Source: a virus
DNA length: 64,000 bases
IMG/VR virus record: IMGVR_UViG_3300030101_002968
Location: 1 to 64,000 of that record
Strand: one strand, 5' to 3'
Position 1 is the first letter of the stretch. The number at the start of each line of letters is the position of its first letter. Made by a program: the position numbers and the translations under genes. Positions 1 through 64,000 of the stretch are shown here, piece after piece. The notes beneath the pieces were generated by a model. That model was not told the DNA's origin. It saw only the letters and a list, made by a program, of their open reading frames with translations, and searched no databases.

Positions 1-429
1 TTAATGCGTGACAAAGTCATGGCTAACGATATATGTAAAGACTTAATAATTAATTCACAAACTGAATACGAAAAGCCTGGGATAATAAATATGTTCAATA
101 ACAACTGGAAAGGTAAAGCTGATATTGTTAATCACGAAGAAAAACTAGTTATTGATTTAAAAACAACAGCTGATATTGACAAGTTTCAATGGTCAGCTAG
201 CAAGTTTAATTATGACTCGCAGGCATACATATACAGTAAACTATTTGGCTATGAATTTTTATTTATAGTTATAGACAAAAACACTCATCAAATCGGTATG
301 TTTGACTGCTCACCGCAGTTTTACGAACGAGGCGAAGAAAAGGTACGTAAAGCAAGTGAAGCTTATGACTTGTTTTACAAGACCAAGGACTTTGATCCTA
401 AACAGTATTTCATAAGCAAAACTTTATAA
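1..429 (+). CDS. PD-(D/E)XK exonuclease, C-terminal part (truncated by window edge)
   Basis: The reading frame is already open at base 1, and the visible part starts inside a domain, so the true start lies upstream; the ATG at 4 is probably internal. What remains resembles the C-terminal half of phage PD-(D/E)XK exonucleases (the RecE/YqaJ/Cas4-like group used in replication or recombination). The visible motif is GKADIVN followed by LVIDLKTT, giving the Asp and the D-x-K active-site pair; a later QAYIY segment matches the helix that usually carries a conserved Gln and Tyr. Such enzymes resect DNA ends and often sit near single-strand-binding proteins, as here. Polarity and partner cannot be told from this fragment. 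Confidence 0.7.
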   Translation, partial: LMRDKVMANDICKDLIINSQTEYEKPGIINMFNNNWKGKADIVNHEEKLVIDLKTTADIDKFQWSASKFNYDSQAYIYSKLFGYEFLFIVIDKNTHQIGMFDCSPQFYERGEEKVRKASEAYDLFYKTKDFDPKQYFISKTL

Positions 430-438
430 AATTAAATT

Positions 439-606
439 ATGCCAAGAACTAAATCAAAAATATGTAGTGTAACTGGTATGAAAACTAGTGCTAACAATTT
501 TTACGCAAATCAAAACCACGTAAAAGCTGTTGACAACATTAGAAGAACAACTGGTGCTACTAAAGATCAATTAACAAGAATGTTTAACCAAATAAATAAT
601 TATTAA
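439..606 (+). CDS. Small hypothetical protein (55 aa)
   Basis: A 55-residue protein starting MPRTKSKICSVTGM, with a Cys and several Lys, Asn and Thr. I do not recognise it. It begins 9 bases after the exonuclease stop behind an AAATT leader, and its stop overlaps the next start (TAATG), the coupling used throughout this arm, so it is very likely translated as part of the replication operon. Confidence 0.6.
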   Translation: MPRTKSKICSVTGMKTSANNFYANQNHVKAVDNIRRTTGATKDQLTRMFNQINNY

Positions 607-911
607 TGGCAAGTATTATTAAAACAAGTATTAACCTAAACGAAATACCGAAAGACAAGATCTATGTAGGTAAGAAAGGTAAATACTTACCAATTACAAT
701 TACACTGAACAACGAGCCAGATCAGTTTGGCAACCAAGGTCCAGTTGTAGTTGAGCAAACTAAGGAAGAAAGAGATGCTAAAGCACCTAAGACTTACCTT
801 GGTAACATTAAAGTAGTATGGACTGATGGCAACAACGTTGACAGAGTTCCAATGGATAATCAGCCAGCTCCTGCTCCTGCACCTGCTGCTGATGACGACT
901 TACCGTTTTAA
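606..911 (+). CDS. Single-stranded DNA-binding protein-like, acidic DDDLPF tail
   Basis: This 101-residue protein has a beta-rich N-terminal part (about residues 1-75), a Pro/Ala linker (PAPAPAPAA) and ends exactly in DDDLPF. An acidic tail ending in Pro-Phe after a flexible linker is the partner-docking tip of bacterial SSB proteins. The body is shorter than the OB fold of E. coli SSB (about 110 residues) and I cannot prove the fold, so the function is inferred from tail, size and position directly before the primase-helicase. It would coat single strands at the fork and recruit replication or repair proteins. TAATG coupling with the upstream gene supports this start. Confidence 0.6.
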   Translation: MASIIKTSINLNEIPKDKIYVGKKGKYLPITITLNNEPDQFGNQGPVVVEQTKEERDAKAPKTYLGNIKVVWTDGNNVDRVPMDNQPAPAPAPAADDDLPF

Positions 912-913
912 AT

Positions 914-2629
914 ATGCAGACAACAGAGATCAATGGATTTGTTATTGACGCGTTCAATCAACATGGCCTAAAAGAAGGCGCATCACAAGGTATATGCCCG
1001 TTATGCTCTCACACTAGGAAACCCAAAAATCAGAAAGCACAATGTGCTAGCTATGACTGGGAACGTGGTCTCGGTACCTGTCACAACTGTGATACTAGTT
1101 TTCAACTTCATACTTACCAACGCAAGGGCAGTAGCGAACGTGTCTATGTTAGACCGGATACGCCGGCCAACTTCAACGAGGTAAGTACGAACGTTGAAAC
1201 GTGGTTTGGTACAAGAGGTATATCAAAACAAACTTTACGTGACTTAAAAGTTACTGAAGGCCCTGAGTTTATGCCTCAGACAGGTAAACAAGAAAACACC
1301 ATACAGTTTAATTATTTTATGGGTGATCAATTGATCAACGTAAAATACAGAGATGGTAGAAAAAACTTTAAGCTTTACAAAGGTGCTGAAAAAGTATTTT
1401 ATAACATTAACAGTATTGTAGGTTATGATGAATGTGTTATTGTTGAAGGCGAAATGGATGTGTTAGCATTACATGAAGCTGGCATTACTAATACTATTTC
1501 AGTACCTAATGGAGCTACGTTAAACAACAACAACTTAGATTATCTTGATAACTGTATTGATTACTTCGATGACAAGACAAGAATAATACTAGCTGTTGAT
1601 GCTGATGAGCCCGGCCAAATGTTAAAGCAAGAGCTTGTACGTAGGCTTGGCGCTGAAGTTTGTTTTCTTGTAGATTTTAACGGCGAGAAAGATGCAAACG
1701 ATTATTTAATACAACACGGCGCAGAGTTACTACGCAATGCTATACACAGCGCACGCCCTGTACCGTTAGAAAATGTATCAACTTTAAAAGATGTAGAAGA
1801 TGAACTTAGAGACTTTGTTAAAAACGGCTTCAAGCCTGGGTACCAGATCGGTATTGAAAACTTCGACAAGATTTTTTCTACTTACACTGGGCAGTTTATT
1901 ACTGTCACTGGCATCCCTAGTTCTGGTAAGTCTGACTTTGTTGACCAAATGGTTGTTGGTTACAATAATAATTATGGTTGGAAAACTGCGTATGCTAGTC
2001 CAGAAAATCAACCAGTATATCTCCACGCGCACAAGTTAATGCGTAAGCATTGGCAAGACATGCCACGTGTAGGTGATATTGGCGGTGATAAATGGCAAAA
2101 CGTAACAGATCATGTTAATGACAACTACTTTTTTATTGACATGGATAAATACAGCTTAGAGTCTGTACTACGTAAAGGCGCTGAGCTTGTTAAACGTAAA
2201 GGTATTAAATGTTTAGTCCTTGATCCGTTTAATAAAATTAGAGATGTCGATGCTAAGTCAGATGATGTAAACCGTTACACAATGGATTACTTAGCTAAGA
2301 TTGAGGCTTTTTGTAAAAAATATGATGTGTTAACTTTTATTGTAGCGCATCCAACTAAAATGTATAAAGGACAAGATGGTAAAATTGAAGAACCAACAAT
2401 GTATAATATCAAAGGTGGCGGTGAGTGGTATGACGCATCATATCACGGCCTTCTCGTACACAGGGATTATGATGCAAAAACTACTAAGGTTAAAGTCCTT
2501 AAAGTTAAGTTTCAAAACCTTGGTGAGAACGGTGCTGAGGCACATTTTACGTGGGAGCCTCGCTCTGGTAGTTTTGTACCTAATGAACCTGTTGTAGAGG
2601 ACGCTGGTCCTATGCCCTGGGAAGCATAA
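914..2629 (+). CDS. T7 gp4-like DNA primase-helicase
   Basis: A 571-residue bifunctional replication protein. A zinc ribbon lies at the N-terminus (C28, C31, C56, C59). A TOPRIM primase core follows, with VIVEGEMD (catalytic Glu178) and AVDADEPG. A RecA/DnaB-type helicase domain then shows Walker A GIPSSGKS (Lys339, Ser340) and Walker B LVLDP (Asp437), with an IVAHPTK segment further on. Length and domain order match T7 gp4. It unwinds DNA and lays primers for the phage polymerase, which is not in this window. It follows the SSB-like gene by 2 bases, and its stop overlaps the next start (TAATG). Confidence 0.93.
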   Translation: MQTTEINGFVIDAFNQHGLKEGASQGICPLCSHTRKPKNQKAQCASYDWERGLGTCHNCDTSFQLHTYQRKGSSERVYVRPDTPANFNEVSTNVETWFGTRGISKQTLRDLKVTEGPEFMPQTGKQENTIQFNYFMGDQLINVKYRDGRKNFKLYKGAEKVFYNINSIVGYDECVIVEGEMDVLALHEAGITNTISVPNGATLNNNNLDYLDNCIDYFDDKTRIILAVDADEPGQMLKQELVRRLGAEVCFLVDFNGEKDANDYLIQHGAELLRNAIHSARPVPLENVSTLKDVEDELRDFVKNGFKPGYQIGIENFDKIFSTYTGQFITVTGIPSSGKSDFVDQMVVGYNNNYGWKTAYASPENQPVYLHAHKLMRKHWQDMPRVGDIGGDKWQNVTDHVNDNYFFIDMDKYSLESVLRKGAELVKRKGIKCLVLDPFNKIRDVDAKSDDVNRYTMDYLAKIEAFCKKYDVLTFIVAHPTKMYKGQDGKIEEPTMYNIKGGGEWYDASYHGLLVHRDYDAKTTKVKVLKVKFQNLGENGAEAHFTWEPRSGSFVPNEPVVEDAGPMPWEA

Positions 2630-2898
2630 TGGCTTTTAAACGTTGGAAAAAGTCACCAAGCAGAAAAGTACCTGTTAGAATGTGGGACAACAATGAAATG
2701 AAAATTGTTGGCTGGTGTATAAACAAAAATATAAAAATAGGTATAACTCCTGACTGGAAACACGATTTAAGCAAATGGCAGATAGAAATATCTATAAACA
2801 ATAACACACATATAGACCCTAAAAGATATGATGATGAAAATGTTTTAGATAAATTATACGAATACTATAAATACTATTATGATAAACACAATAAATAA
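2629..2898 (+). CDS. Hypothetical protein (89 aa)
   Basis: I do not recognise this 89-residue protein. It is basic at the N-terminus (MAFKRWKKSPSRK), contains several Trp residues, and ends in a Tyr-rich helix-like stretch. It is translationally coupled at both ends: TAATG with the primase-helicase, and a 20-base overlap with the following ThyA-like gene. Position suggests a DNA or nucleotide metabolism accessory, but nothing in the sequence shows a reaction. Confidence 0.65.
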   Translation: MAFKRWKKSPSRKVPVRMWDNNEMKIVGWCINKNIKIGITPDWKHDLSKWQIEISINNNTHIDPKRYDDENVLDKLYEYYKYYYDKHNK

Positions 2899-3535
2899 TA
2901 AAAAGTTTGAAACAGCAAACGAAGCATACGAATATGTATTTGATAAGATAATACGTTACGGTACAGACTTCGGAGATACAAAGGCCCTATTTAATGTAGG
3001 GTTTTATATTCTTAACCCTCTTGCAAACGCTATTACAAACAAAGAACGTAAATGGAATCACGAATATGCAGAGGCTGAGTTTAAATGGTATTTATCTGGC
3101 GATCGTAATATAACTAAGCTAGGTAAAATATACGGTAAAATACCACCGATATGGATTAAAATGGCTGATGATGAAGGTAACGTACTATCTAACTATGGTT
3201 GGCAATGGAAACGTAAAGCACAACTAGACAACGTGGTACGTAAACTAAAGTTAGATAAAGATACTAGACAAGCATGTATATCTATATACGATGGTAAAGA
3301 AATGTATAAGTATGATAACGATACACCTTGTACTTATGCAATACAATTTACAAGAGTGCGTGACAAACTAGATATGTGTGTTACAATGCGTAGCAACGAT
3401 CTATGGTACGGCTTTTGTAATGATCAATATTGTTTTTCACAGTTGCAAGCTGCAGTAGCTCATAGGTTAAACATACCTGTTGGCGTATACTATCACTTTG
3501 CACATAACATGCATTTATATAATAATAAATTATGA
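2879..3535 (+). CDS. ThyA-family deoxypyrimidylate C5-modifying enzyme, Asp at specificity position
   Basis: A 218-residue member of the thymidylate synthase/dCMP hydroxymethylase family. The catalytic Cys is C151 (in DTPCTY). From it, without gaps, the E. coli ThyA landmarks line up: Arg166=R171, Asp169=D174, Gly173=G178, His207=H212, Tyr209=Y214. The base-recognising Asn177 is Asp here (D182), as in T4 dCMP hydroxymethylase (Asp179). Upstream, EFKWYLSGDRNI and SNYGWQW match ThyA motifs. The protein ends four residues after Y214, so it lacks about 50 C-terminal residues of ThyA. I infer dCMP rather than dUMP as substrate; hydroxymethyl versus methyl transfer cannot be decided. MazG-type genes follow. 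Confidence 0.82.
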   Translation: MINTINNKKFETANEAYEYVFDKIIRYGTDFGDTKALFNVGFYILNPLANAITNKERKWNHEYAEAEFKWYLSGDRNITKLGKIYGKIPPIWIKMADDEGNVLSNYGWQWKRKAQLDNVVRKLKLDKDTRQACISIYDGKEMYKYDNDTPCTYAIQFTRVRDKLDMCVTMRSNDLWYGFCNDQYCFSQLQAAVAHRLNIPVGVYYHFAHNMHLYNNKL

Positions 3536-4347
3536 CATACTACTTATACCACATACCCGGCAAGAAAGTCGGTGTAACAACTAACCTTGAAGATCGTGTT
3601 CACAAACAACAAGGTTATTATCCAGGCGAATATGATATAATAGAAACGTCTGAGGATATAGATTTTATATCTATTGGTGAACAAATAATGCAAAAGCATT
3701 ATGGATATAGACAAGATGAAGTTCCATATAATAAACTTAAATTTAATAAAGATATGAAGATAAACGTAACAGAACAAACTACAACGTTTCCTGTACCAGT
3801 CAACAAACTAAAAGGTAGGTTGATGGATAATATAGGTATGCGTTGGGAAACAGAGTTTGGCGAATGTACAATAACAAGACCATCTGTAGACTGGATTATG
3901 AAAAACGTAAAAGAGTCTATGTATAACAAAGAAAGATGCTATGTATACAATAAAGCATTTGCTAGGTGGTTTGATAACAACGATCCACACTCACACATGA
4001 CATTAACAGGTGCTCTATCACCTACAGGCGCAAGACAACAAAAGCCTAAATTACAAACTCAATACTTTGATTTAATTAGAGAGTGGGCTAACAATAGAGG
4101 TTTGTATAAGCATGGTGATACTAAAACGCAAGCGCTAAAGCTAGTCGAAGAAGTTGGTGAAATATGTAGAGCCATACTGAAAGACAACCACAGCGATATT
4201 GAAGACGGTATCGGCGATGCAGTCGTTGTACTAACAAATCTAGCTGAGCTTCAAGGTACGAGCATAGAGGCTTGTATAGAAAGAGCTTATAAAGAGATCA
4301 AAGATCGTACAGGTAAAATGGAAAACGGAACATTTAAAAAAGATTAA
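3532..4347 (+). CDS. GIY-YIG-like N-terminus fused to MazG-like nucleotide pyrophosphohydrolase
   Basis: A 271-residue two-part protein. Residues 1-55 look like a diverged GIY-YIG fold: YYLYHIPGKKVGVTTNLEDR carries the strand pair and the conserved Arg (R22), with a candidate metal-binding Glu at E50. Residues about 172-271 are an all-alpha MazG-type domain: LVEEVGE (E206, E207, E210) and EDGIGDAVVVL (D225, D229), a known variant of the EExxE/ExxD metal site. MazG enzymes hydrolyse NTPs or dNTPs to monophosphates. The middle (about 60-170) is unassigned. It overlaps the ThyA-like stop by 4 bases (ATGA). A nuclease role for the N-terminus is uncertain because the GIY/YIG tripeptides are poorly kept. 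Confidence 0.75.
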   Translation: MTYYLYHIPGKKVGVTTNLEDRVHKQQGYYPGEYDIIETSEDIDFISIGEQIMQKHYGYRQDEVPYNKLKFNKDMKINVTEQTTTFPVPVNKLKGRLMDNIGMRWETEFGECTITRPSVDWIMKNVKESMYNKERCYVYNKAFARWFDNNDPHSHMTLTGALSPTGARQQKPKLQTQYFDLIREWANNRGLYKHGDTKTQALKLVEEVGEICRAILKDNHSDIEDGIGDAVVVLTNLAELQGTSIEACIERAYKEIKDRTGKMENGTFKKD

Positions 4348-4348
4348 T

Positions 4349-4618
4349 ATGTCAGACAGAGAAATAATCGATGCTAAACGAGGTATCGTAGCTAGAAAGT
4401 CTTACGGCTTTCGTGATGAAGTAGTTAAAAATGTTGTTGACAAGTTTGTTGAACGTTCAGATGTTGGCTATGAAAAATATGGTCAAACATTACATGACGA
4501 AAGAACATCTGGTGTCAAAGACTTAGCTGCTTATTTAAACGATATACAAGAAGAGCTTATGGATGCGATATTGTATATTCAAACTGCCAGAGAAGAATTA
4601 AATGAAAAGAAGAATTAG
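4349..4618 (+). CDS. Small all-alpha NTP pyrophosphohydrolase-like protein
   Basis: An 89-residue, mostly helical protein. The segment DIQEELMDAILYIQTAREEL has the Glu-rich helix and ExxxD spacing of the MazG/dUTPase/dCTPase all-alpha superfamily, and DVGYEKYGQTL resembles phage dATP/dGTP pyrophosphohydrolase-like families. It starts right after the MazG-fusion stop and overlaps the next gene by 17 bases. It may clear an unwanted dNTP (for example dCTP, if the ThyA-like neighbour makes a modified cytosine), but the substrate cannot be read from the sequence. Confidence 0.6.
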   Translation: MSDREIIDAKRGIVARKSYGFRDEVVKNVVDKFVERSDVGYEKYGQTLHDERTSGVKDLAAYLNDIQEELMDAILYIQTAREELNEKKN

Positions 4619-5063
4619 AGGCAGATTAAAAAGAAAACGTGGTCCTGTTCAAGCTAAAAAAGTAGTTTGTGACGGGATCAAGTTTGCTTCCGGTCTTGAA
4701 AAGTATATGTATCTTGCTCTTAAAAAAGCTAAAATAAAAGCTAAATACGAGGGTAAAACATATATAATTCAAGAAGGTTTTGATTTTAATATAACAAGTT
4801 ACGAACGTCAAAGCAATGGTAAAGGTGAGTTTAAAGACAGAGGTAATAAAAAAATATTACCAATAAAATATACACCTGATTTTATAAGTGATTCATTTAT
4901 AATTGAATGCAAAGGTCGTGCAAACGAAAGTTTTCCATTACGTTGGAAAATGTTTAAAAAGTATGTAAAAGTAAACCTACCTCGTGTAACTTTATATAAA
5001 CCTCAAAACCAGAAGGAATGCGATACTGTAATAGAGTTGATAACCAAAAATAAAATCAAATGA
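4602..5063 (+). CDS. PD-(D/E)XK endonuclease (DUF1064/resolvase-like)
   Basis: A 153-residue protein with a very basic start (MKRRIRGRLKRKR), then FASGLEKYMYLALKK (candidate active-site Glu), KYTPDF (Asp) and FIIECKGR (E-x-K), the order of a PD-(D/E)XK nuclease. The pattern, with the following Lys/Phe/Arg-rich helix, matches phage DUF1064-type or endonuclease I-like proteins that cut branched DNA or degrade host DNA. It overlaps the preceding gene by 17 bases. Whether it resolves junctions or nicks duplex DNA is unknown. Confidence 0.72.
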   Translation: MKRRIRGRLKRKRGPVQAKKVVCDGIKFASGLEKYMYLALKKAKIKAKYEGKTYIIQEGFDFNITSYERQSNGKGEFKDRGNKKILPIKYTPDFISDSFIIECKGRANESFPLRWKMFKKYVKVNLPRVTLYKPQNQKECDTVIELITKNKIK

Positions 5064-5197
5064 AAAATTGGGAACTAAGTATCGGAACTTTCCCTGGTCT
5101 TCTTATCGGCGTAAGATCATACGTCGAACAATACAGAACTAACCATGTGATATATCTACTATTTGTAGATATTTGTTTAACGATATATAAAGATTAA
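5060..5197 (+). CDS. Small hypothetical protein (45 aa)
   Basis: A 45-residue protein beginning MKNWELSIGTFPGLLIG, with a hydrophobic C-terminal stretch (VIYLLFVDICLTIY). Its ATGA start overlaps the endonuclease stop and it ends 3 bases before the reductase start, so it is tightly packed in the operon. It could be a small membrane-associated peptide. No family is recognised. Confidence 0.55.
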   Translation: MKNWELSIGTFPGLLIGVRSYVEQYRTNHVIYLLFVDICLTIYKD

Positions 5198-5200
5198 TTA

Positions 5201-7069
5201 ATGAATGTAAATAATAAAATTTTGTCAGATATTACTGTGCATATGAAATATGCTAAGTTTATACCAGAGCTTAACAGAAGAGAAACCTGGGAAGAGCTTG
5301 TAACGCGTAATAAAGAAATGCATCAGAAAAAATATCCTGAACTATATAATGAAATAGAAGAAAATTATAGATATGTATATAAAAAGAAAGTTTTACCGTC
5401 TATGCGAAGCCTACAATTTAGTGGCAAACCGATTGAGATTTCGCCCAATAGACTCTACAACTGCTCCTATCTACCTATTGATCACGTTGATAGCTTTAGC
5501 GAGTGTATGTTTTTGTTGCTTAGCGGATGTGGCGTAGGCTACTCTGTACAGAAGCATCATATAAAGTTATTACCTGAAGTAACAAAACCTTTTGAGGTAA
5601 GAACTAGAAGGTTTGTTATTGGTGATAGCATTGAAGGTTGGTCAGATGCTGTAAAGGTATTAATCAAGTCTTATTTAGGCTCTAAGAGATCATCTAAGGT
5701 CAAGTTTGATTATTCTGATATTAGACCAAAGGGAGCTAGGCTTGTGACCTCTGGCGGTAAAGCTCCAGGGCCTCAGCCTTTGAAAGAGTGTTTATTAAAA
5801 ATTAAAGGAATATTAGATGCTAAAGATGATGGTGCAAAGCTTACAACTCTTGAAGTACACGATATTGTTTGTCATATTGCTGATGCTGTCCTTGCTGGTG
5901 GTATTCGTAGAGCAGCTCTTATTAGCTTGTTCTCGGCTTATGACGAAGAAATGATTTCTTGTAAATCAGGTAATTGGTGGGAAATAAACCCGCAACGTGG
6001 TAGAGCCAATAACTCTGCTGTATTAATTAGACATAAAATAACTAAAGAGTTTTTTATGGACTTATGGAAACGTATAGAGCTATCTGGTTCTGGTGAACCT
6101 GGTATATATTTTAACCACGACAAAGACTGGGGTACAAACCCTTGTTGCGAGATAGCGCTAAGACCTTTTCAATTTTGTAACCTATGCGAAGTTAATGTAT
6201 CAAACGTAGAAGATCAAGATGATTTTAATGCTCGTGTAAAAGCCGCATCTTTTATAGGTACATTACAAGCTGGTTACACAGAGTTTCATTATTTAAGAGA
6301 AATATGGCAAGAGACAACAGAACGCGACGCACTTATCGGTGTGTCCATGACAGGAATAGGGAGTGCCGCTGTGCTCCAAATGGATATGAAGGCCGCTGCA
6401 AGTATCGTAAAACGCGAGAACACGAGGGTTTCAAAATTAATAGGTATAAATCGCGCGGCACGTACAACGTGTGTTAAACCTGCAGGGACGACATCTCTTG
6501 TACTCGGTACATCTTCGGGTATACATGCATGGCATAATGATTATTATATACGTAGACTACGTGTAGGTAAAAACGAAGCTATATATAATTATCTAAAACA
6601 TACACACCCTGAACTTGTACAAGATGAATACTTTAGACCACATGACACTGCTGTTATTGAAATACCACAATCAGCACCTGAAGGTTCTATATTAAGAACT
6701 GAGTCTGCTTTTGATTTACTTGAACGTGTAAAAAAAGTAGCAACTGAGTGGGTTGCGCCTGGCCACAGAGCTGGTAGTAATACCCACAATGTATCTGCTA
6801 CTATAAGTTTAAAGAAAGAAGACTGGGACAAAGCTGGCGAGTGGATGTGGAAAAACAGAGACTGTTACAACGGTCTATCTGTATTACCTTACGATGGTGG
6901 TACATATACACAAGCTCCGTTTGAAGATATTAAGAAGTCGGAGTTTAACAAGTTGGTTAAATCATTACAAGATGTAAATCTTGAAAACGTAATGGAGTTA
7001 ACTGACGAAACTGATCTATCTGGTGAATTAGCCTGTGCCGGTGGATCTTGTGAAATAACAGGCTTATAA
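5201..7069 (+). CDS. Class II (adenosylcobalamin-dependent) ribonucleotide reductase, monomeric type
   Basis: A 622-residue reductase converting ribonucleotides to deoxyribonucleotides. The redox Cys pair is C88 (LYNCSYLP) and C326; the thiyl-radical Cys is C315 in NPCCE with Glu317 two residues on, reproducing the C408/E410/C419 spacing of the Lactobacillus RTPR family. A C-terminal CX4C (C612 and C617, CAGGSC) provides the shuttle thiols. GGIRRAALISLF and SGSGEPGIYFN are family segments. There is no small radical subunit (NrdB) in the window, supporting class II. It is shorter than RTPR (739 aa). It needs B12 from the host or sea water. It follows a TTAATTA leader 3 bases after the preceding gene. 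Confidence 0.88.
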   Translation: MNVNNKILSDITVHMKYAKFIPELNRRETWEELVTRNKEMHQKKYPELYNEIEENYRYVYKKKVLPSMRSLQFSGKPIEISPNRLYNCSYLPIDHVDSFSECMFLLLSGCGVGYSVQKHHIKLLPEVTKPFEVRTRRFVIGDSIEGWSDAVKVLIKSYLGSKRSSKVKFDYSDIRPKGARLVTSGGKAPGPQPLKECLLKIKGILDAKDDGAKLTTLEVHDIVCHIADAVLAGGIRRAALISLFSAYDEEMISCKSGNWWEINPQRGRANNSAVLIRHKITKEFFMDLWKRIELSGSGEPGIYFNHDKDWGTNPCCEIALRPFQFCNLCEVNVSNVEDQDDFNARVKAASFIGTLQAGYTEFHYLREIWQETTERDALIGVSMTGIGSAAVLQMDMKAAASIVKRENTRVSKLIGINRAARTTCVKPAGTTSLVLGTSSGIHAWHNDYYIRRLRVGKNEAIYNYLKHTHPELVQDEYFRPHDTAVIEIPQSAPEGSILRTESAFDLLERVKKVATEWVAPGHRAGSNTHNVSATISLKKEDWDKAGEWMWKNRDCYNGLSVLPYDGGTYTQAPFEDIKKSEFNKLVKSLQDVNLENVMELTDETDLSGELACAGGSCEITGL

Positions 7070-7083
7070 CTAAAACAATTATT

Positions 7084-7494
7084 ATGAATAAATTATTTTT
7101 AACTATGTTGTTAGCTTTAGGCACAACTATTGCGTCAGCACAGTTTTCTGTAATCACAACTGTAACTGAAGTTGAAGACGAATACAACTTAACAGACAAG
7201 TTAGCTATAGGTTACGATCTAAGTGATATGATTATGATTGGACTAGCTATGGATGGCGAGGACAATTATAGACTAATGGGTCGTTATAAATTTGCTAATG
7301 ACTGTTGGGGTGTTGCAATGTTCGATACTGAAGGCGAAGGTGAATATGTTGATAGGTTAGATTTAGGAGTCGGGTACTCTTTTAATGTTTGGAACGGTTT
7401 ATACGTTGAGCCAAGCTACATTATGCCTATGAAGAAAAACGAAGAAGACGATTACGAAGGTACATTCAATTTTGGATTATCTTATAAATTTTAG
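7084..7494 (+). CDS. Secreted small outer-membrane beta-barrel-like protein
   Basis: A 136-residue protein with a clear signal peptide (MNKLFLTMLLALGTTIASAQ, cleavage after ASA). The mature part alternates hydrophobic and polar residues in short strands (LAIGYDLSDMIMIGLAMD, YRLMGRYKFAN, LDLGVGYSFNVWNGLYVEPS) and ends in Tyr-Lys-Phe, a C-terminal aromatic as in outer-membrane barrels. About 115 mature residues would allow only a small barrel. It is not a metabolic enzyme, unlike its upstream neighbours. It may alter the host surface, but no direct evidence shows this. Confidence 0.65.
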   Translation: MNKLFLTMLLALGTTIASAQFSVITTVTEVEDEYNLTDKLAIGYDLSDMIMIGLAMDGEDNYRLMGRYKFANDCWGVAMFDTEGEGEYVDRLDLGVGYSFNVWNGLYVEPSYIMPMKKNEEDDYEGTFNFGLSYKF

Positions 7495-7515
7495 TATTAA
7501 CTTAAAATAACAATT

Positions 7516-7743
7516 ATGGAAAAAGTAATAAAGTATTTAACAGGATTTTTTACAGGGCTAGTTGCTGTTATGGTAGCTATTATACCTGTAACAATTTTGT
7601 GGACATTGTTAACAGGAAACACTGTCTTTGAAATGGACATTATAGGAAATTTTATGGGCATGGTTAATGCTTTAGGTAAATCAGGTTTTACTGGTTTATT
7701 AGCATTGATCTTTGTTTTCTATTTCTTTGTAGATAGAAAGTAA
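7516..7743 (+). CDS. Small membrane protein, two TM segments
   Basis: A 75-residue protein with two predicted membrane helices, roughly residues 8-32 (LTGFFTGLVAVMVAIIPVTI) and 50-71 (LGKSGFTGLLALIFVFYFFV), and a short positively charged tail (DRK). The leader at 7497-7510 is close to the one before the next gene. It could be an accessory holin or envelope protein, but I do not recognise a family. Confidence 0.6.
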   Translation: MEKVIKYLTGFFTGLVAVMVAIIPVTILWTLLTGNTVFEMDIIGNFMGMVNALGKSGFTGLLALIFVFYFFVDRK

Positions 7744-7750
7744 ATAATTA

Positions 7751-7766
7751 TTAACTTAAATTAAAT
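7751..7766 (+). promoter_or_regulatory. Recurrent AT-rich leader element
   Basis: TTAACTTAAATTAAAT lies 6 bases before the Hc1-like start. The same 16-mer occurs on the - strand before the gene that starts at 46948 (46955-46970), and near copies occur at 7497-7510 and before the start at 38206. No Shine-Dalgarno sequence is present at these starts, so it may serve translation initiation or belong to a promoter. Confidence 0.4.
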
Positions 7767-7772
7767 TAAATT

Positions 7773-7967
7773 ATGTCTTTTAACAAACTAGACAGTTTGT
7801 TTGACGATTTACAAGATACAGTAAATGACTGTCAAGCAGACGTTAGAAAATTTGTAGATGGTAATAACTCTGCAGGAACGAGAGTCAGAAAGGCGATGCA
7901 AGCTGTAAAAGCTTTAGCCCAAGAGGTTAGAGTCGAAGTGCAAGACCAAAAGAACTCACAGTTCTAA
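7773..7967 (+). CDS. Histone H1-like Hc1-family nucleoid protein
   Basis: A 64-residue protein matching the small Bacteroidetes histone-H1-like (Hc1) family: an N-terminal helix (LDSLFDDLQDTVNDCQADV), the turn KFVDGNNSAGTRVRK, and the C-terminal helix ALAQEVRVEVQDQKNS. The AGTRVRK and LAQEVRVEVQ blocks are its hallmarks. The bacterial homologues are DNA-associated and common in Flavobacteriia, which fits the proposed host. It is the last gene of the left arm and is followed at once by a terminator. A role in compacting phage DNA or displacing host chromatin proteins is inference. Confidence 0.8.
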   Translation: MSFNKLDSLFDDLQDTVNDCQADVRKFVDGNNSAGTRVRKAMQAVKALAQEVRVEVQDQKNSQF

Positions 7968-7973
7968 AATGAT

Positions 7974-8001
7974 AAAGGGAGCTTAACGGCTCCCTTTTTT
8001 T
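7974..8001 (+). terminator. Rho-independent terminator ending the left-arm operon
   Basis: AAAGGGAGC (7974-7982) pairs with GCTCCCTTT (7989-7997) around a 6-base loop, and the 3' arm runs into a tract of T through 8001. It sits 6 bases after the Hc1-like stop, at the meeting point of the + strand early arm and the - strand late arm. The reverse strand has a weaker T-rich exit, so it may also work for late transcription. Confidence 0.85.
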
Positions 8002-8116
8002 ATAATGCTATTAAAAATATAGTAATCATAAATACTATATATACTAGCGGACTAAGATCTATTGTTTGTGGTTTCATAATATCATAATCACTCCACAACT
8101 CATATAATTTATACAT
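8000..8116 (-). CDS. Tiny single-pass membrane peptide (38 aa) after the endolysin gene
   Basis: This 38-residue frame (MYKLYELWSDYDIMKPQTID, then LSPLVYIVFMITIFLIAL) starts 18 bases after the endolysin stop. The last 18 residues are almost all hydrophobic and form one membrane helix at the C-terminus; a second in-frame ATG sits at codon 14. Its stop lies against the terminator. Position next to the endolysin makes a lysis role (pinholin-like or holin regulator) possible. It is too short for statistical support. Confidence 0.4.
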   Translation of the reverse strand: MYKLYELWSDYDIMKPQTIDLSPLVYIVFMITIFLIAL

Positions 8117-8134
8117 TTCTATATTAACAAATTG

Positions 8135-8590
8135 TTAAATTATTTTGTAAGCAGTTTTGCCTTTATATTTATAAGCTTTTAAACATCTGTTTCTATTTTC
8201 CTTAGGTGATACGTAACTAACGTGTACCCAGTCTGGGTTATCATCATCACCAAACTCCCATATCATTTGATCAAAATCTAAATGCTCTCTAATAAAATTA
8301 AACATCTCTTTATTAGTTAAGTGACCGTATGTATCATCAAGGTCTATAGCTTGGCCGTGACAATGTTGTGACTTTTCACTACCACCAATTGCTTTGTTTA
8401 ATTCAGGTGATCTAAAAAAACTATTTATTTTTATAGGACCATTTGCATAAGTACGTAATGGCTCAAATATTTCATCAGCTAACAACTCCATGTTTGTTAA
8501 CTGTTTTCTGTCTGGCTTATTGTTTATTCCAAGGCGTAACGCTGTTCTGCTATACACACCTTCCTTATCGCTTATGTGTTCGCTTATCAT
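8135..8590 (-). CDS. M15-family peptidase endolysin
   Basis: A 151-residue zinc peptidase of the Peptidase M15 group (D-Ala-D-Ala carboxypeptidase/L-Ala-D-Glu endopeptidase type). Visible are KINSFFRSPELNKAIGG (substrate-side Arg/Ser), the first zinc motif SQHCHGQAIDLD (His and Asp), and the later PDWVHVSY (third ligand His). There is no signal peptide, so it needs a holin to reach peptidoglycan; a 3-TM holin gene lies about 51 kb away at 59167-59553. It overlaps the upstream gene by 4 bases and is near the end of the late operon. Confidence 0.88.
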   Translation of the reverse strand: MISEHISDKEGVYSRTALRLGINNKPDRKQLTNMELLADEIFEPLRTYANGPIKINSFFRSPELNKAIGGSEKSQHCHGQAIDLDDTYGHLTNKEMFNFIREHLDFDQMIWEFGDDDNPDWVHVSYVSPKENRNRCLKAYKYKGKTAYKII

Positions 8591-9045
8591 GTTATTACTC
8601 CTTTTGCTAATTCTATATGTTTACAAGTTTTTATACCAGGTGCGTTTCCACTAGTGTTGCTAGCCTCGTTGTCAGCTATTTCAACTATACTGTCAGTTGA
8701 ACTTTCAATAAAACTAATTAAGTTTCTACAAACACCTTTTGCATCTTGTCCGTTTACTTCTAAATATACTTTGTCAACGGCTAATAAAGCTGTGCCACCT
8801 ACATTAGAGTAGTTAGATAACGCAGGTTTAAATGTTAGCAAAACACCTCTGTACTCTGACTGGCTACCACCAGCAGGAATCTCAACTTGACCACTGTTAG
8901 CATCTTTGTTGTAAGGTATTACAGACAATAACCTGTCATATCTTAATAAAACGCTACTTCTCAATTCGCTATTAACACCGCTTTCAGCGCTTATAAAGCC
9001 ATCATCTGCAGATAAAGATGCTGTTCTAAAAAATAACCACTTCAT
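8587..9045 (-). CDS. Hypothetical phage protein (152 aa)
   Basis: I do not recognise a characterised family. It starts MKWLFFRTASLSADDGFIS and seems to be a small beta-rich protein; the start resembles accessory virion proteins of marine phages as I remember them. It contains two Cys near the C-terminus and no signal peptide. It overlaps the start or stop of both neighbours, placing it in the late operon between the T9SS-like protein and the endolysin. A virion role is likely but unproved. Confidence 0.6.
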   Translation of the reverse strand: MKWLFFRTASLSADDGFISAESGVNSELRSSVLLRYDRLLSVIPYNKDANSGQVEIPAGGSQSEYRGVLLTFKPALSNYSNVGGTALLAVDKVYLEVNGQDAKGVCRNLISFIESSTDSIVEIADNEASNTSGNAPGIKTCKHIELAKGVIT

Positions 9046-10880
9046 TATCTTATTATTTTTCTTTGTACTGTGCCATCGCTAAAATTAAAAAACAATACTT
9101 TATTTTTAATTATATCAGTTTCTCTACCTAGTATATCAGTAACAGATAATAAAACTTTTTCAGCACCTCTAACTAGCATTGGCCCTGACCAAGTGCCTTC
9201 ACAATAATTATATGTTGCTTGACATATAGTGTCCCACTCATTATCACAGCAATACTCGTCAACTTCTAATACCCAAGCGTAACAAGGATCGTTTAACCAG
9301 TAAGGTATACCAGGTCCTGTAATACAGTTTGCCGCATACAAGCATGCTATAGAATCGTTAGTATTAGCCTCAAAGTTATAATTGTAAGCATTAACATCCA
9401 TACAACCTTCAACTACAGCTATGCAAGACCCGTTATTTGTATTTGCAGCTGTATCGTAGTTTAAAGCAGTAGAATCTGTACAACCAAAAACAGCTAGCGT
9501 TTGACAGCTGTCTTGTATATTAATGTCTGTATAATAACCGTTAGCAGTGTCTACGTGGTAATCCAAATAAGCTGGTGATATACAGCCAGGATAGTAATAA
9601 CAAACCATACTAGTGTTAGCGCTGTCAACATAGTTAAACGCAGTGCTGTCCATACAGCCATAAATTTTATCTTCGCAAATATTGCCACAGTAAGTATTTC
9701 CTTCATAAGTTTTAAATGGTATTATAAATGGTGGTTGCACGCTTAAAGTAGTATCACCAAATGGATTTAATAAAGTAAAGCCACACTCTAATGCTGTGTG
9801 TTGAGCTTGTTGGCTTACAAATAATTTAGCATGTACTTTTGCTGGTGCATATAAACCTAAATCAAAAGACTGGTTAAATATTTGTTGGTCCATAAAAAAC
9901 TCTAGTGTATCGGCATCTTGCCATATCTCTAGTCTTGTACCTACCCAACCGTTACCTATAAGATCGTGTAATATTAAAGTATAACCACAAGAGTCTATAT
10001 CTTCCATTGTGTTTGCTAAAGGATCGTAATTGTACATTGTACTATCAATACAACCATATATCTTTAGAGTTACACAGCTACTGTCATCTATTGTTGCCAG
10101 TGGGTTATACTCTACATAATCATCGTCCATACAACCATATACAGGTGGTGGCGGCACACACGTGTCAGCATACCATACGTGGCTTGTATCATTACCAAAG
10201 TTAGCAACTGTACCATAAACTACCGTATCACCACATTGCATAACATAGTACGATCCATCTTGTCCACCCCATAAGCTACCAGCTATACCATCACCGTAAG
10301 TATCGTATATAGTAAAAGTTAATTCACCTACAGGTAAACACTTAAATTTAAATTGTGGTTGATAATCTGGCACGTTAGGATATGTACCGCCTGAAAACAC
10401 TACGTTACCTAAACTATCTTTTATATCCCAACTAGTTTCTTCTGGATATTGATCTAAGTTTACATTAACAACAGTTGGTACGCATGGTCCTGGCGGTGGT
10501 GGAGGTGGAGGTGGTAAACAACTTGGTACTTGCCTGTTAGAATATATGCCGCTTTGGAAGTTTGGTGTTGCATAATTTATTACAGTATCACCACATATTG
10601 ACACGTAATAACTACCATTCATACCATCGCCATACGTGTCTCTCATTAAAAATGTTATATCAGTTATACTGTCGTTTATATAACAAGTGTCTGTGTATGT
10701 TGTGTTTGGTGATGTATAATAACCAGCTGGCACATTACAAATAGTGTCGCCGTATAAGCTATCAGCAAATAAAGTCCAGTATGTTTCTGTAGGATATTGA
10801 TCTGTAGTTACATGTATAACAGCTTGTTTTTGTGCTAATATACTTAGCGGTAATAATAGTAGTATTAATAACTTTTTCAT
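9045..10880 (-). CDS. Secreted Cys-rich repeat protein with T9SS-like C-terminal sorting tail
   Basis: A 611-residue protein. Signal peptide MKKLLILLLLPLSILAQ. Three related beta modules each contain a D-x-x-G-x-G motif (RDTYGDGMNGSYYV, YDTYGDGIAGSLWG, HDLIGNGWVGTRLE), separated by poly-Pro. About five repeats of the type GC-x-D-x-x-x-x-N-Y with a trailing Cys follow (YGCMDSTAFNY, FGCTDSTALNY), known from marine Bacteroidetes secreted proteins. The last 40 residues (VLLSVTDILGRE, then DGTVQRKII) look like a type A T9SS sorting tail lacking its usual N-terminal strand. It would be exported by the host T9SS to the surface. Such a gene is unusual in a phage late operon. Confidence 0.78.
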   Translation of the reverse strand: MKKLLILLLLPLSILAQKQAVIHVTTDQYPTETYWTLFADSLYGDTICNVPAGYYTSPNTTYTDTCYINDSITDITFLMRDTYGDGMNGSYYVSICGDTVINYATPNFQSGIYSNRQVPSCLPPPPPPPPGPCVPTVVNVNLDQYPEETSWDIKDSLGNVVFSGGTYPNVPDYQPQFKFKCLPVGELTFTIYDTYGDGIAGSLWGGQDGSYYVMQCGDTVVYGTVANFGNDTSHVWYADTCVPPPPVYGCMDDDYVEYNPLATIDDSSCVTLKIYGCIDSTMYNYDPLANTMEDIDSCGYTLILHDLIGNGWVGTRLEIWQDADTLEFFMDQQIFNQSFDLGLYAPAKVHAKLFVSQQAQHTALECGFTLLNPFGDTTLSVQPPFIIPFKTYEGNTYCGNICEDKIYGCMDSTAFNYVDSANTSMVCYYYPGCISPAYLDYHVDTANGYYTDINIQDSCQTLAVFGCTDSTALNYDTAANTNNGSCIAVVEGCMDVNAYNYNFEANTNDSIACLYAANCITGPGIPYWLNDPCYAWVLEVDEYCCDNEWDTICQATYNYCEGTWSGPMLVRGAEKVLLSVTDILGRETDIIKNKVLFFNFSDGTVQRKIIR

Positions 10881-10966
10881 TATTTACAACATTTAGTTTC
10901 ACATATATTTAAACATAACTTGCCAAACGTTAATTTGCAAATTAATTTACATAATTTTTCTTTCAT
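10880..10966 (-). CDS. Tiny Cys-rich peptide (28 aa)
   Basis: A 28-residue frame with six Cys and eight Lys (MKEKLCKLICKLTFGKLCLN, then ICETKCCK). Its stop overlaps the start of the T9SS-like gene (TAATG), and its start lies next to the stop of the preceding tiny gene, the same packing as clearly real genes here. It has no match I know; the Cys pattern could bind metal or form disulfides. Confidence 0.4.
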   Translation of the reverse strand: MKEKLCKLICKLTFGKLCLNICETKCCK

Positions 10967-11080
10967 TTATTTGCCTCTTTTTCTTTGTTTAATTTTTTTA
11001 AAATCTGCTCCAGTTATTTTATTAAAAGGAGGAGCCATTCTAGCTATCTTTTTTTGCTTTGCAGATAATTTTTTAGCCAT
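10967..11080 (-). CDS. Tiny basic protein (37 aa)
   Basis: A 37-residue protein, MAKKLSAKQKKIARMAPPFN followed by KITGADFKKIKQRKRGK. About 40% of residues are Lys or Arg. The MAPP-x-x-KITGADFK core resembles small proteins often seen in marine phages (from memory, function unknown). Its start overlaps the stop of the preceding basic gene. A nucleic-acid-binding or virion-DNA role is possible. Confidence 0.6.
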   Translation of the reverse strand: MAKKLSAKQKKIARMAPPFNKITGADFKKIKQRKRGK

Positions 11081-11196
11081 TATTTCTTCTTTTTACGTTT
11101 AACTTTTCTTTTCTTTTTACGATTAGGATTACCCTTGCCGCCATCTTTTTTACTTGCCCAAACTGCTTTACGTTGAGCTGCACTTACATATCCCAT
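11080..11196 (-). CDS. Tiny Lys-rich protein (38 aa)
   Basis: A 38-residue protein starting MGYVSAAQRKAVWASKKDGG and ending in a run of Lys and Arg. The N-terminal AAQRKAVWA segment is typical of small phage proteins of unknown function. It is coupled with the next gene by a TAATG overlap and separated by 2 bases from the preceding stop. The tail would bind nucleic acid non-specifically. Confidence 0.6.
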   Translation of the reverse strand: MGYVSAAQRKAVWASKKDGGKGNPNRKKKRKVKRKKKK

Positions 11197-11198
11197 AG

Positions 11199-11327
11199 TT
11201 ATTTTTTTCTAGGTACACAATTAGGTACTTTTCTGCCTCCTTTTTTCTTCATTCCAACCATCATATATCCTTTCCAGCAAGGTCCTTTTTTACCTGACTT
11301 GTTTCCGCGTTTTAATTTATAAGCCAT
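11199..11327 (-). CDS. Small basic protein with GPCWKGYMMVG motif (42 aa)
   Basis: A 42-residue protein starting MAYKLKRGNKSGKKGPCWKG and ending KVPNCVPRKK. Two Cys frame a Gly/Lys-rich core. Its C-terminal motif (GGRKVPNCVPR) is one I associate with small marine phage proteins of unknown function. It lies in a run of five basic mini-genes on the late strand. Confidence 0.6.
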   Translation of the reverse strand: MAYKLKRGNKSGKKGPCWKGYMMVGMKKKGGRKVPNCVPRKK

Positions 11328-11345
11328 TTTTTTTATTTTTATTAG

Positions 11346-11618
11346 TTAACATTTCCATCTACGTCTAGCAGCTCTACCTCTTTCGCCTGTCCAACCTTTT
11401 GATCTTGCACAAAATGATTTTCTACGTTTAGCGGCTTTACTACCAGGTTTTACTTTACCTGTTACAGCTGTTTTCAATTTACTGCCAGGGTTTTTCTTTC
11501 TATACGCAGCAACACCACGTTTAGTCATACCAGCACCTTCTTTAGTTGTTCTAAAGTTTCTATTTTTACCTTTAGTAGTTTTTCGTACGTCTGGTTTTCT
11601 TTTTCTTTTAGCAGGCAT
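11346..11618 (-). CDS. Basic DUF6321-like protein (90 aa)
   Basis: A 90-residue protein with about a third Lys/Arg. The motifs TKRGVAAYRKKNPGSKLKTA and GSKAAKRRKSFCARSKGW match a widespread small-protein family of phages and giant viruses (I recall it as DUF6321). The KRRKSFCAR segment is its signature. Function is unknown; composition suggests nucleic-acid binding. Start chosen at the ATG that overlaps the stop of the gene above (TAATG). Confidence 0.7.
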   Translation of the reverse strand: MPAKRKRKPDVRKTTKGKNRNFRTTKEGAGMTKRGVAAYRKKNPGSKLKTAVTGKVKPGSKAAKRRKSFCARSKGWTGERGRAARRRWKC

Positions 11619-11737
11619 TATTTTCTTTTTTGTAAAAAAGCTCTTCTTCTACCGCAACTAGTTACAGGATTAGGGTTATTTTTTTGCACATAACCTCTTG
11701 TTACTTTAAACCTTTTTTGTCTATTAGTTCCAGTCAT
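11618..11737 (-). CDS. Tiny basic protein (39 aa)
   Basis: A 39-residue protein, MTGTNRQKRFKVTRGYVQKN followed by NPNPVTSCGRRRAFLQKRK, with about 30% Lys/Arg and one Cys. It is the first of the run of basic mini-genes and starts one base after the stop of the thioredoxin-like gene. No family recognised. Confidence 0.55.
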   Translation of the reverse strand: MTGTNRQKRFKVTRGYVQKNNPNPVTSCGRRRAFLQKRK

Positions 11738-11738
11738 T

Positions 11739-12062
11739 TTAAAAATCGCTCATTAATTGATTGTCTATCTCTTCTTGTATTTCTTTACGTGTTGCTACCA
11801 TTTTAAAACTAAGATCAGCTTGAAACCTAGCAACTTCTTCTCCATCTTTAAATATAATTATAGTAGGTATAACTGCAATTTTATGTTTTTTAGCTAAATC
11901 AGCATTTTTAGCTATATCTACATACGATATAGTTTTACAGTCTTCTAATTCCATTACCCATGGAACGTGATTAGTTTTGTTCCACTCAGCATTAAACTGA
12001 GATACTTGTATTTGGCTAAATGCCATATTACAAAACAACATTAATATTAAAATATATTTCAT
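11739..12062 (-). CDS. Secreted thioredoxin-fold protein lacking the CxxC motif
   Basis: A 107-residue protein with a signal peptide (MKYILILMLFCNMAFSQ). The mature part follows the thioredoxin pattern: FNAEW where thioredoxins have the strand before WCxxC, DIAKNADLAKKHKIAVIPT with the conserved cis-Pro, then IIIFKDGEEVARF. At the active site WCxxC is replaced by W27-N28-K29-T30-N31, so it cannot carry out dithiol exchange. It may be a scaffold or inhibitor in the periplasm. It overlaps the upstream membrane-protein gene by 4 bases. Confidence 0.7.
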   Translation of the reverse strand: MKYILILMLFCNMAFSQIQVSQFNAEWNKTNHVPWVMELEDCKTISYVDIAKNADLAKKHKIAVIPTIIIFKDGEEVARFQADLSFKMVATRKEIQEEIDNQLMSDF

Positions 12063-12337
12063 CTGTCGTATAGTTTGTCTTCTATTTTTTCTAACGTTTT
12101 CTTTATTTCTTCAACGTCTTTCTGCGTGTCCATAATAGTGTTACGTATCATTTGATCTTTCATATCAAACTCCATACGCGTAACCTCAGGTTTAACAACA
12201 GGTAATTCTTTTGCTTCTGCAATATCTGCCTGTAATGTAAACCACATACCTATTAACGCTGATAATCCAACGCCTATCGCTATTAATGTTTTTATGCTTA
12301 TTTTAAAGCTAGTATCTTCATTTAATTGTTTAGCCAT
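12059..12337 (-). CDS. Membrane-anchored coiled-coil protein (92 aa)
   Basis: A 92-residue protein with one membrane helix (about residues 13-34, ISIKTLIAIGVGLSALIGMW) and a charged heptad-like C-terminal helix (DTQKDVEEIKKTLEKIEDKL). This layout resembles small phage membrane proteins of the haemolysin XhlA/holin-accessory sort. It sits among exported proteins at the distal end of the late operon. A lysis or envelope-scaffold role is plausible but unproved. Confidence 0.62.
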   Translation of the reverse strand: MAKQLNEDTSFKISIKTLIAIGVGLSALIGMWFTLQADIAEAKELPVVKPEVTRMEFDMKDQMIRNTIMDTQKDVEEIKKTLEKIEDKLYDR

Positions 12338-12356
12338 TTTACTATATAGTTATATA

Positions 12357-13439
12357 TTAAAAGATTACGTAATTTACGCCAAATTTAAAGTCATACCACT
12401 CTCTATTCCAATACTTATTATATTTAGCCTCAACAAAATAACCTAAATTTTTGTTTTGTTTAATACCATATATAAAACCACCACTGTAATCATACCACTG
12501 ATCACCATCGTTAAAGTTGTGATATGAAAACTCGTTACCACTGTCATAATGATATGGCATTAAATTACCCCAAGCGTGTAGCCAAGTTTTTTTAGTATAC
12601 TTGTAATAATCAAAGCCAATTACTATAGAGTGTTGCATTATTCTTTCAAGCTCATTTTGTTTTCTTTCAACATAGTCAGATAAAACTTGTGGTATTACCA
12701 CAGCTTCCCAAACCTCAGCGTTTGTAGCAACAACTTCACCTTGTGGATTTGTATATACAGAGTTGGCTACATCTACATTGTAACCTTCTTGTAAAGCTAA
12801 ATAAGTATAATGTATATTACCGTTATCTAACATCCACTCTGCTAACGGATCATAACCATAAGGCTCAGCTAGTCTGTGTGCTAAGCCTATATTCCAAGAT
12901 AAGTTTTTAGCTTTTCTATATCTATATCTTTCAGATGCTTCAAAGTATTTTACATCAGCAAAACCATCTTCTAAATATTCTAGCTTTAAAGCAAAGAAAT
13001 TTATACAAACCTCGTCAGCACATCCGTCATCAGAACTCCATCTTAAAAAATGATGTTGATCCATATAGTCTATACCCTCTTGTCTTTTGTAATCTACTTC
13101 AAATAAATATTCTAAACCTCTTACTTTACCTACAGTGGCAGCATCGCTATAATTAGACTCTGTACCATCGTAAAAAGTTTGCGCTTTGTTTTCATAACCA
13201 AACCTAGCTATTTTACGAAGACCAACTGTAAAGTTGTAATCATATGGAGTTGATATTGTGCTTGTTGACAAACCATTGTCTACAGAAAACACATTAACGT
13301 CTGACAGCGAAGTACCACCGTTAACGGCTGCGTAAAACGTAGAAAACTTTAATAGTGATTGTAAATCTTGACTACAACATTTTTTAGGTGCAGCGCAAGA
13401 AACTAATGTTATTAATAATAGTATAATTAGTTTTTTCAT
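12357..13439 (-). CDS. Lipoprotein or outer-membrane protein (360 aa)
   Basis: The N-terminus MKKLIILLLITLVSCAAPKK is a lipoprotein signal with lipobox LVSC. The mature part is rich in Tyr, Trp and alternating strands and ends FGVNYVIF with a C-terminal Phe, suggesting an outer-membrane beta structure. I do not recognise the family. It overlaps the upstream lipoprotein gene by 4 bases. A phage-encoded surface lipoprotein could block receptors (superinfection exclusion), but this is inference from location and signal only. Confidence 0.65.
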   Translation of the reverse strand: MKKLIILLLITLVSCAAPKKCCSQDLQSLLKFSTFYAAVNGGTSLSDVNVFSVDNGLSTSTISTPYDYNFTVGLRKIARFGYENKAQTFYDGTESNYSDAATVGKVRGLEYLFEVDYKRQEGIDYMDQHHFLRWSSDDGCADEVCINFFALKLEYLEDGFADVKYFEASERYRYRKAKNLSWNIGLAHRLAEPYGYDPLAEWMLDNGNIHYTYLALQEGYNVDVANSVYTNPQGEVVATNAEVWEAVVIPQVLSDYVERKQNELERIMQHSIVIGFDYYKYTKKTWLHAWGNLMPYHYDSGNEFSYHNFNDGDQWYDYSGGFIYGIKQNKNLGYFVEAKYNKYWNREWYDFKFGVNYVIF

Positions 13440-13984
13440 TCTTTTATTTTAATTGTTATTTCATGTGGTGCGTATTCATTACCACCAAAGTATGGGTACA
13501 AATAATATCTTCTTACTAAACCCCAATAACCTTCTGGCCTACGTCTAACCTCTGTAGTGTCACCATTTATAACTATGATATAGTAAAACGTAGTTATATC
13601 TATTGAAGCGTTGTATATTTCGTTTGGCTCTATAGTTCTTATTGTAGCAGAGCTATGTCTACCTTCTTCATGTCTTAACCAGCACAACTCAATTTCTCCA
13701 TCTATATATCTCCAACCAAGCCTTATAGAGTATTTTTGATGAAGCTTACCAAAGTCACTCATGCCGTAGATTTTGTTAACGTCGCTTTGGTTTTCAGGCA
13801 CTTCAGTATAGTATATTGCTGATTCGTCAAGAATAAAGTCAAATGTAATTCTTGAGTTGTCTGGGTGGTTTATAAAAGTACCAGAGCTATGTTTGCCTTC
13901 TGGTATAATATATGTTCTAAAACCTAAATCGTCAGTTTCTTTAGCACATGCTATACACAACAACAGTAACAAAAGCCATCTCAT
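13436..13984 (-). CDS. Lipoprotein (182 aa)
   Basis: The chosen ATG at 13984 starts MRWLLLLLLCIACAKETDD, a typical lipoprotein signal with lipobox CIAC, and its ATGA overlaps the stop of the 3366-aa gene. The frame is open further upstream to 14107, but that extension would read inside the giant gene and bury the signal peptide, so I reject it. The mature part is beta-rich (GFRTYIIPEGKH, SIRLGWRYIDGEIELCW) without a family I can name. It forms an exported pair with the next gene. Confidence 0.7.
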   Translation of the reverse strand: MRWLLLLLLCIACAKETDDLGFRTYIIPEGKHSSGTFINHPDNSRITFDFILDESAIYYTEVPENQSDVNKIYGMSDFGKLHQKYSIRLGWRYIDGEIELCWLRHEEGRHSSATIRTIEPNEIYNASIDITTFYYIIVINGDTTEVRRRPEGYWGLVRRYYLYPYFGGNEYAPHEITIKIKE

Positions 13985-16900
13985 TACTTCATTTTTCCTG
14001 CGCCAACTCTTAATTTTCTTTTTGACTTGCCAGTTTTTAGTGATGTTCTTTTTTCTATTCCTAAGTTCCAAGTTGTCCAACCCATCATTAACGCTAGTCT
14101 TTGCCAAGCAGCTAAATCTTCACCAAAAGCCTCAGACATATTTGTTACTTTTTGGTGCATTCTAGCTAAAGGTATGTTTGTTAAACCTTGAACTGTTGAA
14201 AAGCTTGCTTCCCAAACAGGGTTTTTTAAGTTATAATAAGGTACTTCGTCTATTAAATCTTTGTTCCAACGTATAGTTCTTTCGGCATTTCTTATTTGTC
14301 TTAGCTTAATACCTAAAGGTGGAGATAAGTTTATCATTTCCATAATTACAGCTGATTCGTCTTTATTAAACGTTTTCTGTTGCTCTTTGTAAAAAGTTCT
14401 AGCCATGTTTTTAAGAGTAGAAACTATAGCTCCTTGTATACCCATACCTCTTAACACAGAGTCAACACTGCCGTTTAATACTCTTTCTCTTTTCTTGTCA
14501 AAAAACTCTTCATCATCTTCGTCATCGCCAAACAACATTGCAAACAAAGCTGTTTGTAAACTATAGAATATTATATTTTGAACAGCGCCGTAATAAACAA
14601 TACGCGATATGTTTGCTTTTGCATCACCTCTACCATTTATAAGATCTAATGTTGCTTTTTTCATTAACCTAGTATACTGCATAGGTGTATTTTGAAAAGC
14701 TAATATTATTCTACCAAGAACAGACGCTTGTTGTTGTGAAATCATATCAGGTCTAGCTGACTGCTGAGTTTCTTCTGCTATAACCCTAAAATCTGCAAAA
14801 GCTTTTCTTTTTGCCTCAGTCACGTTCATACCTTCTTTTAAATACTTGTTAAGTCTATTTCTATAAAAACTAGCACCACCAGCAGCAATAGCAAAACTAT
14901 CAGCTATTTGCGTAGGTAAATAACCTTTTGTTAACAAGAAGTTTAGTGCTGCTTTAAATTTGTTAGTAGAGTTAGCGACATAATCTGTAAGCTCACTAGC
15001 GTTAACATCTAGGCCTAAACCAGCTCTTCTTTGCTTTAGCATATCAGAGTTAAATATCATCATAAAGTCTGACCAAAATTGTTTTTGATTTGCAAATGCT
15101 CTTGCTGCAGCTATAATATTATTATCTTCAAAGTTTATAAAGTTAACCATTGATAAAGTCTGTAACGCAGCTGACCTAACGTTAACAAACATTGTAGTAC
15201 CAATAGCACCGTTAATCCAGTTCATAAACTTGTTAACTAAAGCGTTTTGACCAAACGATCTGTTAGTACCGTTTTCTATTCTATAAAGCATATCTTCTAA
15301 TGCTTCTCTAAAATTACGACCATATATAGCTTCAATTTTGTTCATGTTTTCTTTTGAAAATATAATATCTACGTTTTCTAAAAACTCTGTAAAAAATTGT
15401 TTTCTATTTACTCTTGATGTAGCATTTATCAAGTCTGTTCTAATATCTTCTGTCAACCACTCATCTGTAGGTTCTATGTAACCATTTTCTTGTCTAGACA
15501 ATATACCTAACGTGTCTGCAAAAGCTTTTAGTTTTGCGTCATTTTCAACAAATTCAGATAACATTTTTTGATCAGCATCTGATAAACCTGGAATATTAAA
15601 ACCAGCCTTATTCCATAAATAAACTCTTATAGCATCGTTATAAGTGTAGTCACCGCTTGGTATTTTTTTGTATAACAATTTTTTAACATCTGGCATTTTT
15701 GCTTTTAAATTATCAAAGTCTGTTGCTATTGCTTGCTTAGCGGAGTTTAAAGCTTCATAACCTCTGTTTAAAGGTTCTATTAAAGCTTTCTTTAAAAATG
15801 CAAAATGTTTTTCACCTTGTTTTCCTTTGCCTAAAAACTGATATAACAAACCAACAAAGTCTTCTGCTGATGGCGGTACAAATAATTTAAATTTGTTTTT
15901 ATCTTCACCACGTCTTCTTGCTTTAGCTGTACTAAACCTTTTATCAGCGTCTATACCAGAAACATCTTCCATCATTTGATTAAAATCTCTGTCGTAACTT
16001 ATGCTTTGACTTGCTTTTACAATTTGCACGTCTGACTTTATATCTAACTGATCTAATACATTTTTAACAGCTTTAACATTAGGTAAAGCATCATCTACAA
16101 AATACATATCGTTATAACCTTCGGCAAACTTGTTTAACATCCAAACAGCTTTTGCCTCACCAGTACTGTTACCAAGACCTGTTATATTTTTTATTGGCAA
16201 GTTTATACCTTCACTTTTTAAATAAGCATGTATTGCAGCTTCACTTTCAGGCGCTCTAGCTGTTAATATAAATACATTTTTAGGTCCAAACTTTTTAATT
16301 TGGTTTTTAAGTTTTTGCATTAATGGTCCTGGCTTACCGTCTGTAACTCTATTAAAATCAGTAAAGTCCATTTTCCAACCTTCTTTCATAAGCTGATCAC
16401 CTACAAAAGGCCATTCGTTAGAAGCTATACGTTTTGTTTCACCATCTTTAGTAGCTATAATAACGTTGTCACTAATAGCAACTGTTTCGTCAAAGTCAAA
16501 CGTGCTCATACCTCTAGACTTTCTGTTGTACTTAACAGAGTTTGCAGCCACAGTTAGTTTGCTAATTTTTCTGTCTTGTTCTATTTCAGCAACTGTTTTA
16601 GGTAACAACTCACCAGCTATTTCGTGACCTAGCCCAAAAACTAAACCTTCACGCTTAGCTAAAATATCTGCTATAAGCCTTATAGCTTTAACATTTATAT
16701 CGCCCTTGTTCATAAGGTTAAACATTCTAACCATAGAACCATATTCTGTACCAGACTCATACTCTTTACCCATTAAGTTTTTAACACCAGTTTTATCTAA
16801 AGTTTTATCTGCTAGCTTAGTTATTATAGCAACATTATAATCTGTAAGTTCTTTTTGTATAAGATCGTTCCAAGTTTCAGGGTCTATTTTTTCATCTGTA

Positions 16901-19900
16901 ACAATATCTATTATTTTCATTAAAAGATAAGATGCTGGCTTTTGATGTTCAAATCTTACGTTTTCATTACTAATTTCGCCTAATAAAAAGTTTCCATTTT
17001 CATCTATCAAGCCGTCCATTATACCCACAACTTTACCAGCTCTTCTTAATGTAGTTGAAGGGTTACTCATTAAAGTCATCATTTGAACAACAAAATCGTG
17101 CTCGCTAAAGTTAGCATCTAAATTTAGTTTGTCTGCAAAGAAAATAATTTTGTTAACTAAAAGTTTTCTAGCTAAATCAGCCTCGTCGTTTTTCTTTTGT
17201 TGATCGTATTTATTAGCGTCTTTACGTGTAACGTTTTTTATAACGTTTATCATTTGTGTTATAACACCTTTACCGTCTTGTGGTTCAAACTTTATTTCAA
17301 CAAATTTTTCTGTTTTACCATCTCTAAATATTTCCGATGAACCTTTAGAGTTTTCTTCCATAGCATCAATAAAGTCTTGAGGCATAAACTGATAAATAAA
17401 CTTTCTAAAATCTGTTTTTGGACCTTCTTTAGAGTGAAATAGCTGGTACCTAGCTGTACCGCTTTCTCCTTTAGGAGTTTTTACATCTTTGTTTGTACCT
17501 GCTATAAAATAATTTTCTCCTCCACTAATTTTATAGGCTGTTACATGGTTTTGCTCTTCCATAGCTATTTCCATTAGAGCCTCTTCTACAGTTATATCAC
17601 CTTGACGCCATCTAGCTATTATATTGTCAACAACAAAATCAGCAACAGCGTTTCTACCACGCTTAACAGCTAGTATATCAAATACTTCTTTTTGACTTGG
17701 CACATCACCATCTTCGTTTACTATTCCAAACTTTTCAATAAGACCTACATAAACCTCTGTATCTAAATATATACCAGCAAACTCTTCAAAAGGTATCATT
17801 TTTACACCTTGCGACTCAAAATTACCTTTTTGATATTGAAATTGTTTAATAGCACCAGCTTCTTTAAACATGTCTTTAACAAGAGCTCTAGCCTCTTCAT
17901 TTGTTAAAACGCCGTCTTTAGTAAACACTTTTGATAAAGCTGTTATTGTTCTAGCATTAGATAAAGTTTTATCTATCTCTTGAACAGCAATGCCAAGCTC
18001 AGGAAATAGTTTTTCAACGCCAGATTGTTTAGCTGCTGATAATTTTTTAAACGTTATAGACTCTGCTGACATAGACAAACCATCTTCAAGAGCATTTTTA
18101 AGTCTTTCATCTAAATCGCCAGTAGCTTCTAATGATCTTCTTAAACTTTGATTAGTAATTGTTCTATCTAACAAAGATAATACCGCTAGTATTTTAGCGC
18201 TTGTGTTTCTATCAATTTTAAAATCAAAACCTTTTTTAGCTCTAAATATACCTAAATATTCAGCAAAATCTTTTTCAGATAAATTAGGTTTTTTATATTG
18301 AGGGAAATTATTTTTAATTCTTTTAGAACCTTTGTTATAACCAAACCTTAACAACACATTTGGCATATTAGTAGATTTAAAAGCCGCAGTGTGACCTTCG
18401 TTAAAAATTGTAGACAATATTAACTGAGCATGTTTAGCTATAAACCTTTGTGCTGATCTAACTTCGTTACTACCAGCTTTACCTTCTTTTTTTCTTAAAT
18501 TAGCTAAAAACTTTTTACTTCTTGGATTTAGCTTATCAACGTCAACACCTGACAATCTAGCTATAGTTTTATAAGTCAAACCTTCTACATTACTTAATTC
18601 CATAGTGTCTAAATCAAGATCAAGCATGTGTTTTTCCTCTAGCTTCTTTTTTAATTCAGCTATTTTTTTACTATCACCCTTGTTTTTAACAAGACTTGAA
18701 TATTCTTTTAAATCAGCAAGCCCTTCTGCTATTAACTTTTCAACCTCTGCTTGAATATCTTGGTTTTCTATTCTACCTATTTCTCTAGCAGCGTTATATT
18801 TAGGAGAAACAAATCTTGGCGCGTTGTCAAAATCATTTGGTGTTGAATCGTCTGCAATGTCACCAACGTTTTCATTATCTATACTTACACTACCTTCCAT
18901 AGCTCCTTTTTGCTCAGCTTTTAAAGCGTCACCATATCTAAGGGGTAACAACATATTTAAGTAAGCACCAAAAGGCGTTAGCGCTGGATCGTAAGATCTA
19001 GAAAGTTTTATTAGTTCTCTAGAAAAACCTGACTGAAACTGTTCGAAACCAACTCGTTTACTTTCTTCTAATCCCATTATTTTAGGATTTTTAGCCGCAA
19101 AGTCAGACAAGGCTGTTACTAAAGCCATGTTGTTTAACACCAAATCGTTTCGTAAATCTTCATCGTACTCATATGTACCATCTTCAAGTATTACTCTTGT
19201 TTCTAAAAGTTGTTGTCTTATTCTTTCGTTTTCTTCTACAATTTTAATTGTATTTTCTTTTAGCTGTATGTCTTGTTGTACGTCATCTCTTTGGTAAATA
19301 TCTTTTTGTCTCATACGACCACCACGAGTTGAAAGCGCAGCGCTACCTGGTGACCATATTTCGTTTATCATACCTTTAGCTAACTTAGCAGCTTCTTCTA
19401 TTCTAGCAGCATTTATAAAATCTTTACCAGGCTTTATGTTTAAACCTTCGTTTATAATTCTTCTCATGCCAGGCGAAAACTCTTCTTTTGTACCTAAAAG
19501 CTCTTTGTTGTAGTCTCTAACAAAATTAAACATGGCTTTTGCAGGATTTCTGCTTGAGAAAAAATCAGCGTTTTTATTTATAAACCCTATACCAGACGCT
19601 CTCATAGATCTTCTAACAACATCATGAAGTCTTGTAAAAAAGTTAGAACTTATTTTAACCTCACCTTGAACAATAGCCTCTGACAAAACAGTAAACATTT
19701 CGTCCCATTGCATGTTTTTAACTTGCTCTTCGTAAGCCTTAAACTTACCACCTACATAATTAAATCTATCAGAAAACTTGTATTTATTAGGGTTTTTTAA
19801 AAGCTCGTTTCTTAACATAAACGACAAGCCTTTTACAGCGTTAGGATTTTTTAAAACTGTTTGCCTTAAAACTAAATGAAGTATTTCGTGTACACCAGCA

Positions 19901-22900
19901 CCATAATTATCTTCTTCTTTAACAGCGTCTTTGTTAAATAAAATTATAGGTTTTTTACCTATATCATCATATATAACTTTAGCAACACCACCGTGGTTTA
20001 ACATTTTAATTGGCTTCTTTTTACCCTTGTAAATTCTGTTGTATCTTTTTATTATAGCGTTTCTTCTTTCTATTTCTTTTTCATACTCTATACTAGAAAG
20101 CTCTATTGTGTCTACTTCTATACCAGCAGCTGCAAATAAAAGCTTTTTACCTCTATCTATACTCATTCTATATAAACTCTTCTTCCACTCTACAGGTGAC
20201 TCTTGTGAAAGTTTATTGTCTATAGTTTTTATTTTGTTATTTATTTCTTCAATCTCTTGACTATTAGCAGCTTTGTCTTTTCTTTCTAGTTTTTTCTTTT
20301 CTTTAACAAGTTCATTTTTCTCTACAATCATATCGACCATACTAATCGTAGCCCACTCAGGAGCGGCGTTTAAAGCTTGCGCAACGTTTCTAACAGCTTG
20401 ATGGTTTTGTTTTTCTAACTCTAACCTTCTTTCGTGAAGCTCTATTTTTTTATTAACTTGAGCCCATTTTGGATTAGCCTTAACATATAAAGCTTTTTCT
20501 TTTTTTAGTTCATCTATATGTTTTTGTATTTCAGCTTGTTCTAATTCTGAGTTTTGCAAAGCTTCAGACGCTTGATCTAAAATACCTTCATACATTAACG
20601 TTTTAGCATTTTTTATTGTAGACCTTGCTTGCTTAACACCTAAACCACCTGTTAATAAAGATGTTCCTACAATTATCTCTCTTTGCGCTTGAACGTTACC
20701 AACTTCCCAGCTGTAATCAGCTATAAAATTAGCCTTAACCATATCGTTTAAAAAAACGTCTAACTGTTCTTCAACGTGTTCTTTAAAAAAGTTTTTACCA
20801 AAAGTTTTTAAAGCTTTACTATAAACTTTTCTATTTATAGCTTTTGTAGCCTGTTTAGTTCCAACACTTTTAAGGTCTTTTATAAAAGTTTTTAATAAAT
20901 TTTTACCAACATCATTTTTAAAGAACATAGCGTCAGGCATGACTAACTGACTAACACCTGTAGCTAAAGTTGTCATATTAGCATATAATAAAGCAGAGTT
21001 ACCGCTTAAACCATTAGACCTTGCGTCAGCTAAATTGTCAAAAAATAACATTCGTTGGTTCATACCAATCATTCTTATTCCTCTAATTTCAGCTGCAGTA
21101 GTTTTGTAATTTTTAGCTAGCGTGTTCATTATTGTTCTACCACTACTAGCGTTTTTAATGTTTATAGCTCTTACTTTTGTTGCGGTTATACCTGCGCCAG
21201 CTCTAGCAATATTTAACGTATATGGTAGTAGTTCTGCAAATGTTTTTGAAACAGTGTACAAGCTAGGGTTGTAAGCTTTTGGATTTGTTAAATCTTCCCA
21301 AAACTTACCAGAACCTTTGAAGTTAGGATTATAAAGAGTTTCTAGTTTGTTTTTAGGTAGTATTTTAGCTGTAGCAACACTACCTAAAAAATCCATGTAT
21401 TGATCTTTGTGGCTATATATTAAACTACCATCATCGTTAAACTTTTTTGGATCTGTAGGTAACTGTGTTATTCTACTAGCCTCTACAGTATTGTCAATTA
21501 AGTCAGCGCCAAAATAACCACTACCTAAGCCAAGCAAAGCAGCTGGTGATTTTAAAACAGAATTTAAAACTCTATATCTCGAGTATTCTTCTGCAAAGTT
21601 ACCTCCTATTTCAGCGGTTGCATATATAGGATTATCAGTAGCATTTTTAACACCTATATCCCAAGCTCTAGCAGCTTTAGTACCTTTAAACGCTGGTGGT
21701 TTTTTGTCAAGAGGTACATCTGACATTTCCCAACCAAGTGCTTGCCACATTTGCTCGTTTCTTTTTTGCCAAGCAGCACCTTTTTCGTTTATTAACTTTC
21801 TGTTTTCAAACAGCGCTTGACCTTCTTCTTGCAAGCTGTTTTGTCTAACATCAAGATCTTTTAACATTGCGTTTATATCGCTTAACACGCCTAAATCTTC
21901 AGCAGAAGGTGTTACTCTCTTGTTGTCAATAATAGCAGGTATAAATATTTCTCTACCTCTAGCATCCCAACCGTAAGTTCCATATTTGCTATTTATTCTT
22001 TGTATTTGATTATCTAAAGCCTCGTAGTCTGATCTTAAATTGTTTCTTTTGGTTTCAAAAGCAGCTTCGTTATTTTTTTGCAACTTATTAGCTTTAACAA
22101 GTCTTTCACCTTGTTTGTTTAAAACAAGATTATTGTTTGCTATTACGTTTGCTTTAGCAACTTTTATTATTTGTTCCCTGTCTAAACCAAGTTGTTTAAA
22201 AGAAACACCATTATAAATTTTATTATAAAGTTCTCTTGGTACAGCATTTAGTATTTCTTTTTTCATTTGAGTTTGAAACTTACCAAAATCTAACGTTTCA
22301 CTGTTAGGTATGCCAGCAAATGCTTTTTTTATTACATCGCCTTCAATATCGCTTTTTTCTAAAGTTATAACTTCGTTAAAAACTCGATTAGCTGTTGTCA
22401 TGAAGCTTATATTATCTGTATAAGCTTCGTCAAACTTTTGACCTCTTGCGTCTACAGGCCCTTCGGTTGAGTCAAAAAACTCACCAGTAAACTTATTTAC
22501 CTTGTTTTTAAACTTTAAAGCCGGAGTGCTATTCTCACCACCTACAGCGTTAAAATATTCTTCTCTACTTGTGTAGTTAGTTCCTTCAGCTTTGTTTATT
22601 TCTTGTAAAACTGATCTATCATACTTAGCTAATCTATCTTTATTAAACTTTTGTTTGTTAAAAAAAGCATCTCCACCGTTATATGTAAATTCAGGACCTT
22701 CTTCTTTTCCATCATCAATACTTAAAACACCTTCTATTGGATTAATTTTTTGAATAGGATTAGTTGTTCTATCTTGACGTGATTCTTTTCTTTTTTCTAT
22801 TATTTTATTAAACTCTTCTTCATCTTCTTTTGCTAAATCTCTTAGTGGTTGTCTTTTTTTATCATCTGTAGGTAAGGTAAATTGTGGTGGTGGTAAGTTA

Positions 22901-24084
22901 ACAATTTTGTTATTTTCAAGTCTTACTTCAGTATCATCATCGTCTTCGTTACCAAAATCAAAGTCATCTTTTTCTTTAGCTTCGTAATTAAATATATTAG
23001 AACTTCCTTTTATAGTTATTTCTTTTAAACCATCTGTTGGAAGTTTTGTTGCATACTTTTCTTCTTTTTGATCTACTATTTCGTTTTCTTTTTCTTTTCT
23101 ATCTATATTAACCTCAGTGTACGGCGTAGCTTTTTCAAGCTCCATTACTCTTTCTTCTACCTCCATTTCTTTAACAGGTAGCGTTTTAATAGGATCTACT
23201 TGTATGTCGTCTTTTTTACTTCTACCTGTTTGGCCTGCAACAGGGCCAACACCAGTTCCACCTTGATTTATAACTTCACCTGTACTTGGGTCTATAATTT
23301 GTTGTGTTTCGTCAAAATCAAAAGAACTTGTTTTCTTTCTTTTAGGTTCTTCTATCTCTTGTTGTTCAATTATTTCAGGTTGTTGTACACGAACAGCATT
23401 TATACTGTCTACAGTTAAACTATCACCTTCAACTAAAGACATTGAATCTACTTTACCACTAACCCTATGTTCGTTAAGCCTACCCATCCAACCTCTAGAA
23501 TATTGCGGATCATTTTGACTTGAACCTATATAGCTTTGCTCTCTTCTCATGGCATAAGCATCTAAAACTTTATCACCACCTTGTTTTTCTATAGCATTGT
23601 TTACATGAAAAATAGCATCATCTATAGTTTCAAAACCTTTAGCATCTCCTAAATCACCATAACCAGCGTTTTGTAACGCGGTAACCATTGTTTCGTTGTC
23701 GCTGTTACCAAAAGTAAATTGTTGGTTTATTAAAGCATCGTATATAGACGCTCCTACTCTCTTATCAGTTATTTCTTCTAACTTGTGTTTATCCCATATA
23801 TTAGTTTTAAAATAATTAGACACAATGTTTTTACCTTCATCTTCTGTTCCAGAAAATTCTGCTTCAAACTGAGAATTAACAGCGTTCCAACCAGCTTCGT
23901 CTTTTGGTAATTCAATATTATTCCAATCTGCCCAAGCGCCTAAAGTTAAACCATAAAACGTTTTAGAATAAGCAACACTACCACCGTCTAAAACAGTTTG
24001 GTTTCCTCTATCTGTTTTATCAGTGCTTATACCAGCCTCTGCTTCAGCAGCTAAATTATGGGCATAATTGAATTTTTCAGCCAT
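13984..24084 (-). CDS. Giant 3366-aa polyvalent virion protein (GH108-like, HEXXH and HAD-like domains)
   Basis: Domains in order: residues 1-210 resemble GH108-type lysozymes (candidate catalytic Glu in EAEAG near residue 16, C-terminal RGWMGRLNEHR). A charged linker follows (210-480), then long helical regions with hydrophobic stretches (800-1150). A metallopeptidase motif H1399-E-I-L-H1403 lies in GVHEILHLVL. A HAD-like phosphatase/nuclease fold follows (FDFDE at 2529-2533, ILTAR near 2606, VDDALPN near 2660). The C-terminal part has a hydrophobic patch near 3165 and an AFQNTPMQYTRL segment as in large polyvalent proteins. Most likely packaged in the virion and ejected with DNA, like T7 gp16. 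It follows two internal-virion-like genes. Confidence 0.8.
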   Translation of the reverse strand: MAEKFNYAHNLAAEAEAGISTDKTDRGNQTVLDGGSVAYSKTFYGLTLGAWADWNNIELPKDEAGWNAVNSQFEAEFSGTEDEGKNIVSNYFKTNIWDKHKLEEITDKRVGASIYDALINQQFTFGNSDNETMVTALQNAGYGDLGDAKGFETIDDAIFHVNNAIEKQGGDKVLDAYAMRREQSYIGSSQNDPQYSRGWMGRLNEHRVSGKVDSMSLVEGDSLTVDSINAVRVQQPEIIEQQEIEEPKRKKTSSFDFDETQQIIDPSTGEVINQGGTGVGPVAGQTGRSKKDDIQVDPIKTLPVKEMEVEERVMELEKATPYTEVNIDRKEKENEIVDQKEEKYATKLPTDGLKEITIKGSSNIFNYEAKEKDDFDFGNEDDDDTEVRLENNKIVNLPPPQFTLPTDDKKRQPLRDLAKEDEEEFNKIIEKRKESRQDRTTNPIQKINPIEGVLSIDDGKEEGPEFTYNGGDAFFNKQKFNKDRLAKYDRSVLQEINKAEGTNYTSREEYFNAVGGENSTPALKFKNKVNKFTGEFFDSTEGPVDARGQKFDEAYTDNISFMTTANRVFNEVITLEKSDIEGDVIKKAFAGIPNSETLDFGKFQTQMKKEILNAVPRELYNKIYNGVSFKQLGLDREQIIKVAKANVIANNNLVLNKQGERLVKANKLQKNNEAAFETKRNNLRSDYEALDNQIQRINSKYGTYGWDARGREIFIPAIIDNKRVTPSAEDLGVLSDINAMLKDLDVRQNSLQEEGQALFENRKLINEKGAAWQKRNEQMWQALGWEMSDVPLDKKPPAFKGTKAARAWDIGVKNATDNPIYATAEIGGNFAEEYSRYRVLNSVLKSPAALLGLGSGYFGADLIDNTVEASRITQLPTDPKKFNDDGSLIYSHKDQYMDFLGSVATAKILPKNKLETLYNPNFKGSGKFWEDLTNPKAYNPSLYTVSKTFAELLPYTLNIARAGAGITATKVRAINIKNASSGRTIMNTLAKNYKTTAAEIRGIRMIGMNQRMLFFDNLADARSNGLSGNSALLYANMTTLATGVSQLVMPDAMFFKNDVGKNLLKTFIKDLKSVGTKQATKAINRKVYSKALKTFGKNFFKEHVEEQLDVFLNDMVKANFIADYSWEVGNVQAQREIIVGTSLLTGGLGVKQARSTIKNAKTLMYEGILDQASEALQNSELEQAEIQKHIDELKKEKALYVKANPKWAQVNKKIELHERRLELEKQNHQAVRNVAQALNAAPEWATISMVDMIVEKNELVKEKKKLERKDKAANSQEIEEINNKIKTIDNKLSQESPVEWKKSLYRMSIDRGKKLLFAAAGIEVDTIELSSIEYEKEIERRNAIIKRYNRIYKGKKKPIKMLNHGGVAKVIYDDIGKKPIILFNKDAVKEEDNYGAGVHEILHLVLRQTVLKNPNAVKGLSFMLRNELLKNPNKYKFSDRFNYVGGKFKAYEEQVKNMQWDEMFTVLSEAIVQGEVKISSNFFTRLHDVVRRSMRASGIGFINKNADFFSSRNPAKAMFNFVRDYNKELLGTKEEFSPGMRRIINEGLNIKPGKDFINAARIEEAAKLAKGMINEIWSPGSAALSTRGGRMRQKDIYQRDDVQQDIQLKENTIKIVEENERIRQQLLETRVILEDGTYEYDEDLRNDLVLNNMALVTALSDFAAKNPKIMGLEESKRVGFEQFQSGFSRELIKLSRSYDPALTPFGAYLNMLLPLRYGDALKAEQKGAMEGSVSIDNENVGDIADDSTPNDFDNAPRFVSPKYNAAREIGRIENQDIQAEVEKLIAEGLADLKEYSSLVKNKGDSKKIAELKKKLEEKHMLDLDLDTMELSNVEGLTYKTIARLSGVDVDKLNPRSKKFLANLRKKEGKAGSNEVRSAQRFIAKHAQLILSTIFNEGHTAAFKSTNMPNVLLRFGYNKGSKRIKNNFPQYKKPNLSEKDFAEYLGIFRAKKGFDFKIDRNTSAKILAVLSLLDRTITNQSLRRSLEATGDLDERLKNALEDGLSMSAESITFKKLSAAKQSGVEKLFPELGIAVQEIDKTLSNARTITALSKVFTKDGVLTNEEARALVKDMFKEAGAIKQFQYQKGNFESQGVKMIPFEEFAGIYLDTEVYVGLIEKFGIVNEDGDVPSQKEVFDILAVKRGRNAVADFVVDNIIARWRQGDITVEEALMEIAMEEQNHVTAYKISGGENYFIAGTNKDVKTPKGESGTARYQLFHSKEGPKTDFRKFIYQFMPQDFIDAMEENSKGSSEIFRDGKTEKFVEIKFEPQDGKGVITQMINVIKNVTRKDANKYDQQKKNDEADLARKLLVNKIIFFADKLNLDANFSEHDFVVQMMTLMSNPSTTLRRAGKVVGIMDGLIDENGNFLLGEISNENVRFEHQKPASYLLMKIIDIVTDEKIDPETWNDLIQKELTDYNVAIITKLADKTLDKTGVKNLMGKEYESGTEYGSMVRMFNLMNKGDINVKAIRLIADILAKREGLVFGLGHEIAGELLPKTVAEIEQDRKISKLTVAANSVKYNRKSRGMSTFDFDETVAISDNVIIATKDGETKRIASNEWPFVGDQLMKEGWKMDFTDFNRVTDGKPGPLMQKLKNQIKKFGPKNVFILTARAPESEAAIHAYLKSEGINLPIKNITGLGNSTGEAKAVWMLNKFAEGYNDMYFVDDALPNVKAVKNVLDQLDIKSDVQIVKASQSISYDRDFNQMMEDVSGIDADKRFSTAKARRRGEDKNKFKLFVPPSAEDFVGLLYQFLGKGKQGEKHFAFLKKALIEPLNRGYEALNSAKQAIATDFDNLKAKMPDVKKLLYKKIPSGDYTYNDAIRVYLWNKAGFNIPGLSDADQKMLSEFVENDAKLKAFADTLGILSRQENGYIEPTDEWLTEDIRTDLINATSRVNRKQFFTEFLENVDIIFSKENMNKIEAIYGRNFREALEDMLYRIENGTNRSFGQNALVNKFMNWINGAIGTTMFVNVRSAALQTLSMVNFINFEDNNIIAAARAFANQKQFWSDFMMIFNSDMLKQRRAGLGLDVNASELTDYVANSTNKFKAALNFLLTKGYLPTQIADSFAIAAGGASFYRNRLNKYLKEGMNVTEAKRKAFADFRVIAEETQQSARPDMISQQQASVLGRIILAFQNTPMQYTRLMKKATLDLINGRGDAKANISRIVYYGAVQNIIFYSLQTALFAMLFGDDEDDEEFFDKKRERVLNGSVDSVLRGMGIQGAIVSTLKNMARTFYKEQQKTFNKDESAVIMEMINLSPPLGIKLRQIRNAERTIRWNKDLIDEVPYYNLKNPVWEASFSTVQGLTNIPLARMHQKVTNMSEAFGEDLAAWQRLALMMGWTTWNLGIEKRTSLKTGKSKRKLRVGAGKMK

Positions 24085-24094
24085 GTATTATAAT

Positions 24095-25750
24095 TTAATT
24101 TTGTTTTTTATAACTAATAAGATACGATGGAGCTGTTAAATCCCAAGTATTAGCATCGTTGCCTAAACCATCTAGTAAAGAAAAATTATCAAAGTTACTT
24201 CTATTTAAATAAGATTTTAGTTTTTGAAATTCTTTATTACCCATAGTTTTAGTATCAAATGATTGTGGATCATTTTCACCTATTCGAACACTTAAAACAC
24301 CGTCTTTAGCTGCTAATTCTACATCGTCATATTTACCATATTGCTCTTGTAAAGACTTAAACATTTCACCTTCACTTGTGCCTAGGTTTTTAGACATATC
24401 AACCGACTTAGCGTCAAACTGTGTTCCGATACCTTGTGCAAAGCCTTCAAAAAGTTTATCTTTAAACGCTGTTTCTCTTTGTGTTTTTATAGTTTCTGAT
24501 GTTGGAAAATTAATTTTACCAGCCATAAAAGGCGTTTTTTCACCAGGCATTATAAAATATCTATTAGCTTTTTGCATTTCTTCAACTTGTCTTTTCTTAT
24601 AAAAATCAGCTGTAACCTCACCGTGATATTTACTGTATTTATCTACAATAAAATCATTAATTCTAGTTTTATTTCTATAATCTCTAGAACCATCTTGCAA
24701 AGTACCTTTTAAATAACCTGATAACTCTTTTTCTGTTAAACCACCTAACGGACCTTTGCTAGGATCGTAAGTAACTTTAACAAAATTACCTTCATTCACA
24801 GGTCCTTGCTCACCTGTTTCACCTTCAGCATCAACGCCTAAAGGTATACCATCGTTATCTGCGTCTCTAGCTTTACCAACTTTTCTATGTACAGTTATAT
24901 ATGTTTTGTTGTCATCTGTAGAGTTTATATCTTCGTAATACTCTGGAGGTAAAGCACCACTAGTAAATTGTTTTGCAAAAGGATTATCTATACCGTCTTC
25001 AGAGTGGTCTTGGTTTATTAAATCTTGAGCTTGCCAAAAATTAGCACCGCTTAACTCAGTTTTTAAATTAGAAGCAATAGTAGTAGCACTAGTACCTGTT
25101 CTTTCCCAGTTTATGGGCTTGCCTTGTGTACCTTCAATATTCGTATTCCAAGCGCTCATAACTTTTGTTGATCCTGAGTGCCACTTATCCATAGCTACAG
25201 GATCGTTAGTAACATCAAAATAAACAAAACCATCTTTGCTAGGATAACCTTCAGGTGCTTTTATTTTTCTCATTGGAACGCCGTCAACGTTAACAATTTC
25301 AGAGTTTACGCTTGCTTTTACAAAATGCTCGTCAGTTTGATCATAACCAGGTCCAAACACACCACCGTTTTCTATATTCATGTGCGTATTAGAACTCATT
25401 TGTTGAGCAGCCTTAATATTGGTTTGCATAGCATTAACAACTTGGTCTTGACCAATTTTATCTTGATTTGCAAATATGTTTTTTGCAAATTTCATTAATG
25501 GACTTAAAAATGAAATAGCTTCTTTTGTATAACCTTTACTACCCTCAGGAAGTTCAGTTTTAACTCTTTTATAATAATCATCGTTAACTTTTTGTATAGA
25601 CTCTGCTTTAGCTTTTTTTTGCTGCATATCCATGCCTATCATTTGCTTTGCAAATTGACCAGCTGCGGCTGAACGTGCAACACCTTCGCTCGCGCCATAT
25701 CTAGCCGCGTCAGCTTTTATTAATCCTAAATCTGCTTTTCCGAATGCCAT
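24095..25750 (-). CDS. Putative internal virion protein (551 aa)
   Basis: A 551-residue protein with an Ala-rich helical N-terminus (DAARYGASEGVARSAAAGQF), a Gln/Met/Lys-rich helix, and a mixed acidic C-terminal part. I see no enzyme motif. It lies between an Ala/Gln/Met-rich protein and the giant polyvalent protein, the place where T7-like phages put internal core proteins (gp14-gp15-gp16). By position it is the gp15-like member. Start ATG is 1 base downstream of the preceding stop. Confidence 0.62.
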   Translation of the reverse strand: MAFGKADLGLIKADAARYGASEGVARSAAAGQFAKQMIGMDMQQKKAKAESIQKVNDDYYKRVKTELPEGSKGYTKEAISFLSPLMKFAKNIFANQDKIGQDQVVNAMQTNIKAAQQMSSNTHMNIENGGVFGPGYDQTDEHFVKASVNSEIVNVDGVPMRKIKAPEGYPSKDGFVYFDVTNDPVAMDKWHSGSTKVMSAWNTNIEGTQGKPINWERTGTSATTIASNLKTELSGANFWQAQDLINQDHSEDGIDNPFAKQFTSGALPPEYYEDINSTDDNKTYITVHRKVGKARDADNDGIPLGVDAEGETGEQGPVNEGNFVKVTYDPSKGPLGGLTEKELSGYLKGTLQDGSRDYRNKTRINDFIVDKYSKYHGEVTADFYKKRQVEEMQKANRYFIMPGEKTPFMAGKINFPTSETIKTQRETAFKDKLFEGFAQGIGTQFDAKSVDMSKNLGTSEGEMFKSLQEQYGKYDDVELAAKDGVLSVRIGENDPQSFDTKTMGNKEFQKLKSYLNRSNFDNFSLLDGLGNDANTWDLTAPSYLISYKKQN

Positions 25751-25751
25751 A

Positions 25752-26456
25752 TTATATTTTTTTATTCATTATTCCAGCGGTAAGCATAGTACCTATACCA
25801 CCTATCATTTGTTGTTGCGCCATCATTTTGTCTCTTTGCGCTGCGCCTAGCCTGTTAGCTTCCATACCAAGTATAGTACCTTGCTTGCTTTGCTCCATTT
25901 GCATCGACATTGCTTCACCTTTTGCCATAGCCATATCAACTGCTTGAGCGCCTTTAGCTTCAAGCATTTCGTTTCTTGCCATTTCTTGTGATGTCATCAT
26001 GTCTATTTTAGCTTGGTTTTGCGCGGCCATTAAATTGTTTTTAGCTTCTTGCTGTCCTATAGACGCTGAAGACTGTCTTGCAAATTTAGCGCTTGCGTTA
26101 GCCATAGCTTGTGCCATACTAGCAACACCACTACCACCAGCCGCACCCTGCATATTTTGCATTATATTAGCTTGACTTTGTTGAAACTGGTCTGCTTGAA
26201 ACTCAGCTTGTTGTGTGTTAACTTCAAGATCTGCCATAGCATTGTCCATGCCAGCAAATTGACTTTCCATACCGGCAAACCTATTTTTCATATTAGCATA
26301 AGGATTACTAGTATCTAAGCCTCTATATATATTCATTTGCTTTTCATGTGCGGCTTTAGCGTCTTGAAGCTCTTTTCTTCTTGCACCAGTAAAATCAACG
26401 GCGCTAAGTGCTTGTACTGCGCCACCCACCATACCAGCTATTAACAATGCGCTCAT
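25752..26456 (-). CDS. Ala/Gln/Met-rich internal virion protein, gp14-like
   Basis: A 234-residue protein with an N-terminal hydrophobic segment (LLIAGMVGGAVQALSAV), a long low-complexity helical body rich in Ala, Gln and Met, and a second hydrophobic segment near the C-terminus (MIGGIGTMLTAGIM). This matches the usual make-up of T7 gp14/internal virion protein B-like channel components. It starts the internal-protein set and is preceded by a 68-base gap with an AT-rich leader. Confidence 0.65.
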   Translation of the reverse strand: MSALLIAGMVGGAVQALSAVDFTGARRKELQDAKAAHEKQMNIYRGLDTSNPYANMKNRFAGMESQFAGMDNAMADLEVNTQQAEFQADQFQQSQANIMQNMQGAAGGSGVASMAQAMANASAKFARQSSASIGQQEAKNNLMAAQNQAKIDMMTSQEMARNEMLEAKGAQAVDMAMAKGEAMSMQMEQSKQGTILGMEANRLGAAQRDKMMAQQQMIGGIGTMLTAGIMNKKI

Positions 26457-26524
26457 TTGTTTATATTTTTAGTTAATATCATAATTTTATTCTTATATGT
26501 TAATATAGTTACATTTTTTAGTGA

Positions 26525-26866
26525 TTATTTACTACTCATAGCTATTTCAGAACTAACAGCAAACAACTCTGCTTTTGTAGTATTAACGTTTTTCATTTTA
26601 ACATCAGCGTAGTAACCAGTAAGCTTAGCATTACAAACATCTGCTTTTTTAACAAAAAACACATAATCACTGGTAGTAGGAAATACACTTGTAGAATCTA
26701 TGTCAATAGTTATTGTTTTTCTATCGTTAGATATACCTGTTACATCGCCAACGTAATATATCTCGTTAGACTGTTTTGTAAACACAGAATCTCTAGCATT
26801 AGCATTACCACCAACTTGTAAAGATTTGTTTATTTCATTTGCAAATGTTAAAGTTATTGTTGCCAT
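26525..26866 (-). CDS. Hypothetical structural protein (113 aa)
   Basis: A 113-residue, beta-rich, Thr/Asp/Val-rich protein (MATITLTFANEINKSLQVGG) without signal peptide or Cys motif. Immediately downstream of a beta-rich 440-aa protein, it is likely a virion component. I do not recognise a family. Confidence 0.6.
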   Translation of the reverse strand: MATITLTFANEINKSLQVGGNANARDSVFTKQSNEIYYVGDVTGISNDRKTITIDIDSTSVFPTTSDYVFFVKKADVCNAKLTGYYADVKMKNVNTTKAELFAVSSEIAMSSK

Positions 26867-26867
26867 A

Positions 26868-28190
26868 TTACGATCCTAAATTATTATTATCTATTGCTGA
26901 TTGACCAGCAGCGGTTGTACCACTACCTGTAGACGAAGGCGGCCCAACAGAAACTTGTTGAAAACTTTGTACAGATCTAGTTGTGTGAGACACATACGCC
27001 TGAGCTGCTTGTTCTGATGCTAAAGAAACTACATTTACAACAGCTGGCGAGCTAAACTCTGTAAAAGTATCAGCAACGTTTTCTGTCAAAGTTATTGCAA
27101 AAGTTAAATTAGCAGTGCTGTTATTTTTTGGAAACTTTAAATAAATATAATATATTCCGTTAGAGTCTATAGTTTTTACACTGTTATTAGCAACTAAAAC
27201 ATGAGCAAAACCTATTAGTTCTGCTGAAGCAGCGCTTTGGCCTAAATTTAAAGTAACAGTGTCTGGTGAAGCATCTGTTTTACTAACAACCTTAACACCT
27301 TCTGTAACGGGTGTTGGACCACCCATAGAAACTATAGTCATGCCTTTATTAATAGGACCAGCGTTGGCAGAGTTAGAAAGGTTTAATGTAGTTTGATTTG
27401 TAACAGCGTTAGACTCATGGTTTACACTTATTGTATTAGATACTACACCTAATTTAAAAGTTGCGCCTGGATCGCCATAAACTATAAGCAATCTTGTTTC
27501 TGCTTTTTTGTTTATATTTCTTTTTGAAGGAAAGCTAATACTTGTTAAATCTACAAAAGAAGAAGCTTTTTTATTTGTTATTTCTTCAATGTTTTCACCA
27601 GGTGGTTTTACTAATAATTCGTAGCCGTATATTTTGTTTTGAGTGCCAGTTAAATCAACAATTGTATCAGCGGTAACATTTATAGTATCTGTTCCTTTTG
27701 TTTTTCTTAAACCAGCTTTATGAGTAATAACAAAGGTTCTTTTAATAAGTTCTGTAGTGTTTTCGTAAACATCAGTAGTTACAACTCTATAATTATTTAT
27801 GCTATGCACATCGTCAAAATTAATAACAGGATTAGGGCTTAATATTCTTCCCGCTATTCTTTCAACAACAATATTAAACGTGCTTGTTTCGTTAACTCTA
27901 CCGCCAGTGTTAAAAGTATTATCAGTGCTAATAAAAGTAATATTGTCGTTATTAGATATAGATACAGAAGCTCCAAAAGTAACCTTTGATCTTCTTGTAC
28001 CTGAATAAACTTCATCAACTACATTTGTTACAAAATAGTTTGTACTTGCAACTACTATTTTTTGACCAATTTTTATTTGAGGATTATTTGTAAAACGATG
28101 TACTGTATCTGTAGCTGTAACAACGCAAGTGGCCGTTGTGTTAATAGTAACACTACAACCCTGTTTATATATTTTTATTAATCCTGCCAT
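26868..28190 (-). CDS. Beta-rich structural protein (440 aa)
   Basis: A 440-residue protein of beta-sandwich character: many Thr/Val/Ser strands (TVNTVDGT-like stretches) and a GSGTTAAGQ tail. It follows the 2422-aa nozzle-like gene by 1 base. It shows no catalytic motif. Likely a tail accessory or decoration protein; the fold cannot be settled by eye. Confidence 0.6.
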   Translation of the reverse strand: MAGLIKIYKQGCSVTINTTATCVVTATDTVHRFTNNPQIKIGQKIVVASTNYFVTNVVDEVYSGTRRSKVTFGASVSISNNDNITFISTDNTFNTGGRVNETSTFNIVVERIAGRILSPNPVINFDDVHSINNYRVVTTDVYENTTELIKRTFVITHKAGLRKTKGTDTINVTADTIVDLTGTQNKIYGYELLVKPPGENIEEITNKKASSFVDLTSISFPSKRNINKKAETRLLIVYGDPGATFKLGVVSNTISVNHESNAVTNQTTLNLSNSANAGPINKGMTIVSMGGPTPVTEGVKVVSKTDASPDTVTLNLGQSAASAELIGFAHVLVANNSVKTIDSNGIYYIYLKFPKNNSTANLTFAITLTENVADTFTEFSSPAVVNVVSLASEQAAQAYVSHTTRSVQSFQQVSVGPPSSTGSGTTAAGQSAIDNNNLGS

Positions 28191-28191
28191 A

Positions 28192-31100
28192 TTATATTTG
28201 TTCTTGATAAGCTGATGCAGCTGTTATTGTTAATGTTGATGTTGTTCTGCTAGTTGGAAAACTAGATGATGAAATAGCAATAGTAACAGCTATAGACCCA
28301 TTAGTTTGTAAGGCTGTTGTTACAGTACCATTAAAATTACTTATAGACTCAGCATACGAAAAAGTAAAATCATTTGGATCTAACTTCCAAGGAACACCTT
28401 TTACAGTTTGAGGGTGTACATAAAACACAGCGTTATGAGTTATGCTAGCGCCTTGTTCTTTGTAAAACTTAATAGTATTGCTTGTTGATAAAGTATCAGA
28501 GGCTGAGTTGTTAATTATCCATTTTTTAGGATCTTTGTTAGCAGCTATATCTATAGCTGTAACAACGTGCTGTGCGGCTGAAGTATTACTATTGTAGTTT
28601 ACAGCAGAAGGACTACCTATACCTTGAACATTTAGAGCTTGTGTTTTTAACAAGTCTATGTCATTGTTTATTTTAGCGCCTTGTATAAAGTTAAAATATT
28701 TACCTTCTTTTTCTACAAACACCGGTACGCTTCCCGACTCTTTGTCTGTTTTTATTGTTTCTGCAACCCAACCAGTGTCACCTTCATACGTAATTGTTTT
28801 AAAAGTTTTTACAGAGTCTGGCTCTGTGTTAAACACCAAGTCTATTGTAGAATCATATTGATCACCGTAAAAATTGTTTCTAGTTAAATTTTCACCATGC
28901 ATGTATATCTCGCCAAGTTTAAAAGTAAAATAAGAGTTAGAGTACGATATACCGTCTTCAGGTATAAACGATTTAAAACTTGTCCAACCGTTTACTTTTT
29001 CAGTAAAGCTTAACGTTTGATTATTCAACGTTACATTATAGTGGTCTTTTAAAGAGTCATAAGAACCTTTTACTTCTAAAGAGTTATCTAAATTATCTCT
29101 AAAAAACTTAGACATACCTTTTTCAGCAATGTTAGTTATACCGTCGCCAGACAACCTTAAAATAGCACCTCTTTTTTTATCAGCAAAATAACATCTATAA
29201 CCATAAGAAGCAAACGACTCTGGGTTTTGTGATATACCATACTCACCTACAAATGGCACTACCTGACCTAAAACCTTGTTGGTTGCTGTAAGTTGAGGAT
29301 TACCATCAGCGTTAAACAAAGCATCTTTACTAGCTAAAACTTTTAAAACTTTATCTTCACATAAAACAATAACGTTTGTGTTTCTTGTAAAAAGCTTTTG
29401 CACGCTACCATAGTCAGGGTTTAAGTCTTTAGTTATTTTTTCGCCTTGTATAAATTGGTTTAAATTGTTAAAACTAGATTTAGAATTATATATACCTGAA
29501 TATATTAAACCGTTTATTTTTCTTTCTTCTTTATAATCAGTATCAAGTATTGTAGAAACTCTAGGACCTTTGTCTATTGTAACCGCATTAAAATCATCAA
29601 ATATTCTATTAGACTCAACACCGTTTCCAAATGCAAAACAATTGTAATAATTTAAAGTTGCTTTATTAACGTCAACAGTGTTGTTAATTAAACCGTCAGT
29701 TATCATAATACCACTACTTCTTGTTACTCCAACATTACCGTGCGGTAAAATATCTTTTTCTAAAACAATATCTTGAGAATAAATAACGTTATTGTTTTGA
29801 TCTTTTTTAAACACAGTTATAGTTTCTCCAGCTGGAATAGTTTTTAATACGTGTTGAGTATCTATTTGAAAAAGATCTAGTTTATTTTTTGAATTAGATT
29901 TAGCCTTTATTATAACAGCATTGTTAGCTAAAGGATTGTCACCGTCGGCTGTTCTGTAGCTTGTTTTAACACTCATGCCACTTCTAATAATTAACCTAGT
30001 TAAAGGTGTTTCGTAAAACAAATTTAAATCTACTTTTTCTTTTGGCAATACTTCAAACACGGCTGGTGTGTCGCTGCTTATAGTAGCTTCACCAAAATCA
30101 ATTTCACAAGCAGAAAAAGTTGCACTATTGCTAGTTGCTGTTTTTTCTTTATTTGATTTTTGCTCAGCGCTAGAAAAAGTTTTGCCAGATGTGTATAAAT
30201 TACTACTTAACTCTAAAGGTGTTATAGCTGCAACTGATTGGTTGCTAGTTTCTTCTAGCGGACTCCAAACAATACCTTTGTCTAATTGTATATCTATAAC
30301 TAAAGCATGCTCATAATACTTACCTTTGCCTGGGCCAAAACTTGCAGAAGTATCATCAACTCCAGTATTTACAATACCACCATTGTCTTTAACAACTACA
30401 GAATTTTTAGCAGGACACACAACACTTTTTCTAATTGTATAAACAGTGTTTGTTGGGTCGTTTGGAAATCTAAATGTCTGACCTACTGTTGTAAGGTATA
30501 AGTAAAAATTGTATAAAATACCTAAATTACCTTTTGTTTTTGCAAAACTATTTATACCTGTTATTTTAAAAGTACAGTTTGTTCTACCTAATTGCCAACC
30601 ATCACCTACATAAGGTAAAAATCGGCCTACACTTTTTGGGTTGTATTTAAAACCAACACTTTGATCAATACAAATAATAGGGTTTGTTGCTCCGCCTGAG
30701 TTTGAAGGGTCGTCATAGTTTATTTCTTTCATACTATAACCGTTAATCATGTCTTGGCTGTATACACTACTATTTAAAACGCCTCTAGTTGTTCCACCAA
30801 ATTTTACCCTTGTATTTGCACCGTTAACAGAAAGCGTAGCGGCATAAGCAACGCCACCTAGTGTTTCAGGATTTAAACAAAGACCGTTACCATTTTTAGT
30901 TCCAGCTATACGCCTAGTGTTTACGCCATCAAACAAACCAAAGTTTTGTCTAGACTGACGCCAAGCGCTTGATGTTCCACCGTTTTTAGCTGTGTAAAGA
31001 GTTTGTGGTATAGCATTAATGTCAAGCAGTTGTCTTATATAATCTGTAGACGTTGTTAAATTAGTGTCAGGAATAATAGTATCACTATTACCTTGGTCTA

Positions 31101-34100
31101 ATAACCATGTTTGCGCGTAAAAAAGCCTTGCAGAATCTCTACTTTTAAAAGTGTTTATAGAGTCTTGTGTTTTATATATAAATTCATTTATAAAACCATC
31201 TCTTTTTATTTGTATAAAAAACTTACCTTTAAATTCTTCGCCATAATCGTCAGTAGTTTGTTTGTAAAAATTACATTGAAGTTTTAAGTCTTGCGGATTA
31301 GGTAAAACCGTATTTGTAGCATTGTAAGAGTTAGGGTCAATGTCTAACAGTTCTATTCTAGTTGCTTGAGGTGAGTCGCCAATAAACCTTATATCATCGC
31401 CAAAAGGTTTTTTTGTTTTAAAATAAAACATATCTACAGCATCCTTAAAAAATAGCTCGTCATTGTGAACTTGACTTATAGACTCACTTAACACTAAAGA
31501 ACTATTACTAGTGTTTACGCTTGCTACAACTATAACTTTACCTTTGTAAGTTAAAGAGTTTTCATTGTCAACAAGCCTCATACCTTTTTTAACAACTTGA
31601 ATACCAGCACTAACATTAGTACCGTCTGATTGACTGGTACTACCATTATTGAAAAAATTAACTGATGCTGTAGTTGTATTTGCCGTGTTAGATATTAATA
31701 CGCAAACATTACCTTTTGACGTAACACCTTGAGCTGTTGTTCCTGTAATTTTTTCTACAGCAGTCTTTTTGTATATTTCTGTTAACTCGTATTTTTTAGA
31801 AACCGTACCGTTTAGCGTAGATTTTATTTCAAAAAATCTATTATCAATGTCGTACCAAACACCGGTGTTAGTTATATAAGAGTTAAACTCTTCTAACAGC
31901 TCAGTGTCTACCCTAAGATCAAACGCGCTAATTAAAAAAGTTGAAGAACCTTTTGTAGGGTATTTATATATTTGTTTTAAATATTTAGCGTTTATAGTGC
32001 TATTGCTATCAGAGCTGTCAACAACATTTCCAGCAGAAAAAGTTACAGAGCTTGTGCTCGACCCTACCTCTTCCATTTTAAATCTTAAATGTGTAGGAAC
32101 TTCTGCTTTTTTATCAATAACTTTATATTTTATAGTTGATCCAGCAGGAACATCAACAGCGTTTTCTGTGTCATGTTCTTTTTTTATAGCTATATAATCA
32201 TTTTCATTAATTTTATTTATTTCAGACGAAGGAAAAGAAATCCAAACATTTTCATCTTCTGTGTCGCTATAAAAACGATCCATTGCTAAATTATAAAACT
32301 CATTAGAAGAGTCTTTTATATAATATTTAAAATGCGTAGCCCAAGAAGGAGGCGACGATAATAAGCTGCATTGTATAGAGTTTTGAGTTTCAGACTTTTT
32401 TTGATCTAGTTTTATAATACCAGTTTCGTTTGTAAAGACAGGTGATTGTCTTCCGTAATTATCTAAAAACACAACACCAACCTGATAGTCTCTAATTGAT
32501 TTTAAAGATTTTAAAGGTACATCACCTATTTCAGAACTATTTAAAGAAACTTTAAATTTAACAGGAGTATTAAAATAATTGTATTGCTGCAAATAGTTTC
32601 CGTATAAAAGTCTATTACCAGTTATTTCTTGTGCTTTTGCTTTTCTAGGTACATTGTCATAAGGTCTTAGCATTTGATTTTCAGGTAGCAAAGACTTTAT
32701 TTCTTCTGACGTTATAATTATTTCGTCGTTTGATTTTAAGTCGTCAAGCTCAGAACCTTCAATAGTTCTTAATATATAAACGTTTGTAGAGTTAGATTTT
32801 TTGTATAACAAATCTATAGACTTAACATCTTCTGGCATTTCTTTAATACCAGACAAAGTAACTTTTCTAAGGTCGTTAACCATAGATTTATTGTAACCCA
32901 GTTTAGAGTCATAATTGTAACCCTCATCGTTTTTTGGTATAAAAGCAACTTCTGTAAAAGGTGATATTGCAGAGTATTCATTATCTATATATTTATATCT
33001 ATAAGAAAATCTTGCAAACTCTTTTTCATATATAGCGTCTGGCTGTACTCGCTTAGAAACAAATTTTAAAGAATTAACGTTGTCTATTATAGAATCATCT
33101 ATAGACAATATTTCAGCTTCAAACATTTGTCTATTAGTTCCAGTACCAATTGTACCGCAAGCAACTTCTGTTGGCTCTATTTTTTTAACGCTAACATTGT
33201 CAATAGCTCCAGCCCAGTCTGTGTCATTAAAAAACATTAGCTCTGAGTTACTGTTGTGGCTTCTTTGTTTAAAATAAACATTGTAAGTACCTGTTGCATG
33301 TGTAGGTAATAACAAGTGATTAGAATGGCCATAATCTGAGTCGTTAGCTGTTTGCAAATCATTAGTAGCTAATATAAGGTGTAATCTACCTTGATTACCT
33401 GAAGAACCACTAGAGGCAGTTGTTACTGTGTATGTTAGTTTGTAATATTCACCAGCAACAAGAGCTTCTGCCAAAACATTTCTAACATAGCCTTGCGCTG
33501 AAGATGTTGATGTTAAAGTACCACTGCTAACAAAAAAAGCAGCAGCAGAAGTTCCAATATCTGTAGTTCCAGTAGTTCCTGTATGCCAAGTTGTTAAATC
33601 TGAAAAATCACCATTAGCAATTTTTTCATTACCAACAAGACTAGCAGAAGTAACAACATCATTAGTTGTAGGTATTACTTTGTTATTACGAACTTGTACT
33701 TTTTCTGTTAACTTTAAAGTTATATCAACAAACTTATCACTATCAAAGCTAATAGCGTTAACGTCTTCTGCTTGTAATTTTATAATATCATTAACCTCGT
33801 AATTAGTACCTCCATAAAACTGTATTGGCTGTATTTTTATAGGTCTTGGTTTTGTCAAGCAATTTATTTCGTTAATTTTAACAGTACCTACAGTATTGTC
33901 TTGAGCAAAAAGAGCAAGCATACCGTCATTACCACTAACAGCTTGTTTCCACGTAATACTTATTTCATGAGTACCAACATCAAAAACTCTAGCTTCACGG
34001 CCATTTAAACCGTTAAACGTTGTTTGATTTAAGTTGCTGTTTTTTGATAAAAAACCTATAGTACCAGCTGTTGTAACAGTTATAGTAACTTCCATTCTAT

Positions 34101-35460
34101 ATATATGGCCAGCTAATAAATCTGTAGATTTAGTTATTTTTGGATATCTAACAGATCCAGAACCAGTACCGTCATAAGAATATGTTTTTGTACCAGAGTT
34201 GTAAGACCAACCAGAGCCATACTGTAATTGATTTGTACCGCTAGTAGCATCAGACCCTGTTAAAGTAATATCAAAACCAGTTCCATCGTTTAGTATACCA
34301 CCGTCTTTTAATAAATTTCCATTATTATCTATATAATTATCTGACGAAGTGCCAATAGGTTTTTTTAATATATTATTGCTAGAGTCTTTGTATGCCCAAA
34401 AATAACTATTGTTAAAAGGTGTTGACCAATGAAATATTCTAACTTTTGTTCCATCTGCAGGACTTGTTACTATAGTTTTAGCATTAACAGTAATAGTATG
34501 GTTTAGCCAGTCAACAGTTTTTACAGTGTGATATCTAACAGGTTCAGTATATGTACCAGATCCGTTTTCACTAATAGCAACTACCATGCCAGGTTCTACG
34601 GCTCTCCATTTTTTATAATCATTACCTGTTGTAAACCCTGTCGTGTCAAAAGAAATTATGTTACAACCATCGTCATCAACAAAGTTGTTACAAACTCTTT
34701 CTATAAAATCATCTTCTGTTAAATTGTATATTGAAGCGCTACCAGCTGTAGTTGCAAATATATTTTTAGATAAAAAGTCTTGTGATTCTGCTTGATCGAT
34801 TGTAGTTCTAGATCCTTTTACGTAAGTAGTATTACCCTTAGTGTGAGAAACACCTTTTACGTTACCTTCTCTTGTAGTATTAGAAAGACTAATTTTAGGT
34901 GCGTTTAGAGGATATTTTTTTATAACAGTAATTAATTCTTCATAAACATTGTTAGTATATGTACCGTCACTGTTTTGATATTTAGTAGTAGTAGAAAAAT
35001 CAGTAGAACCATTTTTCATTCTACTAATATTTATTTTTTTAGGTTCAGAGCTATTGTCTGTAAAAAACAAAAAGTCATCTATAACATTAACACCTGTTAT
35101 TAGGTTTTCTGCACTAAAGTTTAAAAAAGAATTATCATTTAGTTTGTTAGTGTCAACAAGTATTGGAACAACTTCGTTTGTAATAGGATTATACTCTGCT
35201 ATAATATCTTTTGAAGTATCTGACACAAACCATATAATAGTTTCTTTTTGTTTGTCAACAACAGAGCCTATACACGTGCCACCGCCGATAGCAGATTTAA
35301 CTACATTACCGTAAGCGTTTTGTGCAGAGCCAGCATCGCTAGACTCTGAAAAAGATACGTCAACATTTAGTGCATTTCTATACTCTCCATTAGGTATTAA
35401 TCTTTCATCAAGATCTTTGTTCATTCTACCTGCATGGAACACATTTTTTAATTCCGGCAT
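28192..35460 (-). CDS. Giant (2422-aa) tail nozzle/stabilisation-like protein with carbohydrate-binding-like modules
   Basis: The N-terminus MPELKNVFHAGRMNKDLDER and the following LIPNGEYRNALNV are characteristic of phage stabilisation/tail proteins of the P22 gp10/T7 gp12 kind, with beta-propeller-like repeats further on (YRYKYIDNEYSAISPFTEV, YGISQNPESFASYGYR). Two beta-sandwich modules look inserted: about residues 405-540 and 610-760, the second opening NGDFSDLTTWH and closing WAGAIDNVSVKK, as in CBM4/9-like domains. Family members are usually 400-900 residues, so this is greatly enlarged. It would form the nozzle and contribute glycan contacts. The C-terminus is Thr/Ser-rich beta sequence. 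Confidence 0.75.
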   Translation of the reverse strand: MPELKNVFHAGRMNKDLDERLIPNGEYRNALNVDVSFSESSDAGSAQNAYGNVVKSAIGGGTCIGSVVDKQKETIIWFVSDTSKDIIAEYNPITNEVVPILVDTNKLNDNSFLNFSAENLITGVNVIDDFLFFTDNSSEPKKINISRMKNGSTDFSTTTKYQNSDGTYTNNVYEELITVIKKYPLNAPKISLSNTTREGNVKGVSHTKGNTTYVKGSRTTIDQAESQDFLSKNIFATTAGSASIYNLTEDDFIERVCNNFVDDDGCNIISFDTTGFTTGNDYKKWRAVEPGMVVAISENGSGTYTEPVRYHTVKTVDWLNHTITVNAKTIVTSPADGTKVRIFHWSTPFNNSYFWAYKDSSNNILKKPIGTSSDNYIDNNGNLLKDGGILNDGTGFDITLTGSDATSGTNQLQYGSGWSYNSGTKTYSYDGTGSGSVRYPKITKSTDLLAGHIYRMEVTITVTTAGTIGFLSKNSNLNQTTFNGLNGREARVFDVGTHEISITWKQAVSGNDGMLALFAQDNTVGTVKINEINCLTKPRPIKIQPIQFYGGTNYEVNDIIKLQAEDVNAISFDSDKFVDITLKLTEKVQVRNNKVIPTTNDVVTSASLVGNEKIANGDFSDLTTWHTGTTGTTDIGTSAAAFFVSSGTLTSTSSAQGYVRNVLAEALVAGEYYKLTYTVTTASSGSSGNQGRLHLILATNDLQTANDSDYGHSNHLLLPTHATGTYNVYFKQRSHNSNSELMFFNDTDWAGAIDNVSVKKIEPTEVACGTIGTGTNRQMFEAEILSIDDSIIDNVNSLKFVSKRVQPDAIYEKEFARFSYRYKYIDNEYSAISPFTEVAFIPKNDEGYNYDSKLGYNKSMVNDLRKVTLSGIKEMPEDVKSIDLLYKKSNSTNVYILRTIEGSELDDLKSNDEIIITSEEIKSLLPENQMLRPYDNVPRKAKAQEITGNRLLYGNYLQQYNYFNTPVKFKVSLNSSEIGDVPLKSLKSIRDYQVGVVFLDNYGRQSPVFTNETGIIKLDQKKSETQNSIQCSLLSSPPSWATHFKYYIKDSSNEFYNLAMDRFYSDTEDENVWISFPSSEINKINENDYIAIKKEHDTENAVDVPAGSTIKYKVIDKKAEVPTHLRFKMEEVGSSTSSVTFSAGNVVDSSDSNSTINAKYLKQIYKYPTKGSSTFLISAFDLRVDTELLEEFNSYITNTGVWYDIDNRFFEIKSTLNGTVSKKYELTEIYKKTAVEKITGTTAQGVTSKGNVCVLISNTANTTTASVNFFNNGSTSQSDGTNVSAGIQVVKKGMRLVDNENSLTYKGKVIVVASVNTSNSSLVLSESISQVHNDELFFKDAVDMFYFKTKKPFGDDIRFIGDSPQATRIELLDIDPNSYNATNTVLPNPQDLKLQCNFYKQTTDDYGEEFKGKFFIQIKRDGFINEFIYKTQDSINTFKSRDSARLFYAQTWLLDQGNSDTIIPDTNLTTSTDYIRQLLDINAIPQTLYTAKNGGTSSAWRQSRQNFGLFDGVNTRRIAGTKNGNGLCLNPETLGGVAYAATLSVNGANTRVKFGGTTRGVLNSSVYSQDMINGYSMKEINYDDPSNSGGATNPIICIDQSVGFKYNPKSVGRFLPYVGDGWQLGRTNCTFKITGINSFAKTKGNLGILYNFYLYLTTVGQTFRFPNDPTNTVYTIRKSVVCPAKNSVVVKDNGGIVNTGVDDTSASFGPGKGKYYEHALVIDIQLDKGIVWSPLEETSNQSVAAITPLELSSNLYTSGKTFSSAEQKSNKEKTATSNSATFSACEIDFGEATISSDTPAVFEVLPKEKVDLNLFYETPLTRLIIRSGMSVKTSYRTADGDNPLANNAVIIKAKSNSKNKLDLFQIDTQHVLKTIPAGETITVFKKDQNNNVIYSQDIVLEKDILPHGNVGVTRSSGIMITDGLINNTVDVNKATLNYYNCFAFGNGVESNRIFDDFNAVTIDKGPRVSTILDTDYKEERKINGLIYSGIYNSKSSFNNLNQFIQGEKITKDLNPDYGSVQKLFTRNTNVIVLCEDKVLKVLASKDALFNADGNPQLTATNKVLGQVVPFVGEYGISQNPESFASYGYRCYFADKKRGAILRLSGDGITNIAEKGMSKFFRDNLDNSLEVKGSYDSLKDHYNVTLNNQTLSFTEKVNGWTSFKSFIPEDGISYSNSYFTFKLGEIYMHGENLTRNNFYGDQYDSTIDLVFNTEPDSVKTFKTITYEGDTGWVAETIKTDKESGSVPVFVEKEGKYFNFIQGAKINNDIDLLKTQALNVQGIGSPSAVNYNSNTSAAQHVVTAIDIAANKDPKKWIINNSASDTLSTSNTIKFYKEQGASITHNAVFYVHPQTVKGVPWKLDPNDFTFSYAESISNFNGTVTTALQTNGSIAVTIAISSSSFPTSRTTSTLTITAASAYQEQI

Positions 35461-35463
35461 GTA

Positions 35464-36585
35464 TTAGTGTTTTATTTGTTTTGATTTACCTCTCATTACA
35501 GACGTTAACTCTTCTGCTTTTAAATTTGACAGTCTTAATTTAGCTGTTCTTATAGCAGCACGTCTTTCTTTTTTATATCTAGCTACTAAAAACTCTGGTA
35601 TATTAATTTTAGTTGCTAATATAGCGTGAGCAATATGTTTATATATAGCTTCTTCAGCAAACTTATGTACTATCATTTCAGCATCAGTACCTAAACCATC
35701 ACTTATATACTGTAATACAACAACCTTGTTTGTTAAATTTGATGAAAAATGTATTTTACCAGTATTATAATCTATAAAATAATCACCGTTAATACTTGCT
35801 AAAGAAGTGTCCATACCATATCTTCTTCCTTCGTTAATATCGTGTATATCTGTATCATATTCTGGATCATTGTTATTTCTTAAATGATCATCGTTAGCTT
35901 CTCTTCTTGTTAGCGTTGTTGACTTAGGATTAGATAAATAAGTACCATCGTTATTAAATATGTACTCATAATCTTCATCTTGTGATAATTCAGTTGGATT
36001 ACCAGTGTGTTTTGTAGGAACTAAAGGCCTAAAAACACCAGCGTTGTCTACCCACATTATTTTTACATAATTTACATAATCAGGTGGTAACTCCATGACA
36101 AGTGTAGGTGGTACTTCTAGCTCTTGACTTTTTGTAGACCTAAACGTGTCATAACTAAATTCTTGTATTCCTCTTTTTGCGTGAAACACAACGTCTGTTC
36201 TTTTGGCTCTGTTTATTATTTTATCTTCACCCGTGTAACCAACAATAAAGTTATTAACTAAATCTTCTAGTTTTATATACTGATAATTACCTAAATTTGG
36301 ATTTGTTATTATAACCTCAACACTTACACCTACCGGTATGTTTGTATTTAATACTAAAACACCTGTAGAAGCTGTATAACTTGTTATTGCAACACTGTGA
36401 ACAGCTATTAAAGCTCTTGACGTACTAGTAACACCATTTACCGTACCTGTTATATAAACGTTAAACAAACTGCTTGACGTAGGTAATGTTGGAAAATCTA
36501 ATGTAAATGTATTTGTTGGTGAACCAGTTACTGTAAATGAATTTAACCCGTGATATTGTTCTTGTGTTCCTTTAAATAATCCCAT
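35464..36585 (-). CDS. Tail/adaptor structural protein (373 aa)
   Basis: A 373-residue protein. The N-terminal 110 residues are a beta module (NTFTLDFPTLP, TVNGVTSTSRALIAV). The rest, with INRAKRTDVVFHAKRGIQEF and VMELPPDYVNYVKIMWVD, is the type found in head-tail or tail adaptor proteins of marine podoviruses. The C-terminus is basic and helical. It lies between the ring-like protein and the nozzle-like protein. Confidence 0.65.
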   Translation of the reverse strand: MGLFKGTQEQYHGLNSFTVTGSPTNTFTLDFPTLPTSSSLFNVYITGTVNGVTSTSRALIAVHSVAITSYTASTGVLVLNTNIPVGVSVEVIITNPNLGNYQYIKLEDLVNNFIVGYTGEDKIINRAKRTDVVFHAKRGIQEFSYDTFRSTKSQELEVPPTLVMELPPDYVNYVKIMWVDNAGVFRPLVPTKHTGNPTELSQDEDYEYIFNNDGTYLSNPKSTTLTRREANDDHLRNNNDPEYDTDIHDINEGRRYGMDTSLASINGDYFIDYNTGKIHFSSNLTNKVVVLQYISDGLGTDAEMIVHKFAEEAIYKHIAHAILATKINIPEFLVARYKKERRAAIRTAKLRLSNLKAEELTSVMRGKSKQIKH

Positions 36586-36588
36586 GTG

Positions 36589-37311
36589 TTATTGTTTTTC
36601 TTGTTGAACTTGTTTAACTTCTTCTTGAGTTGCAATTTGATATAACTGCGGATCTTCTATTGAAACACCAGCTAAAGCTAATATTTTTAATACTAATAAA
36701 GTTTCTTCTGACTCGTGTAGCTGAGGATTTGTTGAAGCGCCAGAGTTATATAACGCTGTACCTCCTACAGTTTCAAATCCCCACACAATATCTGTTGGCC
36801 TACAAACATAGTTACAAGTTACATTGTTAACCGTGTAAGTAGATGGTGGAGAAGATGGAAAAACCTTTATAGTTGTGTCTGTTTTTCTTGTGTAAACAGG
36901 GTAATCGCCAGAAGGTTGTGCTAGCGGCGATCTTTCCATATATACTAATTCTTTTTTATTTATTTGCTGTACTTCAACATCATAAGCCCCTGTTGGCGCG
37001 TAAAACACAGTTCCTAGTCTATAAACGTCAGTAGGTAGTGTTAAAGTATTACCATTAACAGCTGACATTGCTACTCTGTATTTTTCAAATGGACTAATTT
37101 TTTCTTCTAATAAACTAACCATGTTAGAATATTCTGTGTCGTTTGCTAATCGTCTGTCAAATTGATTTAAATCGTAGAAGTATTGCTCAAATATATCCAT
37201 TTGCGCTTGGTTTGCAAATAAATTAAATTCTTGAGGTGTAATATAGCCTCTTTGTTCTTTATTAGCGATTGCTAATACTCTTTGATGTACTGTATCTATG
37301 TTTATAGCCAT
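36589..37311 (-). CDS. Head-tail adaptor-like protein (240 aa)
   Basis: A 240-residue protein starting MAINIDTVHQRVLAIANKEQ, with EFNLFANQAQMDIFEQYFYD, a helix pattern of head-tail adaptor/ring proteins, followed by a beta part (LTLPTDVYRLGTVFYAP). It starts a new block after an intergenic terminator (37361-37391), and its upstream gap (37326-37358) carries the direct repeat ACTAGTAA twice, 25 bases apart. A gp4/gp11-like adaptor role is inferred from order. Confidence 0.65.
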   Translation of the reverse strand: MAINIDTVHQRVLAIANKEQRGYITPQEFNLFANQAQMDIFEQYFYDLNQFDRRLANDTEYSNMVSLLEEKISPFEKYRVAMSAVNGNTLTLPTDVYRLGTVFYAPTGAYDVEVQQINKKELVYMERSPLAQPSGDYPVYTRKTDTTIKVFPSSPPSTYTVNNVTCNYVCRPTDIVWGFETVGGTALYNSGASTNPQLHESEETLLVLKILALAGVSIEDPQLYQIATQEEVKQVQQEKQ

Positions 37312-37325
37312 ATTATTTGTTTATA

Positions 37326-37358
37326 ACTAGTAATATAGTCACTCAATACTACTAGTAA
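37326..37358. repeat. Direct repeat ACTAGTAA x2
   Basis: Two copies of ACTAGTAA (37326-37333 and 37351-37358) lie in the gap between a terminator and the start of the adaptor gene. The spacing (25 bases, about 2.4 helical turns) could suit a protein-binding or promoter element, but two copies of an 8-mer in AT-rich DNA may be chance. Confidence 0.3.
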
Positions 37359-37360
37359 GT

Positions 37361-37391
37361 TAAAAAATAGCCACCCTAAAAAGAGTGGCTA
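37361..37391 (-). terminator. Rho-independent terminator after the 267-aa gene
   Basis: Read on the - strand, TAGCCACTC, a loop of six (TTTTTA), and GGGTGGCTA form a 9-bp stem with one G-U pair, followed by TTTTTT. It lies 11 bases after the stop of the 37403-38206 gene, within the structural operon, so it would partly separate capsid from tail genes. Confidence 0.8.
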
Positions 37392-37402
37392 CTTTCATTA
37401 GG

Positions 37403-38206
37403 TTAGCTTAGTTGCTTTTCTATATTTTGTAGAATCTCCATACCTTCGTCAGTTTTAAACCAAGCGGCTAAAGCTGAGTAAGGATGCTCATCAAAAGGCA
37501 CGTTCATTAACTTTCTTTTGTTTGATCCCCAAGTAAACACTCTTTGATCTCCAGATAAATTAATAATACCTTGTTCAACTGCTTTTATACCCATATTTCT
37601 AAGATGTACGTTGTCGTCTTTTGCTAATTCTAAAAACAACTTAGGTTGTTCTTTAGCAAATAATAGCAAGTCTCTTTTAAGTTCCTTAGAACTCATCTTA
37701 GACACCTTAGAACCTATCTCTACACGCATAATTGCTTCAGCTATATCTATATCTAAAGATCTTGCCATAACCATTGCGTCTAACTCTAGTTCTAAATCAG
37801 CAACTTCGTCAACAGCTTCTTTTACGTTGTCAACTTCGTAATATAAAACATCTCTGCTAGGGTGATAAATAGATAAAAACTTTTGTAACATTACGTTTTC
37901 TCTTTTAACGTATAAAACGCCATCTCTAAAAACTATATGTGACAACCGTCTGTCATTATTCATTTCATCTACAAAAGGTGTGTTTTGATTTTCGCAGTAT
38001 TGTATTGCTCTTGAATAACCTGCGTCTTCATCAAAATACATCATGTTTTTTGATTTTAAAGTAAATGTTAGTGGTGATAAACCGTTTTTTAAAACATAAG
38101 TTCTATCTTTTAAATCCCACTTTTTTTCTTTTGGTTTTACAACCTTTTCTACATGCTCATCACCAGGATCTCCTTGGTATGAGACTTTTTCTTGTTTTTT
38201 TGCCAT
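37403..38206 (-). CDS. Putative virion/head protein (267 aa)
   Basis: A 267-residue, highly charged protein. Residues 1-40 are Lys/Glu-rich (MAKKQEKVSYQGDPGDEHVE), the middle has YVLKNGLSPLTFTL and DVLYYEVDNVKEAVDEVADL, and the C-terminus is helical. I do not recognise a characterised family. It is a single-gene unit bounded by terminators on both sides, next to the major capsid gene, so a high-copy head protein is plausible. Confidence 0.6.
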   Translation of the reverse strand: MAKKQEKVSYQGDPGDEHVEKVVKPKEKKWDLKDRTYVLKNGLSPLTFTLKSKNMMYFDEDAGYSRAIQYCENQNTPFVDEMNNDRRLSHIVFRDGVLYVKRENVMLQKFLSIYHPSRDVLYYEVDNVKEAVDEVADLELELDAMVMARSLDIDIAEAIMRVEIGSKVSKMSSKELKRDLLLFAKEQPKLFLELAKDDNVHLRNMGIKAVEQGIINLSGDQRVFTWGSNKRKLMNVPFDEHPYSALAAWFKTDEGMEILQNIEKQLS

Positions 38207-38230
38207 AATAATATATAATATAAGTTAATA

Positions 38231-38264
38231 AAAAGAAAAGGAGAGGAGTTAACCTCCCCTTTTC
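38231..38264 (-). terminator. Rho-independent terminator after the major capsid gene
   Basis: On the - strand AAAAGGGGAGG (38253-38263) pairs with CCTCTCCTTTT (38236-38246) with one G-U pair around a 6-base loop, then CTTTTT. It lies 17 bases after the capsid stop. Such a terminator lets the capsid message be made in excess of the downstream tail genes. Confidence 0.82.
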
Positions 38265-38280
38265 AATAATAAAGTTACGA

Positions 38281-39777
38281 TTAACCCTTCAATAACATGA
38301 AGTTGTTAGCCGCTTGAACTACTAAGCATCTTTCAGATAAGTAGTTAACTTGCATTGCATCTAAGTCAGAAGTAATGTTACCACCAACAGATCCAGTGAT
38401 CCAAGTTTTCATCTTTCTGTTTTCGCTTTGTGAAGCTCTGTATCTAACATGTAAGAAAGGTCTCTTCATGTTTCTTCCCATAGTTTCATCGTAAACAGAT
38501 GATACACCAGCAGGAATAAGAGCACCTTCAATCTTATTGTTTTTAGCAGAAGCAGCAATACTACCATACATTTGAGTATCGTTTAAGTATTTCCAGTCAG
38601 TTTTGTAGAAGTCATAAGAACCTCTTCTGAAACCAGAGAAACCTAAATTTAACGCCATGTCAGCAGAATTGTCAAACACACCAAAACCAGCAGAAGCAGC
38701 ATAACCAGCACCGATGTTACCAAGAGTATCATCTAAGTTGATATTTTGCGCTCTGTTTAAGTAAAGCATGTTTTCTTCAATAGCACCTTGACTATCTAAA
38801 GTAGTTAATATGTTGTCTATAGTACCCATGTTGTCAGTAAACATATCTGTTACTGAACTTGCAACAAAAGTATCGTTTAAAACGTGACCTCTGTCTTCAA
38901 TAGCAGCAAACATACCTTCAGTACCAGCAGGAACTGCAGCGTTTGCAGCACTAGCTTTTTCAACAGCTTCAAGCATTGACATTTCTAAGTAATCGTTAAA
39001 ACGAGCTCTAGTGTCACCTTCAGCTTTTAAGTACCATAAGTAACCTGATTGACCTTCTTCGCCAGTAACTTCTACCCAACCAATTTGTGCAGCATCAGAT
39101 CCAGATACTTGAAATCTATCTCTAATGATGATTGGCTTGTTAGTAAAAGACTTAAAAGATGGAGTTAAAGCACCTCTATCTAAAGAAGTTCCTTTCGCAT
39201 GCTCAGAACCATATATTAGTAACGTAAACGTTGTGTTATCGTTACAAGTAATGTTTCCAGTAGCAGTTGAAGCTAAACCTGCTTGAGTATAAGGCTTAAC
39301 AGTACAAGCTTTCTTGTCGTTTGTTCCAGAACCATCTGAATCTACATCAACAGCAGTTACAATACACTTGATTTGATCACCTGCAACAGCTTGTGTTGCA
39401 CCTGAACCACCTGAAACAGTTGCTACAGTAAGTATTACAGTGTCAAATTTTCTAACTAAGTTTGCTTCAGCAGCATCGTCAAAAATAAGCATATCTTCAG
39501 ATGCATCACATGTTACATCTGGAATTGATATATGTAGTCTACCTTGTTCTGACCAGACTACTTGATCAGAAGCCATTGCTTCTTCAGCTCCGACTTTTGC
39601 TAAAAATCCTGATAACATTCTGTTACCATATCTTTCTACCTCAGCTTCGTAAAGCTCTGGTAAATATTGTTGCGCCCAGCCCGTGCTAAAATCTAGATAT
39701 GAACTAGATAATGTTTGTTGAACTGGAGCTGGAACCGGTGATATACTCGGTCCCGCGCTAGGAGTTACGCTTGCCAT
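38281..39777 (-). CDS. Major capsid protein
   Basis: A 498-residue protein in the canonical slot: directly after a scaffold-like gene and portal, and followed by a strong terminator. The N-terminal Pro/Ser-rich arm (MASVTPSAGPSISPVPAPVQ) precedes a conserved-looking helix with LPELYEAEVERYGNRMLSGF. An RFQVSGSDAAQIGWVEVTGE segment and a folded mixed alpha/beta body follow, consistent with an HK97-type shell protein of the Bacteroidetes-podovirus kind. Only composition, size and synteny support the fold call. Confidence 0.82.
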   Translation of the reverse strand: MASVTPSAGPSISPVPAPVQQTLSSSYLDFSTGWAQQYLPELYEAEVERYGNRMLSGFLAKVGAEEAMASDQVVWSEQGRLHISIPDVTCDASEDMLIFDDAAEANLVRKFDTVILTVATVSGGSGATQAVAGDQIKCIVTAVDVDSDGSGTNDKKACTVKPYTQAGLASTATGNITCNDNTTFTLLIYGSEHAKGTSLDRGALTPSFKSFTNKPIIIRDRFQVSGSDAAQIGWVEVTGEEGQSGYLWYLKAEGDTRARFNDYLEMSMLEAVEKASAANAAVPAGTEGMFAAIEDRGHVLNDTFVASSVTDMFTDNMGTIDNILTTLDSQGAIEENMLYLNRAQNINLDDTLGNIGAGYAASAGFGVFDNSADMALNLGFSGFRRGSYDFYKTDWKYLNDTQMYGSIAASAKNNKIEGALIPAGVSSVYDETMGRNMKRPFLHVRYRASQSENRKMKTWITGSVGGNITSDLDAMQVNYLSERCLVVQAANNFMLLKG

Positions 39778-39803
39778 AATTTCTAATTTTTTTAATTAAT
39801 AAT

Positions 39804-40994
39804 TTACTTTTTTAGTTTTAATTTAAAACTCGAAGAATTATCACCTAACACTTTGTATTTAAAGCCAGTTTTTTCGTCTCCATAAGACTGTCTTGGACTC
39901 ATGTCTACGTTTTTTGCTTTACTAACACTTTCTTTTATAGCATCAGCTTTGCCTTGCTCGTAAAAATGTTGTGCAATAGCATCTGAGTTCATAGCAGTAA
40001 AAAGAGATTTATGATAACCTTTAGCATCTGACATTTCATTTTTTTCATTCAAGAACTTCTTGACAAAATTATTAATGTCGCTTTGTGTTTGTTTAACCTC
40101 GCTAGCATTGTTAACATTAAACCTATAAGTTTTATCACCAACGTTATATTCAAATCCTTTGAAATCGTTGTTAAATAAACCTTCGGTTTTTTTGTCAAAA
40201 ATACTTTTTTGTTGCAATTGAACTTTTTTGTTTTGCTCCGAGTTTTTGTTGTATTCGTTATAGAAATTAATAGCTTCCTTTTGGTCGGAAGTCAACTTAC
40301 TCCCAGCCTTAATTTCTTCGTAATACGAGGACTTTAGCCCGTCCATGTGGCGTCTAGCGTCAGCAACTTGCTCTTTAAACGCTAATTTTTTTCTTTTTAT
40401 TTCTCTATCAGTAGCCTCTTCTTCATCATAAGAAAATCTATCTTCAATAAGAAAATCTATTTCTTCATTATTTAAATGACCTTTAGTTTGTTTATAATAT
40501 TCTTTTAAAACTAAATTGTCATCTAATTTACTGTAATCTTGATTTAACTTTACATAATCTGTTAAATCACCACCTGTTTTATCCATAAAGTCGATTAACT
40601 TTTGTATATTTTCAGGTAAAGGTTTACCAGTTTCTTTAGCCTCAGCTATAGCGTCTTTAGTTTCTTCAACTAATTCTTCTACTTTTTCTTCTACTTTTTG
40701 CTCAGTTATCTCTTCTAATACTGGGGCTTCTTGTGCTTCGGCTTCCGGTTGTACTTCTTTTTGTTCTTGTGCGGTCCCGGTGTCCTCGGGTTTAACATCC
40801 TCAAGGACTCTTGTTTCGTCAGCACTATCGTTTGTAGTTTCATTTTCTTTAACTTGCTCTACTGGTTCTTCTTTTTTTGATAAATCTAATTTTATAGGAC
40901 CATCGTCCTTAACTATTTTTGGCATTTTAATTTTAAGTTTGCCTTCTTCTTTAGGTTGTGTAGTTTCTTCAACTACTTCTTTGTTTTCTTCCAT
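39804..40994 (-). CDS. Scaffolding-like acidic coiled-coil protein
   Basis: A 396-residue protein, very rich in Glu, Lys, Val and Gln in the first 150 residues, e.g. AQEAPVLEEITEQKVEEKVE, then helical and charged, with a basic short C-terminus (SSSFKLKLKK). Acidic, helical, low-complexity proteins between portal and capsid genes are usually scaffolds or capsid assembly proteins. No protease is visible nearby. The C-terminal Lys patch could bind the capsid protein. Confidence 0.75.
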   Translation of the reverse strand: MEENKEVVEETTQPKEEGKLKIKMPKIVKDDGPIKLDLSKKEEPVEQVKENETTNDSADETRVLEDVKPEDTGTAQEQKEVQPEAEAQEAPVLEEITEQKVEEKVEELVEETKDAIAEAKETGKPLPENIQKLIDFMDKTGGDLTDYVKLNQDYSKLDDNLVLKEYYKQTKGHLNNEEIDFLIEDRFSYDEEEATDREIKRKKLAFKEQVADARRHMDGLKSSYYEEIKAGSKLTSDQKEAINFYNEYNKNSEQNKKVQLQQKSIFDKKTEGLFNNDFKGFEYNVGDKTYRFNVNNASEVKQTQSDINNFVKKFLNEKNEMSDAKGYHKSLFTAMNSDAIAQHFYEQGKADAIKESVSKAKNVDMSPRQSYGDEKTGFKYKVLGDNSSSFKLKLKK

Positions 40995-41019
40995 AATAAA
41001 ATATAATAATTAATAATTT

Positions 41020-43446
41020 TTATACGCTAGGTTCAAATTGACCTATGTCAAATCCACCTCCCATACCGTCATTTGCAGATTCAAAATCTACAGGTTGACC
41101 ATCACCTGTTCTTTGGTTTATAAGTTTGCTTTGTTGAGATGCTTGCATTTTAGTTCTATTATCTTTTCTGTCTTCACGAGCAGACTCTCTGTCAGACAAA
41201 CTTTTAGTTTCTTTTTCTTTTAGTTGCATATTGTAAAAATGCTCTAACTGCATTAACTGTTTTTTCAAATCAGCTTCGCTCATCATTTCTTGTTTTTTAA
41301 ACTCTGATCTTTGAGCTTCTAACTGCATTTCTGTTTGAGCTAGCATTTGTTGTTTTTGAACTTCAGCTTGTGCTGCTGCGGCTGCAGACTGTTGATTTAA
41401 CTGTGCTTGCTGCTGCATGTTTTGTTGTGCTATTCTTTGATCTAGCTCTTGTTTTTTCTTTCTACGTACTTTTAACAACTGGTTGGCTAGTTTTAAATTT
41501 CTAACCTCTCTAACGTCAATAGCATCTTCTAAATTTATACTTTGTTGTTGCAATGCCATTTGTATATTGTTTTCTAACAATTGTTTTTCTTCTTCATCTG
41601 GTTGTAGTTCTATAAATATACCAAAGTCGTGTAAATGTAAGTCTTTTAGTTCTTGTAAAACACCAACATTAAACGCGCCTATTTTTTGTACAAAAGCTTC
41701 TTTTGTTGGCGAATACTCTAAAACGTCTGATATTCTTAACGATAAACACTCTGCTATTTCAGCTGTTAAAAACAAGCCCGCATCTAATATGTGTCTTGTA
41801 GCTGTATTACTATTAGCAGCTGCAATTTTTTGTATACCAACCAACGCGTTTTTATCAGGCATACTACCATCTCTAGCCTCATTAAGACCAGTAGCATCTC
41901 TAATCATTTGCATGTAATAGTTATACGTTTGTATTAAGCTTTGCATTTTAGCACCACCATTACCACTTGCTATTTCTTGTATAGGTACTCTACCTGGATT
42001 CATATCACCATCAGCGGTCATTGATCTACCAATAACACTACCTGTTTGAAAGAACATGTTTAAAGCTTCTTGTGGATTATAGTTTGTACCATTACCTAAA
42101 TCTATTTCTGCAAGTCCATCAGCATCTAAGTATATACCATCAGGTATTATACGTGACATTACTTGCTGTAGCTTTAAATGCGTTAACTGTATCATATCAG
42201 CAAAACCAGTTGTTCTACTAACTAAACTTTCTATTTTACCATTGTACATACGAGGAGCAACAATAGCGTAATTCATTTTTACTTTAGTATAATCACTTTT
42301 TGGACGCATCATGTTTTTAGCTAGTCCCCAGTGTAATAGTTTGTTAGTGCCAAGTATTACAGCGCCTTCATACAAAACTTCTACAGCTTTTTCTAGTTTT
42401 GTAAAGTCTCCTTGTAGTTCAGCTGGTGGATTAAACTGATCTGTTTTTAATATAGCTTTAACACCACCAGTTCTAGTGTTTTTCATTTTATAAACCTCGT
42501 TGTTATAAGTTTTGTAATTAAAATATAACACTTGAATTTTATTGCTATCGTACTTTCCTTGACTAACATATCTTTGATTATATGCTAACTCGTTATAAGG
42601 TTTTGTTTTTTGTATTTCTTCAAGCTCAGCCGCTGTTAAATCAGGAAACTGTTTTATTAATTCGTTTACAGGTATTGTTTTTACTTCACCTATATAATAT
42701 ATATCTTCAAAATACGGAGACTCTGTATAAGAATAAACTATTTTTGCAGGATCAACGTAATCTACCGTAATACCGGTTGATTTAGAGTAATTAGTTTTTA
42801 CAGCTCCAATACCTAAAACTGTTAAATCATATAAATATCTTTTTCTAACTAAATCATAGTTGTTACCATCAAGCATACAGTTAATAGCTTCTTCTTCTGC
42901 TATTTCAATACCTTGCTTATAGCTTAACTGCATATGTAAAGACAGCTCTTCTTCATTAGCAGGCAAATCTTCTGTTTCAAACTCACTTGTTCTTACATCA
43001 ATACCTTCTTGAGCTGCCATTTGTGTAAAAGGTATGCTTTTCATATCTTCAAGCACATCTTCCATGTATTTAGTTCTTTTTTCAACACCAAAAGGATCTT
43101 GAGAATAAGCTCTTATGTCGTAAACTCTTTGTGACATGCCATTAACTACTATATCAACAAACTTAGGTATAATAGGTACTGGCTTCCAGTCTAAATTTAA
43201 ATAAGATAAATCACCGTTTATAGACAACTCATCTTTATATTTTTGTATTGATTGTTCGCCTCTAGCGTACGATCTTAATTTGTGAAAATTATCTTTACCT
43301 CTTTGATACTTACTATTTAAACCACCGTCTTCAAACCACTCAGATTCAATAGCTTTAGCAACTTTTAAACCGTACTCGGCAGAGTTTTTATACTCGTCGC
43401 TTACGTTTTGTTTAGGAAAATAATCTTGTGAAACAGCTTCTGCCAT
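41020..43446 (-). CDS. Portal protein
   Basis: An 808-residue protein one base after the terminase stop. Its N-terminal part (DNFHKLRSYARGEQSIQKYK, LNLDWKPVPIIPKFVDIVVN) matches portals of Bacteroidetes podoviruses and crAss-like phages. About residues 670-760 form a long Gln/Lys/Ala coiled coil, as in the barrel/crown of large portals. It would form the DNA entry ring at one head vertex. Synteny (terminase, portal, scaffold, capsid) supports the call. Confidence 0.88.
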   Translation of the reverse strand: MAEAVSQDYFPKQNVSDEYKNSAEYGLKVAKAIESEWFEDGGLNSKYQRGKDNFHKLRSYARGEQSIQKYKDELSINGDLSYLNLDWKPVPIIPKFVDIVVNGMSQRVYDIRAYSQDPFGVEKRTKYMEDVLEDMKSIPFTQMAAQEGIDVRTSEFETEDLPANEEELSLHMQLSYKQGIEIAEEEAINCMLDGNNYDLVRKRYLYDLTVLGIGAVKTNYSKSTGITVDYVDPAKIVYSYTESPYFEDIYYIGEVKTIPVNELIKQFPDLTAAELEEIQKTKPYNELAYNQRYVSQGKYDSNKIQVLYFNYKTYNNEVYKMKNTRTGGVKAILKTDQFNPPAELQGDFTKLEKAVEVLYEGAVILGTNKLLHWGLAKNMMRPKSDYTKVKMNYAIVAPRMYNGKIESLVSRTTGFADMIQLTHLKLQQVMSRIIPDGIYLDADGLAEIDLGNGTNYNPQEALNMFFQTGSVIGRSMTADGDMNPGRVPIQEIASGNGGAKMQSLIQTYNYYMQMIRDATGLNEARDGSMPDKNALVGIQKIAAANSNTATRHILDAGLFLTAEIAECLSLRISDVLEYSPTKEAFVQKIGAFNVGVLQELKDLHLHDFGIFIELQPDEEEKQLLENNIQMALQQQSINLEDAIDVREVRNLKLANQLLKVRRKKKQELDQRIAQQNMQQQAQLNQQSAAAAAQAEVQKQQMLAQTEMQLEAQRSEFKKQEMMSEADLKKQLMQLEHFYNMQLKEKETKSLSDRESAREDRKDNRTKMQASQQSKLINQRTGDGQPVDFESANDGMGGGFDIGQFEPSV

Positions 43447-43447
43447 A

Positions 43448-45664
43448 TTAGTTTTCTATTATTTTAGAAGTATAACCATCATTTTTATATCTAGCTATAC
43501 TTATATTTAATTTTTGTCTTTGTACTGTTGCATTAGGCTTGTATAAATGTCTATTGCAAGCCATAATTGCTAAACCGCTACTTATAGCAGCGTCAAATTT
43601 TGTACGTTTGTTTATATCAAACCTAGCCCAGTCATTTAAAGTGTCATTAAAATACATATTACCTACGCTACCATCTGGTTTTGTTCCTACGTTGTTTTGT
43701 ATATACATTTCAATAGCAGCTGCATGCGCTTGTTTAATGTCTTCACTTGAGTTTGGTATACCACCTATTTCTTTTTCTGCAACAGAAAGTTTATTCCAAA
43801 CTTTATCAGGTCTATTCATACTATAACCTCTATATCCTCTACGCCTTAAATAGTATAGTAATCTTGGTTTGTTGTTTTCTGCAAGTAGTGGCATACCGTA
43901 AAATACTAGCGCCATTAATACATCTTCAAAAAACATATCTGCAGTTTGTGGTCTTGCTACATATTCTAAAAAAAACTGACTTGGCGGTGCGTCTTCCATG
44001 CTAAACTTAGTTAAGCCATGTAAAGCACCTTTTGATCCTCTACCGTCTACCGTGCCACTAATGTCGTAGCTATCACAACCAAAAGCACCCATATGATCGT
44101 TGCCAGGATATTTCGTGCCATTTTTTATTATTATATTGTTTTGTAAATTACTGGGTGGTGTCCAGCTAATTTTAAATCTACCTTTTAAATCTGGATAAAA
44201 TATAACGCTTGTGTCTTGAACGCCATTTAACCATTGAAAGTTACCTGTTGAAACGCCTAGTGTTCTTGACATTTCTTCATTGTAATCTATTTGTTCGTAT
44301 ATTTTTACTAAGTTAAATATACTGTTTTGTGCCTCATCTCTAAATGCATGTTCAGTAGTTCTTGGAAACTGGCGGTAAAACTCATTTAATGCATCGCTAT
44401 CTCCTTTTAAACCATCGGCTTCGTTTTGCCAGTGATCTACAATACCTACGTCTATTAATTCCCCGTCGGGTCCGACAACATCTGCGTCAGGACTATTAAA
44501 TACTGGATGTCCGTGCTCATCAATAAATCCTTCGTAGTTCCATTCCATTGGGATAAACAAAGAGTAAAGGCCAGACTTCGTTTGACCATTTCTATTTCTT
44601 TGTGTGACATCTGATGCGTTGTATAGTTTTTTAAAATTGTCTCCACCTTTATCTAATGCGTTTGATGTTGAGCCCATCATACATTTACCAACTATTCTAC
44701 TACCTAATCGCAAACATGTTTTTGTAACTCTCCAGTTATTTAATATATTATCAGGTCTTTCCCACTTACCACTTTCATCATGCACTAACAGATTAAGCTT
44801 TTCTCCGTCATAACTATTGTCACCTGTATTTTTCCAATCAATAGTAGTATCAAGTCCAACCAAGTCTTCCTGCTGTTCGTTTGTAGTAATTTTTTTACGC
44901 GTAAACTTACTTGCAGGAACCCTATAAGCAAGTTCAGACTTAGGCCTGTCCATACCATCTTGAATCGGTTTAAAGAAAAACGGATAATTGATTGATATTG
45001 GAACAACTTTATCTGTAAACATTTTTTTAGCATCTGCACCTGTTTTAGAGAGTATACCAAATCTACTATCACTTGCTAATGTAGCTTGGTTAACTGTTTC
45101 TGCTGAAGACATGAAAGAAAATCCAGACCTACGATTTTTAAGGTAGCACATCCCGTAACATCTTTTGTCGGCTTTACAAGCTTCCCAGAATATATAAAAT
45201 AGTCGATTTGCTTCTCTAAAATCAGGCGCACCTACATCTATTTTACTCCACTGCAAGTACATATAATGTGTACCTGTTATATATGTTGGCGTGCCTTTGT
45301 TGTTAAACCAAAAACCTTGCTCTCTACGCTTGAACTCTTCATCTATATAGTCATACCACTGTTCTTTAGCTTCGTCAGGATAAGCTCTCCAGTCAAATAT
45401 ATTTTTTAATTTACTTAACTGTTTTGGCTGCTCAAATCTAATCCACTTTTTTTCTTTGTTGCTATACACATTGCTAGCTTTTGGCAAAGCTATTTTAAGG
45501 TTTTGTATTTCGTATATATCACCTATTTGACCTGTTCTACTTATAACAATAACATCATGTTCTTTGTTATAGCCATACTTCCACTTTTTACTTTTATTTA
45601 ATCTAGTTATAGTGGTTTTTTTTATAGGCTCTATTACATTTAAAAGCTTTTGTTCGTAACTCAT
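43448..45664 (-). CDS. Terminase large subunit
   Basis: A 738-residue packaging motor. The ATPase shows a Walker A region without the usual GK(T/S) (LKNRRSGFS near residue 177), and a Walker B LNLLVHDES near residue 296 (Asp, Glu). The RNase-H-like nuclease follows, with GAFGCDSYD as the first acidic motif and FFEDVLMALVFYG further on. Overall pattern fits crAss-like and marine Bacteroidetes phage terminases. It overlaps the candidate small-subunit gene by 4 bases and is followed by the portal gene. Confidence 0.9.
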   Translation of the reverse strand: MSYEQKLLNVIEPIKKTTITRLNKSKKWKYGYNKEHDVIVISRTGQIGDIYEIQNLKIALPKASNVYSNKEKKWIRFEQPKQLSKLKNIFDWRAYPDEAKEQWYDYIDEEFKRREQGFWFNNKGTPTYITGTHYMYLQWSKIDVGAPDFREANRLFYIFWEACKADKRCYGMCYLKNRRSGFSFMSSAETVNQATLASDSRFGILSKTGADAKKMFTDKVVPISINYPFFFKPIQDGMDRPKSELAYRVPASKFTRKKITTNEQQEDLVGLDTTIDWKNTGDNSYDGEKLNLLVHDESGKWERPDNILNNWRVTKTCLRLGSRIVGKCMMGSTSNALDKGGDNFKKLYNASDVTQRNRNGQTKSGLYSLFIPMEWNYEGFIDEHGHPVFNSPDADVVGPDGELIDVGIVDHWQNEADGLKGDSDALNEFYRQFPRTTEHAFRDEAQNSIFNLVKIYEQIDYNEEMSRTLGVSTGNFQWLNGVQDTSVIFYPDLKGRFKISWTPPSNLQNNIIIKNGTKYPGNDHMGAFGCDSYDISGTVDGRGSKGALHGLTKFSMEDAPPSQFFLEYVARPQTADMFFEDVLMALVFYGMPLLAENNKPRLLYYLRRRGYRGYSMNRPDKVWNKLSVAEKEIGGIPNSSEDIKQAHAAAIEMYIQNNVGTKPDGSVGNMYFNDTLNDWARFDINKRTKFDAAISSGLAIMACNRHLYKPNATVQRQKLNISIARYKNDGYTSKIIEN

Positions 45665-45936
45665 TTTGACCTACCTTCAGCAAAGCCTTTAAACACTTTG
45701 CTTTCTTTTTTAACCTCTTTACCTTCAAGTATATTTTCTTCTTCTTGTATTCTATTTAATATTTCAAAAGCATCGAATATAGCTAACTTTTTTGTAGCAG
45801 CCGCGTTTTTAAGCCTATCAGCACTAACGTCATCTTCTGTGTTAGTTATTATTTTTTCTTTAGCAACGTTGATTAACTCTTCAACTGCCCTGTGCCCAGC
45901 TTGGATTATAAGCTTCTTCGTTTCCTTGATATTCAT
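45661..45936 (-). CDS. Candidate terminase small subunit (91 aa)
   Basis: I chose the ATG at 45936 (MNIKETKKLIIQAGHRAVEE); an upstream ATG at 46023 would read through the Cpn10-like gene in another frame and gives an implausible hydrophobic leader. The 91 residues are helical with a central TTKKLAIFDAFEILNR-like segment and a Lys-rich tail. It precedes the terminase large subunit directly, the usual place for TerS, but no helix-turn-helix is obvious by eye. It overlaps the upstream gene by 56 bases. Confidence 0.5.
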   Translation of the reverse strand: MNIKETKKLIIQAGHRAVEELINVAKEKIITNTEDDVSADRLKNAAATKKLAIFDAFEILNRIQEEENILEGKEVKKESKVFKGFAEGRSK

Positions 45937-46471
45937 ATTTAATTGTAATATTATTAGATTTAACTCGATACAACCTTGTGCCATCAATAACAAACTCATA
46001 TTTAGAGTTAGGTGTAAAGCCAATTAAAGAACCTTTTTCAACAACACCATCGGTGTGCACAACAATACCTTTAAAAGGTTCTTCTTTGTCTTCAGAAAAA
46101 ATATTTGTGTTTTTAATAGGTTGTACAAAACAATAACCTTCTATACAAAACCACTCATTATTTCTTTTGTATGCAAAAACTTGATCGTAAGATATTATAA
46201 AATCGTTACGGTTTAAAAAAGCTCTACCGTTACGCTCTATACCTTTCATATCATGGTATCTTCTAAAAACATTATGATGAACAACTATTTCATCTCCTAT
46301 TTTTACTGGCGTGTATATCGCCAGTGGCACCTGTTTAACAATAGCGTTTCTATTTACGTATTTGTGGTTAAATATTTCTGTGTTTAAAACTAACTCAGAA
46401 TCACCAACTTTTTTTGTATTGTTATATCTTTGGCCTACTGGTGATATAATGTAGTCATATAAGCATTTCAT
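45881..46471 (-). CDS. Tandem Cpn10/GroES-like co-chaperonin (196 aa)
   Basis: A 196-residue protein that appears to hold two Cpn10-like units. Unit 1 (about 1-105): ISPVGQRYNNTKKVGDSELV includes a mobile-loop hydrophobic triplet LVL, then TPVKIGDEIVVHHNVFRRYH and FIISYDQVFAY, matching GroES strands. Unit 2 (about 106-185): GYCFVQPIK, FKGIVVHTDG, and FVIDGTRLYRVKSNNI, without the triplet. GroES is about 97 residues, so this is double length. It lies just before the terminase genes, pointing to capsid or packaging-protein folding, as with T4 gp31. A separate GroES-like gene lies near GroEL. Confidence 0.68.
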   Translation of the reverse strand: MKCLYDYIISPVGQRYNNTKKVGDSELVLNTEIFNHKYVNRNAIVKQVPLAIYTPVKIGDEIVVHHNVFRRYHDMKGIERNGRAFLNRNDFIISYDQVFAYKRNNEWFCIEGYCFVQPIKNTNIFSEDKEEPFKGIVVHTDGVVEKGSLIGFTPNSKYEFVIDGTRLYRVKSNNITIKYEYQGNEEAYNPSWAQGS

Positions 46472-46692
46472 TAGTATTGTAAATCGTACTCTATAGCTAC
46501 AGCCATATTTTTGTTAAAATCTTTCCAAGGTAAAACATCTTTGTTTTTTTTAATATAAACAGAATATTTATCCTCTTCTTCTATAATATGACATATAGTA
46601 TGACCGCCATAAACTTCTTGATCAACAGCATAATGCATTGCATCATTTTTGTAATTAGACCCTATACTTATTTTACGAATTACTTTTGCCAT
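46471..46692 (-). CDS. Hypothetical protein (73 aa)
   Basis: A 73-residue protein (MAKVIRKISIGSNYKNDAMH), beta/alpha mixed, with no recognised family. It overlaps the upstream coiled-coil gene by 20 bases and the Cpn10-like gene at its stop, so it belongs to the packaging operon. Confidence 0.6.
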   Translation of the reverse strand: MAKVIRKISIGSNYKNDAMHYAVDQEVYGGHTICHIIEEEDKYSVYIKKNKDVLPWKDFNKNMAVAIEYDLQY

Positions 46693-46948
46693 CTTTAATT
46701 TCAGTAATTACTCCAGTTCGTATATCAACGTCTACTTTACCATATTTTTCTTGCAGCTCAGAACTAATTGCTTGCATTTTTTGCTGTAACTCTACATAGT
46801 TATGCAATAACATATGTTTTTTTATTTCAACTTCAGCTATTTGCAACTTAGCAATATTCATTTGATCTGCGTGTCCTTGTAAACCGTCTAACTCTTCTTT
46901 TGTTAATTTTTTAGCCAAGTCTACTTTAGGTGTTTTTCTTTTTGCCAT
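46673..46948 (-). CDS. Coiled-coil protein (91 aa)
   Basis: A 91-residue protein: basic start (MAKRKTPKVDLAKKLTK), then helical heptads (IAKLQIAEVEIKKHMLLHNY, VELQQKMQAISSELQEKYGK). Such small helical proteins are common before terminase genes in marine phages, function unknown. It starts after the leader at 46955-46970 and a 74-base gap, so it may begin a transcript. Confidence 0.62.
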   Translation of the reverse strand: MAKRKTPKVDLAKKLTKEELDGLQGHADQMNIAKLQIAEVEIKKHMLLHNYVELQQKMQAISSELQEKYGKVDVDIRTGVITEIKDGKSNS

Positions 46949-46954
46949 AATTTT

Positions 46955-46970
46955 ATTTAATTTAAGTTAA
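46955..46970 (-). promoter_or_regulatory. Second copy of the AT-rich leader element
   Basis: Read on the - strand this is TTAACTTAAATTAAAT, identical to 7751-7766. It ends 6 bases before the ATG at 46948, as the other copy does, and lies in the 74-base gap that separates the tail-fibre and packaging blocks. Confidence 0.4.
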
Positions 46971-47022
46971 TTTATTGTTATTTATCTACTTATAATATTA
47001 CATGAAATAGTGATTAATTACA

Positions 47023-47283
47023 CTAATCATCTAGTTCTGATATATATGTGTTTTCTTCTAGCTCTTCAACTTCAATACCCGTACCATCACCTACCCAACT
47101 GCTATGATTTGTAAACGTGTAGTTTGAGCAAGTTTCTATATTGTTAAACTTACGTACACGGTCGTTGACAGTGTCTGTTGTAGCTATTATTCTTTGTGCA
47201 CGATCTATGCTTTTACGCATAAACGTTATATTTTCTTTATTAAGTGTGTCAAATACCTCTGCTGTTACTATATAATAATTCAT
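47023..47283 (-). CDS. Hypothetical protein (86 aa)
   Basis: An 86-residue protein starting MNYYIVTAEVFDTLNKENIT and ending in acidic residues (EVEELEENTYISELDD). It follows the LamG-like gene by 1 base and precedes a 74-base gap. I do not recognise the family; it may be a tail-fibre accessory. Confidence 0.6.
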   Translation of the reverse strand: MNYYIVTAEVFDTLNKENITFMRKSIDRAQRIIATTDTVNDRVRKFNNIETCSNYTFTNHSSWVGDGTGIEVEELEENTYISELDD

Positions 47284-47284
47284 T

Positions 47285-48409
47285 TTATTTATTTACTATT
47301 GATGAACCTCCAGATATTGTAAAGTCATCGTTTGATACTGTAGCATCACCATTACCTTCCCATTTCCAATAACCAATTAAATTAGAACTAGCACTATGCG
47401 TCTGTGCGTTTAATACTGTACCACTATTATATAGCTCAGTAACTTCGCTATCGCTAAGTTTTTTATTCCAGATAGTTAAATCATTATATACTGTAGCTGA
47501 ACCATCACCACACTTTTGCTGTAAAGTTGAAGCGTTTGAGTGTTCACCATTACTACCTAAACTCCACAACCTATCATTAGTAGTGCTTATTGGATTACCA
47601 GCTCTAGCACTAGAGTTGTTATTTGTTTGTATTGGAGCTGTCCCAATACCAGTTGCGTTCCAATATAATCTTAACGAAGCAGCTGTATTAGTACCATCAT
47701 TAGTTACAGTTATCATTGTATAATTATCACTATTAACATTACCTCTATTACTAGCACTCCAAAACGTAGTACCTAAACCAGCCGCGTTGTAACCAGCTAC
47801 ATATTGTGATGCTTGAGAGTGAAACAACCAACCACCTTGATTGTACCATTGACCACTACCAGCAACGTTACCATACCTAACTTCTATTCTATTAGTGTTT
47901 TCAGCATATATAATTTTAACCATATCTTCAATTTGCTTAGCCGCACCTGATTTTTGACCAATAATAAAATGTATATTAGTATTTAGGTTGGCTGTCCAAC
48001 CAGCTTTTACCCAAAAAGATATTGACCACGTTGAAGCACCTGTAATATTAAATGTATCGTCAGTGTCAGTAAATTTAATTGCATTGGCAGTACCTACGGA
48101 TGTTGTTTTAGACACTGCTTTAGCGTTTGCAAATGCTGGAGCTGCATCATCGTCATAACCACCAAAAATGCTAAGATCTAGCTGACTTTCTCCGTCGTAA
48201 ACACCGCTTGAAAACCCCGCGTGATTTCCAAATTTAGTAGCGAAGTTAGGTGAGTTGGAGTTTAGTGTTTTAGTTTGTAAATAAGCTGACATGTCTACCA
48301 TGTCTGTATCTTCTTCAGTCATGTCACCAGCAGCAATGTAAGCATCGTCTTTTATTTCTTTATATATACCATACTTATTTATTTCACTAGTATCAGGAGG
48401 AATTGCCAT
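47285..48409 (-). CDS. LamG/concanavalin-like lectin-fold tail protein
   Basis: A 374-residue protein whose body (about 100-345) follows the laminin-G/LamG jelly-roll pattern: TWSISFWVKAGWTANLN, YTMITVTNDGTNTAASLRLY and VYNDLTIWNKKLSDSEVTEL, the last being the family's terminal strand-helix. Such modules bind sugars. It overlaps the S74-ending fibre gene by 17 bases. It probably attaches to the tail fibre and contacts cell-surface polysaccharide. Confidence 0.78.
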   Translation of the reverse strand: MAIPPDTSEINKYGIYKEIKDDAYIAAGDMTEEDTDMVDMSAYLQTKTLNSNSPNFATKFGNHAGFSSGVYDGESQLDLSIFGGYDDDAAPAFANAKAVSKTTSVGTANAIKFTDTDDTFNITGASTWSISFWVKAGWTANLNTNIHFIIGQKSGAAKQIEDMVKIIYAENTNRIEVRYGNVAGSGQWYNQGGWLFHSQASQYVAGYNAAGLGTTFWSASNRGNVNSDNYTMITVTNDGTNTAASLRLYWNATGIGTAPIQTNNNSSARAGNPISTTNDRLWSLGSNGEHSNASTLQQKCGDGSATVYNDLTIWNKKLSDSEVTELYNSGTVLNAQTHSASSNLIGYWKWEGNGDATVSNDDFTISGGSSIVNK

Positions 48410-51400
48410 TTATTAATTTTTTTAGTTCGTCAATTTGTTTTTGTTGTTCTTGCACAGCTTTTGTTAAGACAGCAACCATTTTAACGTAGTCAATACCTTT
48501 TGCTTTTTTGTCATCAAAAATTGTTTCAGACTCAGTAACTAGTTCTGGAATAACTTTTTCTACCTCTTGAGCTATAAAACCTAAACTATTTGCCTTATCT
48601 GCGTCAACTTCTTTTTTCCAAGCATAACTTACTGGCCTTAATTTCATAATAGCGTCAAGACCATAATTTAGATTTTTTATATTTTTCTTTAATCTTTTAT
48701 CTGACCAACCAGTGTAGTTAAGAACTTGTGTTCCTAAAGATCTAAATATACCACCATTTGTAAACTCAAACTTTCTATTACCATGGCTATTATTTCCAAC
48801 CGTTGCGTGGTCTGTTCTAATAGTTATAGCATCTGACTGGGTTGTGTAATCCATATACATACCTGTACCTCCTCTACCAATTCTTAAGTTTGTATTAAAA
48901 ATATCATCAGAAACAGCTACACCATTACTACTAACTGTAATGTTACTATGCGCAGTAACCGCAACACCGTCTTGTGTAACACTAATACCATTACCCGCGC
49001 CAACGTTTATTGCGACAACATTGTTACCTGTACCACCATTGCTTAGTAATCCACTACCAGCTAAAGCATCTACCATGTCTCCAACTAACATTTTGTGGGT
49101 AGTGTTACTATCTTCTGAATCTGTAATGGCTATATAACTATCGTGATTAAATAAACTAGTGGTTAAGTCGTTAGCAAGGCCTGCAATATTTAAATTAAAA
49201 TCTAAATCAAATTCATCAGTGCTACTACCAGTTGATATGTCAGTAAAGTTTATATTAATGCCATTACCACTACCTTCTTTAAACTTAAGATATTTTCCTT
49301 CTGTTATTGTTACCGCAGTTCCATCACCATCTTCAACAACAAAACCGAGGCCCATTGTGTTATTGTCTGTCCACGGCACGTTAACATAAGCTTTTTGACT
49401 AGATAGTTGTACTGCATAGTTTCTATTACTAGCGTTTGTAGAAAAACCTGTTTTAATACCACCCAACGCACTATTACTTGCTGCAGGCAATGTATAACCA
49501 CTACTAGAACCGGTGTAAGCTATACTTAGAGCACTACCATTTGTTCTAGTAACACTTATATCTGTTCCACCTGTAAATTCAATATCATCTGTTGTTCCAC
49601 CAGAAGCAGTTAATCGTAATTTTGTTGTATTGGTAGGAACGCTTACTGAATATGTTTGACCACCACCAGCGTTATTATCCACATAATCTACAACTGCAGC
49701 TGACGTAGGTATTGTAGTATCATTATCATTATTACCAATACCTTCTGATTCAGTTACAATTACAGCGGCAGTCATGTTTCCAATATCAATGTTAGTTATC
49801 GAATTACCAGTACCGTTAGCATCTATAGTTTTATTTGTAAACGTTTGTGTGTTACTAGCAGTTGTAGTACCTGTGTTTGTTGTATAACCAGCACCGTTTG
49901 TTATATTGTTATTATTAAGAGATATATCTCCTGAACCATCAAAAGATACTCCTGCAATATTTCTAGCTGTTTGTAACTTTGTTGCTGTTCCTGCGTTACC
50001 CGTAATAGTTGTTTGAACAACGTTTGGCGCAGAGTTTGTAATATTAATTTGTTTTCCAGATCGAGTTGCAGTTATACCTGTTCCTGCACCAAAAGTTACT
50101 GTATCTCCTTGCGCTATAGTTGCTGTGTTACTAGTACCAGTTGCAGCAAGTAAAAAATTTGACATTGTACCACCACCAGCACCTGCTACTTCATTGTCCA
50201 CATATGATTTAACCGCGTTTTGTGAGGGTACTAGCGTGTTTGATGTACCTAAACTAGTAGATGTGTCTGTAGCATGAACAGCTGATCCATTAATTTTTAA
50301 TCCATTAACAACGTCAAGACCATTTCCGTCCATAGTCATTTGAACTACATTACTAGCACCATCAGCTTTTGTTTGAAACTTCATTTTACCACTAGGGTTA
50401 CAAAATATACTAACTTCATCGTTATTTTCATTCATAAACCTCATGGTAGGTGATGCGCCTGTACCATCGTCTAATAAAAGAGAACCTGTAAAAGTTTTTG
50501 TTCCAGCTATAGTTTGAGAACCTGTTTTTTCAACAATTCCAGCAGCGTCTAAACTAGCAGCTCCAGTACCGCCTCGGTTAACTGCAAGTGTTGATGATAA
50601 AGTGGCAGCTGATCCAGTAGTATTCTGGTTCCAAGTAGGTACAGTACCAGTTAAATCGCTATAACCAACTTGCGTCCATTCAGGTTCTGTAGCAGTATTT
50701 GCCGCACCTCTTGATCTTAAAAATTTATTGTTACTTTCTGCGTTTCCACTTAATTTAGCATAACCACTTTCTCCGCCGTAAACTATATCACCTAAACTAA
50801 GACCACTTAAACTAGCTGCAGAGCCTGATGTATTTGAACTTATAGTTGTTGGTAAAAATGAAGCTCCTATAGTACCATTGTTTATATTACTAGCGTTTCT
50901 TTGGTCTACATTTGCAACATTACCTAAACCGACATCGCTACTAGTTAGTGTGTGCCATTGAGCTGTACCAGCACTACCAGCATACTGAAGAACTTGACCG
51001 GTTGCACCTGCAGCTGGAATATGTTTGTTACCAGCGTTTGTTGGGTGAACATAAGCATTAGCATTAGTATCAATAGTATCTAGTTTTGTACCATCAGTTT
51101 GTAAATCTCTACCATCTACTGTACCACTAGTTAATATATTACCATTTACATTAATTGGATGTGAAATTTTAAATTGAACAGCACTTGTGTCCCATAAAAT
51201 AGTGGCATCAGTTGAGCCGTTTACAGCATCTTGTATTGTAATACCAGCGCCATTAGCTGAAGAGGAAGAATCACTAGTGCTATAGTTTAATGTTATATTT
51301 TTATCTTGTACGTTTAAGTTTGTAGTATCTACTGTTACTGTAGTGCCGTTTACAGTTAAATTACCAGCTATTGTTACATCTGTACCAAACGTTGAAGTAC

Positions 51401-53477
51401 CACCAATTTGCAATACTGATTGAGTATAGTCTGTTTCGTGTGCGTTAAAATTATAATCAACACCTCCATTGTTAGTTCTTGTCAGTTTCATGTCAGAACT
51501 ACTGTCATTGAAGAACTGATAAACATCATCATCTCCGTTTATAAATCTTAGAGTAGGTGTATCACCATTACCATCGTCAAGCGTTAAATTTCCTTCCATT
51601 ACTTTAGCACCAGTAAACGTTTGAGATCCTGACAAGTGTGCTGTATCACTATCAAGATATGCAGAAGAAATAACACCACCGTTCCAAGTTGCACCAGTTA
51701 TATTTCCAGATATATCTGCATTACCGTTTATGTCTAAAGATCCAGCTGTTAGCGAATTACTACCAGCAGTAACATTGCCTGCAAAAGTTGCGTTTTGCGA
51801 AGTATCTATAGTTATTGCTGCTGTGTTATTTGATAAAACCTCAAGATTATGATTACTAGATGTACCAACCCTACCTACACTAGCACCCATTATTTTTGTT
51901 GTAGCACCACCGCTTTCAGCCGCTGAAATTGTTGCGTTTGATGCGGTTGCTGTTATATTACCAGACGTAGTTGTAGTCCCAGATATATCAGCGTTACCAT
52001 TTATATCTAGACTACCAGCTGTTAGTGAGTTAGAACCAACAGAAAGATTACCATATAAAGTATCACCTCCTTTATCTACAAAATATTCGGTCATACCTCT
52101 ACTGTCGTAGTTGTAAGCGTATATATTCATAACTCTAGGCCCGTTATTACCACTACGTTTACCTAAAGTAAATTTAACAGCGTTTATAGCAGTACCACCA
52201 TTTGCTATATAAGTGTGATAAAATGTAGATGCAGCACTACTATTTAAAGCTGTTGTATAACTTGAACCGTTATCAGTAGAATATTCTATAAGCATTGAAG
52301 AAGGTGCAAAGCTAGAAGCCCCAAAGCTAATACCAAACCTAGTGCCGTAATTAAAAGATCTAGGAAAATCTGTTAATTCTATACTCCATGTAGAACCTGT
52401 TATTTCAGCTTGACTAGCGTTAGCTGTACGAGCGCTTGGCTCAAACATTCTAGCGGTTTCATCACTTGTTGGATTAGCACTTAAACCACTGTAAGTAACA
52501 GTACCGCCTCTAGCTACAAAGTTAGCAAGATCATTAAATAAATAAGGGTGTATAACAGCAGTGTTGTCTTCTGGTGAGTGAGCTAATAAACTAGATTTTA
52601 TTTTCGGTTGAGGATCACTTACACTTCCTTGCTGATAAGATGTTCCAGTAGATATATCGCCTTGACTAGATGTAGTTAACTCAACAGCTGTTATAACACC
52701 AGAGTGTATTGTACCTATATTTTTTAAGTTTCTACTTAAATCTATAAACTGTGTATTAGTGCCATCACCTATATATAAACCATTTTCACTAGCAGTTGTG
52801 CTGTCTGATCTAAATCTAAATTCATTTCTATTTGCCCAAGCAGTATTGTTACCAGGAAAACCGTAAGCGTGAAAACCACTTTCAGCAGCAAAAACAACTG
52901 TTTCAGCAATAGTATTTAATTCAGTTTTTAAAGTATCTCCTACATCACCAGCTGTAATAAGAACCATATCATCATGACCAAGTTGTACTGCACCAAGTTG
53001 ACTTATTCTACTAAGTATTGTTTTTTCTGCACCGTTGTGATCAACTTTTAACAAAGGAACTTCAGTTGTATACTCATCTACATCACCTGCGGGTTCGTAA
53101 TCAAAAAGTATGTAACCATTTGCTGTTGTGAACGTAAGTTTATTATTTATTGTTGTAGCGCCTAAAGTCATTGTACCGCTAATACTTGGGCTTTCTAAAA
53201 CTAAGTTTGTGTTTGTACCGCCTAGTGTTAAGGTTCTTGTTGAACTAGAGTCTGCAAATATAGCCATATCTTGCTCAAACCTAATATCTACAGTATTTGT
53301 TCCATCACCAATAAACACATCATCACTACCATTACCTAAAAGTATATCACCAACATCATTGCTTATAACTAAATCATCACCTGTTTGTGATATTTTACCA
53401 GCATTAGCACCTGCAGTTGTTTTAAACTGTATATCGTTTGCCGCTTCTAAATTTATATTACTTAAAAATTTCGCCAT
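48393..53477 (-). CDS. Long tail fibre (1694 aa) with S74 intramolecular chaperone
   Basis: A 1694-residue fibre. The N-terminus (MAKFLSNINLEAANDIQFKT) is an attachment domain, and the body has repeated beta stretches, including the exactly repeated SNSLTAGSLDINGNADISG, plus tandem GTGASP/LDDGTG-type blocks suited to trimeric fibres. The C-terminus WSDKRLKKNIKNLNYGLDAI, then RPVSYAWK and LGFIAQEVEKVIPELV, is a Peptidase S74/endosialidase chaperone, cutting itself off after trimer folding. It would determine host binding. The Ser of the S74 dyad and its Lys should be checked by alignment. Confidence 0.88.
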   Translation of the reverse strand: MAKFLSNINLEAANDIQFKTTAGANAGKISQTGDDLVISNDVGDILLGNGSDDVFIGDGTNTVDIRFEQDMAIFADSSSTRTLTLGGTNTNLVLESPSISGTMTLGATTINNKLTFTTANGYILFDYEPAGDVDEYTTEVPLLKVDHNGAEKTILSRISQLGAVQLGHDDMVLITAGDVGDTLKTELNTIAETVVFAAESGFHAYGFPGNNTAWANRNEFRFRSDSTTASENGLYIGDGTNTQFIDLSRNLKNIGTIHSGVITAVELTTSSQGDISTGTSYQQGSVSDPQPKIKSSLLAHSPEDNTAVIHPYLFNDLANFVARGGTVTYSGLSANPTSDETARMFEPSARTANASQAEITGSTWSIELTDFPRSFNYGTRFGISFGASSFAPSSMLIEYSTDNGSSYTTALNSSAASTFYHTYIANGGTAINAVKFTLGKRSGNNGPRVMNIYAYNYDSRGMTEYFVDKGGDTLYGNLSVGSNSLTAGSLDINGNADISGTTTTSGNITATASNATISAAESGGATTKIMGASVGRVGTSSNHNLEVLSNNTAAITIDTSQNATFAGNVTAGSNSLTAGSLDINGNADISGNITGATWNGGVISSAYLDSDTAHLSGSQTFTGAKVMEGNLTLDDGNGDTPTLRFINGDDDVYQFFNDSSSDMKLTRTNNGGVDYNFNAHETDYTQSVLQIGGTSTFGTDVTIAGNLTVNGTTVTVDTTNLNVQDKNITLNYSTSDSSSSANGAGITIQDAVNGSTDATILWDTSAVQFKISHPINVNGNILTSGTVDGRDLQTDGTKLDTIDTNANAYVHPTNAGNKHIPAAGATGQVLQYAGSAGTAQWHTLTSSDVGLGNVANVDQRNASNINNGTIGASFLPTTISSNTSGSAASLSGLSLGDIVYGGESGYAKLSGNAESNNKFLRSRGAANTATEPEWTQVGYSDLTGTVPTWNQNTTGSAATLSSTLAVNRGGTGAASLDAAGIVEKTGSQTIAGTKTFTGSLLLDDGTGASPTMRFMNENNDEVSIFCNPSGKMKFQTKADGASNVVQMTMDGNGLDVVNGLKINGSAVHATDTSTSLGTSNTLVPSQNAVKSYVDNEVAGAGGGTMSNFLLAATGTSNTATIAQGDTVTFGAGTGITATRSGKQINITNSAPNVVQTTITGNAGTATKLQTARNIAGVSFDGSGDISLNNNNITNGAGYTTNTGTTTASNTQTFTNKTIDANGTGNSITNIDIGNMTAAVIVTESEGIGNNDNDTTIPTSAAVVDYVDNNAGGGQTYSVSVPTNTTKLRLTASGGTTDDIEFTGGTDISVTRTNGSALSIAYTGSSSGYTLPAASNSALGGIKTGFSTNASNRNYAVQLSSQKAYVNVPWTDNNTMGLGFVVEDGDGTAVTITEGKYLKFKEGSGNGININFTDISTGSSTDEFDLDFNLNIAGLANDLTTSLFNHDSYIAITDSEDSNTTHKMLVGDMVDALAGSGLLSNGGTGNNVVAINVGAGNGISVTQDGVAVTAHSNITVSSNGVAVSDDIFNTNLRIGRGGTGMYMDYTTQSDAITIRTDHATVGNNSHGNRKFEFTNGGIFRSLGTQVLNYTGWSDKRLKKNIKNLNYGLDAIMKLRPVSYAWKKEVDADKANSLGFIAQEVEKVIPELVTESETIFDDKKAKGIDYVKMVAVLTKAVQEQQKQIDELKKLINGNSS

Positions 53478-53486
53478 ATTTATATT

Positions 53487-56285
53487 TTATAATCTTCCTG
53501 ATATTCTTTTTTTACCTAAACTAAAGTTTGCTGATGGTCTTACTGTTACCTTTGCAAAGCCTTTTGGCCACAAATGCGGACCACCTGATGGCGCTTTAGA
53601 CATAGCCACATGTATATCTTCAGCTTCCCAACCTTCGTGAACTAAATCGTGGTCTTGAAGATAATAACCAAACTTTAAATTATAACTTCTATACTGCGGT
53701 TGTACTGTTATTATTTTTGTTTCAAAAGCGCCTATAGCACTTGTAGTGTGTTGTTCGTATTCTATAAAGCCATTACGTAGTTTTCCTTGTGCATCTGTGC
53801 TGTTTAAAAAATCTGCTGTTTCATCTGAATCGTTTAAATCTAGCTCATCATTATAAAACTGATGAAGATTTGAGTTTATATCATATGTATTAGCACCAAA
53901 AGTTTGATTATGAGCATAACAAGCTATTATATAAGGAGGTGATGATGAATCAATACCTCTACTTGTTCCGTCCCACTCTGTTTCATTTATTCTAATAGTA
54001 GATTTTATTTTAACAGTACAGTTTGCAGGTACTTGAAGCAAACCTGTTGCTATTGGATTACCACTCCAAGAAGAAGAATACAAATCTCTAGCTCTTCCTT
54101 TTAAACCGTGAAACCTTGTTATATTATAGTATATTTTTATTTTTTCTTGTTCTTTAAAATTATGCTCGTCAAAACAAACATAAGATTTCCAACCAGTTCC
54201 ACTGCTTCCTCTTAAAGAATTATGTGAACTTGCATGGTTCTGTAAAGTGTTAGGGTATCTTACACCAGTACCAGTTCTATATATACTAGACGTAGCATCC
54301 CAGTCATTAGGGTATATTTTAGAATCACACACATATATACTACTATTACTATCAGCTATGTACGTTGCTTGACCATATCTATTAGCAAAAAACCTTCTAT
54401 AGTTAGGATATATTGAAATACCACCAAAATAAAAAGCATAACTACGTTGGTTTTCACTTCTTAAATACATTGTGTGAGTAGAGTCATTTTGTCTACCAAG
54501 ATTATATAACAAATAACCATAGTCTTCAGCTCCATAACCTTGTATATAAGAAATTTCATTAGAAAATTGATAAGCACCACCAATTTCAAAACTACAATAA
54601 TTAGAGTGAGCTATAATATGTCCATGTGATTTTATATAGTATTGCGAGCTCCAGTGCCACATACCTCTACCACTACCAACTATAATATGGTTTCTGTTAA
54701 CCATACCATAAGGGTGTCTTACAGTAATACTAGGATAATCATTACCGTCTCGGTTATCATTACTAGTTAAATTATAAGCAGTGTAACTACAACCATCTAA
54801 ATAGTTTTCGCCTGTTTGACTAACACCGTTTGTATTGTGTATTGTATTGCTGCTTGCAGAGCTTCCATCTATAGCTTTGTTATAATAACCATTGTAACCA
54901 GCTATGTTTACACCTGATCTAAAATTTGTAGTATCATTGGTATTGTAACCTAAACCTACAAACTCTACGTATTTTATTTTAACTCTTCTTGTTGGCGCAT
55001 TGTTCCAACCAGTGCTTGTCCAGTATTTAACGTTAAAAAACACTCTTGCTGTGTCTTGATCTCCATCAGCTACATCATTACCGCTAGTATCACAAGCTTT
55101 AATAACAACATCTCTTGTCATTTTTACAACAGGTCCACCAACTTCACCATTAAAAAGTATATCTCTATCAACTGTTATTGTTTTAGCACTTGCATCAATA
55201 CTTGATATTGTGTATATAGCTTTAAGCCTCCATATACCTTCGTTACCACCTAAGTTTGTAGCTCCAAATCCGCTAGTGCTATAATAATAACTAACAAGGT
55301 TTCCAGCTCCTGGGTTTGCAAAACTTATGTGTATATAAACTGTGTCTCCAACAGAAAAATCAGTTACATCGTTAAGTGTAATGGTTCTAACACCAGTACC
55401 ACCTGTATAAGCAGTTGCTACTGCACTTGATAGTCTTCTACAAAACTGACCGTTTTCATGATATTTTTCTGTACCGGTTTCATACACTTTTACACCAACT
55501 AAAGAAGGATTGTTATCTACTGAACTACCAAAAGTTATAACATTTTCAGTTATATCTGTAACATCTAATACGTTTCTATTATCACCAGTACCAAATATTA
55601 ATTTATAACCAACTCTAAAAACACTAGCATCGTCAACTGTTATTGTACTACCGCTAACTGACTGTATCGTTGCTTCAGGACTAACATATCTTTTAACATA
55701 AATTCTATTGTTTGAAGTGTCTACATCGTGAACAAAAAAGCATTCATCATTAACCAATGTATAATCACACTCTCTTGTATAAAGCGATATTCTATCGTTG
55801 ATAGCAAAGTTTGCTGCTGATGTTACGGTAATATAATCAGCATTAGGAGCTTGATTACCATTAACAGTTGTTACTAACGTTGGTTCGCCACCATCTATTT
55901 GTACACCACACCATTTTCTAGCATCAACTTGTATACCGTGTTGAGCAGAGTTATCACCTGATATTTTAATTTCAGTGCCACCAACCATACTAAGCAAAGA
56001 GCCTGACGTGCTACTACCTTCAACAAACTCACCAGCATCATTATTAGAGTTGCTAGTATTTTTTACAGTCATACGACCGTGTAAGTGCATTTTACCACCA
56101 TTAGCAAAATGTAAGTTACCATCAATAGTAACATCACCAGTCCTTGTAGACTGTATATTTGTACTTAGTGTAACTTTGTGGCCGTGGGCAATAACTACTA
56201 AATCATCAGCCGCAGGTACTGATCCACCAACCCAAGTGCCGGTGTCATGCCAATTACCTGTTTGTGTACTAGTTATCGTCGCCAT
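53487..56285 (-). CDS. Tail spike/fibre with G8-like N-terminal module (932 aa)
   Basis: A 932-residue protein whose start (TGNWHDTGTWVGGSVPAADD, then LVVIAHGHKVTLS) resembles G8/right-handed beta-helix modules of adhesins and spikes. A long Asn/Thr/Gly-rich body follows, with Tyr/Trp-rich repeats (YCSFEIGGAYQFSNEISYIQ). The C-terminal region (VTVRPSANFSLGKKRISGRL) is basic. Probably a tail spike that binds or cuts surface glycans; no active-site residue can be named. Confidence 0.7.
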   Translation of the reverse strand: MATITSTQTGNWHDTGTWVGGSVPAADDLVVIAHGHKVTLSTNIQSTRTGDVTIDGNLHFANGGKMHLHGRMTVKNTSNSNNDAGEFVEGSSTSGSLLSMVGGTEIKISGDNSAQHGIQVDARKWCGVQIDGGEPTLVTTVNGNQAPNADYITVTSAANFAINDRISLYTRECDYTLVNDECFFVHDVDTSNNRIYVKRYVSPEATIQSVSGSTITVDDASVFRVGYKLIFGTGDNRNVLDVTDITENVITFGSSVDNNPSLVGVKVYETGTEKYHENGQFCRRLSSAVATAYTGGTGVRTITLNDVTDFSVGDTVYIHISFANPGAGNLVSYYYSTSGFGATNLGGNEGIWRLKAIYTISSIDASAKTITVDRDILFNGEVGGPVVKMTRDVVIKACDTSGNDVADGDQDTARVFFNVKYWTSTGWNNAPTRRVKIKYVEFVGLGYNTNDTTNFRSGVNIAGYNGYYNKAIDGSSASSNTIHNTNGVSQTGENYLDGCSYTAYNLTSNDNRDGNDYPSITVRHPYGMVNRNHIIVGSGRGMWHWSSQYYIKSHGHIIAHSNYCSFEIGGAYQFSNEISYIQGYGAEDYGYLLYNLGRQNDSTHTMYLRSENQRSYAFYFGGISIYPNYRRFFANRYGQATYIADSNSSIYVCDSKIYPNDWDATSSIYRTGTGVRYPNTLQNHASSHNSLRGSSGTGWKSYVCFDEHNFKEQEKIKIYYNITRFHGLKGRARDLYSSSWSGNPIATGLLQVPANCTVKIKSTIRINETEWDGTSRGIDSSSPPYIIACYAHNQTFGANTYDINSNLHQFYNDELDLNDSDETADFLNSTDAQGKLRNGFIEYEQHTTSAIGAFETKIITVQPQYRSYNLKFGYYLQDHDLVHEGWEAEDIHVAMSKAPSGGPHLWPKGFAKVTVRPSANFSLGKKRISGRL

Positions 56286-56457
56286 TTAATACTTCGTTAA
56301 ATTGTTCTTGGTACTGAGAAACATCTAATGCTATTTCAAAAGACAGAGAGTTACTATCATCAACAACAGTATCGTTGTTAATAACAGCAACTATCTCTTC
56401 ATCTTTTGTTAAATTTATCTTATTAGTTGTTTTATCGTACTCGATTTTTATTATCAT
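56269..56457 (-). CDS. Hypothetical protein (62 aa)
   Basis: A small acidic 62-residue protein (MIIKIEYDKTTNKINLTKDE) between two fibre genes, overlapping the spike gene by 17 bases. I do not recognise it. Its size and place suggest a fibre assembly or attachment helper. Confidence 0.55.
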   Translation of the reverse strand: MIIKIEYDKTTNKINLTKDEEIVAVINNDTVVDDSNSLSFEIALDVSQYQEQFNEVLNGDDN

Positions 56458-56480
56458 TTAATTTTATTTTGCTATACACA

Positions 56481-58445
56481 CTATGCCATTCTTGTAATCA
56501 TTGCTCTGTAAGCTCCGTTTGCAACATCTGATCCAAATATTACTTTAATAGTTGTGTCAGAAGGTCTTGTTACATCTACATAAACAGTGTCATAGTTACC
56601 ACTGTCTTGAACAACTTCAACTTTATAGAATCTACTAGCACCCATACCATGAGTAATTGTCCACTGTGCAGAGTCTGTAGAGTTGCTACTGTTTTCATTT
56701 GTAACACCACCAGCGCCGTGTGTTAATTCAACAACTTTAACAGCACCAACTGCACCAGCTGTAATACCAGCGGCAGTACCAGTAGTATTTTGATCACCAG
56801 CAGAGTTTACACCAGGTAAATTAATATTAGCAGAACCATCAAATGTTACACCACCAATGGTAACTGCAGCAGCAAGTTTTGTTGCTGTAGCAGCATTACC
56901 TGTACATGATCCAGAAGAACCTGTTACGGTTGTTTGAACAACGTTTGGTGAGGTGTTAGTAAAAGTTACTGTACCATCGGCAGTAGTTTCTGTACTAATA
57001 CCTGTACCACCTGTGAAAGTTAACGTTTCGTTATGCGCTATTACTGTGCTATTAGTGTTTGTATCTACACCAATGTTAAACGTTGTTAACTGATTTGTGT
57101 TAGGAATAAATGTTAGGTTGCTTTGCATGTAAGACTCTAGATTTGCTACAGTCATGCTCTTGTTAGTTCCACCAGCACCATCATCAACAATTAATAAGTC
57201 AGTAGATTCTGGAGCTGCACCTAAAGCAGTACCACCGTCAATATCAAGATTTGATAATGCTACAGTACCAGTAAAAGATGTTGCTTCTAGAGCTTTGTTA
57301 AATACAAACTTATCACCACTACTTCTATATAGTAAAGTTGCAGCTGCACCAGCAACAGTAAGACCAGCATTATCTGCGGCTGCGGCGCTTCCAGCACCTT
57401 TAGCTACTGTTATGTTTAGATCTTCAACCTCTAACGTTGCAACGTCTAAAGTTGTTGTAGCTCCTGATACTAGTAAGTCTCCATTAACTGTTAAATCACC
57501 AGATATTGTTGTATCTACACTTGTAGCATTACCAATTGTAACGCTCGTATCTATCTGACCTAGTCTTGTTTCAAGATTAGTAACACTTACATCAACGTCT
57601 GTATTTGCAATTGTAGTATCAGACCAAGGTACGTTAACTACAAGGTTATCAGCATCGTCAGTTTCAACCTGGTATAATCTATTTGAAGTTGTTGTTATTG
57701 ATTGAGGTGCTTGAGTTGTTCCAGTAGCACCAACGTTTACGTTAAGTGTATTACCACTTAATGACATACCAGTACCAGCGTCTCTTTGTGTGTTTGTATT
57801 AGTTACTTTAGCGTCGTTTAGCGCTACTCTGTTTTCTAGTTTACCAAATGCTGTTATTATAGTATCGGTAGCAGCAAGTGTTCCACCTGACCCTGTATTT
57901 AGTCCAGTTAGCACTTTACCAATAACACCAGCGTTATTAAGTTGAGTGTTAGTATCAGTAGATGTTATAGTTACGACACCAGCATTTTCAGCTAATGTTA
58001 CGTTTGTACCTCCAATTAATTTCAACTCTTCAGTAGAGCCCATTGTTTCGTTAGCAGTACCATCGTTGGTTGTATCAACTTTTATAGTTCTAAAAGTATT
58101 GGTGTTAGTGTTAACCCAAGGCACGTTAACAACCATCTTGTCGTTTTCAGTTAGTTGAACTCCATACCATCTACTAGCTGTAGCTGTAATCGCGTTAACA
58201 CCAGATTCGGTTACATCAGTGTCAGAAAATATTTTTACTATACCAGCGTCACTTGTTGTCGCTATATCGTTGTCGCCAAGAGTAAAAAAATCACTATTAC
58301 CACTTCCTGTGTAAACTCTTACAGAATTACTAGTATCGTGATAATGTATAATACCTTTGGCCTGTGTAGGTGAATCAGTAATTTCTAACTTTGTATTTAG
58401 AAGCTGATTACCGTTAAGATTTAAATGATTTAAAAATTTAGGCAT
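56481..58445 (-). CDS. Tail fibre protein (654 aa)
   Basis: A 654-residue fibre starting MPKFLNHLNLNGNQLLNTKL, an N-terminal attachment type like that of the 1694-aa fibre. The middle has fibre-typical beta repeats (Asn/Thr/Val/Gly-rich, with TGTTQAPQSITTTSNRLYQV). The C-terminus WTITHGMGASRFYKVEVVQD followed by NGAYRAMITR is a small beta domain shared in type with the 233-aa gene downstream. It carries no S74 module. It is probably a short fibre or a fibre part. Confidence 0.75.
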   Translation of the reverse strand: MPKFLNHLNLNGNQLLNTKLEITDSPTQAKGIIHYHDTSNSVRVYTGSGNSDFFTLGDNDIATTSDAGIVKIFSDTDVTESGVNAITATASRWYGVQLTENDKMVVNVPWVNTNTNTFRTIKVDTTNDGTANETMGSTEELKLIGGTNVTLAENAGVVTITSTDTNTQLNNAGVIGKVLTGLNTGSGGTLAATDTIITAFGKLENRVALNDAKVTNTNTQRDAGTGMSLSGNTLNVNVGATGTTQAPQSITTTSNRLYQVETDDADNLVVNVPWSDTTIANTDVDVSVTNLETRLGQIDTSVTIGNATSVDTTISGDLTVNGDLLVSGATTTLDVATLEVEDLNITVAKGAGSAAAADNAGLTVAGAAATLLYRSSGDKFVFNKALEATSFTGTVALSNLDIDGGTALGAAPESTDLLIVDDGAGGTNKSMTVANLESYMQSNLTFIPNTNQLTTFNIGVDTNTNSTVIAHNETLTFTGGTGISTETTADGTVTFTNTSPNVVQTTVTGSSGSCTGNAATATKLAAAVTIGGVTFDGSANINLPGVNSAGDQNTTGTAAGITAGAVGAVKVVELTHGAGGVTNENSSNSTDSAQWTITHGMGASRFYKVEVVQDSGNYDTVYVDVTRPSDTTIKVIFGSDVANGAYRAMITRMA

Positions 58446-58464
58446 TGTTTTTTGTTTTTGTTAG

Positions 58465-59166
58465 TTAGTTTAAATATGCAAATCCTGAAACTGCTCCAGA
58501 AAATGATATTGTTAAATTGTTTTTATCTGTATGTGAAACATCAGCTTCTACCTGTTCACCAGCAGCAGTAGTTATCATCACTGAAGGAAACTTGTTAAGG
58601 TTATGTGCGATTGTCCACGTCGCGGCGCCAGTGTTTTGTAAAAAAGTAAAATCCTTATCTTGAGCGCCAGCGAAAAGGACTACCATATAATTAAACTCAT
58701 TAGTAAGATTTCCATTGCCACTTTTGTATATAAGTGTTAAATCAAAAAAATCTGTTTCTGAGCTATCTTGTACAACAGCTGTGCATGTATAAACACCATA
58801 GTTATTAGTGTTTTTAATATCAGCTATTAAAATTTCTTTATCTACAAACTCTGTGTAAAAGTTTTGTAGTGTGTTATTACCACCATGTTTAAACTTGCTT
58901 AACTTTATAGTAGTTACAGATGAGAAAGCAAAGTTAGTGTTAGGTGTATTTATTGTTATACTACCAGAAGGTCTAGAACCACTGTAAGCATTGTTAAAAT
59001 ATCTATATGGTATTTGACCACTTATACCTATAGCGCCAGTAAAGGAATAATGCGTAGCAATATCACCTAGTGTAAAATTCTTTACCTCTCCAGTTGGTGA
59101 ACTACCAAGCATTTTATCTGTATTCTCTGGAGTAGAGTCTACAGCATAAGTTCCTATTCTAGCCAT
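58465..59166 (-). CDS. Short tail fibre/receptor-binding-like protein (233 aa)
   Basis: A 233-residue beta-rich protein. Its C-terminal domain (ATWTIAHNLNKFPSVMITTA) resembles that of the 654-aa fibre (WTITHGMGASRFYKV), so both share a terminal beta module found in phage fibre tips. It follows the holin gene immediately and precedes the fibre cluster. Confidence 0.65.
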   Translation of the reverse strand: MARIGTYAVDSTPENTDKMLGSSPTGEVKNFTLGDIATHYSFTGAIGISGQIPYRYFNNAYSGSRPSGSITINTPNTNFAFSSVTTIKLSKFKHGGNNTLQNFYTEFVDKEILIADIKNTNNYGVYTCTAVVQDSSETDFFDLTLIYKSGNGNLTNEFNYMVVLFAGAQDKDFTFLQNTGAATWTIAHNLNKFPSVMITTAAGEQVEADVSHTDKNNLTISFSGAVSGFAYLN

Positions 59167-59553
59167 TTATTTTTTTACTTTTTCAAGAGATCGACCGCCA
59201 AAGTAAGCACCGATCACAGTTATTAATACTAATTGTAATAAATCAGTCCATTTGTCTTGTACTTGAAAACTTAAAACACCAGCATCAATAAATATTAGTA
59301 ATACAGTTGCTACTACTAAAAACACTAATACTAGCGGTCTTATATTTTTACTAAGCCACGAGTCAGACTGCATGTCCATTTTCCATCTTTGAGTTATTTG
59401 CTTTTGCATTTCAGCCTCATAACCCATTATCATATCTTTTATTTTAGCCTGTGCTTCGAGTTTTTCTTGTTTAGTCGTGGTGAGGTTATCTAAAACCCCA
59501 CCCACGCTATTAACAAGATTAGCTGCACCTGCAGATAATAATTTATTTATCAT
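59167..59553 (-). CDS. 3-TM holin
   Basis: A 128-residue protein with an amphipathic N-terminal helix, a Gln/Lys/Glu helix (KQEKLEAQAKIKDMIMGYEA), and two to three hydrophobic helices near the C-terminus (RPLVLVFLVVATVLLIFIDA, then LLQLVLITVIGAYFGGRSLE). The motif SDSWLSKNIRPL before the first helix is typical of 3-TM superfamily holins. It would open the inner membrane for the M15 endolysin at 8135-8590. Confidence 0.8.
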   Translation of the reverse strand: MINKLLSAGAANLVNSVGGVLDNLTTTKQEKLEAQAKIKDMIMGYEAEMQKQITQRWKMDMQSDSWLSKNIRPLVLVFLVVATVLLIFIDAGVLSFQVQDKWTDLLQLVLITVIGAYFGGRSLEKVKK

Positions 59554-59640
59554 TTATTTTTTCTTCTTTTTCTTTTTCATCATTTTGCTTTTCATTCCTC
59601 CACTTTTTGTTTTGGACTTTTTTCCTTTTGCGTATGGCAT
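59554..59640 (-). CDS. Tiny Lys-rich protein (28 aa)
   Basis: A 28-residue frame, MPYAKGKKSKTKSGGMKSKM followed by MKKKKKKK. Its stop precedes the holin start by one base. Half the residues are Lys. It resembles the other mini basic proteins of this phage, and short Lys-tail proteins of this kind recur in marine phages. A charge-compensating DNA partner is possible. Confidence 0.5.
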   Translation of the reverse strand: MPYAKGKKSKTKSGGMKSKMMKKKKKKK

Positions 59641-59644
59641 AATT

Positions 59645-60085
59645 TTATCTGTTTTTGTCTTTAATCATATCGTCAATAGCTTTATTATAAACTTTATCAG
59701 TGTATGATCGGTTATTAAAAAATACACTTCTTTCTGAAAAAGGTAAATCTTCTTCTGCCAGAAGTATTCTATACAATCTGCTAATGAGTTGAGAACATTT
59801 AAACGATGTTTTAAAAACAGAGTATTTAATAGTAGTTCTATTACGATGTCTCCATGTTTCAATCCAACCGTCTCTTCTCAATCTCTCCCACCTGTTTTTA
59901 TCCCACGAATACGTATACGTACCGTCGATAAACTCTTTACGTGTGAATCTACCTTTACAATCAAGGTATATTAACAACTCTAAGTCTGCGTCTTTTAAAC
60001 TATATGTTTTACAAGCCCATTTACGCACAAGCCTGTAATATTTTAAAAGATTAATATCTCTAAGATCTTGCGCTGTTAGCTTCAT
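59645..60085 (-). CDS. Putative winged-helix DNA-binding protein (146 aa)
   Basis: A 146-residue protein. Residues about 35-95 (DADLELLIYLDCKGRFTRKE, SWDKNRWERLRRDGWIETWR, then NRTTIKYSV) read like a MarR/winged-helix fold: helices, a recognition helix with Arg-rich surface and a beta wing. It overlaps the GroES-like gene by 4 bases. It may regulate late transcription, but target and effect are unknown. Confidence 0.6.
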   Translation of the reverse strand: MKLTAQDLRDINLLKYYRLVRKWACKTYSLKDADLELLIYLDCKGRFTRKEFIDGTYTYSWDKNRWERLRRDGWIETWRHRNRTTIKYSVFKTSFKCSQLISRLYRILLAEEDLPFSERSVFFNNRSYTDKVYNKAIDDMIKDKNR

Positions 60086-60339
60086 TCAACTACAACAATA
60101 TCTCTTATAGTTATTACATAATACATTTGATCTTTATGATCTATACCAAAACCAGCGTGTTTGTCATATCTTACAATATCTCCTTCGCTTAAACCTTCTA
60201 CAAGGTTTCCACAAGATATAACCTTTGCTCTTAAGTACCTATTGTCAGTGTCTGTATTTTCTGTTAATAACAAGCCAGACTCAGTTTTTCTTTCTTCTTT
60301 TAGCTTGTCAACTATTACAAAATTATTTATCGCCCTCAT
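60082..60339 (-). CDS. groES: GroES-like co-chaperonin (Cpn10)
   Basis: An 85-residue co-chaperonin: INNFVIVDKLKEERKTESGL is the first strand plus mobile loop, with the hydrophobic LLL triplet matching GroES IVL. The segments RAKVISCGNLVEGLSEGDIV and YYVITIRDIVVVE are the Cpn10 core. It is slightly shorter than GroES (97 aa). It overlaps the end of groEL by 17 bases; the order groEL then groES is the reverse of the usual bacterial operon. It caps the chaperonin ring. Confidence 0.88.
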   Translation of the reverse strand: MRAINNFVIVDKLKEERKTESGLLLTENTDTDNRYLRAKVISCGNLVEGLSEGDIVRYDKHAGFGIDHKDQMYYVITIRDIVVVE

Positions 60340-61897
60340 CTAGTCTCATATTTGAAATTACACAATCTGCAGAAACAATAGTTGATACTACACTCACTGC
60401 ATTTTTGAGCGCCGATTTTGTAACCAAAACCGGATCTATAATACCACAATCAATCATATTAACTTTTTCACCAGTTACAACATCAATACCTTTACCTTGT
60501 GTGTTAACCATATTAGGTCTTTCAATACCGGCATTGTCTAATATTGTTATGTAAGGTGAAACTATAGATTTTAATAATATTTCTTCACCCACCGCGTCAG
60601 CGGTGATTTTTGTAGAAGCATCTAACAAAGCTACACCACCACCTGATACTATACCTTCTTTCAAAGCAGCTTTAGTAGCGTATATTGCATCTTCTACTCT
60701 ATCTTTCTTTTCTTTTAATTCTACTTTAGAATTAGCACCCACTTTGATGATTCCAACACTACCCGATAACATAGACAGTCTTTGTTCCAGTTTTTTCTTA
60801 ATGAAACCATTTTTTTCGTTAGAAATGAGTTTTGATACGTGTTTGATTCTTTCGGGTAAAGCCTGTTGAACATCATCTATTGTGGTTATTACTGTTGTTT
60901 TTTCTTCTGTAACAGACAAAGCAGCTTCACCTAAGTGTTCTGGTGATATAAGGTCTAAATCATCACCAAGTTGTTCATCTATTACTGTTGCACCTGTTAG
61001 TACAGCTAAATCTTCACATGTATTTCTTTTAGTAGGACCAAAGCCTGGTAAGTCAACCACATTAACTTTTATGTTACCTTTCACTTTGTTTGTTAGCAAA
61101 GCTGCTTTTACCTGCTGAGCAACTGGCGCTACTATTAATAAAGATCTGTTTTTCTTTATAACATGCTCTAAAACGTTTTGTATACGTCTTATATTTGGTA
61201 TTTCACTGTAAACTATTAGTACATGTGGGTTATCTAGCTCACATTTGTGTTTTTCTGTGTTTGTTACCCAATGTGGTGATGTTAAACCAACATCTAACTG
61301 CACACCTTCAACAACATCTACATAAGTTTCGTTAGTTTCGCTCTCTTCCATAAAAACTACGCCGTTTTTACCAACTTTTGAGTATGCTTCTGCTATAATT
61401 TTGCCAAGTTCTGCGTCATTATTGCAAGATATTGTGCTTACGGCGTTCAAAAGATCATCTTTAACGTCTATTTTAACACTATTTAAGTAATTATTGACTT
61501 TTTCTAGTCCAGAATTAAGACCTTGTTTAATTTCTCTTATAGAAACGTCTTTATAAGTGTCACTATTTATAGTTTTTATTAGTGATTCAGCAAGGACAGT
61601 AGCCGTAGTGGTACCGTCACCTGCTTCTCTCACTGTATTTTGCGCAGCTTCTTTAATTAAAGTTGCACCTATGTTTTCAACCGGATCATATAAGACTACG
61701 CTTTGCGCCACGGTTACACCATCTTTTGTTATGACCGGTTTGCCGCGTCCATCTTCGTACACTACGCACTTACCAGAAGCGCCTAACGTGGACTTTACGG
61801 CTTTAGCTAGCTTTTCCACACCAGCAATTACTTTTTTCTTAGCGTCATTGCCAAAGTCTAACGACTTAACAATCTCGCTAGGGTTGTTATATTCCAT
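60323..61897 (-). CDS. groEL: GroEL chaperonin (Cpn60)
   Basis: A 524-residue full-length chaperonin. ATP-site motifs are intact: ITKDGVTVAQSVVL (Asp of KDGV), REAGDGTTTATVLAESL, SGGGVALLDAS and VEDAIYAT (the ATP-hydrolysis Asp). The apical and intermediate regions are all present. The GGM-rich C-terminal tail of bacterial GroEL is missing (ends MRLDEGDK). It folds virion proteins in a ring with the GroES-like subunit. It starts behind an AAATTAAATTTAAT leader with no Shine-Dalgarno. Confidence 0.95.
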   Translation of the reverse strand: MEYNNPSEIVKSLDFGNDAKKKVIAGVEKLAKAVKSTLGASGKCVVYEDGRGKPVITKDGVTVAQSVVLYDPVENIGATLIKEAAQNTVREAGDGTTTATVLAESLIKTINSDTYKDVSIREIKQGLNSGLEKVNNYLNSVKIDVKDDLLNAVSTISCNNDAELGKIIAEAYSKVGKNGVVFMEESETNETYVDVVEGVQLDVGLTSPHWVTNTEKHKCELDNPHVLIVYSEIPNIRRIQNVLEHVIKKNRSLLIVAPVAQQVKAALLTNKVKGNIKVNVVDLPGFGPTKRNTCEDLAVLTGATVIDEQLGDDLDLISPEHLGEAALSVTEEKTTVITTIDDVQQALPERIKHVSKLISNEKNGFIKKKLEQRLSMLSGSVGIIKVGANSKVELKEKKDRVEDAIYATKAALKEGIVSGGGVALLDASTKITADAVGEEILLKSIVSPYITILDNAGIERPNMVNTQGKGIDVVTGEKVNMIDCGIIDPVLVTKSALKNAVSVVSTIVSADCVISNMRLDEGDK

Positions 61898-61929
61898 ATT
61901 AAATTTAATTTGATTTGATTAGTTATTGA

Positions 61930-62223
61930 TTATTCAAAAGTTTTTACAACCTTTGGGCCTTTTGATGCCTCTAACTTTTTTGAGAAGTGGTCGATGCTTC
62001 CGTCAATTGCTGCTTCTGCACCTTCTATGGTTTCTCGTCTAGTTACGTCGTGCCATGTATTATCTTTTACATGTTTGCACTCTGTTTGGTAATATCCATT
62101 TGGCAGTTGTACTATTCTCCAGTTGCTTTTAGCAGCTAAGTGTTTCCATTGCTCAATTGTTTCATTACTCGGTTTTTGGTTGCCAGTAGTTAATGTACTG
62201 GTCTTGTAGTATAAATAAGTCAT
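61930..62223 (-). CDS. Hypothetical protein (97 aa)
   Basis: A 97-residue protein starting MTYLYYKTSTLTTGNQKPSN, with three Trp and a small alpha/beta look (WRIVQLPNGYYQTECK, then VTRRETIEGAEAAIDGSIDH). I do not recognise it. It precedes groEL and lies in the late operon near its promoter end. Confidence 0.62.
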   Translation of the reverse strand: MTYLYYKTSTLTTGNQKPSNETIEQWKHLAAKSNWRIVQLPNGYYQTECKHVKDNTWHDVTRRETIEGAEAAIDGSIDHFSKKLEASKGPKVVKTFE

Positions 62224-62270
62224 TTTGGTTTTATTTTTTGGTTAATATTGACTTGGTCTAGGGTGTCTCC

Positions 62271-62396
62271 CTATTTTTTCTTAGGCTTTGTGTGTCCGTA
62301 GCCTTTTTTCTTTAGCTCTAAATGTTTCTTATGAGTTCTAGCCATTATAGCACTTTTACCCTTGTACATCATATGAGGTTTAAATTTCTTTTTCAT
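62271..62396 (-). CDS. Tiny basic protein (41 aa)
   Basis: A 41-residue frame, MKKKFKPHMMYKGKSAIMAR followed by THKKHLELKKKGYGHTKPKK and a last Lys. Its ATGA start overlaps the stop of the 80-aa basic gene, supporting translation. It is rich in Lys and His. Function unknown. Confidence 0.55.
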   Translation of the reverse strand: MKKKFKPHMMYKGKSAIMARTHKKHLELKKKGYGHTKPKKK

Positions 62397-62635
62397 CTTT
62401 TTTTCTTTTCTTTTTTAGTTCCTTTGCCGTCGTTACCTCTGTTTTTCTTTACAGATTTAAACTTTTTATCTTTGTGATCGTAATCTTTACCTTTTATGTT
62501 TTTACCTGCTTTTTTAGCAGCTCTACGCTTTCTTTGGTTTTCGGCACGCATCTTTTCACGCCTGCGAGAGTTTGCAGCTTTTAGATCTCTTCTTTTTTTA
62601 GATGCCTTTGCTTTCTTTGATAGTTTCTGTGCCAT
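62393..62635 (-). CDS. Lys/Arg-rich basic protein (80 aa)
   Basis: An 80-residue protein that is more than 40% Lys and Arg (MAQKLSKKAKASKKRRDLKA, SRRREKMRAENQRKRRAAKK, ending KKEKKKR). It is the first gene of the late strand after the divergent noncoding region. Such composition suits nucleic-acid condensation. It resembles the basic mini-genes near 11 kb in style but not in sequence. Confidence 0.65.
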   Translation of the reverse strand: MAQKLSKKAKASKKRRDLKAANSRRREKMRAENQRKRRAAKKAGKNIKGKDYDHKDKKFKSVKKNRGNDGKGTKKEKKKR

Positions 62636-62670
62636 AGCTATATTATTACATAGTAAAGCGAAAAGTTAAA

Positions 62671-62681
62671 AGTGTGACACT
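62671..62681. promoter_or_regulatory. Dyad AGTGT-G-ACACT, operator-like
   Basis: A perfect 5-bp inverted repeat with a single central base, about 36 bases upstream of the first late gene on the - strand. A GTGACA/TGTCAC relation to 62713-62718 suggests a second, weaker half. It could bind a repressor or activator of the late operon. Confidence 0.35.
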
Positions 62682-62736
62682 AGGTAGTTACTAAGTATAT
62701 TTTATAGGCTAATGTCACAAAAAAAGCATTATAAAT

Positions 62737-62761
62737 ATAGGGGTATAGTGTTACCCCCTAT
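62737..62761. repeat. Hairpin with GGGG/CCCC stem
   Basis: ATAGGGGTA (62737-62745) pairs with TACCCCCTAT (62752-62761) with one bulged C and a 6-base loop. It is a stable hairpin in an AT-rich setting. There is no T tract on either side, so it is not a standard terminator; a processing or protein-binding site is possible. Confidence 0.45.
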
Positions 62762-62764
62762 GTT

Positions 62765-62777
62765 ATTGATTATCAAT
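62765..62777. promoter_or_regulatory. Dyad ATTGAT-T-ATCAAT
   Basis: A perfect 6-bp inverted repeat with one central base, directly beside the GGGG/CCCC hairpin. Such compact dyads are common operators of small helix-turn-helix proteins. A regulator is not identified. Confidence 0.35.
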
Positions 62778-62800
62778 CATTTACAAAACTGTTTACGTTT

Positions 62801-62816
62801 AGCCGGGGCCCCCCTC
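62801..62816. other. GC-rich island (GGGGCCCC core)
   Basis: AGCCGGGGCCCCCCTC contains the palindrome GGGGCCCC at 62805-62812 and six C in a row (62809-62814), in DNA that is otherwise almost all A and T. It is flanked by GTTTA on the left and GTTTAAAC on the right. It could mark an origin, a packaging or a regulatory site. Confidence 0.4.
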
Positions 62817-63067
62817 GTTTAAACATAATATTTTAAATTTTTTACATTTTTATATATTTTTATAATGACTATTTTTTTTACAAACTAAATACATACGTAT
62901 ATAGATAATAATAATGTAAATAAAATATAAAATAATTACAAAATGAGAGAAGTCGCGGAATATATACTAACTAAAATTTATAACTAAACAAAGTATATAC
63001 TTTTACAATGTAAATACGACACTCAAAAGATAATATAATCAAACAATGTATAACTAATAAATATAAT

Positions 63068-63289
63068 ATGAAATTAAATAGTAAAAGATTTGTAATAAGA
63101 AAATCTCTAATCGGTAAAAACGCAGTAATAACAGTTAACTTCACAAATGGCAAAAGTGCTACTTATAATCACGACAAAGTGTACGAAGTTATGAAAGACA
63201 AACTCGAGCAAATGAATTGCTTCGCAAAGTACAAGTCATATACTGCTTCTAACAATGTACCAGTAATTGCTCGTCCAATTTGCGAGTAG
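63068..63289 (+). CDS. Hypothetical protein (73 aa), first gene of right-arm train
   Basis: A 73-residue protein (MKLNSKRFVIRKSLIGKNAV), basic, with a small alpha/beta pattern (VNFTNGKSATYNHDKVYEVM, then KDKLEQMNCFAKYKSYTAS). I do not recognise it. It starts behind an AATATAAT leader after the noncoding region, so it is probably the first gene of a rightward early transcript. Confidence 0.6.
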   Translation: MKLNSKRFVIRKSLIGKNAVITVNFTNGKSATYNHDKVYEVMKDKLEQMNCFAKYKSYTASNNVPVIARPICE

Positions 63290-63402
63290 TAAAATCAAAG
63301 TCGTAGTTCCACTTGTTTAGCGACTATAAACAATACGAATGAGTACAGTAGTCATGGTGCCGAGGTGTGTTCGATTCACACGCTACTACAAAAATATGTA
63401 AT
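63290..63402 (+). ncRNA. Structured, tRNA-like noncoding segment
   Basis: This gap holds a T-arm-like hairpin (63365-63381: GTGTG, loop TTCGATT, CACAC), a 7-bp hairpin (63313-63333: TTGTTTA, loop of 7, TAAACAA) and a 5-bp closing pair GTAGT (63303-63307) with ACTAC (63385-63389) after the T-arm. No D-arm or canonical anticodon loop can be drawn, so it is not a normal tRNA. It may be a degenerate tRNA, an attachment site core matching a host tRNA 3' end, or a small RNA. Confidence 0.35.
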
Positions 63403-63483
63403 ATGAGTAGACAAATGAAAATGACACCTTTTTTAATAAAGTTGTTAAAAGAAAAACAAAGTAAAACTAATAGAATTAAATAA
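63403..63483 (+). CDS. Tiny basic peptide (26 aa)
   Basis: A 26-residue frame, MSRQMKMTPFLIKLLKEKQS then KTNRIK. It starts 13 bases after the structured segment behind an AATAT leader and stops one base before the next start. Amphipathic and basic. Too short to be certain. Confidence 0.35.
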   Translation: MSRQMKMTPFLIKLLKEKQSKTNRIK

Positions 63484-63484
63484 T

Positions 63485-63610
63485 ATGATAGTAAGAAAAG
63501 TAGGTGGACTATGGATAGTTCAAGCAAAAACAAGTCAACAAATAGTATTCTCACACAAGTCAAGAATGGCGTGTTACGAGTGGATGTTTAAAGATGTACA
63601 CTATGCGTAA
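63485..63610 (+). CDS. Small hypothetical protein (41 aa)
   Basis: A 41-residue frame starting MIVRKVGGLWIVQAKTSQQI and ending SRMACYEWMFKDVHYA. The look is beta strand, then helix. It overlaps the next frame by 8 bases. The tight packing with neighbours is the main support for it being a gene. Confidence 0.45.
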   Translation: MIVRKVGGLWIVQAKTSQQIVFSHKSRMACYEWMFKDVHYA

Positions 63611-63680
63611 AGTAACAGATAACTATACAGCAGAAGTAATAATATTGTTAGTAATATTACTAATGATTTTTACAAAATAA
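63603..63680 (+). CDS. Tiny single-pass membrane peptide (25 aa)
   Basis: A 25-residue frame, MRKVTDNYTAEVIILLVILL then MIFTK: a short polar start, one hydrophobic helix and a Lys end. It starts inside the previous gene (8-base overlap). A small membrane peptide acting on host membrane proteins is possible; evidence is only the hydrophobic run and gene packing. Confidence 0.35.
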   Translation: MRKVTDNYTAEVIILLVILLMIFTK

Positions 63681-63717
63681 AAACAACTAGAGTTAGATAA
63701 TATAATAAAATTACAAT

Positions 63718-63891
63718 ATGAATAAAATAAAATTCCTTAAAAACAATAAAATTAAACTAAATACTACAACTTATAAACCATACACTATTTGTCAACTCGC
63801 CGACACTAAATTCGGCTTAACTGACACTGACGGTAATTCTTATATCACTGAATGGTTTAACTACAAAGGCTTCACTTATGTCGCAGAATAA
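63718..63891 (+). CDS. Small hypothetical protein (57 aa)
   Basis: A 57-residue frame starting MNKIKFLKNNKIKLNTTTYK, with a compact beta-rich part (FGLTDTDGNSYITEWFNYKG, then FTYVAE). Its leader AATATAATAAAATTACAAT is like others in this arm. The last codons overlap the next start by 14 bases. Unknown function. Confidence 0.55.
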   Translation: MNKIKFLKNNKIKLNTTTYKPYTICQLADTKFGLTDTDGNSYITEWFNYKGFTYVAE

Positions 63892-64000
63892 ATTACACTT
63901 AACAATAACAAAATCAGGCGATAGTTACTGCGTAGAAATGCGAGACCACTACTGCAACTACTGTTGTGTATACGAGCCAAGTGTAAAACTAGCAATGATG
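63878..64000 (+). CDS. Small Cys-rich protein, cut by window end
   Basis: The frame opens MSQNKLHLTITKSGDSYCVE and continues MRDHYCNYCCVYEPSVKLAM to the window edge without a stop (41 codons visible). Four Cys, including CxxCC, could bind zinc. It overlaps the previous gene by 14 bases. The end, and so the identity, is not visible. Confidence 0.5.
   Translation, partial: MSQNKLHLTITKSGDSYCVEMRDHYCNYCCVYEPSVKLAMM

Follow-up and report, generated by a model that had tools for sequence, protein, structure and literature searches.

A predicted dCMP 5-hydroxymethylase in a conserved gene cluster of Bacteroidota-type phages

Results

The locus and its gene cluster

The window analysed here, 64,000 bases long, covers bases 1-64000 of a 70,893-base IMG/VR record. 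Its terminase is 63% identical to that of the uncultured podovirus MW202828 and about 45% identical to those of Flavobacterium elemo phages, followed by those of Cellulophaga and Tenacibaculum phages, and the genome encodes GroEL and a GroES-like gene. A PHROG search gave no match for a 3,366-aa protein encoded at 13984-24084. The crAssvirus muzzle C-terminal domain (PF25729, 2.2e-10) was recognised in a 2,422-aa structural protein (28192-35460), which hints at a distant tail kinship with crAss-like phages.

An ORF at 2879-3535, with an ATG start and on the plus strand like the neighbours described below, encodes a 218-aa protein of the ThyA superfamily, predicted here to be a dCMP 5-hydroxymethylase. 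It matched Pfam PF00303 (E=1.5e-22) and PHROG 160 (E=2.1e-38), which PHROG names 'thymidylate synthase', and exactly one PF00303 gene was present per record in 26 of 26 records. The gene resides in a replication operon whose order is kept in most of 45 sampled contigs: primase-helicase, small ORF, hydroxymethylase, MazG fusion, small ORF, DUF1064 nuclease and class II ribonucleotide reductase (RNR). Upstream, the primase-helicase (914-2629; phrog_239, 3.1e-85) recurs in 44/45 contigs and is followed by a conserved small protein of 89 aa (2629-2898; 35/45 contigs), which overlaps the start of the hydroxymethylase gene by 20 bases and had no match in Pfam and PHROG searches. Downstream of the MazG fusion lie another conserved small protein of 89 aa (4349-4618; phrog_11184, E=4.1e-8; 39/45 contigs), a DUF1064/Holliday-junction-resolvase-like nuclease (4602-5063; PF06356 1.4e-8, phrog_190 8.7e-12; 40/45 contigs) and a class II (B12-type) RNR (5201-7069; phrog_367 1.1e-133, PF21995; 39/45 contigs).

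The fusion itself (3532-4347, 271 aa) carries a MazG-type NTP pyrophosphohydrolase domain (PF03819 1.3e-6, phrog_1992 4e-35) and is a candidate dCTPase. It was found in 43/45 contigs, in most of the 43 directly 3′ of the hydroxymethylase, and here the two genes overlap, the stop codon of the hydroxymethylase and the start codon of the fusion sharing ATGA. The MazG domain occupies residues ~176-271, and in a Foldseek search with the fusion model this half matched MazG/DCTPP1 (dCTPase) folds, which would suit a dCTPase, though the fold does not reveal the substrate. The N-terminal ~65 aa are weakly similar to the GIY-YIG/T5orf172 group, and Y3, Y6, G10, G14, R22 and E50 are invariant in this region. 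As the T5orf172 match (E 0.003-0.03) is below the Pfam cut-off and the whole-model Foldseek search matched the MazG half only, the GIY-YIG assignment is tentative. The fusion was not found in nine other phage records, in a search run without a positive control. MazG-type genes are not exclusive to carriers of the enzyme: pyrophosphohydrolases are annotated in elemo phages and phi19:3, which have no hydroxymethylase.

Conservation among relatives

Viral contigs were scanned with peptide patterns that did not contain the Asp motif, yielding 48 loci, 45 of them full-length (the window counted). The base-selecting residue D182 was present in 45/45 full-length sequences of this motif-independent set, and it can therefore be attributed neither to chance nor to a sequencing error. 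C151, D148, S104, Y106, E67, S172, H212, Y214 and R130 were invariant in the same set. A second, enlarged scan (112 sequences) was partly selected on the Asp motif and is thus biased for D182, which it shows in 112/112 sequences; the other residues named above are likewise kept in 112/112. The gene is conserved in more than 100 sampled contigs of Bacteroidota-type phages, and IMG/VR contains at least 586 stretches with a gene for a relative. Its dN/dS against three relatives was 0.12-0.16, indicating purifying selection. A scan of genome contigs with the single sequence gave no relative; a second scan, with the alignment, picked out eight MAG-binned contigs, of which three are from Bacteroidota.

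Active-site residues and predicted specificity

Between C151 and Y214 the protein aligns without gaps to E. coli ThyA (MG1655 sequence), 63 residues being spanned in both (C146-Y209 in ThyA). The original prediction had named these residues correctly: C151 corresponds to C146, R171 to R166, D174 to D169, G178 to G173, H212 to H207 and Y214 to Y209, and the alignment places D182 at the position of N177, as had been claimed. We assign C151 as the predicted nucleophile, D182 as the base selector and D148 as the water-activating residue, the putative active site further including S104/Y106, E67, R130, S172, H212 and Y214.

An Asp at ThyA N177 means that cytosine is chosen over uracil (PMC8670742, PMC6400193; for Asp as dCMP selector see also PMC5175136). 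Hydroxymethylation, as opposed to methylation, is marked by Asp/Glu three residues before the Cys together with Ser/Thr-x-Tyr (PMC6400193), and deoxyribose is selected by Ser169/Arg123, ribose by Ala/Lys as in MilA (PMC5175136). In our alignment the reference enzymes fit these rules at the base position and three residues before the Cys, respectively: Asn and Leu in ThyA (dUMP methylation), Asn and Asp in SPO1 gp29 (dUMP hydroxymethylation), and Asp and Asp both in T4 gp42 (dCMP hydroxymethylation) and in MilA, which additionally has Lys/Ala at the sugar-selecting positions (MilA stretch taken from the sequence-search alignment against solved structures). The hydroxymethylase signature of PMC6400193 is complete and invariant in the present family (D148, S104, Y106, D182), as are the deoxy-selective S172 and R130, shared with gp42 where MilA has Ala/Lys. 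Having Asp, Asp, Ser and Arg at these positions, the 218-aa protein is therefore predicted to form 5-hydroxymethyl-dCMP. The original prediction had left the product wider, as a dCMP-directed enzyme or one yielding another dCMP C5 product; its dCMP part is supported by a selector that is established in the literature and invariant in the family, and D148, S104 and Y106 narrow the product to 5-hydroxymethyl-dCMP.

These residues also bear on whether the protein might be a dCMP C5-methyltransferase, that is, a ThyA with an Asn-to-Asp switch that forms 5-methyl-dCMP. Cofactor and fold would be shared, and N177D ThyA does yield 5-methyl-dCMP according to the work cited in PMC8670742. However, the Asp148 and Ser104 of hydroxymethylases stand where ThyA has Leu143 and Pro92, and the 218-aa protein has no counterpart of the C-terminal tail with which ThyA closes its active site; we consider this activity very unlikely.

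A family profile searched against solved structures ranked T4 dCMP hydroxymethylase at the top (1.3e-22), followed by MilA (3.2e-22) and ThyA (4e-20 or weaker), and a single-sequence query put MilA first. The predicted structure of the 218-aa protein (pLDDT 87.8) had its best Foldseek matches to MilA (TMq 0.85-0.87), then to the T4 enzyme and ThyA (about 0.71-0.77; T4 0.72-0.77); gp42 and MilA, the two enzymes originally proposed for comparison, were both among the best folds, and the signature residues match gp42. In the phylogenetic tree Bacteroides phage BF503P2 gene 42 joins the family in a single clade (support 98/97), apart from ThyA; the branching order among hydroxymethylase groups is without clear support.

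Foldseek also listed AfhB 9iqu and 9iqc (target TM 0.74-0.79), 2025 entries whose class, ThyA-fold flavin-dependent dCMP hydroxylase, was assigned by title. Solely through these matches was it considered that the protein is a flavin-dependent 5-hydroxy-dCMP synthase, which would convert dCMP towards 5-hydroxycytosine as in RB69/Mosigvirus and probably Thanatos. Such synthases are present in RB69-type phages (PMC13390438), and in Thanatos a sugar is joined directly to cytosine via oxygen (PMC12838424). They share the fold, a similar length, the Cys and the dCMP Asp with the 218-aa protein, and an Asp that is also found in RB69 and Thanatos cannot by itself exclude 5-hydroxy chemistry. The Asp, on which the original prediction was built, thus holds as a dCMP selector and does not on its own separate 5-hydroxymethyl from 5-hydroxy chemistry. 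This identity was rejected on other residues and on the tree, leaving it highly improbable: RB69_048 (taken as the RB69 enzyme from homology and an annotation note) and Thanatos_062 have lost E60 (Phe), W63 (Phe), D171 (Asn) and G175 (Val) and have Glu for D145, whereas the 218-aa protein retains E67, W70, D174, G178 and D148; in the profile search 9iqc/9iqu came out far below the T4 enzyme (4e-13 vs 1.3e-22); and the 5-hydroxy-dCMP synthases form a separate clade with 100/100 support.

The C-terminal end was examined across the family. The ThyA C-terminus is indeed missing, as originally observed, with 4 residues after the Y214-equivalent here compared with 55 in ThyA. It is not a distinctive feature, since T4 gp42 (28 residues) also lacks the folate-capping ThyA tail, still binding folate (PMC6400193), and Agathobaculum phage AB434P2 (220 aa) has 5 residues. 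Tail length varies from 4 to 23 residues across the family, and from the sequences we read the short C-terminus as variation, with no sign of lost function. The truncation would also fit a ThyA homologue that is impaired in catalysis or regulatory and does not modify nucleotides, as would two substitutions: at the position of the second phosphate-binding Arg (T4 R124), 71 of 112 sequences have Gln, 39 have His and 2 have Arg, and the 218-aa protein has Cys for T4 Arg177, a residue that binds the tail of the folate. The Arg at R124 occurs in some members of the enzyme type and does not define catalysis; Gln or His there is not disqualifying, because the active hydroxymethylase SPO1 gp29 also has Gln, and against the impaired-homologue reading stand the catalytic residues invariant in 112 sequences, the dN/dS given above and the maintenance of one operon, which make it scarcely plausible. 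An ordinary thymidylate synthase or a thymine-directed dUMP hydroxymethylase, suggested by PF00303 membership and the PHROG label, is hardly credible, as all relatives have Asp at the base-selecting position where SPO1-type dUMP enzymes retain Asn, and the NCBIfam thymidylate synthase equivalog cut-offs were missed (63 bits vs 327).

Other modification genes and restriction sites

PHROG scans of most other ORFs of the record revealed no modification enzyme. The dNMP kinase DNMK (PF21448) was absent in 22/22 family records, with T4 matched as positive control; no GT2 glycosyltransferase was found in the records searched, and a beta-glucosyltransferase search run without a positive control gave no match. 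No DNA polymerase of family A, B or C scored above the cut-off in the whole record and in 22-26 related records, which do have primase-helicase, ERF, exonuclease, ligase and RNR. The lack of a recognised kinase or polymerase suggests that these functions are host-supplied or carried by unrecognised proteins. Two further observations favour the assignment. In phages ATCCB and VFW, relatives are encoded close to beta-glucosyltransferase genes, and in the MetaGPA study, ThyA homologues with Asp177 were enriched in modified-cytosine contigs and co-occurred with PRA-PH (MazG-like) genes (PMC8670742).

C/G-containing 4-mer palindromes were avoided in 0/11 enzyme-carrying genomes, compared with 4/5 terminase relatives without PF00303. 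GATC, for instance, had observed/expected counts of 0/126 in MW202828 vs 147/133 in the window, and further avoided sites were CCGG in MW202828 (0/21), CATG (0/119) and GGCC (0/23) in elemo, and CGCG in phi38:1 (0/24). This contrast lends weak support, because the known modified phages used as controls (T4, RB69, SPO1 and BF503P2) avoid some sites too and the enzyme carriers form one clade. Modified cytosine in the virion DNA and protection from restriction, as originally proposed, would be consistent with it.

Discussion

We propose, with a probability of roughly 0.85, that the 218-aa protein is a folate-dependent dCMP 5-hydroxymethylase working like T4 gp42, and that its product is phosphorylated and replaces some or all phage cytosine, most likely free of sugar. 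By this mechanism Cys151 would attack C6 of dCMP, Asp182 would orient the cytosine and protonate its N3, and Glu67 would help to activate methylene-THF, with the methylene placed on C5. Asp148, with Ser104/Tyr106, would then activate a water that adds to the methylene, giving 5-hydroxymethyl-dCMP and THF. The adjoining MazG-type pyrophosphohydrolase probably drains dCTP and supplies dCMP, the phage class II RNR may feed the pool, and phosphorylation of 5-hydroxymethyl-dCMP would probably proceed via host kinases. The modified nucleotide, presumably incorporated into the DNA, might protect it. Against the proposal weigh the absence of a DNMK match in the 22 family records, the substitutions at R124 and R177, and the MazG-type genes of phages that have no hydroxymethylase.

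Judged by sequence, a known type of enzyme can be assigned with confidence to a large clade of phages, where it would be a new branch of its family and not a new kind of system. T4 gp42 (PDB 1b49, 6a9a), the top profile match among solved structures, shares the base-position Asp, the Asp three before the Cys, Ser-x-Tyr, the SNYG and G-F-x-N-D motifs, the deoxy-selective Ser/Arg and the missing folate-capping tail. Compared with it, the family mostly has Gln/His for R124, the window protein has Cys for R177 and a C-terminal end ~24 residues shorter, and T4's beta-glucosyltransferase (searched without a positive control), dNMP kinase and own DNA polymerase were not found alongside the enzyme. 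In terms of T4-like cytosine replacement, the MazG fusion is the dCTPase candidate, and DNMK and GT2 were not found. MilA CMP hydroxymethylase (PDB 5b6d), the best structural match, likewise has the cytosine Asp and the Asp three before the Cys; it differs in being longer and in having Lys133/Ala176 for ribose where the window protein has R130/S172.

Among phage relatives, BF503P2 gene 42 (WAX07047.1), from the same clade, is already annotated as deoxycytidylate 5-hydroxymethyltransferase and has 47% identity and a GFCNDQY motif. BF503P2 differs in being a gut phage, in having a second divergent ThyA-like copy and in the MazG fusion being unmatched there, in the search without a positive control. 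This second copy (9109-9915), near the normal dCMP-type copy, carries Leu in place of the catalytic Glu and no longer has the conserved Gly. The AB434P2 'deoxyuridylate hydroxymethyltransferase' (3838-4500) belongs to another clade, with 38% identity, and is probably dCMP-directed given its Asp at the base-selecting position, despite the dUMP-type annotation.

A more specific scenario, which we regard as doubtful, is that the DNA of a large Bacteroidota phage clade contains bare, unglycosylated 5-hydroxymethylcytosine made by a minimal pathway of hydroxymethylase, GIY-YIG-like/MazG fusion and class II RNR, without a recognised polymerase or dNMP kinase, the fusion coupling dCTP removal to attack on unmodified-cytosine DNA. 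In T4 these are separate proteins, the GIY-YIG endonuclease II being distinct from gp56, which removes dCTP.

T4 uses 5-hydroxymethyl-dCMP as a building block that hides its DNA from restriction enzymes. If the proposed assignment is true, 5-hydroxymethylcytosine replacement would be common in abundant, poorly cultured Bacteroidota phages, represented by the at least 586 IMG/VR stretches. This would bear on the encounter of these phages with restriction and with defences that depend on modification, and on the behaviour of their DNA in sequencing methods that detect base modifications. It would also provide a case, open to testing, in which hydroxymethylation proceeds although no glycosyltransferase, polymerase or kinase is obvious, and raise a modest question about the working of a pathway that has so few recognised components.
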